Below are positions 1 through 64,000 of a stretch of DNA of 64,000 nucleotides, one piece after another. The notes under the pieces were generated by a model that worked only from the letters and a program-made list of their open reading frames with translations, was not told where the DNA came from and did not search any database. Source of the DNA: Tubulanus polymorphus (Eukaryota; Nemertea; Palaeonemertea; Tubulaniformes; Tubulanidae); contig NC_134030.1 of assembly GCF_964204645.1 (NCBI RefSeq), forward strand, positions 18,357,110 through 18,421,109. Reading direction: 5' to 3'. Both the position numbers and the translations under genes were made by a program. The stretch's first letter is position 1; each line of letters begins with the position of its first letter.

Positions 1-1231
1 AATTACGTCACGCTAAAATCCGGCAGCAAAGTAACTAAAATCCGGCAACTTTTGGATCTGGAAATTTAGTCCAAGATTGGGTCTTTGAATAGTTTAACAA
101 TGAACCGCGTCGATCGAACGAGTTCAAAATAGCTGAAATTCCCTTAGCAACGGAAGCGAATTCATGATAAACAAACCACGCGCCGGGGCCCGGTTCAGCC
201 ATCGCAGGCTCGAATCCCGGAGAATTACGCTCTCGCGCGCGCGTGCGACAGTCAACCCCAGCCGCAGCGCTGAAATATGTAATCATTTATCAAATATAAT
301 GACCCTAAAACTGCGATGAGTCGCGTTGCCGTACGATTTGCTTAAAATTTCACGGCAGCTCGGCGGCTCGCGGATGGATCGGCACGCCACGGTCTCGCTC
401 CGAGGAGCAGCGACATCGCGGTCGGCAAAAACATTAGTCTCCGCCCCTTCTTTCACCAAATAAAGAATTCGGTACCGCTGGCCACGTGCACTATTAATAT
501 TGAGCCGTAGATTCTCGGTACTCGACATTCCCCGAGAATTAGAAACAAATAAATATTTTTCGCGAGAGAAATCAATTTTTGTATTTGACATTTCAATTTT
601 ACTGCTTCTAATTTTCGATTTTTTTTCTGGCAGAAAAAAATTATGCGATTGATGCGTTTCAACGTGTCTTTCATTTTTTTCTCGTCTTCATTTACTTTTC
701 GAATGGAGCTAATTTCTAAATTAACACCAGGTCAAATTCTTCACTATTGCAAACCGTCTCAGTTTCACCATAATGTCGGTTTTTACATTTCGGGTTTTAC
801 AAAGTGGTTTAAACCATTAAAAAATTCCTGATACAATCTAAATCGAAATAGTAATCTTTTTAGCAGTTTCTTCAATAATTTAATGCTCGGGGCCCAAATC
901 TACAGAACAATTTCAATATCGAAATAAAATTCATAGTCTTCAAGAGTTTCTTTCCAGTTTCATTGACAAAAATCAATTATCTCGGTGTTCGTTTAGTCAG
1001 TGACATTATTTTGAGTGTTTTTGTTACACTCCATACGTGAACGAGGTTGTTTTCGAATCGTTATGATTTCTTAATCTTAGTATGAAAAATTAAATCAAGC
1101 TGCGGTGACGAAGCGTCCGTCACTTAGATTTCATCTATTACATATTAAGCGCACAGCGAGCGCCGAAGGCGCGAGCTGGAAGCTCCTTAAGTTAATCGCG
1201 CGTATGAGGCAAATTCAAATTTTCAATATTT

Positions 1232-2581
1232 GAGCTCAGACCACTATTCCAAAATCTTCTATATCCTATAGTAAAAACAAGAAATTCGAGAGTTTAGTTC
1301 ATATATAAGCGCGTAAATTCAGGGGAAATCCTGCTTATCGCTCATAGGCCAGCATCTTAGCTACGCTAAGTGGTTTTCGCCCCACATGCCCAACCTAACT
1401 TTTGAAATAATCAAACCTTTAGAAAAGAGGGGTATCCCAGAACAGGTATGCCAGTACATCCGAGCTAAATATCTAAGGGAATCCCCCACCGTGTTTGGTA
1501 CCCTTACTCCAAGCAAAAAAAGTCCAGGGAATCCCTTATTTCATCATCAATCCAGGGGCGGATCTAGGGGGATGGGTAGACAGTATTGGAAGGAAATTTA
1601 AGGGCACCTTTCTGATCTTAGGGCACACCCAGTATCCAGGTCAATGCGAGCGCCGAAGGTGCGAAGTCCTTAGAGGGCGGTCTGGGGGCCCACCCCCAGA
1701 AAATTTTGAAAATATGGTACCATTTAAAGGCTTTTAGAGGGCTTCTAGAGGCTAGCAGAGCAATCCAGAATTAACGAATAACGAGACAAGATTTCAACAC
1801 ATGCGGATAAAAAATGAAGCTGGCGAACCCATGAAAGAATGGTTGTCGTCAACTTCGCCTAGTGCCCCTATAATCTTTAAAAGTGCCCCTTAACAATTAT
1901 ACAGAATACGGCTAAGTGTCCCTTCATTGTTAACAATCGGCAAAAATTGCCTCGTCTTCACATTTATCCTTATGTCGTGTGCCATCTGCCAAACCAAAAG
2001 TGCCCCTAAAATTTTAAAAATTAGGCAAAAAAGTGCCCTTTTCTTCAACATTTTCCGCGTATAGTGCCCTCTTCTAAAGTACGAGTGCCCCTTTAGCCCT
2101 CCCTGAAAAGGCAAGGAAGGACAAGGTGCCCTCATCTAAAGCATGAGTGCCCCTTGCAAAAGGAAAGTGCCCTTTTTAATTTATCATGATTAAAGGCTTT
2201 ACAAATATGATTATCTCTCCTCACTTTCTCGGCAGCAGTATATACTAACCGATTAATTTTATAATTATGCCCGGATTACGGACACGGAATTAGCGGAACT
2301 TGCTGAAATAATGCCGTCAAAAATATTGCCGGTGAAATTTCGAAGGGCACTTAAAAATTCTAGACCGTATTGGGCAATACGGCTAATACGGTCTGGATCC
2401 GCACCTGCAATCTGTCTCTCAGGATCAATGGATTTCATACATATAACCGAATTTCGTTACCTATCCCATTTGCAGAAATTATGGCAACATTTATGGGGGA
2501 CCTCTTCTTCACTCTAGGTACTATTTTTGGGGTCCGGCCCTACGCATCTTCGAGCTACTAACCTAATTGTGGTCTGATGCC
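1232..2581. mobile_element. Nested insertion of about 1.35 kb with short imperfect TIRs and 4-bp ATTT duplication
   Basis: The ends read GAGCTCAGACCAC and, inverted, GGCATCAGACCAC. The sequence ATTT flanks both sides (1228-1231 and 2582-2585). Paralogous copies near 6565 and 7940 have an uninterrupted site, which supports a real insertion. The interior has no convincing gene. It contains a GC-rich degenerate segment (about 1550-1730) and a run of spaced AGTGCCCCT/AGTGCCC words (1860-2175). Short open frames here look incidental. Confidence 0.6.
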
Positions 2582-2609
2582 ATTTCTCCATACCGTCCTT
2601 CTCAAAAAG

Positions 2610-4318
2610 GGTAAGCGATTTTTTCTACCGGCCACAGTTAGGTTTCGCTCTGCGCATGTTCTGAATATACCGGAAGTTAACAAACCGTGACGTACGCGGA
2701 AGTAAAGTTCAGCACATGTAAGTCGCAATTGAAATTAATTCTTTTTCTCTCTTTCTTCTACATGAAATACGTGTGCCACAAATGATGTTTTTTTCATGTC
2801 AAATGTATTTTGGACAAAAAGGAAGATCCAATACTCAGAACAGTAGTTGCCAAATCTGGTAGTCATCTCTTGACCGATGAGGGATTGCGGTCCTTAAAAT
2901 TAAATTCCTAAACATGGCCCTAGCCCTTGAAGCTGAAAAAAGTATGTATGACTGTACGGTTATTGATTCTTATATAATAACCCCGATTGTCGCAGGAAAC
3001 AAATCACGATACAAATATAGTCTATTCAAGAAAGTATGTAGTACTTTGATAACTTTTCTCGTTTTTCATTTACTCTTGAGACTCCTCATAAAATCTATTT
3101 GATTACTAGATAAATTTTGAAAACAAATATATTATGATCATTGGCGGCTACAACAAGGATAGTAATCATTGGGTTCTGGTTGTAAGTAGAATTATAATTA
3201 TTTGATAATTTCGGTATTTATTTGTCAAATATTAAGTATTTAGAAATAATGCATTTTTTTATTCATATTAGATGATCAAGCCCAAAAACTATGAAATCGT
3301 CTACCTTGATCCGTTTGGAGCATCTGATTTTAAAAAAGCTCAAGCACTGAAGAATATTAAGTAAGAAATCATTATGAAAACTGCGTTATTCTCTATCGAT
3401 GTCAATGTATTATGTATAATTTCCAAACTATTTCTCATCTCAATGTAAGGTCTTACTTGACTTACTGAGCCACAGCCCTTGGTAGACATGACATTGATGA
3501 TATTGAATGGTCCATAATCGAACCGCCTCACCAGAAACAACTTGATGGGCATAGTTGTGGCGTGCTGACTATTTTGGTAGGATTGATTTGTTTAATTTCA
3601 ATATTATTGATTATTGTTTAACAAATTTCATTCAATTACATATGTGTATTCAACAGCATGCTGGCAGTGTTCTTCAAGGTACTGACACGACCCATATTTC
3701 AACAGTAAATGCAAATTCACATCGTTGGACATCAGCCGCTGCACTAGTTAATGAATCAGGTAGGCCCTCGACCTTATAGTTATTAAATTCAAAGTTCATT
3801 ATAATGCAATCCTTTTTAATTTTAGTGCCAGTATTAATGAACATTAATCAATATCAATATACAGTTCTGTTATTTCTTTTCTAGGAGGAATGCAACTATT
3901 GCTATCAATGGTACCATGTGGTGTGTCTACCTCATACTTTAAACCGAAAGATAATTCTAAATTTTGATTGGAAATGTATTTTCTGCAAGCAGTACTGTAC
4001 TAAGTAAAGAAATAAACACTTAAATTCATGATAAGAAATAAACACATTAAATTCATTATATATGCTGAATTCCATTTTATTTTTTGTCTTAATATTTACA
4101 TCCTGTCATAGAAGGAAACGGATCGGAAATCTTTTCGGATTTTAACCTTAAAATTTCGATTTTATCATCGCAGAATAACGTATACCTATTGACACTGTAA
4201 TTGATTTGACTAGCCATGTGCTTTACTTCCGCGTACGTCACGGTTTGTTTACTTCCGGTATATTCAGAACATGCGCAGTGCGAAACCTAACTGTGGCCGG
4301 TAGAAAAAATCGCTTACC
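2610..4318 (+). mobile_element. 1.7-kb TIR element carrying a Ulp1-like protease, 9-bp target duplication
   Basis: Near-identical inverted ends of about 98 bp (2610-2707 and 4221-4318, beginning GGTAAGCGATTTTTTCTACC) are flanked by the direct duplication CTCAAAAAG at 2601-2609 and 4319-4327. Empty-site copies near 6540-6570 and 7900-7930 carry one uninterrupted copy of the target. A 9-bp duplication with long TIRs is typical of Mutator-like elements, some of which carry Ulp1 proteases; Zisupton/KDZ elements are an alternative. No transposase is visible, so this is probably non-autonomous or gene-carrying. Confidence 0.75.
2813..4007 (+). pseudogene. Spliced Ulp1/SENP-like (C48) cysteine protease with PHD-like C-terminus, partly decayed
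   Basis: The reading can be followed through several exons with GT/AG borders: 2914-3033, 3110-3181, 3272-3360, 3486-3576 and 3657-3759 join in compatible phases. Visible catalytic elements are the His in SNHWVLV, the Asp in VYLDPFG and the Gln/Cys motif QLDGHSCGV, in the order known for Ulp1/SENP peptidases, which cleave SUMO-like modifiers. An upstream segment (2813-2908, ending LTDEGLRSLKLNS) resembles the start of the domain but hits a stop and changes frame before 2914, so the usual WLxD region seems deleted. The last exon (3885-4007) reads CNYCYQWYHVVC followed by WKCIFC, the second half of a PHD finger; its phase does not match exon 3657-3759 and the first Cys pair is missing. A stop at 4005-4007 is followed by AATAAA at 4011. 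It lies wholly inside the TIR element at 2610-4318. Catalytic residues look intact; full function is doubtful. Confidence 0.65.
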
Positions 4319-4327
4319 CTCAAAAAG

Positions 4328-5300
4328 TGTAGTTTACATCCGGGACACATGGGCATTGGCTAAATCGCGGCGACGAAAATGACGGTCAGGGACGGACTTT
4401 CGTCGAAACTAGCGGGCCGCGTCACGCGGTTAGTTTGTTACGCGAATGAAGGATAACAAAATGATTTTGTGTAATTTCAGAATATTTACAAAGAATGTAC
4501 ACAATATATTGTCAAAAAATGTTATTTTTAGTTCGTATTCCTCCGTAGAAACCGATTGGAAGACTGGATTCGAATCCCACAAAAAGCACAGTCCCTTAGC
4601 AACGGGTCGAATTTTTTAGAATAACAAGCGCGCCGGTTTCACAGCATCACTAAGGGTCGAGTCCCGGAGAATAACGCGCGCGCGGTCCGCGTGTTACAAA
4701 ATGACCGTCCCGCTCCACACAAGTACTGAATAATTAACTCAAAATTTTGCCAATCCCTGGGAGTAAAATGCCGTTCGTTTTTTAACATATCGTATCTTTT
4801 TTTTACTCTCGTTTTTCAAACGTTATTCACCTTTTCCGCTTCGAGTAAAATACGTATACGCTATAATCCGTATTTAAAATACCGTTGTTCCATTAATTCC
4901 GAACCCATGCAACCCGTTGTAATACTTAGGAACAAATCTTTAGTGTAAAACATATAAAACTATTGAAGCCATAAGATTTAATGTAGAAATCTGACGTTTT
5001 TTAACTACAGAAAAATTTATTCTCGTGTAATCGATAAAAACAATAGGCTCTCAATATGTAATCAACATTCCCAAACTCCCACGTTGTTTTTCGCAGAAAA
5101 TGATTTCTTTTTGATTTAATCACGGGTCCCTTAATTCGCTCGAAGGTTTATCATATTTTGGGTGATTTTCTTTGGTCACGCCACCGGGTGCCTTCCTTCA
5201 GCAAAACCTACATTTTTGCAATGTAGAACTTGGGAACAAATTTCTTGTGTAAAACATAATATGTCAAAGTCGAAACTTGGTGAAGCGCAAAGCCAGTCTT
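4328..5300 (-). repeat. Inner left arm of the fold-back complex
   Basis: This stretch is the reverse complement of about 5640-6560, and again of about 6960-7910, with scattered differences. It includes a B-box-like word in a T-loop-like context (GGGTCGAGTCCCGGAGAA, about 4647) and alternating CG near 4676. No coding potential is apparent; the short frames are not conserved between the copies. Confidence 0.7.
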
Positions 5301-6660
5301 AAGTTTTAATGAATAAATAGAGGCGAGTGCCCTTTCGGCAACTTATATAGAATTCTACATTGTAAAAAAACATAGGTTTCGCAGGGGCACCTGTGTTCGA
5401 TGTGGTCCGTGGCCAAAGAAAATCACCCAAAATGTCGAAGATCCATTTGAGCGAAGATTCGCCGTGATCAAATACATGTATAGAAAAGGAATTCATTTTT
5501 TGCGAAAAAACATGCTTTGGGAGTGTTGATTACAAATTGAAAGCCTTGTTTGTTTTATCTTTCATACGACAATAAATCCTTCTGTTTCGTCAGATATGTT
5601 CTTCGAACGGCTTTAACAGTTTTATATGTTTTACACAATAAATTTGTTCCCGCAAGTTCTACATTGGTTTTGCTGAAGAAAGGCACCCGGTGGCGTGACC
5701 AAAGAAAGTCACCCAAAATACGATAGACCTTCGAGTGAATAAAGGGACCCGTGATTAAATTTTTTTTTTAAATCACCCAACATATGATAGACCTTCGAGC
5801 GAATGAAGGGACCCGCGATTAAATTTAAGAAAAAATCATTTTCTGCGAAAAACAACGTGGGTTGGGAATGTTGATTTCATATTGAGAGCCATTGTTTTAT
5901 CGATTACACGAAAATAAATAGTTTTATATGTTTTACACTAAAGATTTGTTCCTAAGTATTACAACGGGTTGCATGGGTACTTAATTAATGGAACAACGGT
6001 ATTTTAAATACGGATTTTTACTCGAAACGGAAAAGGGGAATATCGTTTGAAAAACGGGAGTAGAAGACACATAAAGATAAGATATGTTAAAAAACGCGGC
6101 ATTTTACTCCTAGGGATTGGCAAAATTGTGAGTTAATTATTCAGTACTTGTGTGGAGCGGGACGGTCATTTTGTAACACGCAGACCGCGCGCGCGCCTTA
6201 TTCTCCGGGACTCGACCCTTAGTGATGCTGTGAAACCGGCGCTCTTGTTATTCTAAAAAAATTCGACCCGTTGCTAAGGGACTGTGCTTTTCGTGGGATT
6301 CGAATCCAGTCTTCCAATCGGTTTCTACGGAGAAATACGAACTAAAAATAACATTTTTTGACAATATTTTGTGAATATTCTTTGTAAATATTCTGAAAAT
6401 TACACAAAATCATTTTGTTATCCTTCATTCACGTATTAAAACTACCCGCGCGACGCGGCCCGCAAGTTTCGACGAAAGTCCTTCCGTGACCGTCATTTTC
6501 GTCGCCGCGATTTAGCCAATGCCCATGTGTCCCGGATGTAAACTACACTTTTTGAGAAGGACGGTATGGAGAAATATTGAAAATTTGAATTTGCCTCATA
6601 CGTGCGATTAACTTAAGGAGCTTCCAGCTCGCGCCTTCGGCGCTCGCTGTGCGCTTATAA
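5301..6660 (+). repeat. Central and second arm of the fold-back complex
   Basis: 5301-5600 forms the loop between inverted arms and carries a diverged tandem version of the sequence that follows it. 5640-6560 is the inverse of 4328-5300. 6560-6660 repeats the segment also found at 1140-1230 (inverted) and 7930-8010, including the word GCGCCTTCGGCGCTCGC. No gene is recognised. Confidence 0.65.
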
Positions 6661-9432
6661 AGGCGAGCCAGTGCCTCTTCAGTCATAGAATTCTACATTG
6701 TAAAAAAAAACATAGGTTTTGTTGAAGAAGTCACCTGTGAGTGTGACTGTGTTCGGCGTGGCCCGTGGCCAAAGAAAATCGCCCAAAATATCGAAGATCC
6801 GCTATGAGCGATGGTTCGCCGTGATCAATAGAAAAGAATTTCATTTTTGCGAAAAAAATATACTTTGGGAATCTTGATTACAAATTGAAACTGAAAGCCT
6901 GTTTTTGTTATCGTTCATGCGTGAATAAATCGTTCTGTGTCGTCAGTACGTTCTACATTAAATCTTCACGGCTTCAATAGTTTGTTTTGCACAAGAAATT
7001 TGTTCCCAAGTTCTGCATTGTAAAAAACGTAGGTTGGAAGGTACCCGGTGTTTGGCGTGACAAAGAAGATAACACAAAATATCATAGATCTTTGAGCGAA
7101 TTAATGGACCCGTGATCAAATTTCAAAAAATGAAAATCATTTTCTGCGAGAAACAACGTGGGAGTTTGGGAATGTTGATTACATATTGAGAGCCTATTGT
7201 TTTTATTGATTACACGAGGATAAATTTTTCTGTAGTTAAAAACCGTCAGATTTCTACCTAAATCTCGATCATGGCTTCAATAGTTTTATATGTTTTACAC
7301 TAAAGATGTCTTCCTAAGTATTACAACGGGTTGCATGGGTACGGAATTAATGGAACAACGGTATTTAAAATACCGGATTAGCGTTATACGAGTTTTACTC
7401 GACACAGAAAAGGGGAATAACGTTTGAAAAACGGGAGTAAAAGACACAAAAAGATAGGATATGTTAAAAAACGCACGGCATTGGCAAAATTTTGAGTTGA
7501 TTATTCAGTACTTGTGTGTAGCGGGGCGTTCTTTTTGTAACACGCGGACCGCGCGCGTTATTCTCCGGGACTCGAACCTTAGTGATGCTGTGAAACCGGC
7601 GCGCTTGTTATTCTAAAAAATTCGACCCGTTGCTAAGGGGGACTGTGCTTTTTGTGGGATTCGAATCCAGTCTTCCAATCGGTTTCTAAGGAGAAATACG
7701 AACTAAAAATAACATTTTTTGACAATATTTTGTGAATATTCTTTGTAAATATTCTGAAAATTACACAAAATCATTTTGTAATCCTTCATTCACGTATTTA
7801 AACTACCCGCGCGACGTTGCCCGAAAGTTTCGACGACAGTCCGTCCGTGACCGTCATTTTCGTTGCCGCGATTTAGCCAATGCCCATGTGTCCCGGATGT
7901 AAACTACACTTTTTGAGAAGGACGGTATGGAGAAAATATAGAAAATTTGAATTTGCTTCTTACGCGCGATTAACTTAAGGAGCTTCCAGCTCGCGCCTAC
8001 GGCGCTCGCTGTGCGCTTAATATGTAATAGATGAAATCTAAGTGACGGACGCCTCGTCACAGCTTGATTCAATTTTTCATAGTAAGAAATGATAGCGATT
8101 GGGGAAAACAACCTCAAGTACGGGGTAACGAAGTCGAAAACATATTGTCAGTGACAAGAAGAACACTTAAATGTTGTTAATGAAACTGGAAAGAGAATCA
8201 ACTCCAATATTCCATATTGAAATTGTACTGTAGTTGAGCCCAAAGCAATGAATTAATGAAGAAATTAAATCAACTTAGTCAAAACTTGGAAAATTTAAAA
8301 TCAATGCTCGAGTTAAGGGGTGGGAAGAAAGAAGATGAAACTGTAACTCTGTAACTGTAAGTTTTGATTCATTTCTGAAATTTGGGCTTGATATATTATA
8401 AGTCCAAATTTCAGAAATGAATCAAACCTCATAATTCTTTAATCTTATATTATAAGATCAAATGAAATTTAATATTCTAATTTTTGCGAGAAAAAAACTT
8501 GAAAAATTTCTTATAAATCAGGTCTCGGTACCACTGTCTGCTAAAAAGATTATTCTTTCGATTTAGATAAAGTGTCATTTTTTAATGGTTTAAAACTCTT
8601 TGTGAAACCATAATGTAACCAATGACATTTCGGTGGGAACTGAGAGGGGTTTTTGCAATATTGAAGAATTTTGACCTGTTAGTTAATTTAGAAATTAGCT
8701 CCATTTGGAAATAAAAGGAAGATGAGAGAAGATTACAACGCATTTCTTAATTACCTTCAAAGAGAAAAAAAATCGAATACGCGTTGAAACGCACAAATCG
8801 GAAAATTATTTTCTGCTAGAAAAAACTCGAATTAGCAGGAAATGCGAATGTCAGTACAATAATTGATTTCTCTTGCGAAAAATATACATTTCTTTTTAAT
8901 CCGCCTGGAATACGGTTCAAAATAAGCAGTGCACGCGGCCAGCGGTTCCGAATTCCTTATTTGGTGAAGAAGGGGCGGAGACTAATGTTTTTGCCGACCG
9001 CGATGTTGCTGCTGCTCGAGAGCGAGACTACGCCGTGCCGATCCGCCGCCGCGCTGGCCGAGAAATTTTACGACTCTAACGCGACTCTCACCGCAGTTCT
9101 TAGGGTCGTTACTTTTGATTAAAAAAGTGTATTTCAGTGCTGCCGCTGAGAATGACAGCTGCGCGCGCGAGAGCGTAATTCTCCGGGATTCGAACCTGCG
9201 CGCCGAACCGCGTGGAACCGGGCAGCGGCCGCGTTTTGTTATTATGAATTCGCCCCTGTTGCTAAGGGAATTTCAGCTATTTTCAACTCGATCGATCAAC
9301 GCGGTTCATTGTTAAACTATTCATCAACCCAATCTTGTTCGAAATTTCATGAAATAAATACATTCTGAAATAACCCGATCCATAAGTTACCGTATTTTAG
9401 TTAGTGGAATGCCGGATTTTAGCGTGACGTAA
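6661..9432 (+). repeat. Third arm and right terminus of the fold-back complex
   Basis: 6690-7930 is a direct, diverged repeat of 5300-6560. 7945-9432 is the inverse of 1-1231 and closes the large palindrome. A hairpin with long near-perfect arms lies at 8356-8428 (arm ATTCATTTCTGAAATTTG). The right end matches the left end of the window. No transposase or RT was found. Confidence 0.65.
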
Positions 9433-9700
9433 TTCTACTTCCGATTTCCCCATGAACTTCAAACCGGACGTCAAGTGACGTCATTTTTTTCTGACTGTCA
9501 GCTAGTCAGAATCGGTTAAGAAGACACTTCGTAGTACCCACATATACGCGTTTACCAAAGGGACCTCCCCCGGGCGCCTTTGGCGCCCGGCGTCCGTCTA
9601 TTAAACTGTTAAAAACAAAGCCGTTCGTATAACATATCTGACGATACAGAAAGATTTATTGCCGTATGAAAGATAAAACAAACTACTGTCTGTCACACAT
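9433..9700. other. Spacer without recognised gene
   Basis: This is a short non-coding stretch between two inverted-repeat structures. It contains a GC-rich local palindrome around 9568-9592 (CGGGCGCC...GGCGCCCG). Nothing else was recognised. Confidence 0.4.
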
Positions 9701-9710
9701 GCTCTTCGTG

Positions 9711-10170
9711 CGACGTTTTGGTCCGTAATTTCGTTAATAATCGGTTGATCTGTAAATATTATGCATCAATTTGTTCAGTAAGGAATTTGCATTCAGAAAT
9801 AAATCATGAACTGGCAGAAATTTGTTTGTGTTTTCTTCTATCAGCGATAGTTTACCTAGCATACGCTCGCGTAATGCTGAAAAACGGCTTTTATGGCCCG
9901 TCACGTGGCGCTACCTACTGTATTTTGATATGCTAATGAGCAGGTGATGACGTCACTGTAACGTTTCCGAGCGTCCGCGGAGCGGATTTTTCAGCATTAC
10001 GCGAGCGTATGCTGAGTAAACTATCGCTCATAAATGAAAACAAAAACAACTTAAGTGAAAATTGTTGTTTATTTCTGAATGCAAATTCCTCACTGAACAA
10101 ATTGATGCATAATAAAGGTAGATAAACCTATTATTAACGAAATTACGGACCAAAACGTCGCACGGAGAGT
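9711..10170. repeat. Inverted-repeat (MITE-like) structure
   Basis: Left arm 9711-9885 (beginning GCGACGTTTTGGTCCGTAAT) is mirrored by right arm 9990-10,168, with a central loop of about 105 bp. The innermost arms, AGCATACGCTCGCGTAATGC and its inverse, are almost perfect. Two short open frames on the two strands are mirror shadows of the same arms and are not genes. Confidence 0.7.
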
Positions 10171-10174
10171 AGGT

Positions 10175-10470
10175 GTGACATACAGTAGAGTATGCTTTAA
10201 TTTTGTAATCAACACTCCCAAAGCATTTTTTTCGCAAAAATGATTTCCTTTTCTATACATGTATTTGAACACGGCGAATCTTCGCTCCATTAGATCTTCG
10301 ACGGCATTTCGGGTGATTTTCGTTGGCCACGGACCAGACCGAACACAGGTGCCCCGCAAAACCTATGTTTTTTTTACAATGTAGAATTCTATATAAGTTG
10401 CCGAAAGGGCACTCACCTCTAGTATTTATTCATTAAAACTCTGGCTGTGCGCTTCACCAAGTTTCGACTT
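10175..10470 (-). repeat. Extra fragment of the fold-back family
   Basis: This segment is the reverse complement of about 5285-5580 in the fold-back complex, including the shared words for GTGTTGATTACAA and TTCATTAAAACT. It shows that the family extends beyond 9432 and abuts the unique DNA upstream of the NACHT gene. Confidence 0.65.
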
Positions 10471-10671
10471 TGACATATTATCTCCATCAATATTTAAGGG
10501 GTATATTCAAGATTGAATTTTTTGATTGTTCTTAAAGTGTTTTTCTCAGCGTTGAGAAAATTACGAACACTTTCAAAACTTTTTTCCGCAGTCGCCTCGC
10601 AGAAGGGAAGTTTGAAAGAAAAGACGGATACGGTCTCGGAGCGGAGTAGAACCGGTCGAGGTGAACCGTCG

Positions 10672-13600
10672 ATGCCCGGTTCTATATTAGCTGAGAATGA
10701 ACCTAAACCCGATGAATTAGGTTAGTACTAATCTTTCTTAATCCATTCCTTGAAAGGTAATTTTGATTTTCCTAATAAAGAAGTTTCCAGTTTCTAGGCG
10801 CCATTTTCGCAACAATGGGGACCTCGAGGGACCGCCACAAATTGGCGCCAAGAAACTGGAAACTTCTTTATTATAATTTGCTAGTCACGTGTAATCTAAT
10901 CAAATAAGATTTGCACAACAGGATGAATTTGACGCCTTGTTCTAAACAGCTGAGAAGAAACAGCCGGTTTTTAAGATATTATTTCCTATGAATGAGTTTC
11001 AGGTTTCTCTTTCAGTTTTGACATTAATATCAGTTTTTCGAAAAAGATCTGTGAATCCACCATCTTCAAATCGTATGAATCACCTCTCAATGTGATTTGA
11101 TGATTTGACGATTTTACTAAAAATCAACTCTTATTTGACGAGATAAATTCGCCTCAGGGGTACCCTCCAAACTTTGTGGGTACCTAGGTGTAAGGGCTTT
11201 CCATTACATTCCGTTGATGGCTACTCATCATTAACCAAAATAAACTATACAATAATGTTTTATGATTCAGCACAAATTACATGATGTGGAATCATTATAT
11301 CCACAGTGGAATCAATAGTTTATCCACAGTGGAATCAGTTGTTATTGTTTGATATATTTGCCGTTAATTCAACATTAACATGAATTTTGATTTCGATTAA
11401 ATCGAAAATTTTGTTTTAAGCAAAATTGTTCTTAATCGATTGGAAATTTTGTGGCCCAAATCTTCTACCATATACTTCCAAAAAATCGCCAAAATTTGTA
11501 TCTTTTTTACAGACGTTGCTACAATTCAGAAATGTCTGAAAGAAACATACAAACGAATGATCGATGTTGAAAATTACAAAGAGGTTTGGTGGAGCGAAGA
11601 ATTCATCAATTTCAACAAAATCTTCACCAAAGAACACGCGAAAATTCGACCCCGAAAACAGAGACGCGAGGAGCAGTCAGTGATTTTACCCAATGATTTT
11701 GAGAAGCTTTTCACTTATGACGAGCAGGATGCGAAACGCGTGTGCCTCGTAGGTGAACCCGGTATGGGTAAAACTACACAGATTGTTAATCAAGTGTTGT
11801 CATGGGAGCGATCACCGTTTCTAAAGAAGTTCCGTATGTTATTCTATATACCGTTAAATGCTCTGCCCGCTGATAACGCATGTATTTATACCTACATTTA
11901 CAAAAATATTTTGAGTCGGGAAATCGGAGAGGGCCTGTCGATTGATGATTTTAAGAGATTCGTACTGGAAAATGAAAAAAAATCGATATTTTTGCTAGAC
12001 GGCTTCGACGAGTTGAAAAACGATAAAGCGAAGGAAGACATCGTACAAGTGACCTATGAATTACCGGAAGCGCATATTGTCATAACAACACGTGAGTCCG
12101 GAGGCACCGATATCGTCAATGATCAAAAATTCATTATTGCATCCATTTGCGGCTTCAAACAGGAAGAAGTCATCGATATTATGAAGAGAAAATTCCCCCA
12201 GTGTGATGCAAATAAGCTATTCGAGAACCTCAAAAACGCAGCACCACTTTTATTTAAAAGTATCTACTACAACCCGTTCATACTACATATGTTTTGTTTT
12301 CTGTATATGAACGAGGAAGAAATAACGATACCACCAAAACTCACCGATATCTACATCGATTTGACATGTTTTCTGATCAGTAAACGCAAGGGTATCGAGT
12401 TGTCGAAGGAATGTTTCTTCGACGACATCGAAAATTCGGAAGCGCTTAAAGAAATTTGTCAAGTCGCGTATAAGACGCTCATCGCGCGTCATAAAAGCTT
12501 CAGTGGAAATCGTCTCAAACTCGACGAATCGAAGATGACGGCTTTGACGTGCAAAGAGGTGTCGCCGCGACGGAAATCAGACAGCTCCGTCCAGCTACAG
12601 TTCATACATAAATCTGTGCAGGAATTTCTGGCGGCGGTACACTCGGTCGTGCAATTCACCAACAGTAATGAAATACCCTGGAAAACACCCTGGAACAAAT
12701 GCACGTTTGAACAACTACCGGACGAACTTGAAAAATATGGTGAATTATACCCGAGATTCGTGGCAGGGCTGCTGCATCGTCACAAGCGTAACCCCGGCCT
12801 CGGTGAACTGTTCAAGACTTTAATGGATAAACATTCATTAATATTAGAGCATGACTTCTGGCGCATGGAAAGAAGGAGCGTACTATTTGATATCGAAATG
12901 ATGCTCATCCCCGATTACGAACGCTTTATCAAACTCCAATCCGAAAGCTTTTGGTTATCCGATCAGTTTTCAATCTACCTGGATGAAACCGACTGTCCGG
13001 ACGACGCCATTAACGAAATAGTTGACTACATGGGAAAAATGTTGATTATAGATCGATATAGCATGTTCAAGAAAATGAACATACTCGCAAAAATACTCGA
13101 ACACAAACAATGCCCGATCGAGGTAGTTTATTTCAGATATATGAGTAACGAACTGAAACCCGGCGGAGAGTACGCTGATGAATACCGCGTATTAGAAACA
13201 GCTATAGCGGGTAACACTAGTCTTCAGGGTATGATAATCTATACACTCGAGTCAATAGACAAGAATAATCTGTACTTTACTTTATGTCAGGAGAGCAACA
13301 GTATAAACTGGTGCATGTGCGTTAATCTAAACGACTTCGGTAACGTATGTTACAAGAAACTCGATTCTGAATGGATTGAGACGAGTCACGTGATTGAATC
13401 TGAAGATGCAGTAGAGTTGACAAGTCGTGATTCTTCCACCCAAAACAAAGAAGAAATTCTGTTCATCAGAACTGCGGCTACTGCGAAACTTTTAGGCAAC
13501 ATTCAGAGATCGTATCCGTTCCTGAAGCATCTGTATCTCTGGGTAACTCCCGATAAAGACGAAAATATATACGGAGAACTAACAAACCTAATGGCGGGGT

Positions 13601-14193
13601 TGAAAAGCTTACATCTTCTAAACAATTCAACATTCGAAAAGTATTTTTCCGATGAAGAATCGAAATCTGCAGAGATCAAAGGAATTGCGCTCGTGCTAAA
13701 TGAAGTAATGACAGATCAATCGACAGAAGTCAGTTCAATGAAGGAATTAAAGCGTTTCACATGTCGCGGACAAGATTTTGAAAAGAGCCACATTCTAGAT
13801 CAACTGCCGCGGCTGACTGTATTGGCAGTAGATTTGCGGTCAAAGGACGATGTCGATGCACTTGTTCGATATCTATCATCGGATGCGGTAAATCAGCTGC
13901 GAGAAGTCAGTATTTACAGCTTCCTTAAAAAAACGGAAGAGTACATCGCCATTTTACGAACACTTAAAAACGTCTCATCGCTTCGTCGGTTAAAGTTCCA
14001 CTATCACAAAGTGAGGTTTGATCCAAAGGATAATATCGATATATTTGTCGAATTAATCAAAGATCTTCCGCACCTATCATACCTGTTTATCAGTTGCCGC
14101 CAGGGTAGCGACTTAACTGTGGTAAAAGACTGCATCACATCAAACGTCAATAACCTCAATGAAAGAATTAGAGCATTCTCGTATTGGCATTAG
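10672..14193 (+). CDS. NACHT-domain NTPase (NLR-like innate immune sensor), two exons
   Basis: Proposed exons are 10,672-10,720 and 11,513-14,193, joining in phase 1 (donor GTTAGT, acceptor TTTTTTACAG) to give about 909 residues. The long exon carries a NACHT module: Walker A GEPGMGKTT (11,752-11,778), Walker B/DxxD-type IFLLDGFDEL (about 11,985-12,015), sensor-like ITTRES (about 12,080) and the helical FIHKSVQEFLAA motif (about 12,600-12,635) typical after NACHT. The C-terminal half has irregular leucine-rich stretches (LKHLYLWV, LKSLHLLNN, LPRLTVLAVDL, LPHLSYLFI) suggesting degenerate LRR-like repeats. No N-terminal CARD, Death or TIR domain is visible in the window. NACHT proteins are ATP/GTP-driven oligomerising sensors, usually cytosolic. 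A continuous frame runs upstream of 11,513 to an ATG at 11,440, but the strong acceptor and matching phase favour the spliced start. No frame breaks were seen; it is probably intact unless further 5' exons exist. Confidence 0.82.
10773..10873. repeat. Small fold-back element in the NACHT gene intron
   Basis: Arms AAGAAGTTTCCAGTTTCT and AGAAACTGGAAACTTCTT, extended through GGCGCCA/TGGCGCC, enclose a loop of about 40 bp. It is a MITE-sized hairpin inside the proposed intron of the NACHT gene. Confidence 0.7.
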
Positions 14194-16230
14194 CTTCCCT
14201 ATGGACGAACGAAAGACAACTAAACGATATTTTCCTAATTAAGAATTATGACAACTTTAAACATGGAACATGTTCTAAACAATTCTTTTGAATCTACAAT
14301 AGAGTGTGTATGTCAATTTCTGTATATAGATTCTGACGGTGATGGTTCGAGGTACTATCATCACCCCTCCCTTCCCATGATAGTAGACCGAGATATGCCC
14401 GTCAATCTACGACCAAATTCATTTTTTTTTAAATATTATACAGTGTAATTGTGTAACTGAATTTAAGCCTAGATGAAATACAGTATAACTGAATTATAGT
14501 ATAGCTGAAATACAGCGTAACTGAATTATAGTGTTGATTAAATACAGTAACTGAAGCTAAGTGTATCAATTTAAATTCAATTTCAATTTCAATTTATTTC
14601 ACAGTAAAGCGTAACATTGTAGAGATTAAAAACAGTGAAACTGAATTGGTGTACCGTAGTTGAAATATAATTTGTAACTATATCGAGCAGAAATACATTC
14701 AGTGGTGTACATGTAATTACTTTTTGCAGAATTATCAGTGGTATTTCTTTCATCCCTTAATCTTACATTGTATCACTGTATTTTGATTAAAATACAATGT
14801 AACGAGTTAACAGTTTAACTATATAACAATATATCTTAAGTTAAAAAATGTGCTTTTTATTTCATTTGAAACAGTTTTGTAAAACATAAGATTTTTGGAC
14901 TTAAGGACCACTTTTGGACTTAAATCTCGACTATGGAACCGGCCCCAAGCTGGTAAAAATGTGCTGCTAGAAATTGCTAATAATGTAACGTGCTTATTTT
15001 ATTCGCTTAAATAAAAAGGATTTATATAGGCATATAGAGATGTTCTTATGTTAACTGCAGCTGGGGTAAAATCAAGTGAACAGCATTTTCTGGTGGAGGA
15101 TAAGTCACAATTTAAAAACTAACTACAATTTCTATTTTATAGAGTTGATTCCATATTTTTCTGAGTTTAAAATCGATAAATATTCTAATATATAAAGAAT
15201 ATGATATAAACTGATATGTCTTATGCAGTGTTCAATTCTCAAATCAATTGATGGATGCAGATGTTTAAATCTGTTATAAACTTTATGCATGGCGGAGAAT
15301 GGATTGATTTTAGTAGAGAACCGCGGTTTATAGAGCGAAGATGCATTATAACAGTTAGTGTAATGTAAGTTCATTGATCCCAATGAAACGGGACACTTGG
15401 TTGTTCGGCCATTATTGTTTTACGTGGCGCTGTACCATTCACCAAGAACCTGCGAGTGTCTGATGTTACTGCAGTTTTGATTTCACTAGGATCGTAGAGA
15501 AATTGAAGGTGATTTCTGTAGAGACAATCACACTGCCAGGACTATGTGTAGATTGTACCATAGATCTGTTTTACTACCGGTACGTATATCTTCACATCTA
15601 GAGGTGTTTGTACATATCTCCCGTAAAATCAGACAAAATATCTATACTTACCTCTTGTGAATATATGTAAGATCAACTAAATACAAGATGTAGGTTGATA
15701 AAGGTGAGTTATTGAAGTTTCAATTTCTACTACATGTGTGATGAATATTCTCTCTTCTAGAAAGCGCTGCTACAAACACTCTGAAAATGTCTTATTCCAG
15801 GTAATTGTTACAGACCAGTTTTGGAAGTAAAGGCTATCTGAACATGAAAGTGAAACTCTGCATGATCAGGATTAGAGGGCGGTGATGAAATATCAAATGT
15901 CTGTCACAGGGATGGACAGAGACTGCTCATCTATTGGTTAAACACATTAGAAATGAACTACATTGTACATTGTAGGTATTTGTAGGTATTGCACAGACTA
16001 CAATGTTTCATGTATCGAGTCAAATCCTGATGGTGATAGTTGCAATTTTTTCAGATGAGCTCTTCTTCCTCAGGATCTGAATGCTGCCAATACGAGCTGA
16101 CGAAACCAACCCGCCCGGATAGATAGGTGGTGAGTAGATGACCAGATCATAAAGTGTTACATGTATCGAGTAAGATTAAAAGTTCTAATAGTGATCGTTA
16201 CGTTTTTATTTCAGAACCAGCTCTTCTTCC
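14194..16230. other. Non-coding region downstream of the NACHT gene
   Basis: The first part may be the 3' UTR: a degenerate tandem array of CAGTATAACTGAATTATAG-like words runs from about 14,465 to 14,560, and ATTAAA-type polyadenylation words occur near 14,625. About 15,995-16,070 and 16,155-16,230 are a diverged direct duplication, both ending AGCTCTTCTTCCT; the second abuts the retroelement terminal repeat. No gene was recognised. Confidence 0.4.
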
Positions 16231-17030
16231 TGTTAAGGTGTTTGGGTCCGCTGGACCGTTAGAGGCTGGGCAACACAGCCAGTTCCACGAGGGTGTAGCA
16301 ATATGTACACATTAGTATGTAGTTTAAATATCCACAGTAGAAAAAGTTGTATTTAGGTCCGTAAGACCGTTAGAGGCTGGGTGATGCAGCCAGTTCACGA
16401 GGGTGTAGCAATGTAACAATTATATCATTCACAGTAGAAATAAAAACGAGTAATTCATATTGAGAATGTGAGGTACACATTGTGTTGTTTCTTTTATATA
16501 TAGTAAACCGGCGTCGGTGTATGACTGTATTATATTGCAAGTCATTGCAAATAGTACTGATAGCCTAATCAGATAGATGGCGTGTGTATCAGCAACACAT
16601 TCGAGGCCTTACGGTGGCGGGTAGTGGTGAGAACCGATATGGATGTTAGATTTGTGCAAAGGTGGGACGGGCTTTCCTCGTCTCGTGTGGAGATTACTTT
16701 CCGTCCTGTCAAAACAGGGTCCGTTGGTGTTGCGAGGGTAATCGCACCGATCATCTGTCGGCGTATGTATCAACTACGTCTATATTTCAATCTGTTTGGA
16801 TTGAGGGGGTTCTTAAAATCATCGATCTGATGTGATCTGAAGCGATTTTTTGTGTGACCGCCGGGCGGTATCGATTCGACCAGGTATTCCTTGGTTGTCG
16901 AATATTGATATAGCGTTATGTTGATAAAACGACACGTCGGGAGTAAATTGACTGCCCTTAGCATCAGTCCGAGCGGCTGTATATCGAGTCCTGAGAGTGT
17001 CTATACATGAGCGGAACGGAAACTGATTTA
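16231..17030 (-). repeat. Penelope-like element terminal repeat, copy 1 (pLTR, 800 bp)
   Basis: This 800-bp unit is followed head-to-tail by a nearly identical one at 17,031. It holds an internal duplication of a cassette of about 100 bp (from about 16,245 and about 16,356), each with paired stem-loops (GGTCC...GGACC-type and GGCTGGG...CAGCC) and the tail CACGAGGGTGTAGCAAT. Only a few substitutions separate it from copy 2. The orientation given is that of the associated RT. Confidence 0.8.
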
Positions 17031-17832
17031 TGTTAAGGTGTTTGGGTCCGCTGGACCGTTAGAGGCTGGGCAACACAGCCAGTTCCACGAGGGTGTAGCA
17101 ATATGTACACATTAGTATGTAGTTTAAATATCCACAGTAGAAAAAGTTGTATTTAGGTCCGTAAGACCGTTAGAGGCTGGGTGACGCAGCCAGTTCACGA
17201 GGGTGTAGCAATGTAACAATTATATCATTCACAGTAGAAATAAAAACGAGTAATTCATATTGAGAATGTGAGGTACACATTGTGTTGTTTCTTTTATATA
17301 TAGTAAACAGGCGTCGGTGTATGACTGTATTATATTGCAAGTCATTGCAAATAGTGCTGATAGCCTAATCAGATAGATGGCGTGTGTATCAGCAACACAT
17401 TCGAGGCCTTACGGTGGCGGGTAGTGGTGAGAACCGATATGGATGTTAGATTTGTGCAAAGGTGGGACGGGCTTTCCTCGTCTCGTGTGGAGAGTACTTT
17501 CCGTCCTGTCAAAACAGGGTCCGTTGGTGTTGCGAGGGTAATCGCACCGATCATCTGTCGGCGTATGTATCAACTACGTCTATATTTCAATCTGTTTGGA
17601 TTGAGGAGGTTCTTAAAATCATCGATCTGATGTGATCTGAAGCGATTTTTTGTGTGTGACCGCCGGGCGGTATCGATTCGACCAGGTATTCCTTGGTTGT
17701 CGAATATTGATATAGCGTTATGTTGATAAAACGACACGTCGGGAGTAAATTGACTGCCCTTAGCATCAGTCCGAGCGGCTGTATATCGAGTCCTGAGAGT
17801 GTCTATACATGAGCGGAACGGAAACTGATTTA
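17031..17832 (-). repeat. Penelope-like element terminal repeat, copy 2 (pLTR)
   Basis: This is a direct tandem copy of 16,231-17,030 with about six substitutions and a 2-bp (TG) insertion near 17,655. It lies immediately downstream, in the RT sense, of the RT remnant. At the variable sites examined it agrees with copy 3, not copy 1, so copies 2 and 3 are the more recent pair. Confidence 0.8.
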
Positions 17833-17935
17833 AACGGTTTTCACCTTATTTTGCATAAATCTTGATTGAAGGATTCGTATGAAGCACATAAAACCGACTA
17901 TTATTACGGTATTGAGGTTGAGATGGTGGTGTGCC

Positions 17936-19802
17936 TTACACACATCTCGCGCGGACTAGAATGTCTCTAAGATTTTTGCCGCGTGTAAATAGTATTCTAG
18001 GAGGTTCCTTGAATATTATTCTCAGAGTCGCGTTCGATTGGATTATCTTCCAGTGTTTTGTAAGCGACTGACGGATATTATCCGTGTTCGGATGGTATTT
18101 GGTGATCAGTGAGATTGAATCAAATGAGCGCTTTTTTGTGCGCGTGTGTAAGAGATCCGTACGATATCGTTGGTCCGCTTTGTAGATTTGAGCGCGGATT
18201 TCGCGAGCACTATAGCCTCGGGCCCGGAGGTAACCCTGTAGTTTTTTACATTGTGAGCGGTATTCGCTTTCGTCCGAGCAGATTTTCTTAAATCTGAGAG
18301 CCTGTGCGTATGCAATGTTGTTGCTGCAGTGAGGCGGTGACACGATTCTTTGTGTAGGAGCGAGTGTGCGTCCGTGGGTTTTGTGTACACCCTTGTTGAG
18401 AGTTTACCTGAGTTCTCAAAATCTTTCCCTTTGTAGACTTCAACGTCTAGGAAGGGTACCTTCTCCCTTGATTGTGTCAGTTCGTATTGGATGGTACGGT
18501 GTGATTGGTTCATATGTTCGAAAAATTCGAGTAGTTTATCTTCACCGTGGGTCCAGATTGAGAATATATCATCTATATATCTCCAATATAACATGGGTAT
18601 AGTATTGTTCGGTGCCGAGCGGAGACATTTAGTCTCGAGATAATGCATGAATATGATCGCTAGACCCGGGCTGACTGTTGAACCCATGGCGCAACCCTCT
18701 ATTTGAAGGCGGTGTTCGTTTTTCCCGAAAGAGAATTCATTTCTCTTCAGTATTAGATTCAGGAATTGAACGAAGCGTCTTTTGTCTGGACGGCGAACTG
18801 CGTATTGTAGCGGGAAGTCATCTAGACTTCTTAGGATGCTACTGATGGCTTCTCCGTGAGGGATGTTGGTGTATAGACTTTTGACATCCATTGTCACCAA
18901 TATCGCATCTTTCCGGAGGGGAGGGAGGGAATTGATTTTGTTGAGAAAGTCATTGGTATCTTGGATGTATGTTGATACTCGACTCGCGATTGGTCTCAGA
19001 AAATAGTCCAGATATTTGGATATCTTTTCCGTGGGGCCATTGTTGCCGCTTAGGATCGGTCTCCCCGGGTTGTTGACCTTGTGAATTTTCGGTAGAAGGT
19101 AGAACTCGGGGATTTTGATATCAGATCCCGGTGTTAGATATAGCCACGTAACATGGTCTATTTCTTGGTTGTTTCTCATATCGTCTATGATTCTTTTTAT
19201 TTCACTTGTGACTAAAGTAGTGTCGGGTGGAGCGATTGACCGGTAGCTGTTGGTGTCATTTAGCTGTCTCAGAGCTTCTTTTTTGTAAGAGTCTTTGCTC
19301 ATGATAGCTATGGCTCCCCCTTTGTCACAGGGTTTTACAATGAGATCTTTATTCCGATTTAGTTCGTTGATCGCTTTCATCTCGTTTCTCGATAAATTGG
19401 ATTTGAATTTTTGTGTGAGATTGAGTTTTTTGAGCTCTGTACGCGTTAGTTCAATATAACGTTCGAGCCGGCGATCGCCTGATGTAAGCGGATTGAATTG
19501 GCTTTTCCCTTTGAAGGGGTGCAGTGAGTTTTTCTCACGGTTTAAAATATATATTTCAACCTAAGGCGGCGGAAGAAAGCTTCGGCGGCCGTGAGAAGTT
19601 CGTCCTTCTGTGTCGGTGCATTATTGGGTACGAATTTCAGACCCTTGCTTAATGCATTAATGGTGGTTTTGCTAACCACGTGGTCTGATAGGTTGACCAC
19701 AAATCTGTTGTGCTGGGAGGCAGTTGTAGCGGAGGGTTTACCTCGGCTGATGCGTGACCCAGTTGAGTGGTTTTTCCACTGGTTGTTTTTCCTCCTACCC
19801 AT
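17936..19802 (-). pseudogene. Penelope-like reverse transcriptase, frameshifted, no GIY-YIG domain
   Basis: Three reading-frame pieces on the minus strand follow the order of a Penelope-like RT. The N-terminal piece (19,802-19,545) has VVNLSDHVVSK and LSKGLKFVPN. The main piece runs from about 19,550 to about 18,330 in the frame of the large open stretch: KPCDKGGA, FYLLPKIHK, TMDVKSLYTNIPH, AMGSTVSPGLA and the catalytic YIDDIFSIW (about 18,552-18,598). The C-terminal piece (18,343-17,936) reads PPHCSNNIAYAQALRFKK and ends LVRARCV. Frameshifts occur near 19,545 and near 18,335. In most Penelope-type elements a GIY-YIG endonuclease follows; here the frame stops and the pLTR begins about 100 bp later, so the endonuclease is missing or was never present. 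RT catalytic residues are intact, but the element is not functional as read. Confidence 0.88.
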
Positions 19803-20368
19803 GAGGGGAGTAAGACTGGAATGTGAGTGCGTGATACTGTGAGCAGAGTTCCGCGTGTGTCGTAGTTAGTGAATAGCTAACTATTTATACTCTCTGGGTG
19901 CTCCCGCAGGGCACCAATCGGAGAGTTTGTTGTTTCACAGGCTAATTATCACTGTTACGCGCTGATTGGCTAGAAAATTATTGAGTCACTTGACGTCGTG
20001 TAGTACACATCCGGTGGTGTGTTGTGTGTATATATCGTGATTTGCTAATTGCGTGATCGTTCTTCTGTGTATTTATCAGGTTTTTCACTCCTTCAGTGTA
20101 TGAGGGGGTGATTCTGTGTATAAATTGTGTGGACCGTGATGTTCACGGCAAGTTCTGTTACCCACACGGGATCGTTCGAGTTAGCGATCTACTGGTATTC
20201 CTCAAGTAATTCCGTGCCGTAGCAGGGACCAGTTAACCGTATGGTTGGTTGTAAATAGAACCGATATTGCTATTCTGCTACCGATGTGGGTGGCTGGACA
20301 CACCGTCTATGTTGGCCATTTTCACGTTGAAACAACGGCTTCTACCCGGGGGTAGGAAAAAGAAGACA
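19803..20368 (-). other. Upstream leader of the Penelope-like element
   Basis: This lies between the RT N-terminal piece and the upstream partial pLTR. No coding sequence was recognised. It is probably the element's 5' untranslated region, since repeat sequence resumes at 20,369. Confidence 0.5.
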
Positions 20369-20825
20369 TGTTAAGGTGTTTGGGTCCGCTGGACCGTTAG
20401 AGGCTGGGCAACACAGCCAGTTCCACGAGGGTGTAGCAATATGTACACATTAGTATGTAGTTTAAATATCCACAGTAGAAAAAGTTGTATTTAGGTCCGT
20501 AAGACCGTTAGAGGCTGGGTGACGCAGCCAGTTCACGAGGGTGTAGCAATGTAACAATTATATCATTCACAGTAGAAATAAAAACGAGTAATTCATATTG
20601 AGAATGTGAGGTACACATTGTGTTGTTTCTTTTATATATAGTAAACAGGCGTCGGTGTATGACTGTATTATATTGCAAGTCATTGCAAATAGTGCTGATA
20701 GCCTAATCAGATAGATGGCGTGTGTATCAGCAACACATTCGAGGCCTTACGGTGGCGGGTAGTGGTGAGAACCGATATGGATGTTAGATTTGTGCAAAGG
20801 TGGGACGGGCTTTCCTCGTCTCGTG
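20369..20825 (-). repeat. Penelope-like element terminal repeat, copy 3 (truncated)
   Basis: This matches the first 457 bp of the 800-bp unit, essentially identically to copy 2, and stops abruptly at TCTCGTG before unrelated DNA. In the RT orientation it is the upstream partial pLTR. Truncated and tandem terminal repeats are usual for Penelope-like insertions. Confidence 0.8.
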
Positions 20826-22462
20826 ATTATAAGAATTAGTTAAGCAACTCGATGCTGTGTGAAGATCTTTCAATAACTTAAAAAAACTATTTGTGCTTAA
20901 CTTTAGAAAAAGAAGAATTCAACTAATATAGTTGTGATGCCAGAGCGAGCTTCAGATTGAAACAAAAACAAACGAACATCCGTTCTCCGCAACCGACAAT
21001 ACTCGACCGTTTTTATTCTGATTTGTACACGTGATTATACGTCATGACATCGTAACTCAATTCAGTAGCAATGAAACCAGGACGTTTTCCCATTTGTTAA
21101 TAGTTTTTTTTTGTTTACGGAAGGCACGGTTCATTTCAAAATGATTATTTCTAGTGCGCAGGCTTAGGTACGTACGCACGTTTGGCGAGGCGATAGTCAG
21201 ACCTCGCTAGTCTAACTGTTACGTCGTTAGTGGCTTTAAGAGCAAATGCCATCAAAATAAAATATTGTGTAAAAGTCATTTTCAAATGTGATGTATTCAC
21301 AAATTATTATCTTTTTCTTCGCTTGAGTGGCTACCGCTTCTTCGTCAGCCGGCTGGTCGGTTACTTTCTCGACGTTGGAAATTCGCTCCCATCGCCTCTC
21401 CCACGACGAAATTGCCGGTCCAGTTGAAAAAAACGGTTTAATCGGCAGCATTTCGCGAATGTTTACAGCTGTTTCGGGCTGTAGTCTTCACTTATCGATA
21501 TAACCAAAAATGCATATGTATTTTTGATAGAGCGTTACTCGTAAAGCTTTCTCATGTGCGCAACGGAATTTTTGATCGCTTTCAGATCGGCTTCGACGGA
21601 TTCTACACGGGTTGTAAGGTTTGCTAGTAAAGTAGTCATTCGATCAACTTTTTCTTTTACTTCCGGTAGAATGCTGATTTTATGATAATGAAAATAATCT
21701 TTATTTACATTGAAATAATAACATAATATAACACTAAGTTTAATAGGATTTTCTGAAGGATTTCCTGGAGTAGAGTCTCGATGTTGCTGCAGCTTTTACA
21801 CTCTTACACTTAGATTGACGACTCCAATAGAAAGAATAATGAGCGATTGTAAATCACAAGCTTTGGTTGTTTGCAGTTCGGTACTTCTTGCTCAGTCTAT
21901 AGAGTGGAACGGTTTGATTTCGAATCGGCTGTGTATGTCCAGTATTAATACACCACGATTGAATAAAAAATGGCGGACTTATTTGAGGCAATTCCAATTT
22001 TAACACAAAACCAAAAAAGGCCGATTCCGCCATATTGAATTTGAAATCCAACAGTTTTAGGATTTATTTCAATTACGTACATCTTTTCTCAATGTAATTA
22101 ATGTACGGTCGATATAAACATATATCGCACAGGGATCCATAGTTAAAGCTAGATATTGAAATAATCATTGAGCAAAAATACCATATTGCAAGACATCTAG
22201 GGAATTAACTTTTCACTATTGTGAAATAAGGACACTTCCTGCGTCCCCTGGAGTAAAAAGCGATTTTCTTTTGTCCCAACTAATCAAATAAGGTGCAGTT
22301 TATTTACCGATAACTATTTAAATCTATTTCCGTATAAATAAAAATCAACACAGCGAGATACGGGCTTCGATTGATTTAGATATGATCATTTTGTCCATTG
22401 GTAAGGAACTAGTTTGGTAACGTGCCTAGTTTTACTGGGAGTTTTAGATCAGAATCCTGAGA
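20826..22462. other. Mostly non-coding region upstream of the Ig receptor gene
   Basis: No complete gene was recognised. It holds one coiled-coil-like exon candidate (21,535-21,673, listed separately) and short inverted words near 21,970-22,035 (ATGGCGGA...TCCGCCAT). The last few hundred bases should contain the promoter of the receptor gene, but no certain TATA box could be assigned. Confidence 0.35.
21535..21673 (-). pseudogene. Possible orphan terminal exon encoding a short coiled coil
   Basis: On the minus strand an acceptor-like ATAAAATCAG precedes 45 codons and a stop. The peptide contains VKEKVDRMTTLLANL and VESVEADLKAIKNSV, with hydrophobic residues at heptad spacing. Such coiled coils occur in retroelement ORF1-type proteins and many others, so no function is assigned. 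No upstream partner exon was found. Confidence 0.3.
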
Positions 22463-25400
22463 ATGATGTTGAAGAACTGTTTCGTACTAATCTGCGTCGT
22501 AGTTTTACTACAACTGGGAAATATACACAGTACAGAATTTTCTCGAATGAGGAGAGATGAAAGTAAGTTACTCAAATTATCATGAATGATTTTTTTTGCA
22601 TTGTTTGCGTTGCACTTGTATGTGACATTTCGACACATCCGTTCTTTTCAGGCGATCGGTATATCACAACTCATACACATCGAACCGGCAAGATAACCCA
22701 TGGACAAGAGATAAACTATAGTTGTAGCATAGCGGTTGGAAAGTCAGAACCTAACACAACATTGATATATCAACAGAAGAAACGAAATTCTGAATCATGG
22801 GGCCCGCTTCTTGGAGGTATAGAACCTCACAGATATGTCAAAGAGAAAATACGCGCTTACGCTGATTTAAACTTCACAGCAGATTTCAAACTACACAATG
22901 GAACGTCATTTAGATGTCTAGTAAAGGAAAACTCTACATATCCGAAACCTTGTCAGTTTGATATAATTGTAGTTCATGAAACCGGTAAGTAATGGTTTCT
23001 TAACCATTAGATTCATCAAAAAGCGAGACAAAACTATAATTTATCTGTATAGTTAACGTGTCTTGTGTTTGTAGTTCATTTTCAATTAAAAATGTCTTAG
23101 ATGAAGCACTGAACACATGTGAAGTGTGGACGAACAGTTTATGAAAGTGTGCTGATAAAATGTCTAATATCTGGTGTTTGTAGTTCATTTTCAATTAAAA
23201 ATGTCTCAGATGAAGCACTGAACACATGTGAAGTGTGGACGATCAGTTTATGAAAGTGTGTTGATAAAATGTCTAATGTCTGGTGTTTGTAGTTCATTTT
23301 CAATTAAGAATGTCTCAGGAGAAGCACTGAACACATGTGAAGTGTGGACGATCAGCTTTTGAAAGTGTACTGATAAAATGTCTAATGTCTGGTGTCGCTC
23401 GTATCAAACATGTTTGATATTTTCGCCCGATTATTTACGCCGGTGATCGTATCGCCTGCAAATTCGCTCGTCTGCCCGCACTCGGTGAATTCCGCCGAGC
23501 GATCCATTTTTATCAACAAATAGGATGCGTTGTTGATATCACGTGACTCGTTAACTCCCTTCCATTAAGTGCCAGTCGCTGACCGAATTTCGGTTGGATC
23601 GCTACGTGTGCCCGCTCTTATCGGACGTATTAATTCGTCGGCGAATTTAATCAATTCAGTGAAGTGATACCTCAACTACTCAAACTTCCTCAGTCTTTAA
23701 ATCAACAACTTTACAGTGATAACAGCTTATCATTCATCTCATATTTACTTTCGAATAAAGTGACTTTTCAGGTTGTGATGTTTACGAGGGATCAAATATC
23801 AGTTAACTAAAACGGAAGAGCCTTGTAATATTTGTCCATCATTTATTAGGCTTTATTGTTATTTTCTCTATTATCTAGAAATATTTGTCTATTAGAATAT
23901 CATATCTGGGTAGATTATTTTAGAAATATTATTACATTTAATACATTTAATAGCAGGGCACATTCAGTCGTCGCTATATCGATCCGAAAAGTAGAAAAGG
24001 TCACGTTTTGATAAGGCGAGGCAAATGATTTTAAACAAAAGGGCACATTCAATTTCAAGCTAAGTTGCTTTTTCCTGATCGGGGCGTGGAAGCGTTCGTG
24101 AAAACCAGGCTTTAGGTGGAGATCGAAGCATGATTTTTCTAATTCGGTTGGTTCTTTCTCGTTTCAGATCATTCAACTACTGATCTACCGAAGGTGAGAA
24201 TCTGCCTCTCAAGCCTTAGTCAAATCAGGGAAATGAAACTAACTTCCCTGGTCAAATTAAAACCACGTAACTCTTGAACTAGAGTAAAATAAACCACTCA
24301 GAACTGTGGAACTGGATTCAGATTGTAGAACTGGATTCATAATTGATATGATAATATATTGATTATTATTGGTCTTTTGATCTTTAATTCTGACACATAG
24401 ATTCTGTTTTTCATCCTGCGAGTTTTGTTACATGTATTTCTGGTAATTCCACCTGATGATGGCAACAGTCGAAACCTGTAACAAACACAACTAACACTAT
24501 AATAATAGTTTATTTTTCATTTAACTTAAAGTACAAGATATAATAACGACAATAGTGAAGAGAAATAACAGTTAAATGAAGGAGGCAGTGAAAGCCTAGA
24601 GGCTGTACAGGTCACTGCACCTGAAAAAATTATAATAATTATAGACTGTTGTATTTTTATATTTCAAATATCGCGCCCATACTTTGAAATATATTCAGGT
24701 CCGTAGCAAAAGGAGTAAAATGGTCTAGCGGCCATGAGATCAGATAGACACCTTAATTAGAGAAAAAAATACAATTTAAGAATCCGTCATTTTATTCCAA
24801 AATCAAGATTTTCTGGTTGGTTTGGACCAACAAGATTTTTTTCGCTACGAGTTTCGAATGTCCTCTATGCATGTGCGCAAATCTAATCTAAATCTCATTG
24901 TGTGAATATTTACTTCCTAGACAATTCACTAATTCAATTCATACAATAGTCGTCTGGCCTTTATAGAATGTTTTATGCCCTCTCTAATTACCGAACTCTA
25001 ATTGAAGGCTTGTCACTTTTAAACAATACCTAACAAGTTAACTTAACGTGTCAGTCTACATTGTATTGACATACGAAACCGGCTGAAAAAATCGTGCGAC
25101 ATCGTCGACTATGTCGCTGGACCCTTGTGACGAAGTTGTCATCTGTGTAATGTACAGCGGCCATCCGAAATCTGCCTTCAGAAATAATCTTGATCGGCCA
25201 AAAATTCGTAGCCCTACGGCCCTGTCATATTCAACACATCAAAAATGTCAGTTGGACGGTTTTGCTATGTACTGTATTCTTGTATTGGTATTTGATAATT
25301 AACTTTAATATGGCAAAAATAGCCGAAACGTTGTGGTTTTCGAATAATAAATTCTATCATTTAAAATCCAAATTGTAGGATTTCGTCAAGTGTACACGAA

Positions 25401-26308
25401 TTAGTTTAATCGAATTATAAGTTTGATTATTGATTTCTTTTCGAATAAAACGTCATTCAAAAATTCTATTTCATTATTCTTACAACTTTCAGACTAAATC
25501 AGACCCCTATCACCGGACCATTAAAGACCGAAACACAACTGACCAGCCCACAATTGATCGGACCATTCTCTACTTCGCCTGCGGAGCGACTGGAATCATT
25601 TTGATCGTTATCATCGCTGTTGTCATCATTTGCGTCATTGTCATCATTCGCAGGTTAGTCGACCGGAAAACTCGTCATACATACACTGTGTGGTTCTCCA
25701 TACCCCAGTGATTATGTTAATGAACATCTTATTCTGACAGTTTCAAAATTTTGGCTAAACTAACATTCCTAATTTCTAGCTGGATTGTGAAGTATTGTTA
25801 AGGATGCAAATTTGTTATGATTATTATAATAATCATAACAAATTTGCATCCTTCACAATAATTCCTATACTGCTACATTAAACATTTCAGATACAGACAT
25901 CGTTCGTCCGTTGAAGGTCATGTGGATACTTCAACACAACCGCAACAGCTTGAAACCGGTGAAGGTCATGTGAACACTTCAACTCGACCTCTTCAGCTTG
26001 AATCAAGAAATGACGAGTTGTACATCTACGAAGATCCGGATGATTGCAGAAATTCCGATAATTTTTCAAAAAGAAAACTTCTGAGGAATGCTGAAACTAG
26101 ATTACAACATAACACGCAAACTCATAAAGCCATGAGAGCCGAGAAGGGCAGAGACACAACTCCTTATATGGATATGACAGCCGGGAAGGGTAAAGATACA
26201 ACTTCTTATATGGATATGGAAGCCGGAAAGGACACAGATACAACTCCTTATATGAATATAGAAGCCGGGAAGGCGGCAAGTTTAAAGAAAGAAACAGTTC
26301 ATACATAA
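22463..26308 (+). CDS. Single-Ig transmembrane receptor with three tandem tyrosine docking repeats, five exons
   Basis: Exons 22,463-22,562, 22,652-22,984, 24,168-24,193, 25,493-25,653 and 25,891-26,308 join in consistent phases (1, 1, 0, 2) and give exactly 345 residues. Exon 1 begins MMLKNCFVLICVVVLLQLG, a clear signal peptide. Exon 2 is one Ig-like domain (residues about 34-144; Cys in NYSCSI and FRCLV, with LIYQQKK between). Exon 3 is a 26-nt linker. Exon 4 gives the TM helix (about 177-205, GIILIVIIAVVIICVIVII). The tail (about 206-345) holds Y251/Y253 (LYIYEDP), two copies of an EGHV(D/N)TST unit, and three exact 14-residue repeats with Y299 YMDM, Y313 YMDM and Y327 YMNI. YxxM is the classical PI3K p85 SH2 site and YxN the Grb2 SH2 site, as in CD28-type tails. 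A surface signalling receptor is inferred; the ligand is unknown. AATAAA follows at about 26,577. Confidence 0.78.
23050..23396. repeat. 109-bp minisatellite, three copies, in an intron of the Ig receptor gene
   Basis: The word GTAGTTCATTTTCAATTA recurs at 23,071, 23,180 and 23,289, a 109-bp period, with few differences between copies. It lies in intron 2 shortly after the Ig exon. No coding content. Confidence 0.85.
24440..24660 (+). repeat. Retroelement tail with hammerhead-like core
   Basis: The sequence CCTGATGATGGC, then a short spacer, then CGAAAC (24,451-24,476) has the order CUGANGA ... GAAAC seen in hammerhead-type motifs of Penelope-like elements. Flanking TTTGTTACA and TGTAACAAA could pair. 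It is followed by a GC-rich block (GCAGTGAAAGCCTAGAGGC, about 24,585) reminiscent of retroelement 3' ends. It sits in an intron of the Ig receptor gene. Confidence 0.4.
25300..25380 (+). repeat. Short fragment of a Penelope-type repeat tail
   Basis: The words GCCGAAACGTTGTGG and TTTCGAATAATAAATT closely match the arm of the inverted repeat at 38,940-39,000. The upstream CUGAUGA part is missing here, so this is a truncated copy. It is intronic in the Ig receptor gene. Confidence 0.5.
25800..25853. repeat. Perfect 54-bp palindrome in an intron
   Basis: The 27-base arm, starting AAGGATGCAAATTTGTTATG, is followed directly by its exact reverse complement with no spacer. It lies in the intron between the TM exon and the cytoplasmic-tail exon of the Ig receptor. 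It would form a long hairpin in RNA. Confidence 0.9.
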
Positions 26309-26700
26309 AATTTGAAACGGAGTTTAAATTGAAAGAAACTTTTATTGAACATTTTGTTTTAACGTTCTTGTGGATTGATCGTAAAAAAATGCGATCCGTA
26401 AATGTATAATTATCCATCTTAAAAATTAAGTATAGTCATAATGTCAAATATGTTAGTATAATCTGTATACACAGTGAACCCTTGATATATTTTCTATACC
26501 GCCAAAATCGTTCTGCACCGACGGGGGCTTTCTGGGTTTGATAGACCTTTTAGATTTTGTCATACTTTTCTATACAAATAAATTTTGATTAACTTGAATT
26601 GAAAAAGAAAACATGCAGGTCGTTACAAACGAGGGTGGAACGACCGTAAGATGACACCAGCTTGATCCGCCGATCGAGACAGGATTTGAAACACGGCTCC

Positions 26701-26872
<172 letters not shown>

Positions 26873-26944
26873 CAACTAGTTCAGCTTGTTATGGTAATGG
26901 TTTAGAACTGACATCATAGGAGTTTTAATGATCCACACAGACTG

Positions 26945-26947
<3 letters not shown>

Positions 26948-27012
<65 letters not shown>

Positions 27013-27105
27013 TTGTGTGTGTGTATGTATGTATGTATGTATGTATGGATGCATGCATGTATGTATGTGCATGCATGTATGTATGTATGTGCATGCATGT
27101 ATGTG
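26948..27105. repeat. (TA)n followed by TGTA/TGTG/GCATG microsatellite
   Basis: About 52 bp of (TA)n passes into GTGTGTTTGTGTG and then GTAT and GCATG repeats. No genes are present; the open frames here are repeat artefacts. Confidence 0.95.
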
Positions 27106-29466
27106 GAGCCAAGAACAGTTGTTTGTAGATGCAGCTCCAAATAGTTAAAATAAAAAATCAATTCGAAGCACTGTAGAAAATATAGGGAAGTTTTCAGTTA
27201 CGGTTAAGTAAAGCGACAATTTTGGACAATTTTGGAACTGGTTGGCAGGGATTGGTTATGTTGAATCTGATCTTTAAGAGGAGCCCCAAGAAGTAGCAAT
27301 TTATACTGTCAACTGACTGAGAATAAATATAATAGGGTGACAAATTATTTAGGAAAAAATGTATAACCCACATTTTATCCAGAGTTTTTGAAATCTGTAG
27401 AATAATCCTTTAATCGTTTTGTCATGAAAAACTCTCTTAGAAACTTTTGTAAAATTTGTTATTATTGCTAAATAAAGTTTTATAATATGCTATTCAATTA
27501 TTTACTATTTCTAGTATTTAAATGTTTTTTTCTCAGCCATCTGTATAATTTGCATGTATCATGATAATTTGTCATACAAGAAATATTTCTTTGACAATAA
27601 AGTTTATCATTATTAATGAAGAATGAAGGTGATCTATTTATAAAACTTACGTCATATCATACCTGGGCCAAACTAAAAGATGATGGGGGTAGAAATATCC
27701 GATTTGAAGAAAATCGATGGGTCTATCAAGAAAGTTAAATAACAAATCAAAGTAAGTATAACATTTTAAACTGGAAGGAGAATATACTGAAGATAAACTT
27801 CAGTGAAAAAGTAAAATCGAAAGTATTTTTTTCTTATCATCTTGTTTATTTGGTTATTATCTTTAAACTTTATGTTTTTTATCTTTTGTAAAATTCAAAG
27901 TCGATTATAACGTTTCTATATGAACACGTACACACTAGAATTTCTGTCACATTATTATTTGATGGGGAGGTTTTCACTGGTTCATCTGTCCTTCCTTTTA
28001 ATTCAAGGAATGTATATAATCCATGTTTTATCGAGAGTTTTTCTGTGATATATTTAGTTTTAGCGGAGCTAGAAGTCTGTCGAATATTCCTTAAATCGTT
28101 TTGTCAAAACTGTCTTAGAAACTTTTGTTTGTTTTGTAAATTTGTTACTATTGCTAAATAAAGTTTTATGATATATATCGATAAGAATCATGAGAATTAA
28201 TATTAAAACATTTTATATTCTGAATGTACATCCACTGTATAACTTGTTAATAATTTCTTTGTAAATAAAGATCTGATAATCATCCAGATAGTTAAATAAT
28301 AGTGTATTTTCGTCTATGCGTAAGACGCTCATTAATTGGCTCATTAATTGCGGTTTGGGCAGGGCTCGCCTGCATCCACCAGAGCCCTGCGCGCAGGGTG
28401 TTACTATACGACTACTTCCAAATACCCAAGAAGTTTCAGCCTGCGCGCAGGGTTTTTATAGTTTACAAAGTAGACATACAAATCAAAACACGCTCAGTAA
28501 AAATGAGACACCGCGTGTGGAAAGTTGTTTATTGATACATTACTTGGTTTTTTGGATTTTATATGTAATGCCTCTTTGATGGTGATTTCAAAGACATTTT
28601 TGACAGAATCAATGATTGAAAAGTTGTGTTTTTAAAGAAAAGTTCAACGCACAATTTTCACATGATGTTAAATGTTCCAATATCGATGAAGGTGAAGTTA
28701 CATGTTCCTTTACATTGTTTTACCAATGTATGTGTTATTTTGAATCACGCAAACATTTGAATTTATAAATTACATTGGCCAACAAGGGTGAAGGTGTACA
28801 CTGGGAAAAGTAGTTCCTTATTTTGGAACTAGTAAAGACAATACGAATGTTCACGTTTGGTATTGTTTGATTAAACCATTTAGTTTTCTGCTAGATATGA
28901 TCGAAGGAAGACCTATGTAAGGGAAAAAAACGATGGGGACACATTTTTCGTTACATGAGACGCTCCGATCATGTTCTATCAGGTGACTAATGTTGATTTG
29001 GTGACGATGATAAAGTCAGAATGAAAAAAGATAAGAATAGTAAAACCGGTTGAAGGCGGTCTGTTGATAAAACTTATGTCATATCAAACCAGGGCATTTC
29101 ATTAAACTATTAGAGGATGGAGCTAGAAATACATGATTTGAAGAAAAACGAGGGATCTGACAAGTAGAGTTAAATAGCAAATTGAAGTGAGTATGATAAT
29201 TTAGAATATACTGTAAATAAACGAACAACTTAAAAAGTGAAATTGAAAGTATTTTTTTTTTGTCTTATCATCTTGTTTATTTGGGTTATCATCTTTAAAC
29301 TTTGTACATAGTTTTTATCCGTCGCAAATTCAAAGTCGATGATACCGTTTCTATATGAATACATATACACATGAGACGTGTGAGAGCGCGGGGTTGATTC
29401 CAATCGATTCCAATGATACCAAGTATCCAAACTTATATTCCAAGGTAACGCGTTAAAGCCTTAAAG
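27106..29466. repeat. Duplicated non-coding flanks upstream of the second Ig gene
   Basis: About 27,340-27,485 and 28,008-28,175 are diverged copies, both ending CTAAATAAAGTTTTAT, which looks like a gene 3' end with polyadenylation signal. About 27,627-27,935 and 29,050-29,370 are also diverged copies; the second lies directly upstream of the signal-peptide exon at 29,467 and probably holds its promoter. This suggests a lost or deleted paralogous gene between them. 28,385-28,455 has two copies of a CCTGCGCGCAGGG palindrome. No complete gene was recognised. Confidence 0.55.
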
Positions 29467-30621
29467 ATGAAGAACTGGATCTGGTTGGTAATCGGTGTAA
29501 TTCTACTGCTGGAAATCTTGTTCAATTCAGAAGCTGTACCGGTACGAAATATGAGAAATACTGGTGAGTTTAAAAGATGAACTACCTTTAAACTGCAGTC
29601 CGGTTTTATAGACTGGTATTAATTATATTACGTATATTGTGTATTTGATATTTCAGCACCTGATGGAGTTGTACTGGACAGTGTGAATGTATTACCGGGT
29701 ACAAACATGTTACTGTCGCAGGAAGGTAAAACTGTTAGTATTACTTGTAAACAGAGCAGCTCTACAACGACTGGTGTACACTTCCAGCTACAGGTGAACA
29801 TTGGGACAGGAGGGAGCTGGACACCATTACCTCTTACCTCGTCTAAACCAGTGTGGAAAATTGTACCCAAGAATGGAAAACAGTATAAATGTGTGGCCAC
29901 TAATTCGAAAGGAACGAAAGAAAGTCAAATCTACCAATCAGATGTGATCAGTGAGTATAGGCCGTTCTTTCTAAGACGTTTATGTCATTGATTGAATCAC
30001 ATCTGCAAAATCCGAGCTTTTGTAAATGCCAATCAATTTCGACTGTACACTCTATTGACCCATAGGTTTAGAGTTCTTTTGAAGAACAAACAAAACTGCC
30101 CGTAATCTTATCTCCTCTGTTTCCAGTTTCACGGACTCTGGTAAATTGTAACTGATTGATCTAAATTTGTTATAGGTATAAAGATACATGAAAACCCGTG
30201 TAAGGTGGCTCAATTCAAATCACTGGCTTGTACTTGCAACGCCACTAGTAAGATTGGTAATCCAAAAATCAAAGTGAAATGGTACGCAGATGGATATCAA
30301 GAAGGTATAAAAGATTTCTCCACAATTCCACCAGGCGTAAATACTCCGGTGAAAGATGGAGTTATCAACAGGAATAAGATGGATTATAGAAACCTGATTT
30401 ACTCAACATTAACTCAATGTCGTTTATGGAAGTATAATGGGATAGAGTTACCGAAACCACTTCAAAATCAAATACTTCATCAAACTAAAATGGACGTTAC
30501 GTGTAAGTTGTATAATATTTTCGTGACAGTATTTCCATACAATATCAGAGTGAAATCTGGTGTGAGTATAGGTGTGGTTACATTCCTAGTGATACCTATC
30601 TTCCCTGTGGATCACATGTAA
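29467..30621 (+). CDS. Secreted or membrane-tethered two-domain Ig-like protein (domains B and C)
   Basis: Exons 29,467-29,563, 29,657-29,950 and 30,176-30,621 join in phase 1 and total 279 codons including the stop. Exon 1 encodes a signal peptide (MKNWIWLVIGVILLLEILF). Exon 2 is Ig-like domain B: VSITCKQ, then GGSWTPL, then QYKCVATNSKGT, the usual B- and F-strand cysteines. Exon 3 is domain C: ENPCK, LACTCNATS, IKVKWYADG, TQCRLW and DVTCKLY, cysteine-rich and Ig-like but less typical. The frame ends in a short hydrophobic tail (GVVTFLVIPIFPV) before the stop. Two endings are possible: this terminal exon, giving a GPI-like or weakly hydrophobic C-terminus, or splicing from TCTG at about 30,553 (GTGTGAGT) in phase 1 to the Ig exon at 33,210. 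Related B+C pairs occur at 51,710-52,842 and 53,494-54,591. A recognition role is inferred from the Ig fold and the duplication pattern only. Confidence 0.7.
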
Positions 30622-32230
<1,609 letters not shown>

Positions 32231-32429
32231 CATATATATCCTAAACGTCTTCATAATAGCTGTACTGTCAATAATAAAAATGATAATAATGTATTTCTTA
32301 AAAGCGCTTTACAACAATAGATTAAATTGACACTATTAGTTATAAGTTATCAGTTTTCTCAAAATAAAAATGTTTGAACCGATGATTTATAAACGTCAAA
32401 AGATTATAGCCCTAATGTGTTCTGGCAAA

Positions 32430-32915
32430 CTATTGCATTGACAAGGGGCAGATATATTCTACCATAAATGTTCGAAAATCAAATGTTCGAAAATCTAATT
32501 TTGGAAGTTGTTTGATGGGAGTGTCGTGTCTACTGTACGAGTACGTATTGTGGGGTTGACTAACATTCCGAAATTGATGGCTGCTTGGCCATGTATGGTT
32601 TTGTACATGGCGTGCGTCACGTCTACATTTCTCCGGAGTGGGCCATTTTAGGAGTCCTAGCATCTCAGTTACACTGGAGGTGCTCTGCGATCTGTTTAGG
32701 ACAAACCTTGCGGCACGGTGTTGTACCTTTTCGAGTTTGGCGATATTAAACTTGATATGTGGATCCCTGTTGATCCATATTCTAATATCACGAGATTGAA
32801 TTATGCCCGTTGTTTAATCCTGGGTGATGAAATATGTAAATTTCTTCTGTGGAAGCCGATAGTTTTGTTACAGATACTGTCAATGTACGCTAATTTTATG
32901 GTAAGACTGAATTGA
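32430..32915 (-). pseudogene. LINE reverse-transcriptase C-terminal fragment, degenerate
   Basis: On the minus strand the pieces HIKFNIAKLEKVQHRAARFV, LNRSQSTSSVTEMLGLLKWP and then, after a frame change, INFGMLVNPTIRTRT can be read. LEKVQxRAARFV followed by SSVTEMLxxLxWPTxExRR is the conserved C-terminal tail after the RT domain in Jockey/CR1-type LINEs. Several stops and frameshifts show it is dead. It lies in the interval between Ig exon C (30,176) and the Ig exon at 33,210. Confidence 0.75.
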
Positions 32916-32924
32916 AAATTATCT

Positions 32925-33110
32925 GGATTTGTCGCCACGGGCACAAAAACAGCTTCGTTTCTGCGCTCGTTTTCGCACATTTTTGGAACAAAGTTCGTTT
33001 TGGCGGGGCGCAGAAACGAGAAATGACCGCGAAGAAACACGCAGAAACGGGCGCAAAAACAAAGCTTCGTTTCTGCACTTGTTTCGGCGCGTTTCTGCGC
33101 AGTAATTACT
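32925..33110. repeat. Small repeat with duplicated GC-rich words
   Basis: The word CAAAAACA(AA)GCTTCGTTTCTGC occurs twice (about 32,942 and 33,053) with an inverted TTTCTGCG/CGCAGAAA theme between. It is MITE-like. It is not coding. Confidence 0.5.
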
Positions 33111-33209
33111 CTTGAGAAATTTAGCTGTAATGAGTGATGGATTAGTGAAATATTAATGATTGAAAAGTGAAAAGTCATTTCTCAAACAACATCATATTTT
33201 CTATTTCAG

Positions 33210-33545
33210 ATTTTCCCGCTGAAATTCAAACACGAGATACTTTCACCGGAGAACCTGATATTAGAAACCAAGGAGAAGTTGTAGAATATATTTGTAGAAC
33301 TTTGGGTGGAAGGCCCGATCCTACAGTGATATACCAACAGAAGAGGAGAGGTTCAGAACAATGGGAGCCAATTCCTGATCCACAACCTCGTAAAGTACCT
33401 CTCAAAGGGGGTTTAAAAGGTTTTGACACAACGTACAAGTTTAAAGCTGATTTCACACTGCACAATGGAACGTCATTTCGATGTGCTGTAAAAAAGAACC
33501 TTACGTTTCCAGAACCTCGACAATTTAATCCAATTATTGTTCATT
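33210..33545 (+). CDS. Ig-like exon (type A), orphan or fourth exon of the 29,467 gene
   Basis: A 336-nt phase 1-1 exon (acceptor CTATTTCAG, donor GTAAGTAA) is clearly paralogous to the Ig exon of the receptor gene at 22,652-22,984: both contain YQQK(K/R)R, a Trp about ten residues later, and ADF(K/T)LHNGTSFRC. Cysteines lie in EYICRT and FRCAV. Its phase permits joining to Ig exon C at 30,176 through the alternative donor near 30,553. No TM or tail exon was found downstream, so it may be orphaned. Confidence 0.7.
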
Positions 33546-34019
33546 GTAAGTAACAGTTTCTTTTTCGAATTTGAGAATTCATCCTGAAATTGGCTTTGGG
33601 TTTAAACAGTTTACCTTGCAATGGTACAAACCCCTCAACCTAGTAGACATAAATCCACCCTGAACACGGTATGATTCTATGCGAAGATCAAAGCAGATCC
33701 TCACGATGCTGTCAGGTTCAAATCCCTGTCGGGGAAGCATAGCTCTACTGTGAGAGGGGTTCAGAGAACCTGATAGACCTTTTTAATACCACATACATCG
33801 CTAGAAGATTTGCAGACACCGTTTTATTATGGCAAAAAGAAAATTTTCCATTTTTATAACTAAGAATGATACCAAGAAAATTACCTGAAACTGGCAACTG
33901 TTTCAATTAAGTTACCATCAGCATTATTTTATTCAGTACAACTTGCAGTTGGCGAAAACAATGAATTTTGTTTTGTCGTAATTAATTATTAGATTCGTAC
34001 GGACTTTCGGCATATATTG
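33546..34019. other. Non-coding stretch
   Basis: This follows the Ig type A exon. No exon, repeat family or RNA gene was recognised. Confidence 0.35.
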
Positions 34020-34262
34020 TATATTTGATATTTCAGCACCTGATGAAGTTGTACTGAACAGTGTTAATGTATTACCGGGTACAAGAATATTACGCATATC
34101 GTATATTTCATATTTCAGCAGCACCTGATAGAGTTGTACTGAACAGTGTTAATGTATTACCGGGTACAAGAATATTACGCATATCGTATAATTCATATTT
34201 CAGCACCTGATGGAGTTGTACTTGACAGTGTAAATGTATTACCGGGTACACGAATATTACGT
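34020..34262 (+). repeat. 82-bp splice-acceptor/exon-start minisatellite, about three units
   Basis: Three copies of the unit GATATTTCAG|CACCTGATGG... have acceptor AGs at 34,036, 34,118 and 34,203. Each holds the end of an intron and the first 45-50 bp of Ig exon B (reading APDGVVL, then NVLPGT). No full exon B follows here; the array breaks off into hairpin repeats. Confidence 0.85.
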
Positions 34263-34481
34263 ATATTTAGGGTTTTCTGTTTCTTCACAGAAAACCCTAT
34301 TGAAATTCGCGTGATTATTAGGGTTTCTGCTGCCTTCGCAGAAACCCTATCGTAATTCTGTTGATTATTATTATTATTATTATTATTAGGGTTTCTGCTG
34401 CCTTCGCAGAAACCCTATTGTATTCCTGCTGATTATTAGGGTTTCTGCTGCCTTCGCAGAAACCCTATTGTATTCCTGCTG

Positions 34482-34554
<73 letters not shown>

Positions 34555-34604
34555 GGGTTTTCTGTTACATCACAGAAAACCCTATTGATATCCGCGTGAT
34601 TATT
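34262..34604. repeat. Array of AGGGTTTCTG hairpins and (ATT)n
   Basis: Five hairpin modules have inverted arms AGGGTTT(T)CTG and CAGAAA(A)CCCT, each flanked by ATT trinucleotides and followed by words such as ATTGTATTCCTGCTG. A run of about 70 bp of (ATT)n lies at 34,484-34,553. Its reverse translation to poly-Asn is an artefact. Confidence 0.9.
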
Positions 34605-35605
34605 ATTATTATTATTTTCTTCCACGCTATTTTTACCAAAAGAACATAGGCTTTGTTACCTTACCGCTGTTTCAAATACAATCCATATAATATCGTTCAG
34701 CTCACTGAGATCTACAGCCCGCTTGTTTTTTCACGAATCATCGTTACAAAAGCGCTGTCGGGCCGTAAACATCGAAAATTTAGCCCCATTCAATGGGGCG
34801 ACATGTTTTTCGAGTCGTCATCCCGAAATCAACCAGCAGGCCGACTGTCACTTCGATTATCAATTCAAGTATAAATGAACTAATTTATTGCTGCAGACTT
34901 CACATTCAGTAAACTAAACACGCCGAAGAGATATAGCGGAGAAAAGCTGTTATGTCGACGAGGTATCAAAATAAAAGAATATATTACTTTATTCGGCCGC
35001 GGGCTTCAACCTCTATATCAATACGATCAATACTCTATATTTCCTACAGTACATACCGATCATTGTCAAATGCACAAGGTATTTACTAAATACAAGTATA
35101 TAACACATAATCCTTTCCGTATGCTGGACTCACACTTGACATTCGGAGAAAGCGTTCGCTGTGGGGGAAAGGGATCGTTCGCTGTGTCGCTTGAAGTGTT
35201 TATCGAGTTTGACGCGGCTTTAGGCCTACCGGTACTGAGCTTTACTGTATCAAACAAACACAGTACAATTGTTGCGTTTATTAACGGACTCATTGGATTG
35301 AACTTCAAAACAAAATTTACGATATTTAGGTGGGTTGTTAAATTCAATAGGCCTACGACCAATCTGTACGGATGTTAGGCCTACACATATACAAAGGCCT
35401 ACATAGGCTAGTAGCCTCTACTAGGTTGAGCGTTCGCTGTGGGGGAAAGGAGATCGTTCGCTGTGTCGCTTGAAGTGTTTATCGAGTTTTTCGCGACCTT
35501 ATGGCTTTAGTATGGTGGCTGATAAGGGCCATGCGTAAAAAAACACGTTTATGCAAATGAGGGTGACATTATGACAAAACGACAAAACTAAAATAACGCG
35601 ACAAA
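34605..35605. repeat. Segmental duplication A, copy 1
   Basis: This matches 41,655-42,970 closely, with a stretch of about 330 bp (41,968-42,300) present only in copy 2. Shared landmarks include CGCTGTCGGGCCGTAAACAT and TCGGCCGCGGGCTTCAACCT. Both copies lead directly into the 31-bp satellite. Open frames of about 100 codons are conserved only as well as the surrounding DNA, so no gene is called. Confidence 0.8.
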
Positions 35606-38256
35606 ACAATAATTTTGGTTTTATCGCCCGCGACAATTCATTATTTTGGTTTTATCGCCCGCGATAATTCATTATTTTGGTTTTATCGCCCGCGACAATT
35701 CATTATTTTGGTTTTATCGCCCGCGACAATTCATTATTTTGGTTTTATCGCCCGCGACAATTCATTATTTTGGTTTTATCGTCCGCAACAATTCAGTAGT
35801 TTGGTTTTGTCACCCGCGACAATTCAAGATTTTGGTTTTTCTGCTGCGACAATTCATTTTTTGGTTTTGTCGCCCGCGACAATACAATATTTTGGTTTTA
35901 TCGCCAGCGACAATTCATTATTTTGGTTTTATCGCCAGCGACAATTCGTTATTTTGGTTTCATCACCCGCGACAATTTTTTTTTTTGTCAATATTTTGGT
36001 TTTATCGCCTGTGACAATTCAATATTTTGGTTTTATCGCTAGCGACAATTCATTATTTTGGTTTTGTCGCCCCGACAATTCATTATTTTGGTTTTATCAC
36101 CCGCGACAATTCATTATTTTGGTTTTATCACCCGCGACAATTCATTACTTTGGTTTTATCGCCCGCGACAATTCATTATTTTGGTTTTGTCGCCTGAGAA
36201 AATTCATTATTTTGGTTTTATCGCCCGCGACAATTCATTATTACGGTTTTATCGCCCGCGACAATTCATTATTTTAGTTTTATCGCCCGCGAAAATTCAT
36301 TATTTTGGTTTTATCGCCCGCGACAATTCATTATTTTGCTTTTGTCGCCCGCGACAATTCACCATTATGGTTTTGTCGCCTGGACAATTCACCATTTTGG
36401 TTTTGTCGCCCGCGACAATTCATTATTTTGGTTTTGTCGCCCCGACAATTCTTTTTTTGGTTTTGTCGCCCGCGACAATTCATTAGTTTGGTTTTGTCGC
36501 CCGCGACAATTCAATATTTTGGTTTTATCGCCCTCGACAATTCATTGTTTTGGTTTTATCTCCAGCGATAATTCAATATTTTGGTTTTATCGCCCTCGAC
36601 AATTCATTGTTTTGGTTTTATCTCCAGCGATAATTCATTATTTTGGTTTTATCGCCCGCGACAATTCAATATTTTGGTTTTATCGCCCGTGATAATTCAT
36701 TATTTTGGTTTTATCGCTCGCGACAATTCATTATTTTGGTTTCATCGCCCGCGACAATTCATTATTTTGGTTTTATCGCCAGCGACAATTCATTATTTTG
36801 GTTTTGTCGCCCCGACAATTCTTTTTTTGGTTTTGTCGCCCGCGACAATTCATTAGTTTGGTTTTGTCGCCCGCGACAATTCAATATTTTGGTTTTGTCG
36901 CCCGCGACAATTCATTATTTTGGTTTTATCGCCCGCGACAATTCAATATTTTGGTTTTATCGCCCGTGATAATTCATTATTTTGGTTTTATCGCTCGCGA
37001 CAATTCATTATTTTGGTTTTGTCGCCCGAGACAATTCATTATTTTAGTTTTATCGCCCGCGAAAATTCATTATTTTGGTTTTATCGCCCGCGACAATTCA
37101 TTATTTTGCTTTTGTCGCCCGCGACAATTCACCATTTTGCTTTTGTCGCCTGGACAATTCACCATTATGGTTTTGTCGCCCGCGACAATTCATTATTTTG
37201 GTTTTGTCGCCCCGACAATTCTTTTTTTGGTTTTGTCGCCCGCGACAATTCATTATTTTGGTTTTGTCGACCGCGACAATTCAATATTTTGGTTTTGTCG
37301 CCCGCGACAATTCATTATTTTGGTTTTATCGCCCGCGACAATTCAATATTTTGGTTTTATCGCCCGCGATAATTCATTATTTTGGTTTTATCGCTCGCGA
37401 CAATTCATTATTTTGGTTTTGTCGCCCGAGACAATTCATTATTTTAGTTTTTTATCGCCCACAAAAATTCATTATTTTGGTTTTATCGCCCGCAACAATT
37501 CATTATTTTGCTTTTGTCGCCCGCGACAATTCACCATTTTGGTTTTGTCGCCTGGACAATTCACCATTTCTGTTTTGTCGCCCGCGACAATTCATTATTT
37601 TGGTTTTGTCGCCCCGACAATTCTTTTTTTGGTTTTGTCGCCCGCGACAATTCATTAGTTTGGTTTTGTCGCCCACGACAATTCAATATTTTGGTTTTAT
37701 CGCCCTCGACAATTCATTGCTTTGGTTTTATCTCCAGCGACAATTCATTATTTTGGTTTTGTCGCCCGCGACAATTCTTGTTTTTTGTTTTGACGCCCGC
37801 GACAATTCATTATTTTGGTTTTATACTTTGTATTTGTCGCCCGTGACAATTTTTTTTTTGGTTTTGTCGCCCGCAACAATTCAATATTTTGGTTTTGTCG
37901 CCCGCGACAATTCATTATTTTGGTTTTATCGCCCGCGACAATTCAATATTTTAGTTTTATCGCCCGCGATAATTCATTATTTTGGTTTTATCACCCGCGA
38001 CAATTCAATATTTTTTTTTTATCGTCCGCGACAATTCATTATTTCGGTTATGTCGCTCGAGACAATTCATTATTTTGGTTTTATCGTCCGCGACAATTCA
38101 ATATTTTGGTTTTGTCGCTCGAGACAATTCATTATTTTGGTTTTATCGCCCGCGACAATTCATTAGTTTGGTTTTGTCGCCCGCGACAATTCAATATTTT
38201 GGTTTTATCACCCGCGACAATTCATTAGTTTGGTTTTGTCGCCCGCGACAATTCTT
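35606..38256. repeat. 31-bp satellite array 1, about 85 monomers
   Basis: The monomer is TTTTATCGCCCGCGACAATT followed by CATTATTTTGG, with TTTTGTC and CAATATTTT variants. Each unit contains a short palindrome (TGTCGC/GCGACA type). 31 is not divisible by 3, so translation cycles through three frames and gives a 31-residue repeat without stops, which creates long spurious open frames (up to several hundred codons). A variant block (GTCGCCCCGACAATTC) recurs at about 36,431, 36,801, 37,201 and 37,602, showing a higher-order period near 400 bp (13 monomers). Confidence 0.95.
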
Positions 38257-38260
38257 TTTC

Positions 38261-39361
38261 AGTCCACTTGGGACTTTAGTCCCAGCGGGCTATTGTGTTC
38301 ACTTTTCGTCCGTCCGTACGTCCGTCCATAGACGGAATCCAGTTTTTTTGGGAAGTTTAGAAGACGCTTCAAAGTCATTGGTTTTAGTATGTGGCCATCA
38401 GGGGGCGTTGAATAATACAATAACTTAGTATTGCTATATTATATTTGTACCAAGGCATATTTTGTTACCATGATCAATTGCAAAGTTGTAGTTCATGACA
38501 TCGTCTATGATTGTGGTGAGTTTTTATGGACATTAGTTATTCCATATAGTCACCAGGGGGCGTTGAATAGTAGAAAAGCTTAGTTTTTCCTTATTAGATT
38601 GGTACCTAGGCATAGTTTGTTACCATGATCCATTGCAAAGTTGTAGATCATGACATCGTCTATGATTGTGGTGAGTTTTTAAGGACATTAGTTATTCCAT
38701 ATAGTGACCAGGGGGCGTTGAATAGTAGAATGGCCTAGTATTTCCTTATTAGATTGGTACCTAGGCATATTTTGTTACTATGATCAATTGCAAAGTTGTA
38801 TTTCATGACATGTACTACGATTGTGGTGAGATAAATGAAGAAATCCCACACTTCGAATTTGAAATTATACTATCAAATTTATTATTACGAAACCACAACG
38901 TTTCGGCTGTTGACTAACAGCCATCATCATCATCATCATTCCACCTGATGATGGCTGTTAGTCAACAGCCGAAACGTTGTGGTTTCGTAATAATAAATTT
39001 GATAGTATAATTTCAAATTCGAAGTGTGGGATTTCTTCATTTATCTACAGTTTACACGGATTATAGTGTTTATTTGACAACTAACTGATTATGGTGAGTT
39101 TTAAGGTCATTGGGTTTTGCATATGGTCACCAGGGGCGTTGAATAGTAGAATAACTTAGTATTTCCATATTAAATTGGTAACGAGGCATATTTTGTTATC
39201 ACAATCAATTACAAAATCATAGCTGCTCACATGTTCTATGCTTGTGGTGGGTTTCAAGGTCATTGGTTTTTGTATATGGAGGGCGTTATGTATTGAAATT
39301 GTTAGATTGTTGAGCATTTGAAACCACTTCCCAAGTGAGCATGGTGTCCCTGGACCCCTAG
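38261..39361. mobile_element. Non-autonomous element X, copy 1, inserted in the satellite
   Basis: It starts with CCACTTGGGACTTTAGTCCC and ends near TTCCCAAGTGAGCATGG...CCCCTAG; the termini are inverted (CCACTTGGGA/TCCCAAGTGG). Satellite monomers resume directly after it at 39,362. Its body contains tandem units of about 153 bp (TGATCAATTGCAAAGTTGTA ... CACCAGGGGGCGTTGAATAG). A second copy lies at 48,862-49,905. No transposase. Confidence 0.75.
38829..39045. repeat. Long inverted repeat with hammerhead-like core, nested in element X
   Basis: Two near-identical arms of about 100 bp face each other around a (CAT)n centre; they share GCCGAAACGTTGTGGTTTCG. In the right arm (38,943-38,985) CTGATGA is followed by a stem (GGCTGTT/AACAGCC), then GAAAC, the order of a hammerhead core known from Penelope-like elements. 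It is absent from element X copy 2, so it is a later insertion. Confidence 0.7.
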
Positions 39362-39622
39362 TTTGGTTTTGTCTCCCGCGACAATTCATTATTCTGGTTT
39401 TGTCGCACGCAACAATTCAATATTTTGTTTTTGTCGTCCGCGACAATTCATTATTTTGGTTTTATCGCCGCGACAATTCAATATTTTGGTTTTAACACCC
39501 GCGACAATTCATTATTGTGGTTTTATCGCCCGCGACAATTCATTATTTTTGTTTTGTCGCCCGTGACAATTCAATATTTTGGTTTTGTCACCCGCGACAA
39601 TTCATAATTTTGGTTTTGTCCC
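39362..39622. repeat. 31-bp satellite array, continuation after element X
   Basis: About eight diverged monomers of the same satellite as 35,606-38,256, separated from it by the insertion of element X. The last monomers degrade into the segmental duplication that follows. Confidence 0.9.
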
Positions 39623-41504
39623 CGTGGTTTTGTCGGAACATTAAGTTTTTTGGTCGAACAGTGTGTTTAGGTCGTTTTGGAAATTTACTCGGTCTGATAT
39701 ATTTTGGATTAGTGTGTATGTCATTTGTCAGGACATTAAACAGAAGACGACTTAGGATACTACCTTGCGTGACTCCACTAGTTAGACCGTCTCATTCCAA
39801 GATGAGGCGTTCCGTTGATTTCGGTTACAAGTTTCCGTTCAGAGATAACTGCTGAGCCATTTTAACGACCTATCATTGATACTGTTTCCTAATAGCCTTT
39901 TTAGTAATGGCTGATGTTGAGCCTTATCAAATGCTTTGTTGAAATCCACCGTTGAACAGGATTCTAAGACTGTGCAGAAAACCCGTTATCGCTGCTTTGC
40001 AGCTATATTTATTATTATTATTATATTCTTTTTCACACTGGATCTTACTGAAAGGATATAAACAACTGCAACTTACTTTCACTGTCGTTGAAACCATTCT
40101 GTATCACAAGTACTACGCTGCATTGACAAATACTGTACGTGATATTAATCAGAATTGCACTGTTTACTCACTGTGAGCCTCTAAACATCGAAATTTAAGC
40201 CCGATTCAAACAGTATCCATCTACGTAAGTGTATTGCCTACGTGTCATTCCCACAGCGCGTCAGTGCGTCTGTTTGTGTCAGTGTCCCTATAAGCAGTGA
40301 TAGAGCGTGTGTACTAGATCTGTAGTTTTTTAGTATCTTTATAAATATGTGGCGCACTGAATGGGGTCAGTCTCGAGTGAACGCAACTGAGGAATTTGTG
40401 TGCCACATAGGCCTATACAAGCAATAGCATCCTTGCTGTAACTTCCCTGGATAGAGCTAATGAATGCAGCTACGGTATCTATACGCGAGAGCCTGGATGG
40501 CTATATTCTGTTAGCATTACAATATTCCTCGACGGATTTACTTGAAATTTTTGTGAGATGTACGGATCACAGGTACCTTGAGGTAAGTCGAAGGGATCTT
40601 TGATTGGGGTCCCCGTTCACCCACCAGGGGGCGTTTTACTTTTGAAAGTTCTGACATCGAAAAGTAACTGTGTGAGAAAAATTTTTGTCTTTGACTTTTC
40701 AGCTTCGGCCGAGCACGAAAGTTGTTCATAACAGCCTGGAGGCTAAAAAAGTGAATGGCACGCCCTATCTGCGATTAACCGTTTGGGCTCTACGGGCTCG
40801 AAAATGGGCCACCAAATTTTTCAAAGAGATTTTTGCTCCTAGCTCCTTAACCGGTGGAGATAGAATTGTGGTTGCAACGAGTGACCAATAGCCCTTGCGA
40901 TGACGCTTGTATTGATGTATGGTATAACTAAGTAGCTCATATGGTTCGCCATTAGCGCCCCCCCCCCCTATAAGACGCTGGAATACGCATTTTCATCTAT
41001 ATCGACTAAGGGTATCAATGGATTTCTATAAAAATTGATACACATGTACCTGGTTACTAAACGAAACGAACCCCTTATATGATTAGTTCCCATTTTAACC
41101 ACTAGGGGGCGTTAATTTTGAAAAATCGATTTCAGCATCCATTTTTCGCATTTAATGCGGTCTGTTTATTATGAAGATCACAAAACTTGGTATAAGTACA
41201 AAGACATGTGTAATATGCCATCCTGCATAATGAGTTCATACAGCTGCCACTAGGGGACCTTGAAAACAATGATTTTTTCTCCTAGGTCCTTAACCGTTGG
41301 CGATAGAATCGAGGTTGCAATGTGCGCGTAGTAGCCCTTGTGGGTCAACATATCCATGTCATAAGTTGACCCCTAGGTGGCACTCCTTTAAAAAGGGGAA
41401 TGTTATGAACTGCTTTCGGTGAAATGTTTGCACGCACCCTTGTACGACATTGTATCCAGCAAGGCAGAAACCCGTTATCGCTGCTTTGCAGCTATATTTA
41501 TTAT
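39623..41504. repeat. Segmental duplication B, copy 1
   Basis: This is closely similar to 45,385-47,560. It contains the LINE RT remnant, then unique-looking DNA with several CACCAGGGGGCG/CACTAGGGGGCG words, a poly-C run at about 40,960, and ends with CAGAAACCCGTTATCGCTGC adjoining the hairpin array. No intact gene. Confidence 0.8.
39680..39965 (-). pseudogene. LINE reverse-transcriptase fragment, copy 1
   Basis: On the minus strand, FNKAFDKAQHQPLLKRLL, then SYLSERKLVTEINGT after a frame change, and SGVTQGSILSRLLFNVLTND can be read. DFxKAFDxxxHxxLLxKL, the SYLSxR segment and the SGVxQGSxLxPLLFxxxxND box are conserved blocks of LINE RT domains. The downstream YxDD block is not present. Frameshifts and truncation make it a relic; it is duplicated with block B at 45,440-45,725. 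Confidence 0.75.
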
Positions 41505-41654
41505 TAGGGTTTTCTGTTATTTCACAGAAAACCCTATTGATATCCGCGTGATTATTAGGGTTTTCTGTTATTTCACAGAAAACCCTATTGATATCCGCGT
41601 GATTATTAGGGTTTTCTGTTATTTCACAGAAAACCCTATTGATATCCGCATGAT
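41505..41654. repeat. Three AGGGTTTTCTG hairpin modules
   Basis: Three exact tandem units of about 52 bp each hold AGGGTTTTCTG, TTATTTC and CAGAAAACCCT, followed by ATTGATATCCGCGTGATTATT. This is the same family as 34,262-34,604 and again lies directly before segmental duplication A. Confidence 0.9.
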
Positions 41655-42975
41655 TATTATTATTATTATTTTCTTCCACACTATTTTTACCAAAAGAACA
41701 TAGGCTTTGTTACCTTACCGCTGTTTCATATACAATCCATATAATATCGTTCAGCTCACTGAGATCTACAAATAGCCCGCGTGTTTTTTCACGAATCATC
41801 GTTACAAAAGCGCTGTCGGGCCGTAAACATCGAAAATTTAGCCCCATTCAATGGGGCGACATGTTTTTCGAGTCGTCATCCCGAAATCAACCCGCAGGCC
41901 GACTGTCACTTCGATTATCAATTCAAGTATAAATGAACTAATTTATTGCCGCAGACTTCACATTCAGTCGCGGTCTTCAAACAGTGATTTTAACAATAGC
42001 CCATTTTCCTCATCAGATCATATTACCGATACACTGGAAATTTACTACTTTAGATGTTAAAAGCACTGTCGAGCCGTAAACATCGACGAATCGACGTGTG
42101 TTACTACATCGTCGTTCCGGGGATCAGCTGCGAGTTTCTCCTCATCATGAGAATCAAATCGAGTACAAATTAATTTATTACTACCAGTGATTTGGCTGCG
42201 GGTTTCAAGGAGTTAGTTTAACAATACCTATTTTTCTTTACCGAATTAACCGTGTATTTACTAAGATAAATCTTTAGTGTACCGGGGAATCGTAGGCCTA
42301 AACTAAACACGCCGAAGAGATATAGCGGAGAAAAGCTGTTATGTCGACGAGGTATCAAAATAAAAGAATATATTACTTTATTCGGCCGCGGGCTTCAACC
42401 TCTTGTCAATACCATCAATACTCTATATTTCCTACAGTACATACCGATCATTGTCAAATGCACAAGGTATTTACTAAATACAAGTATATAACACAATCCT
42501 TTCCGTATGCTGGACTCACACTTGACATTCGGAGTAAGCGTTCGCTGTGGGGGAAAGGGATTTTTCGCTGTGTCGCTTGAAGTGTTTATCGAGTTTGACG
42601 CGGCTTTAGGCCTACCGGTACTGAGCTTTACTGTATCAAACAAACACAGTATAATTGTTGCGTTTATTAACGGACTCATTGGATTGAACTTTAAACAAAA
42701 TTTACGATATTTAGGTGGGTTGTTATTCAATAGGCCTACGACCAATCTGTCCGGATGTTAGGCCTACATAGGCTAGTAGCCTCTACTAGGTTAAGCGTTC
42801 GCTGTGGGGGAAAGGAGATCGTTCGCTGTGTCGCTTGAAGTGTTTATCGAGTTTTACGCGACCTTAAGGCTTTAGTATGGTGGCTGATAAGGGCCATGCG
42901 TAAAAAAACACGTAAATGCAAATGAGGGCGACATTATGACAAAACGACAAAACTAAAATAACGCGACAAAACAAT
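41655..42975. repeat. Segmental duplication A, copy 2
   Basis: A second copy of 34,605-35,605 with an additional segment at about 41,968-42,300. It ends in the same satellite-flanking sequence (CATGCGTAAAAAAACACG, about 42,893), so the satellite edge was included in the duplication. Confidence 0.8.
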
Positions 42976-43936
42976 AATTTTGGTTTTGTCGCCCGGGACA
43001 ATTCATTATTTTGGTTTTATCGCCCGCGACAATTCATTATTTTGGTTTTATCGCCCGCGACAGTTCATTATTTTGGTTTTATCGCCCGCGACAATTTTTT
43101 TTTTGTCGCGGTTTTATCGCCTGCGACCATTCAATATTTTGGTTTTATCGCCCGCGACAATTCATTATTTTTGTTTTGTCGCACGTGACAATTCATTATT
43201 TTGGTTTTATCACCCGCGACAATTTTTTTTTTGTCGCGGTTTTATCGCCTGCGACACTTCAATATTTTGGTTTAATCGCCTGCGACAATTCAATATTTTG
43301 GTTTTATCACCAGCGACAATTCATTATTTTGGTTTTATCGCCCGCGACAATTCATTATTTTGGTTTTATCGCCCGCGACAATTCATTATTTTTGTTTTGT
43401 CGCACGTGACAATTCATTATTTTGGTTTTATCGCCCGCGACAATTTTTTTTTGTCGCGGTTTTATCGCCTGCGACACTTCAATATTTTGGTTTAATCGCC
43501 TGCGACAATTCAATATTTTGGTTTTATCACCAGCGACAATTCATTATTTTGGTTTTATCGCCCGCGACAATTCATTAGTTTCGTTTTATCGCCCGCGACA
43601 ATTCATTTGTTTCGTTTTGTCGCCCGCGACAATTCAATGTTTTGGTTTTGTCCCACGCGACAATTCAATATTTTGGCTTTATCGCCTGCGACAATTCAAT
43701 ATTTTGGTTTTATCGCCAGCGACAATTCATTAGTTTGGTTTTGTCGCCCGCGACAATTCAATATTTTGGTTTTGTCGCCGGCGACAATTCAAGATTTTAG
43801 TTTTATCGCCCGCGACAATTCATTTTTTTGGTTTTGTCGCCCGTGACAATTCAATATTTTGGTTTTATCGCCAGCAACAAATGATTATTTTGGTTTTATC
43901 GCCCGCGACAATTAATTTTTTTGGTTTTGCCGCCCA
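42976..43936. repeat. 31-bp satellite array 2, about 30 monomers
   Basis: Same monomer as array 1. A distinct variant with a T-run then GTCGCGGTTTTATCGCCTGC recurs at about 43,100, 43,225 and 43,445, pointing to local higher-order duplication. Open frames are artefacts of the 31-bp period. Confidence 0.95.
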
Positions 43937-44024
43937 CTTTATTAGCTTTTGAATAATTAGGCCAATTAATAACGTAATAAAGACTTATGCTTTCGCCTAT
44001 TTTGAAGTCGAATAATCTGATATA

Positions 44025-44442
44025 GTACGGAAGCGATAGAGGGCCTCGAGTTGTTGCGTTCAAACTCGACAAGTCGCCATATTTATGTCGATATATCGCG
44101 ATATATCGCGTCAAGTCCACATGAATATGTCTTCATATCGTGACGTTTTCACAACAAATTTCGCTTTTTTGCTCATTTTCCACGGGACAAGCCGTCATTT
44201 GAAGACATGTCTAAATGTAAGATGAGGACGCTAGTAATATGACGACTGAGTTTCAAGTCGTCATGAATATGTCGACTTGTCGCGAGGAAAATGGTCGAGA
44301 AAACGAAATATGTCGTCAAAACGTCACGATATATCGACATATTCATGTCGACTTGACGCGATATATCGCGGTATGTTGACATAAATATGGCGACTTGTCG
44401 AGTTGGAACGCGACATCTCGAGGCCCCTTATCGCTTCTGTAC
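44025..44442. mobile_element. MITE-like element with long TIRs
   Basis: Its ends GTACGGAAGCGATAGAGGGC and, inverted, GTACAGAAGCGATAAGGGGC continue into arms of more than 100 bp containing ATATATCGCGATATATCGCG-type words. Flanking TATA/ATATA words may be the target duplication. A half copy, one arm only, lies at 44,537-44,700. No protein. Confidence 0.75.
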
Positions 44443-44536
44443 ATATAGTGTCGAATATTAAGGTCATTTTGGCAGATTCTTTTTTTTTTAAAGTGATATT
44501 AAAGCGATGATTCAAGTGATCCTACTTAATGAAAGA

Positions 44537-44700
44537 TCTACGGAAGCGATAAAGGGCCTCGAGTTGTCGCGTTCCAACTCGACAAGTCGCCATATTTATG
44601 TCGATATATCGCATCAAGTCAACATAAATATGTTGACACATCGTGACGTTTTGACGAATTTAAACTCAGTCGTCATAGCACTGGCGTCCTCATCTTTCAG
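44537..44700 (+). repeat. Half copy of the 44,025 MITE
   Basis: It begins TACGGAAGCGATAAAGGGCC and follows the left arm of the complete copy through GTGACGTTTTGACGA, then diverges. Confidence 0.7.
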
Positions 44701-44889
44701 CAACGCCAGTCACATGGAGTCGTACGTGTTCTACTTTCTGCGACGCGACACGACTGTCACGACCAACCGACGCGCTCTTGCGACTGGCAGAAACTAGTCG
44801 CACACAATCGTATTGCAACCGACTTGCACTGAAACTTGCGATGCAATGCGAGGATCGCATCGTGTCACAAGACCAACGTACATCCGGCT

Positions 44890-45384
44890 TTAAGTTACTT
44901 CGGAGCACCAGAAATATCTTTTTTTTCGTTCAAAAGACCTTTCGCTTGAAAATTCTTTCGTCGGAACAAAATTTATTTCGTTCGAACCAATAATATTCTA
45001 TACGATTGAACCAATTTGAAAAAATCGTAAGAACAAAGTTGAACAAACTTTTTTTTGTCCAAACGAAAGGTTTTTCGTTCGAACTATCGTTCAATTGAAC
45101 AGAATCTTTTTTAATTTGAACAGAATTTTCTTGTCAGAACATTAAGTTTTTCGTTCGAACAAGTATATTGAAAAAGGTTCAATCGAACAGAATTGTTTTC
45201 ATTCAAACATTCGTTCGAAAAAATTGTTTTCGCTCGACCAATTTTTTTTGCCGGGAAAATTTCATTTCAACAATAACATAGCTTTTTATTCGAACACATT
45301 TTTTGTCAGAATGAAGAAAATTTTTGGTTCAAGCAAAAAGCGTATTGTTCGATCAAACAGAAATATTTTCATTCGAACAAGATT
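44890..45384. repeat. Degenerate TTCGTTCGAACA-type minisatellite
   Basis: Irregular repeats of about 20 bp around TTCGTTCGAACA(G)AATTTT, in both TTCGTTCGAAC and TTGAACAGAAT forms, run up to the start of segmental duplication B copy 2. No coding content. Confidence 0.7.
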
Positions 45385-47560
45385 TTCTTGTTGGAACATT
45401 AAGTTTTTTGGTCGAACAGCGTGTTAAGGTCGATTTGGAAATTTACTCGGTCTGGTATATGTTGGATTACTGTGTATGTCATTTGTCAGGACATTAAACA
45501 GAAGACAACTTAGGATACTACCTTGCGTGACTCCACTAGTTTGACCGACTTATTCCAAGATGAAGCGTTCCGTTGATTTCGGCTACAAGTTTTCGTTCAG
45601 AGATAACTGCTGAGCCATTTGGGCGACCTATCATTGATACTGTTTCCTAATAGCCTGTTTAGTAATGGCTGATGTTGTGCCTTATCAAATGCTTCGTCGA
45701 AATCCAACGTTGAACAGGATTCTAAGACTGTGCAGAAAACCCGTTATCGCTGCTTTGCAGCTATATTCATTATTATATTCTTTTTCACACTGGATCTTAC
45801 TGAAAGCATATAAACTACTGCAACTTACTTTCACTGTCGGTGAATCCATTCTGTATCACAAGTACTACGCTGCATTGACAAATACTGCGTATAATATTAA
45901 TCAGAATGCCACTGTTTACTCACTGTGAGCCTCTAAACATCGAAATTTAAGCCCGATTCAAACAGTATTCATCTACGTATGTGTATTGCCTGTGTGTCAT
46001 TCCCACAGCACGTCAGTATGTGTGTTTGTGTCAGTGTCCCTATAAGCATTGATGGAGCTGGTGTACTAGATCTGTAGTTTTTTAGTATTTTTATCTCTTC
46101 TACTATTGTGGCGCACTGAATGAGGTCAGTCTCGAGTGAACGCAACTGAGGAATTTAGCCTTGTTTGTGTCGCCTATACAAACAATAGCATCCTGGCAGT
46201 ATCTTCCCTGTATAGAGCTAATTAATGCAGCTATACGCGAGAGCCTGGATGGTTATATTCTGCTGGCATTACAATATTCCTTGACGGATTTACTTTTAAC
46301 TTTCGTGAGATTTACGGAACACAGGTACCTTGAGGTAAGTCGAGGGGATTTTAGATCGGGGACCCCGTTCACCCACCAGGGGGTGTTTTACTTTTGAAAA
46401 TTCTGACATCGAAATGTTACTGTGTGAGAAAAATTTTTCTCTGAGTTTTCAGCCTCGGCCGAGCACGAAAGTTGTTCATTACAGCCTGGAGGCTAAAAAA
46501 GTCAATGGCACGCCCTATCTCCGATTAACCGTTTGGGCTCTACGGGCTCGAAAATGGGCCCCCAAATTTTTCAAAGAGATTTTTGCTCCTAGCTCCTTAA
46601 CCGTTGGATATAGAATCGTGGTTGCAACGAGTGATCAGTAGCCCTTGCGAAGACGCTTTTATTGATGCATGGTATAACTATGTAACTCATATGGTTCTCC
46701 AGTCGCGCCACCTATAAGACGCTGGAAAACGCGTTTTCATCTATATCGACTAAGGGTATCAATGGATTTCTATAAAAATTGATACACATGTACCTGGTTA
46801 CAAAACGAAACGAACCCCTCATATGATTAGTTCCCATTTTAACCACTAGGGGGCGTAAATTTTGAAAAATCGATTTCAGCATCCATTTTTGCATTTAATG
46901 CGGTCTGTTTATTATGAAAATCACAAAACTTAGTATAAGTACAAAGACACGTGTGTAATATGCCATCCTGCATGATTAGTTCTTACAACTGCCACCAGGG
47001 GACTGTGAAAACAACGATTTTTGCTCCTTGGTCCTTAACCGTTGGCGATAGAATCGAGGTTGCAATGTGTGGTTAGTAGCCCTTTTCAAGATACTTGGAT
47101 TCATGTATGGTTTAAGTAGGTAACTTATATGGTTCTCCAGGAGCGCCACCTACATTTTGCTGGAAATGCATTTTCATTGATAGCTACTAAGCGGATAAAG
47201 GGATCTCTATGAAAATTGATATACATGTACCTGGATATAAGTTACAACGAATCCCTAACATAATTAGTTCCTATTCTAACCACTAGGGAGCGTTAATGTT
47301 GAAAACTCATTCTAGCATCAGTTTTTTCGATTGTAATTCAGTAGTATGCTAACCGGCAAATTACCGGCCACTTGGGCATGGTAAAAGTACCGTATCTTCG
47401 TTATTATCGGTGTCATATCCCCTAACCTTGGTACATTAGAACTTTTCGCGTAGTATCCCATGTGAATCAACATAGCCATGTTATCAGCTGACCCCTAGGT
47501 GGCGCTCCTCATCCAGCAAGGCAGAAACCCGCTATCCCTGCTTTGCAGCTATATTTATTT
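45385..47560. repeat. Segmental duplication B, copy 2
   Basis: It corresponds to 39,623-41,504, with an extra internal tandem repeat (about 46,660-47,060 repeated at 47,060-47,500, each with a CCTATAAGACGCTGG/CCTACATTTTGCTGG segment and a CACTAGGG(G/A)GCG word). It ends with the same CAGAAACCCGCTATCCCTGC word but lacks the hairpin array. Confidence 0.8.
45440..45725 (-). pseudogene. LINE reverse-transcriptase fragment, copy 2
   Basis: It is duplicated with block B. It shows the same readable block SGVTQGSILSCLLFNVLTND (minus strand, about 45,484-45,543) and the same truncation as the copy at 39,680-39,965. Confidence 0.72.
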
Positions 47561-48339
47561 TTTTTAACCCTTTTCCACACAGTTTTTGTTAAAAGTGTAA
47601 AGGCTTCCTTACCTTACCGCTGTCGCCGATACAATCCGTATGATATCCTTCAGCCCACTTCAATCTCCAGATACTGCATGAGAATTTTGATAAATCCTCG
47701 TTATAAAGGCACTGTCGAGCCGTAAACATCGGAAATTTGGCTCCGTTCAATTAGTAGCCATGTTGTGTTGTCTTTCCGAAATTTCTCTCTTCTTTATGAG
47801 GAAGAGCTATCGAATTATTCCCTCTCTTCTCCACAATCAATTTCAAAGTCAATTTTATGAATTTATTGCTCAGCGGGTCCGAGTCCAAGAGTTTACGAGT
47901 CCGGCGTTCGCGTGTCTGACAGGTTTACGGGCATTTGTTGGTAACCTCTTTAATATTTTTGATTTGTTGTTATTCGGGTTATTTCATTTAAGTATATTGC
48001 TGATCAGTTCATGTAACCAAAAGCGTCAATAAACAGATTTTGAATTGATCAAGTTTAAATCAAGGTCGTTGAGTCGCGGAGGGCTGCTAGAATTACGTTC
48101 GTCTCAGAGAGAAAACAAACGACAGAAAAGTATCAGGTGATTATCGATAGCCTACTACGGTACACACAGTTGACAAACAGTGTTAGGCCTGTGCCGGTTG
48201 GTGCGTACTGGGAATAAATATACTGGTTGGTCAGTTGGTTCGGTTGTGAAGTGTGGAAGCTAAGAAAGCCTACCGCGCACCGGTATTTATTTGTCTAAAT
48301 AGGCCCATTATATAGTACCCAATAGCATTTTAAGTACGT
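47561..48339. other. Non-coding stretch
   Basis: The start is a diverged relative of the segmental duplications (CACTGTCGAGCCGTAAACATC at about 47,709). No splice-consistent coding sequence was recognised. Confidence 0.35.
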
Positions 48340-48340
48340 A

Positions 48341-48668
48341 GTTGTTACCTGTACGTGACTGTACGGTGATCTCCACAGGTTAACCGTACGTGAGTTCCCG
48401 ACTAACGCCGTACGTGAGTTCCTATAATCTGCAAACACGCATGCGTAAAAGAATAGAGTTTGGGTTAGGTGAGGCCAGGCTATTTGTAAATCAAATTTCA
48501 TCTAACCTGCAGTTACGTTCTGTGGCACAGTGGGTAAATCACTGGACTACTACTGGATTTTTTTTTTTCATTTGGTTTCGAATCCCAATGTTGCATGTCT
48601 GAGCGTCAACGTACTCACATATGGCTAACCTGTAGTAATCGCCGTACAGTCACATACAGGTAACAACA
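48341..48668. repeat. Inverted-repeat element enclosing a tRNA-like sequence
   Basis: GTTGTTACCTGTACGTGACT at the left is mirrored at 48,637-48,668 (TACAGTCACATACAGGTAAC). Inside are two CCGTACGTGAGTTCC words and the tRNA-like segment. It is a MITE-sized composite. Confidence 0.65.
48520..48600 (+). repeat. tRNA-derived SINE-like head or tRNA pseudogene
   Basis: TGGCACAGTGGGTAAATCA fits a Pol III A box in tRNA context. About 40 bp later GGTTTCGAATCCCAATG resembles a B box and T-loop. A poly-T run (48,558-48,568) interrupts the middle and the acceptor stem is not convincing, so it is not called a functional tRNA. Confidence 0.5.
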
Positions 48669-48861
48669 GCGTTTTAAGTATTAAGTGATTGCGACACGCC
48701 TACCATGCCTATGTGCTACAAACACAACTTTTTCCCCTCTCGTCGGCCCTACAGTGATGTTACTAATAACTGGTGCCATTATAACATGGATAGGATTTGG
48801 TCAGGATTAGCCTAAAGTCTAATTCAGTCTATGTACTAATTCACTCGATAGGCCTATTTTT

Positions 48862-49905
48862 AGCCCACTTGGGACTTTAGTCCCAGCGGGCTATTGCGTT
48901 CACTTTTCGTCCGTCGTCCGTCCGTCTGTAGACGGAATCCAGTTATTTTGGGAAGTTTTGAAGACGCTTCAATGTAATGTCTTGATATTTGGGTTACACA
49001 TGTATCTACCCTAGACACATCTTCAGCCCAAAAACTGGCCCTGTCAGAATCAAGATGGCCGACTGGCAGCCATTGTTGTTCGCCAAAATCAACACTTTTT
49101 ACACATTTTTGAACTTTTTGAGGGAAATTTTGAAGACGCTTTGATCAATTACCTTGATCTTTTGGATGTATGTGAATCCCCCCAGGGCCCATCAGCATAA
49201 CAAAAATTGGGTCGATCGGACACAAGATGGCCGTCCTATGACCTTTTTAGTGCCCAAAAATGTCAATTTTGGCCCGAATTCGGAGTGCTGTAGCTCCCTA
49301 CTGGTTCGCCATTTCTCATTGCAATTTGTGATGGGTATTCTTTGAAAAGGGATGTGTTATACCAGAGAGAGGTATTTTTGATCAGCCAATTATGATATAT
49401 TGTTGATATTTCAGCATATTTTCTTACCACAATCAATTGGAAAGTTGTAGCTCATGACATGGTTTATGATTGTGGTGAGTTTGAAGGTCATTGGTTTTTG
49501 TATATGGCCACCAGGGGGCGTTGAATAATACAATATCTTAGTATTTCTATATTATATTCGTATCAATGCATATTTTGTAACCACAATCAATTGCAAAGTT
49601 GTAGCTCATGACATCATCTATGATTGTGGCAAGTTTTAAGGCCAATAGTTATTCTATATGGTCACCAGGGGGCGTTGAATAGTAGAATAACTTAGTATTT
49701 CCTTATTATATTGGTACCTAGGCATATTTTGTTACCATGATCAATTACAAAGTTATAGTTCGTGACATGTTCTATGATTGTGGTGAGTTTCAAGGTCAGT
49801 GGGTTTTGAATATGGTCACCAGGGGGCGTTGAATATTAAAATTGTTAAATTGTTGAGCATTCGGAACCACTTCCCAAGTGGGCATGGTGTCCCTGGACCC
49901 CTAGT
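48862..49905. mobile_element. Non-autonomous element X, copy 2
   Basis: It starts AGCCCACTTGGGACTTTAGT and ends TTCCCAAGTGGGCATGG...CCCCTAG, like copy 1 at 38,261-39,361. A central segment (about 48,970-49,340) absent from copy 1 is followed by about three tandem units of about 154 bp with CACCAGGGGGCGTTGAATA. No transposase. Confidence 0.75.
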
Positions 49906-51380
49906 TAAAACAATACAGTGAAGTATTCACACGCAGAAAGGCCAATTGATTTGAGCCATGTGATTAAATTTGGCCAGGCCTTCTCTGACCTGCTGACATT
50001 AATAGTCAAACCTAGATCCAAAACGTTCATATGGTCACAGCTTGTATACCAGAAATCATTGTAGGCCTGTACATTTTGCTGTTCGTAGGTTTGGTATACC
50101 GATGTCTCCATTCTTGACTGATAAGTGTACGGTACAGCTGTACGCATTATACAATTGTTCCAATGGGAATAGAGCCTATTGATTGGGCTTATTATTTCCT
50201 GCTTTAGAATACTGAAATAAGCCTAATGTTCATTCAAATATCCAACATCGGTGAAAGTTTGATTACTGTATACATGTACTGTAGGTTTTCATGTATGAAT
50301 ATTTTGCAGTTCAAATGGGTATGATGCTGATTCCAATGTCAAACGCATGAAGTTAGATGGACAGTCAAAACCAAGATATCTCTCTTCGACCGATGTTGCA
50401 CCATAGAAGATCTGATTCTTTCAACTCGAGCAAAGTGATTCAACACGATCGACATAACACTGGAATAGGTTTGCAGTAACTAAACGGTTCATTTCATTTA
50501 GTCCTATGTACTTTTTTAGCCAATTTGAATATTATTGTAATTGAAACTCTGGAACTGTTAACAAAAGACAAGTTAAAAAACACAAGTTATGCCTGATTCT
50601 CATGTTCAAATTTAATTCAAATTCAAATTTATTTTATAACATCATATTTACAAAGCATATCATTGGTTCATACAGTAATAAAAATTAGGAAAGAACAAAT
50701 ATTATTACAGAATTTTAAAAAAGGCAATGAATTTCTATAACTAAATGAACATTATTTTTCTAATAACTCAGAACAAGAGTGACTTTCCCGTTTATTAGGA
50801 AACACACGCAACTAGTGGAATAGGTTTGATTTACACACATGTTGCAGGTATCAATTGTTTATCACTATAGAATTTGTAATCCATAAAAGCCAAAATCAAC
50901 ATCAGCCGGAAACCCAGACCAGATCAATTCATAATTTATTGATTGAATCTACGCTACAATATATGTACGTGTATTTATTCAAATATTTCAATAAAAACAT
51001 TAACTTCTTCAATATATTCTAAATCATAATACGTTCTTATCTGTAAATTCACTCAATCTATCGACTCAGCAGGTGCGAGATGAGTTCTCAATAGGACAGA
51101 TCCATTTTTAAGCATGGTGATAATACAGTATCATGATGTTTGAATGCCAAAATAAATGCCTGGTCAAATAGATTAATATTTGTTGATTGTACGTCCGCGT
51201 ATGTTCGGTTTCAAAGCTGAATCATATTTGACGTTTACACAGTGGTAGCATATTAGGTTCGAATCTGTCAATGCATTTTATTCTATGTATCGATATTTCA
51301 ATTTACTACAATTTCGATCTTTCTGATTGGCTTTGCAGAAAACCCGTCATCGCTGCTTGGCAGCTATATTGTATATTTGA
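49906..51380. other. Non-coding stretch before the Ig B/C duplications
   Basis: No signal-peptide exon for the downstream Ig copies could be found here. 50,615-50,660 is A/T-rich with ATTCAAATTCAAATTTATTT, resembling a retroelement tail. The end (about 51,340-51,370) carries the CAGAAAACCCGTCATCGCTG word shared with duplication B, fused directly to the Ig minisatellite. Confidence 0.35.
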
Positions 51381-51709
51381 TATTTCAGCACCTGATGGAG
51401 TTGTACTAGACAGTGTAAATGTATTACCGGGTACACGAATATTACGTATATTGTATATTTGAGCACCTGATGGAGTTGTACTGGACAGAGTGAATGTATT
51501 ACCGGGTACAAGAATATTACGTATATTTTGTATTTGATATTTCAGCACCTGATGGAGTTGTACTGGACAGTGTAAATGTATTACCGGGTACACGAATATT
51601 ACGTATATTGTATATTTGATATTTGAGCACCTGATGGAGTTGTACTGGACAGTGTGAATGTATTACCGGGTACAAGAATATTACGTATATTTTGTATTTG
51701 ATATTTCAG
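51381..51709 (+). repeat. 82-bp splice-acceptor/exon-start minisatellite, five units
   Basis: Acceptor AGs lie at 51,388, 51,463, 51,545, 51,627 and 51,709 (periods 75, 82, 82, 82). Units 1, 3 and 5 have TTTCAG and units 2 and 4 TTTGAG before the exon start, an alternating two-unit pattern. The last unit runs into the complete Ig exon B. Confidence 0.88.
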
Positions 51710-52842
51710 CACCTGATGGAGTTGTACTGAACAGTGTGAATGTATTACCGGGTACAAATATGTTGCTGTCGCAGGAAGGTAAAACTGTCAGTATTACCTG
51801 TAAACAAAGCAATACTGCAGCGTCTGGTGTACACTTTCAGCTACAAGCTAGTGGAGCAGGAGAGACCTGGATTCCATTGCATCTTATCTCGTCTAAACCA
51901 GTGTGGAAAATTTTACCCGAGGCTGGAAAACAGTATAAATGTGTAGCCACTAATTCTGCCGGAACGAAAGAAAGTCAAATCTACAAATCAGATGTAATCA
52001 GTGAGTATGGCGGGAACTCGATTGTCCTCTGTAAATCAGTTGGTCATGTGACAATCTGTTTGTTCCTACAAAATGCACCAATGAACCTACTAATTGCGAA
52101 AGGAAAATATGTTGAAATAAATTACTGGATTGGCTGACAGTTTCTATACCAGTACCCTTCATATAGATAAATACATGACATACTGTCCATTGTTCCGCTC
52201 TCTATAAAAACTCTAAGGGTTAACTTAAATCTATCCCCACACTTATTCACTTGGACATAAATTAGTCAACCCTTATGGTGCATCTGATTTAAGATTAATC
52301 AAATAATGCTGGGGGAAAAAGGAAAACTTATCTGTGCTTTATTGTTTTGTACAATACCATGCCATGCCACCATGATGTACCATAATACCATACCATATCA
52401 TATCATTATAGGTATACAGATAAATGAAAACCCGTGTAAGGTAGCTGAATTCCAATCACTAGCTTGTACTTGTGAAGCCACTAGTAAGATTGGTAACCCA
52501 AACATAGCAGTAAAATGGTATGCTGATGCATATACTGAAGGTGTAACGGAGTTTTATCCGATTCATAAACAAGGTGTAAATACCGCGGAGAAAGATGGAA
52601 TTGTTAACAGGAATCAGATGGATTATAGAAACCTGATTGAGGCAACATTGATTCAATGTCAGTTGAGGAGATATAATGGTTTAATACTACCGAGACCACT
52701 TCAAAATCAAATACTACATCAAACTCGAATGGACGTTACGTGTAAGTTGTATGATATTTTCATCGAAGAATTTCCATTCGATATCAGAGTGAAATGCATG
52801 TTTCATTGTTTGTACTTATCGTTCGTCATTTATCTACTGTAA
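51710..52842 (+). CDS. Ig-like B+C exon pair, copy 2 (partial gene)
   Basis: Exon B (51,710-52,000, 291 nt, phase 1-1) contains VSITCKQS and QYKCVATNSAGT. Exon C (from 52,412, phase 1) contains ENPCKVAEFQSLACTC, VKWYADAY, IQCQLRRY and DVTCKLYDIF, and continues to a hydrophobic end (LYLSFVIYLL) and stop at 52,840-52,842. The order and junctions equal those of the gene at 29,467. No signal-peptide exon lies nearby, so this is either part of a longer gene or an incomplete duplicate. The reading frame is clean in both exons. Confidence 0.65.
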
Positions 52843-53199
52843 CTTGAACATATAAAATTATATTGTTAACATTTAGAGATTTGGGAGTTACTTAGATAAC
52901 TATTTATTTGCTTTTTCAAATCGAACCTTGTAGAAATGATTATACCTCAGGGTATGATTCAGGGACGGATTCACCCCTCTTAATATGGCATATCATATAC
53001 GTACATAATTGAAAGGGAAAAAAGCTTACCAGAAAACACTAACTAATTTTTAGATATACAGAGAATAAGCTTATGAATTTAAATTTCTTATGCTATCATT
53101 TTAGTATTTTTCGTTTTTTTAGAAAACCTTGCCATTTTCAGGGGCGTGCGCCCCATCCCTCCTCTTGAATCGGCCCCGTACCTATTGGAACACCTTTGT

Positions 53200-53493
53200 A
53201 TTACCGGGTACCAGAATATTACATATATTGTGTATTTGATATTCCAGCACCTGATGGAGTTGTACTGGACAGTGTGAATGTATTAACGGGTACAAGAATA
53301 TTACGTATATTGTGTATTTGATATTTCAGCATCTGATGGAGTTGTACTGGACAGTGTGAATGTATTACCGGGTACAAGAATATTACGTATATTGTGTATT
53401 TGATATTTCAGCATCTGATGGAGTTGTACTGGACAGTGTGAATGTATTACCGGGTACAAGAATATTACATATATTGTGTATTTGATATTTCAG
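53200..53493 (+). repeat. 82-bp splice-acceptor/exon-start minisatellite, four units
   Basis: Acceptor AGs at 53,247, 53,329, 53,411 and 53,493 give an exact 82-bp period. Each unit carries GTATTTGATATT(T/C)CAG and the start of Ig exon B. The fourth flows into the complete exon B. Confidence 0.9.
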
Positions 53494-54591
53494 CACCTGA
53501 TGCAGTTGTACTGAACAGTGTGAATGTATTACGGGGCACAAATATGTTACTGTCGCAGGAAGGTAAAACTGTTAGTATTACTTGTAAACAGAGCAGCTCT
53601 ACAGTGACTGGTGTAGCATTCCAGGTACAAGTGAATAGTGGACCAGGAGGGACCTGGACTGCATTACCTACAGCATCAGCACCAGTGTGGGTTTTTAAAC
53701 TGGAGGCTGGAAAACGGTATAAATGTGTAGCCAAGAATTCTGCTGGAACGAAAGAAAGTCAAATCTACAAATCAGATGTAATCAGTGAGTATTGGCGGGA
53801 ACTCGATTGTCCTCCGTAAATCAGTTGGTCATGTGACAATCTATTTTTTCTACAAAATGCAACTGAACCTACTAATTCCGAAAGGAAAATATGTTGAAAT
53901 AAATTACTGGATTGGCTGACAGTTTCTATACCAGTTCCCTTCATATAGATAAATAAATGACATGCTGTTCATTGTTCTGCTCTCTATAAAACTCAAATGC
54001 TTAACTAAAATATGGCCCCACACTTATTCACTGTGGACATAAATAAGTCAACCCTTATGGTGCATCTGATTTTAGATTTATCAAATAATGCTGAGGGGAA
54101 AAAGGAAAACTTATCTGTGCGTATGTGTTTCATTTCATATCATTCTCATCATAGGTATAAAGATAAATGAAAACCCGTGTAAACTGGCTGAATTCCAATC
54201 ACTAGCTTGTACTTGTAAAGCCACTAGTAAGATTGGTAATCCAAACATAGCAGTAAAATGGTATGCTAACGGATTTACTAATGGTTCAACGGATTTCGAC
54301 ATGATGCATGATCAAGGTGTAAATACTCCAGTGAAAGATGGAGTTATCAACAGGAATCATATGCAGTTTAATTTCATGATTGACGCAACATCGATACAAT
54401 GTAGTTTGTGGAGATATAATGGTTTAATACTACCGAGACCACTTCAAAATCAAATACTACATCAAACTAAAATGGACGTTACGTGTAAGTTGTTTGATAT
54501 TTTCATCGGAGAATTGCCATTCTATATCAGAGTGAAATGCATGTTACATTGTTTGAACTTAATCGTTCGTTATTTATCTAATGTAATTTGA
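53494..54591 (+). CDS. Ig-like B+C exon pair, copy 3 (partial gene)
   Basis: Exon B (53,494-53,784, phase 1-1) contains VSITCKQSSS, GGTWTALP and RYKCVAKNSAGT. Exon C (from 54,155) contains ENPCKLAEFQSLACTC, VKWYANGF, IQCSLWRY and DVTCKLFDIF, with a short tail (LNLIVRYLSNVI) and stop at 54,589-54,591. It is a tandem duplicate of 51,710-52,842 including about 350 bp of 3' spacer (the GGGGCGTGCG block at about 53,142 and about 54,900). No own signal-peptide exon was found. Confidence 0.65.
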
Positions 54592-54956
54592 ATATATGAA
54601 ATTCTATTGTAAACATTTAGAGATTTGGGAGTTACTTGCATAACTATTTATTTGCTTTGTCAAATCCAACCTTCTAGAAAATGATTATACCTCAGGGTTT
54701 GATTCAGGGACGGATATACCCCTCTTAATATGGCATATCATATACGTATATAATATATATATATATATATATAGGGAAAAAAGCTTACCGGAAAACACTA
54801 ACTAATTTTTAGATATACAGAGAATAAGCTTATGAATTTGAATTTCTTATGGTATCATTTTAATATTCTACATTTTCAAGTAAAATCTTGCCATTTTCAG
54901 GGGCGTGCGTCCCACTCTTCCTCTTCAATCGGCCCCGTACCTATTGGAACACCTTT

Positions 54957-55240
54957 GTATTACCGGGTACAAGAATATTACGCATATCGTGTATTTGATA
55001 TTTCAGCACCTGATTGAGTTGTGCTGGACAGTGTGAATGTATTACCGGGTACAAGAATATTACGTATATTGAGTATTTGATATTTCAGCACCTGATGCAG
55101 TTGTACTGGACAGTGTGAATGTATTACCGGGTACAAGAATATTACGTATATCGTGTATTTGGTATTTCAGCACCTGATAATGTTGTACTGAACAGTGTTA
55201 ATGTATTACCGGTTACAAGAATATTACGTATTATAACGCA
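54957..55240 (+). repeat. 82-bp minisatellite, three units, not followed by an exon
   Basis: Acceptor AGs at 55,006, 55,088 and 55,170. The array ends within the next unit at about 55,230 and no full Ig exon B follows, as if a fourth duplicate had been cut off. Confidence 0.88.
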
Positions 55241-56089
55241 GTCTCAAATGTTTTGTGACTTTCTCAAAATGTATCTAAAATTTTACTAATTTTTAGTTCA
55301 TAAGTCCTCAAATATTCATAAATGAACAGTTAAAAGTTGTTGAAACATGTCGACTCTGCCGTTAAATCAACCTATTTACAGTCCGGAATGTGGGATAATG
55401 TCGGGCTTTAGAGAACACAATGCCCCCGAGGTCTTCACATTTACAGAAAAGATTACGTAAGTGATCCACGCGCAGCGCGCGATAGGCGCACAATAGAAAT
55501 CTGAGCCGCTCGTTCTTTGAGTGTCACCAATTGACAGGACCGCTATTGTAAAAATTGACCTTGGGAGGAATATTCCTCCCAAGGTCAAACGAAGAGAATT
55601 TGACCTTCAGGTCTGATATTCAAAGTATCGACTTCGGGAGGAATGTTCCTCCGAATGTCAAACGATGATTTTTAGAAAGTTAAATAGCTGTAGTGCAGGT
55701 TCTAATGATGAGCCTAATAAAGTCTTCACATCGCAATCAGTTGCTAGAATGCATCTTCCTTTTTCTTTACTTGATCTTGAGTCTTTGACTAGTTAAATTT
55801 TTTTTTGATTGATTGACGCTGGGAGGTCTCGATCAAATTATATTGTTAATCAATTCAATTATTTTTCAACTGCAAATTCACACTTGATATTGATATTAAT
55901 AATCAAATTTACTTATTTCATTATATAGCGCACTGCTGCAAATTGTAATCAGTGTGCTTTGCATGAGTATAAAATTAACACAAGCTGAAAAAATCGAAAT
56001 GTAAATACGTAGATTATAAAAATCAAGTTAAAAGGTGTAGGGGCGAAGAGATCTGGCGAAAAAAAAAGACGGTAATGGGCGCAAAATGG
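55241..56089. other. Non-coding stretch with a perfect palindrome
   Basis: It contains the perfect 34-bp palindrome at 55,555-55,588 (arm TTGACCTTGGGAGGAAT), followed about 80 bp later by an imperfect relative (GGGAGGAATGTTCCTCC). No gene was recognised. Confidence 0.5.
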
Positions 56090-56728
56090 ACCCGTGCCAG
56101 ATTGCCCGACCAAAAAAGACGGACCAGACCTGAGTCAAATTAAGCGTGTTAATTCAAACTGGTTCTGGAAGTCAGTCTCAGAACCAGTTTAGTGACTGTC
56201 ACTTCGCTTTGTTTAAGTATGGACTCGTTTTAGATTCCATGGTTTAAGCATTGTTTAGTATCGAATGAATGGGTTTGAATTTGAATGTGAAATGAATTTG
56301 AACATGAAAATCGGCGCACTCTTTGGTGAGCCATGCGTAAAATTTAAGTCAGACCTGATTCGAGCCTATTTAGCCCCGACAAATCGTCTCTATAGCCGCG
56401 ATCACACGTGCATTTTTGGCCCGGGCTAAATATGGCCCGTGTCAAATTTGGCCCGGAGCAACTGTTCACACGGGTGCCAAATGGGCCCGAGCCTGTTTGG
56501 CCCGGCCAAATTTGGCCCGACCAGAAACGTCGGACCAGGCCCGAGCCTAATTTTGGCACCTGACAAATGACTGCGTTTGAATTGCAACTAGCACCGGAAA
56601 TGATCCGCTTCGCTTTGTCTGAGCATCGTTTAGTATCGAGTGAATGGTTTGCGTGTGAATGCGCTCTCTAATTAGGCACGGGCCAAATTTGGCCCGAGCC
56701 AAATCGTCTCCGTGTGATCGCGGCTTAT
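56090..56728. mobile_element. Two tandem TTTGGCCCG-rich MITE copies
   Basis: The second copy (about 56,392-56,728) is bounded by inverted AGCCGCGATCACACG / CGTGTGATCGCGGCT and contains repeated (A)TTTGGCCCG words. About 56,090-56,400 is a diverged relative, sharing GACGGACCAG-type words, CTTCGCTTTG, GTTTAGTATCGA and AATCGTCTC. No protein; a short minus-strand open frame across it reflects the repeat. Confidence 0.65.
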
Positions 56729-57699
56729 GTGATCCCGGCTTACGTGGGTCACGAGTGATGAGAGAAATCTTTCCCTTTATGTTGCAAATTAGCCATTGTC
56801 CTAGTTTTATCTTCTGATTTGTACCCTGTATAGCGTTTATATTTCTGTTTGTACTCTTTCATAGAAATACGACAGATATCAAATGGGATCTTTGATTAAA
56901 GACACTGTAGACCGGTACACACCAATATGTCCATCCATCCGACCTACGAGCGATCATCTCATTAATGTGATAATTGCTCGTAAATCCGACAGCTACGTTT
57001 TACAACGAGAAATACATTAGATCAGATTCCTGTTAATGAAATCATTACTATTAAAAATATGTTATTAATTATGAATAAATTAAAAAAGAATGGCCTTTAG
57101 ATATTGGATAGGGCGATTTTGAATTATTTTTGGGGAATTTTATCAAGAAGCTCAAACTCCCTAAGGCGATTAAATGTTTAAGGCAGATCTTTCCCGATTA
57201 TGATCCCACCATATGAATTGCTCATGAAACTATTATGTATAAACACCTCACAATTAACGTAATGACTGAGTGACGTCCTGTTGCACAAGCTATATTACAC
57301 CATGATAAAAAGCCTATTATAGTCGAGTTGGATTTCTCGATGTATAAATGCAGGGAGGGTCGGGAGCTTTATGTTCAATAACATTAGGTTCCTATAAATG
57401 TTTGCTCTATGGATTTCAAAATACAAGAAAGATCTACGTTGAACGTGATATCTGTTTTATTACTCGTGATATATCGGGGAATCTCTGCAATAAAATTTGA
57501 CGATTTCGAAACTATTACAAAATGAGCAAATTGCGATTCTTAGTGATATTTGCTAACAGTATTGATTCTAGCGTATACGCGGATTTGTGTGATATATAAT
57601 AAGTATCGTAGCGAATAATCAATGAGAAAAGTATCTACCGTAGCTAGATATGACAATTAAAAATCCCATATCCAGAATATCGCCCTCAGAATACCTTCA
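56729..57699. other. Non-coding stretch
   Basis: AT-rich DNA without recognised exons, repeats or RNA genes. Confidence 0.35.
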
Positions 57700-58336
57700 T
57701 CCGTTCAAAAAAGATCCCCCTGGTAAAAATTCCCTATATAGAAATCTAAAAAATCTAAACCCTAGGTAAACATGGTAAACATACCCTGGGTAAAAATCCC
57801 CAAAGATTCAATAATCCCTACTTGGTGATTGTCAGGAACATTTCGAAGCACGATGTTTCTCCAATTTAATTCATTTGCAATGAGACTGTAATATGTTTGA
57901 TGAAATCTTTAATGAAATCTTTCGTTGCGCTAAATTCTTAGGGACAAAATAAATTAATGAGAGTAATAAACTTTTATTGTAAGAATTAATATTCTTTTAT
58001 TGTAAGAATTAATAAGAGTAATAAACTTTTTTTTGTAATATCTTTTAAGATTCGAACTGGTATATTTTTGAACTGCGGACTCTTGTTAACTTGTGATATA
58101 TTTCAGCTGTGCGATGCCATGAATTATTAGAAATAATGTACTTTTGATATTAAATATTTTAGATTCAAGCTAGTGTAATATATTTGAAATGTTCGATGAA
58201 CCGGGTACTTCTAAAGTACGAAACTACGAAATTAAGAAATGCTAAAGTACGAAACGAAATGGTCATTTTTTCGCGGGTCCTGCTAAAGTATAAAATGTAA
58301 TACGAAACGAAAATTTTGTAATTTTTTGCGCTATAG

Positions 58337-58483
58337 CAGCGGATTCGTGGAGCTGGCTTAAACATGCGCACCCGGTCTAGTGTGGCAGGGTTCCGTGCCG
58401 CGACTGAGTTTAGCGATGCCATCAGGGAGAATGATCTGCGCATGCTCATATACAACTGGAAGGTAGCGATTAATAAATTACGG
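58337..58483 (+). other. Exon-like segment inside the inverted repeat
   Basis: 147 bp between an acceptor-like GCGCTATAG and a donor-like GTAAGA stay open for 49 codons (phase 0), including GLNMRTRSSVAGFRAATEF and DLRMLIYNWKVAINKLR. The base composition is richer in G+C than the surroundings. No family was recognised and no partner exon was found; it could be a captured exon or chance. Confidence 0.3.
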
Positions 58484-58739
58484 GTAAGAGAACGAAGTGT
58501 GCCTTAAAATATATCCTGCAGTGTTTCGGCTAAAAAATTGATACCTCGTTTCTCCTCTGCTGAGGAGCTTAAAAGTTGACCCGACCGGCCGCTAATCTAC
58601 CCTGTACATTAATTTTTTCTGAGCTAAATGATCGATACTAGACAGGTTCAGATATGTCGGCCCGTGTCCAAGAACGGGATAATCCTATCGCGGTTACGAG
58701 CTCGGTGTCACGTGAAGCGCTTGCCTTTCCTTTCTGCTA

Positions 58740-59160
58740 CAGTCAACCCCGCATAAGTCGTCATCGAATTAGTATCATCACATCTCTAGTATAATTATTT
58801 TGGTCCCGATTTTTTTCTTCTTTAAACCTTATAAAGTAATGCTTATAACTCGTACTTTATAAGTCGTATTTTCACGTAAGTCGTATCAATTATAAATTCC
58901 AAATCTTCTGGTTTCATTCAAAATACCTCGCGTAAGTTGTAGCCCGATATGCCGGCAACAGATAAATCAAAAATACGCTACAATATTGTCTGTGTTTAGA
59001 CTGTTACAATGTAACTTTCTTGTGGTAGGGCACGATATATAGGACCTGCACGGTCAGCTCGGGATACGACTGGGCCGGGGACTAACCACGCTGGAACTTG
59101 AGAATCGTATATATCGTATTTTCACGGGTTATTCGCGGAATTCGTATAAAACCACTGTTA
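58740..59160. mobile_element. Possible pogo/Tigger-like non-autonomous element
   Basis: TA followed by CAGTCAACCCCGCATAAGTC resembles the terminus of pogo-like elements, and the interior repeats (A)TAAGTCGTA words. The other end (about 59,120-59,160) is too degenerate to define with certainty. Confidence 0.35.
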
Positions 59161-60080
59161 TGTTAATAATTGATACATGTGGTCAGCAGTATCGCACTGT
59201 ATCATTTATTTTCCATTATCAAAATGAAATAAACTAAGACCTTTACCCTGTCTGGATTTTGCAAGGGATGCGGATTCGAAAAGAAAATTCACGGCCGGAA
59301 TTTTTTTCAAATTGCTCGTCACTACGCTGTTAAGCGGTAAAAAGATCGTCATGTAGTCCATGTGTAGGGCCTATCATTTCACTATGCTTTACCGCGTCTG
59401 AGTTCGTGGAAATGGTGCAGCGTATTCATTATTTGTTTTTGAGAACATCCTACAAGTTTCTACTGATTGTAGACGTTCTTAAAACCCTCCAGTTTAAGAA
59501 AATAAATTCTTGAATATGGTACTTTCAAAAGATCATTTACATGCACCGCCGAGATTTTTACAGTCCCGTAGCGTTATAACGAGCTTTGACCATAGTATGG
59601 GCGTGTGTTTGAAATGTGACCATTTCGTTTCGTATTTCGGTTCGTATTTTAGCACTACTGGCAAAAAAATTTCCATTTCGTAATTTCGTTTCGTAATTTC
59701 GTAATTTCGTTTCATATTTCGTAATTTCGTAGTTTCGTACTTTAGCAGGACCCCGATGAACCCCTTTACTAAGCTGTGCAATAACCACATGTTTATGTAC
59801 TAATTTAGTATCAATGAAACGTTGTAGTAATTTGTAGTATGTTTTAATTCAAATAGGATAGTTTGTATGGGCATATTGATATCCTAATGGTGTTCGACAG
59901 TAAAATATAAATAGATTTGATATACGTATCAATAATACGAATTAATTGACCTTAAGATTGTATCTACTTATAATCCCTTCAAAGGGAGGGGATTACCTAC
60001 TTTGAAGAATTGGGGATTTTTACCGAGGGGATATTTACCTAGGGGATTTTTACTCAAGGGATTTTTACCGCTAACCCTTA

Positions 60081-60559
60081 GCAATGCACTGTAATGAACA
60101 ATTTACTTTGTTTTGCTAAATCAACTACTTGTAATCAATTCACTATAGAACTGTGGTCGATCCTAACAAAGAGTCCTTCATCCTTCATCTTCATCCTTCA
60201 GCATGAACTCTAGATTTTGGGCCTGGATATATTTCGGATTCATTACATGGTATCATGTGTGTGTAGAACGTTTGGGCGAAAGTATTATCCCCCGGTTTCA
60301 CGCTTAAAACAAACAGAAACAAGAAAATTAACTTTAATAAATTATTTGACGCCTGCGAAAAAATGTAGAATTTCTGGGATAAGCTAATGTGGAATTGCAA
60401 ATTTGAAATCGAAGTTTTAAGAAATTTGGGGAATTATGAGATTTGGCGATTGGGTAGATGATACAGTCTTAGACTGGTCTAATTTAAAAAAAAAATTGTG
60501 AATATGTGACCGATTTCGATTCACTTTTGCCTCTAAGCTGGTCTGCAACTTCATTGCCT
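60081..60559. other. Non-coding stretch
   Basis: No gene recognised. A small direct repeat (CTTCATCCTTCA) lies at about 60,176-60,200. Confidence 0.3.
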
Positions 60560-60868
60560 CCATGGTTGAAGAAAGAGCTCTTCTGATGTCTGCTTCATCA
60601 TGACTTCGAGCATATAGTGTAGCCAGCCGGCCCGGTCGACCGGGATCCCGGGGCCCGGTTTGGCTGTCACTCGATATCCTTGACTTGAGTCTGGGTTGAA
60701 GTAGACATTGTCATTTAAATAACTTATTCATGTTATTCTGTATGAATTACCCGTGTGTCTTGTATTTTGTATTTTCTTAGTTTAGAATTTGTAACTTTAT
60801 TGAATTTTGGGAATTTTATCCCGGAATTTCAATGTAATAAGGATCAATAAAGTATTGAACTGAATTGT
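60560..60868 (+). repeat. Likely LINE 3' tail
   Basis: After a GC-rich block (GGCCCGGTCGACCGGGATCC, about 60,629) the sequence ends ATCAATAAAGTATTGAACTG (about 60,842), a polyadenylation signal with a short repeat-like tail typical of non-LTR retroelements. No RT coding remains here. Confidence 0.45.
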
Positions 60869-61016
60869 CACCTTATACACATGCCATCAGTGGACGCGGA
60901 GCCGTATATGACAGTTATGCTATTATAAATTGCTAATCTCATGAAACCTGCATACCCCTAATATCGAACATATTTTCTAAAACATTTGAATATTGAAATT
61001 ATATGTTTACACGTTT

Positions 61017-61091
61017 TTACATAGACCGCTTGTAGCCGCCGATGAAATTCACGCCGGCCCTACTCAGATCGTAGATAGCTTCGTCATTCCA
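61017..61091 (-). other. Possible terminal exon of unknown protein
   Basis: On the minus strand an acceptor-like GGGTTCTAG precedes 24 codons and a stop, ending GVNFIGGYKRSM. It is short and unsupported by any partner exon; it may be chance. Confidence 0.2.
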
Positions 61092-64000
61092 CTAGAACCC
61101 CATGTCAGGGTCTGACTTTTATATCAGACTTCCAAATCGTGTATACATCCGCCATTTAACCGAATAATCTGATTTACTTATCATTTCTATTTATGCCTGC
61201 CGCTCCTGATATAAATCATACATCCTTTACTATTACAATACGTCTTCTCATGATATTCAATGCAATATAACATTCCGACGTTCAAATAGAGGTCATTATA
61301 TAATCACAGGGAGCCATTCTACATCTTTATCAATAATATTTTGCCAAATAGCTTTTATGTGTACACATAAACCTGTGACGTTTTGCACATCGATTTACGG
61401 TTGTCGTTTGTAGAATGACGCTGAATGGTTAGCATTGTTTAGGTTTCATAATGGTTACGTTTTATAAGGCGTCAAAAAATATTTTCATACATAGGCCATC
61501 GCATTTTAGAAATTGAACTGTTGACAAGTTGTATTAAATCTCTATAGATGAAACACTTTTAAGGAAAACGCATTATGTTTTTAGTTTCTATATATCTACT
61601 ATTGACTGTGTGCCTCGGGCTCAGTCAACTCGTCATCTCCATGATTGAAATATGTGATTAGGCAGTCCTATCAAAACCGGCGTAAATTCATACAAGCGAA
61701 TAATTTGTTGTTTCAAAAGGTTTTTGTTACCGGCTCGTCTACACGGTAATGGTCGAAATTCCCCGGTTAAAATCCCCTAAGAATACCCATTAAAGAGCTT
61801 ATGATTTGCTACCGCTGGCATGTTTTCGTTTGTACTGCAAAATTAAGTCCAAAATAACCGGAATCGTTTTGAAAGGATTTCTGTGAAAATTTTCAATTTT
61901 TCCCCACACGTCACTAAGTGCCTTTCAAATCAAGATAGATTCCTTATGCGTAAAAAGGATTGTAGCAATTGTTTCAGTTTTATTTATCTATGGTTTGATA
62001 CGTCAAGATTTCAGTAAAAAGGGCAACATCGTTTATGTTAGCGAAGCTTGGTATACAAGCAAGCTGACAATAACAATCCACCGAATTTTATCGGGTTAGG
62101 CTTTGTATAGCTCATTATCTATAGAAAGTCAGTGATTAAGTCCTAAGTAAATATTGCTCAATTAAAGAGAATTCATTAGTCGATGAACAATGTACAAGCG
62201 ATGACAGGCCTATGAGGCACCCGTAAATCAAAAATGTATTTCACGGATTTTGCTGTGCGATCCGATAAATTATTGAAACTTTTAATTTGAAATATCTTTG
62301 AAATACTAATTGAAATTTGAAATATTATTTTACCAGTGCGATAACTTTTAGTTTTAGTTTAGTATTAATGAAGTATTTCAATTTTTGGATAAACGTCGGA
62401 AAAATGGCTAGGGGAAAATTGCCGCTAAATAAATATTAGAATTTGCAAGTTTTGTGATAACTTTGAATTGTGAAATTTTACTGGACATTGGTGTATGCTG
62501 AATATCACGAACAACGAAACATATATCTCATACAAACGTTGATTTTCTTTTTCATCTTTCTTCATTTCAATAACAATCAATCGATCAAGTCGATTTAATT
62601 ACCAGGATAGCAACTATATGCGTTTGTGCTTTTAATCAACTAGTTTCCGAATCCGTGGTATGTCAATCAAAAAATAATTTTTAAGTCGAGAAAAAGTAAG
62701 ATGCATTCTATCAACTAATTTCAATCGAAATTGGTAGAATTATGGTGAGAGCGGCCATCTTTATATGATGTCGCTATCACATTGTATTCAAAACAGAATC
62801 AGAAAGATAAAGATCTTGAAGAAATAGCTTTTCTTGTAGAAATATATTTCCCAATAATTCAAAATAAATCAAATTTATTCTCAAAATGCTTATCACGTGA
62901 CCATCTGAGCCGTGTAGTTGCCAGTAATCGTAACCGACATAAGCAGGGAAGCAAGTGGGAGGATCTCGTACCCCGATAGTCGGCCTCAGTTGCTGCGAAT
63001 CGGAGCGCAGTCGACATAAGCTGGGCTGCGATCACGGTTGCTCTCAGTTGCGTCGGTAGGACTCGGTAGGCGTCGCGTTGCTTCCCGACATAAGCCAGCC
63101 TTTAGACATATCATTCCGATATATGGAGTTCTGGGCTTAGTAACGCATGTATAGAATGAATTTCATCCGATATTTTTGTAACATAATGTTTTCTCTCTGC
63201 AAATTCCTGACGTTTTCTGGGTGCTTACAGTGGCTAGTAGGCTGGATTGTATTTTCCCTTATTTCATAGATCCCCATGCATATAAACTTGAACTGAACTG
63301 TATGGGAACTCAGCTCGGTTAGGATTAAGCCCTCCTAATTAACTCCTATTTCTGAATTGTTTATAAAGGAGTGAAGAAAGAAACAAACCCTCATACCGAA
63401 TACACTTTACGTATAAATGAGAATAATGCATACTAGGACAATGGCTAATTTGCGACCTTAAATGAAAGAAATACGACTCGAATATTTTTATTTTTATCAT
63501 GCGCGACACGCGAATCTCCTATTAACACTAGTAATGAGAGAAGAATCCACACGAATGAAATGTATCAGCTTCATTATGATCTTTAATCCTTGAATGACGA
63601 TTCTTAATTTACACAAAACACTTAATATAAATGATTTGTATCGATTACTATAGAATTTCCATTTAAAGAATGCATTTATCAAATTACGTCGTCCATTGAC
63701 TCAGAAAATGAACCTTTAAACCCGTAAATTAGCTAAACTCGTGCCGTATTAAGCCATTTAGATTTATCGCAGCTGTCTTGTGAAAATTTGTAAGCAGTCC
63801 TTATATATTCTCTCAAAACTTAATTTCTATGTTATGCACGTGGTTTAATTACAATTTTCCCTCTACATGTTTATCGAGAAGCGCCTGATTACAATCTGAT
63901 TACAATTGGTTGTCAACAAAGTTACAGCAATTTACTGTTAGACAAAGAAAATACAAAATCTATTTAGTTTTCTAAAATTGTATAGTCTCATACCGTCTCA
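61092..64000. other. Non-coding right end of the window
   Basis: AT-rich DNA without recognised exons. About 62,935-63,110 is a more GC-rich patch in which ACATAAGC occurs three times in GACATAAGC-type words, probably a small dispersed repeat. Everything else is unassigned. Confidence 0.35.

Follow-up and report, generated by a model that had tools for sequence, protein, structure and literature searches.

Why does an exon come to be preceded by a whole row of nearly identical 3' splice sites, and does splicing make use of any but the last of them? The question is raised by a stretch of 64,000 nucleotides from the nemertean Tubulanus polymorphus (C6:18357110-18421109 of a 267.8-Mb assembly, here called the window), in which a sequence-only reading had described four arrays with an 82-bp period, each unit being built from an intron end, an AG, and the start of an exon that we refer to as exon B. 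Both the arrays and their locations are confirmed by tandem-repeat scores (TRF; 409-679 for the four window arrays, and up to 3,746 elsewhere in the genome) and by the exon-start positions (Table 1), which are 82 bp apart except for spacings of 75 (51,389 to 51,464) and 85 (34,037 to 34,122). The AGs named at 51,388, 51,463, 51,545, 51,627, and 51,709 are correct, as is the TTTGAG at 51,463 and 51,627, and the acceptor row is real. The 82-bp unit is composed of the 34 nt intron end (GAATATTACGTATATTGTGTATTTGATATTTCAG) followed by nt 1-48 of exon B. The intron part contains the sequence ATTAC, which we take to be a branch-point-like motif, a T-rich tract, and AG; the A of ATTAC is at position -27 in all 155 regularly spaced units, and in the consensus unit there is no AG between this A and the unit's own AG.

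Table 1. Positions of arrays, exons, and insertions in the window.
Feature	Coordinates	Strand	Details
Full exon B	29657..29950	+	294 nt; one unit before it; intron end of array type
Exon C of the 29,657 module	30176..30502	+	327 nt
D2, third ectodomain exon	33218..33541	+	Homology range only
5' half of split array 1	34014..34267	+	3 units; exon starts 34,037, 34,122, 34,204; from repeat scan and collinear flank
Insertion 1	34268..51364	.	17,097 nt; splits array 1; right end is a dispersed repeat
3' half of split array 1	51365..51709	+	Exon starts 51,389, 51,464, 51,546, 51,628, 51,710; decoy acceptors ending 51,388, 51,463, 51,545, 51,627; last acceptor 51,709
Full Ig-like exon B	51710..52000	+	291 nt; phase 1-1; donor GTGAGT at 52,001
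Exon C	52412..52741	+	330 nt; phase 1-1; donor GTAAGT at 52,742; acceptor without repeat array
82-bp array before second exon B	53197..53493	+	Exon starts 53,248, 53,330, 53,412, 53,494; acceptors ending 53,247, 53,329, 53,411, 53,493
Second full exon B of module row	53494..53784	+	291 nt
Second exon C	54155..54484	+	330 nt
5' half of split array 2	54957..55231	+	3 units; exon starts 55,007, 55,089, 55,171
Insertion 2	55232..64000	.	18,972 nt; left part in window; right limit C6:18431312, beyond window

Two of the arrays had been thought to run into a full exon B and two to lack one. This holds for the window (full exons at 51,710 and 53,494), and a third full exon B is present at 29,657 with a single unit before it, which may represent a collapsed array. 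The two exon-less arrays are not separate decoy loci, a possibility that collinearity with a paralogous locus (L028, L027; the L numbers denote genome stretches fetched to cover array-search matches) rules out. This locus is on the other strand near 22.28-22.29 Mb and contains B-C-D2 followed by three uninterrupted array-B-C modules. Its positions 6204-7368, 7773-11060, and 11184-11761 are collinear with 33,020-34,267 (84.6%), 51,365-54,649 (89.2%), and 54,645-55,231 (88.5%) of the window, and 11680-13649 is collinear with L011 3313-5384 (85.4%); the window flank at 33,020-34,267 matches the start of its 13-unit array. The segments 34,014-34,267 and 51,365-51,709 are therefore parts of a single array interrupted by 17,097 nt, and 54,957-55,231 belongs with L011 from 3313 onward to another, interrupted by 18,972 nt, so that each of the exon-less arrays is a 5' half, broken off by a large insertion. 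Beyond the second insertion the array resumes at L011:3313 and reaches a full exon B at L011:3659.

Exon B appears to be Ig-like, as suggested by weak Pfam matches, a PDB profile search, and a fold search. The Pfam families Ig_2, ig, and I-set match with E values of 0.008-0.009, below the curated cut-offs, and the profile search finds 85 PDB sequences at E values up to 1 (best 0.0011), the best 60 of which are mostly antibodies and Ig cell-surface proteins. An AF2 model (pLDDT 62) contains beta strands; Foldseek returned no match to it at E ≤ 0.001, with an FNIII domain as the best (1.7e-3) and mostly antibody variable domains next. Exon C has no Pfam match and a single, unrelated PDB profile match (E 0.42), and its model has a pLDDT of 33 and is unusable for fold assignment. 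Across 44-58 kb of the window, two of the three plus-strand frames were scanned against Pfam, with no match.

The arrays are a property of a gene family rather than of one locus. Protein searches of the assembly identify at least 32 copies of exon B, none of 32 with a stop, and at least 33 copies of exon C, all genome-search counts being lower bounds. In 28 of the 32 exon B copies there are 2-24 head-to-tail units directly before the exon, and in the other four there is one; the numbers per locus are 1, 1, 1, 1, 2, 2, 2, 2, 3, 3, 3, 4, 4, 5, 5, 5, 5, 5, 5, 7, 7, 7, 7, 8, 8, 8, 8, 10, 10, 11, 13, and 24, counts that include a truncated first unit at L015 and at L034. The units total 193 in 34 array groups, and 155 of 159 unit spacings are exactly 82; a 35th group at L015:3182 was a spurious match and was dropped. 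Chance or assembly artefact is an unlikely origin, given that the 34 array groups occupy two contigs, occur on both strands, and, for the 32 loci where the exon is complete, fall into 15 classes by their adjacent flanks. There is also no sign of a dispersed transposon carrying a splice site, as the array-search matches, at least 78 in number, are all on C6 and C9, either in the window itself or in the stretches fetched around exon B copies. C6 also carries ten Hox-type homeodomains in a row, which from their signatures we take to be Post2, Lox2/Lox4-like, Antp, Lox5-like, and so on to labial, a set that points to a lophotrochozoan. Searches for COX1 and for innexins gave no match, the innexin search having had no working control.

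Tandem repeats that span an intron-exon boundary are known from amphioxus as mirage minisatellites, for which Canestro et al. 2002 is said to be the founding paper. In the exon B arrays, too, the unit spans the boundary and the splice signal is repeated in the units, and by these structural criteria they qualify as a family-wide mirage. The available parts of the amphioxus reports describe mirages in Adh3, in the globin genes BflGb6 and BflGb9, and in troponin C, with imperfect repeats of this kind in PGBD5; the BflGb6 mirage has 150-160 bp units, six and three in two haplotypes, RT-PCR suggested normal splicing, and somatic instability is cited for Adh3 (PMC3087553, PMC3902484; Adh3 instability as cited in PMC3087553). 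Both systems contain a tandemly repeated 3' intron end and 5' exon part, many with AG, and homogenised units, and the amphioxus mirages, which are proposed as a source of new introns, show a length instability that is seen likewise here between paralogs. However, here a single 82-bp unit is common to 28 paralogous exons on two contigs, in up to 24 copies that are alike between loci. Two other systems offer partial parallels in the portions of the reports available. Human genes of segmental duplications contain internal tandem repeats, some at exon-intron boundaries, and as in the nemertean family minisatellite-type repeats alter gene structure in recent paralogs, but the human units average 30 bp in four copies, half are in coding sequence, and there is no row of one common acceptor (PMC2812944). 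The sea urchin Sp185/333 (SpTransformer) immune genes similarly form clusters, change fast, and are rich in tandem repeats, although these lie around the genes and inside the coding exon, and a row of acceptors is not described (PMC5103432, PMC10887614). A literature search, with most subscription papers outside its coverage, found no family-wide array of this kind.

The units are homogeneous across the family, both between loci and within arrays. Among the 28 array loci the 34-nt intron part differs on average by 2.3%, exon B by 6.4% (nt 1-48), 7.8% (nt 49-96), and 15-23% (the rest of the exon), and the intron after exon B by 49-58%. The control was the intron end in front of exon C, where the last 34 nt differ by 48.9% among 27 of the 32 copies in the fetched stretches (five with <60% identity or no AG where expected were dropped), an ungapped comparison that may overstate the difference. 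The 155 complete decoy units, by which we mean those upstream of the last, include 93 distinct sequences, the commonest of which occurs 46 times and in 17 of 29 array groups. The contrast of 2.3% with 49%, and the sharing of one unit sequence by 17 of 29 arrays while the flanks of many loci are far more diverged, indicate that units have spread or been exchanged between loci; a recent spread would look like concerted evolution. There is nonetheless some array structure in the unit variation, with 2.56 differences per 82 nt within arrays and 3.09 between them (20 of 1000 permutations were as low), and this counts to some extent against homogenisation across loci.

Uniformity could alternatively result if the 34-nt intron end were itself directly constrained, for instance through a bound splicing factor, and this in place of exchange kept the loci alike; the low divergence relative to the intron end of the next exon is what this would predict. 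We consider it improbable, however, because non-consensus bases are almost as rare in the redundant decoys (1.34%) as in the last unit (0.79%) and selection acting alone would have to act on these redundant copies too, because three single-unit copies (L012 twice, and L014) have a different intron end, and because exact units recur across loci. The divergent paralog L013 is instructive in that the other three copies of its sub-cluster are array-less with a different intron end, and L013 itself has the sub-cluster's intron-end type followed by one unit that departs from the consensus at two bases. In L017, L019, and L025 the intron end differs at three bases, and before 34,037 at two, when compared with the final 26 nt of the unit's intron portion. 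An intron end of this kind may have given rise to the unit, or the unit may have replaced it.

Array length is unstable, as judged by comparison between paralogs. L017 and L019 each have eight units and L025 has two, and L020 has five and L024 three, and the flanks compared, about 1-1.2 kb to either side of the array, are 95.7-98.6% alike in the pairs L017/L025, L019/L025, and L020/L024. L021 and L026 (three and five units) and L022 and L023 (eight and two) have upstream flanks that are 95.8-97.9% alike, but downstream they have only about 250 nt in common, at 87-88%, and these pairs are therefore mosaics. The equal lengths of L017, L018, L019, and L022, all with eight units, count against turnover among some paralogs. 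Local conversion from decoys into the exon start is unsupported, as the start of the full exon differs at least as much from its own decoys (2.35 differences) as from those of other arrays (2.30).

These patterns bear on the earlier proposal that the arrays drive unequal exchange that duplicates the Ig modules. Exchange of this type is in keeping with the differing lengths of close paralogs and with units that are common to several loci; a further step would be that the arrays are kept for promoting the unequal crossing-over and gene conversion by which Ig modules are duplicated and reshuffled. Array length and flanks are indeed mosaic between paralogs, two paralogous loci each contain three array-B-C modules in a row, and identity matrices from 600-nt windows at 12 tandem loci show a correlation of 0.50 across the array as opposed to 0.65-0.89 at six other boundaries. 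However, with ten loci (the two most diverged, L015 and L016, dropped) the correlation across the array is 0.55 and that at the upstream boundaries 0.79-0.95, and the downstream boundaries give 0.51, -0.04, and 0.16 and are thus as mosaic as the array or more so; by-product and purpose look alike in a single assembly. Exchange along the whole gene is therefore common, the array may be no special point for it, and we think it very unlikely that the arrays are maintained for this purpose.

The acceptor signals of the decoys are well preserved. AG is intact in all 129 regularly spaced decoys (127 CAG, one TAG, and one GAG) and in all 26 last units, and directly precedes 190 of 193 unit starts, the other three being first units that are truncated (L015 and L034) or placed 3 nt off the AG (L011). 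The 3' splice-site core (-12 to -1; 12 of the 82 sites) holds 13 of 165 per-array variants where 24 are expected (p = 0.006), and the decoy AG holds none (p = 0.017), in tests that cover 153 units (155 less the two truncated first ones, of L015 and L034), count each variant once per array, assume a uniform rate and independence, and ignore shared ancestry. Considering the intron part alone, the core has 13 of 53 variants (p = 0.064) and is not clearly poorer. Variants in the decoy exon parts are spread evenly over the codon positions (29, 40, and 39), so the decoys do not look like coding DNA; variation is also even in the same 45 nt of the full exons (18, 14, and 18). In the frame of the exon, 151 of 161 decoys lead to a stop inside their own unit, 146 of them after 23 codons. 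Among the ten without a stop in the unit, a decoy of L023 spaced at 81 nt is open through the whole of exon B and would add 27 residues.

The low variation of the splice core would also fit decoys that are kept working, and one alternative model is that use of upstream AGs rises with array length to give truncated or decaying mRNAs, with copy number setting the receptor output of each paralog. The complete acceptor in every unit, the less variable core, and the stops behind nearly all decoys are as this model would have them. However, the in-frame TGA is situated in the intron part (TTTGATATTTCAG), so that every unit brings the stop along with it, a single unit precedes an open exon in four of the 32 exon B copies, and the amphioxus mirages, in the available parts of the reports, reportedly leave splicing undisturbed (PMC3087553, PMC3902484). 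We regard functional use of the acceptor row as unlikely, if the most credible of the alternatives, and somewhat less likely again that a fast-changing number of decoys sets the full-length and truncated shares of each paralog. If it did, receptor output would diverge between paralogs and individuals with no change in coding sequence, and L023 would represent a step from decoy to alternative exon. Tuning of exon B by decoys, as the sequence-only reading had put forward, is possible, and almost any decoy used would give a stop, mostly after 23 codons.

The suggestion that units are spliced in one by one as micro-exons fares less well. The unit contains a break at CGG/GTACAA (GT at unit position 43) that would generate a 42-nt, phase-1 symmetric exon. 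A 5' donor has the consensus MAG/GTRAGT, and by a plain count against it the donor-like sites of the consensus unit match at no more than six of nine positions, GTRAGT is absent from all 159 decoy stretches, and the next AG is only 34-40 nt past the exon end of the unit. We find micro-exons very hard to credit.

The explanation that we favor, and think probably correct, is that the arrays are a mirage-type minisatellite, driven by turnover and spread among paralogs of an Ig-type receptor, with the pre-mRNA spliced to the last AG and the upstream acceptors mostly silent. It would have started with a tandem duplication across the intron/exon-B boundary (34 nt of intron end and 48 nt of exon), after which the unit would have multiplied by unequal exchange or slippage, and the units would have spread and been homogenised among the paralogs. 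Splicing would use the last AG, the sole acceptor with an intact exon and a good donor behind it. This AG is most likely chosen because each unit has its own branch-point-like ATTAC (A 27 nt before the exon) and because exon definition favors the acceptor nearest a real donor. Were an upstream acceptor used occasionally, the stop codon within the unit would nearly always end the frame.

The findings extend intron-exon minisatellites from the single amphioxus genes described in the reports above to an entire family of paralogous receptors in another animal. The 32 natural versions, with from 1 to 24 acceptors before the same exon, constitute a ready-made dose series that bears on how the spliceosome selects one of several near-identical 3' splice sites, on how arrays spread between loci, and on whether they affect the expression of fast-changing receptors. 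Because these natural copy numbers precede the same exon, regulatory use of the acceptor row is directly testable.

The two insertions that split the window arrays differ at their termini. Insertion 1 is bordered on both sides by the 6-nt sequence TATATT (34,262-34,267 and 51,365-51,370), and no terminal inverted repeat was found between its first and last 3 kb, whereas insertion 2 has terminal inverted repeats of about 257 nt that are 93.8% alike. The tested ends of both are dispersed repeats, each with 39 further scored copies (95-96% and 96-99% alike) from 235 and 321 candidates in all, and the inverted-repeat copies include six facing pairs that are 7.0-9.4 kb apart, with others more widely spaced.

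Twelve of the loci with exon B, the Ig-like exon of the receptor family, form a tandem row at C6:21.68-22.09 Mb, spaced 25-43 kb apart and mostly about 38 kb, and one more copy lies on a separate contig (C9:303-304 kb). At L023, one of the stretches fetched around exon B loci, the acceptor array (3683-3764) consists of two units at a spacing of 81 nt, and the frame from the upstream acceptor is open across exon B, with 27 additional residues. Minisatellites are generally abundant around the exon B loci of L017-L026, and all ten carry 51-52-bp minisatellites of varying copy number about 2-2.8 kb past the exon B start. The 31-bp satellite of the 17-kb insertion is present also at L013:9409-9777. 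A match to the D-type exon, which resembles the third ectodomain exon of the Ig-type receptor genes, lies at L012:2436-2705, on the strand opposite that of the two exon B copies there.

Features in the window and in the fetched stretches
Feature	Location	Strand	Remark
Open frame	window 18109-19560	-	
D-type exon	window 22,657-22,974		
109-bp minisatellite	window 23059-23395		3.1 copies; directly behind the D-type exon
Transmembrane exon, cytoplasmic tail	window 25538-26272	+	repeated PYMDM/SYMDM
Same, further sites	L023 115-236; L024 1-120; L031 265-474		PYMDM/SYMDM motifs
31-bp satellite	window 35597-38254, 39362-39624, 42962-43935		within the 17-kb insertion

The tail repeats are encoded by a 42-bp coding minisatellite, and their YxxM is similar to PI3-kinase docking motifs. 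The tabulated open frame may represent a Penelope-type reverse transcriptase, judging by its appearance. A second open frame, 930 aa long (window 11401-14190, plus strand), contains a NACHT domain (E 1.3e-14) and an NLRC4_HD2 match that scores below the cut-off; it is a predicted NLR-like gene adjoining the Ig-type receptor cluster. Elsewhere on the same contig, ten Hox-type homeodomains, all on one strand (C6:5.318-5.635 Mb), apparently constitute an ordered Hox cluster.
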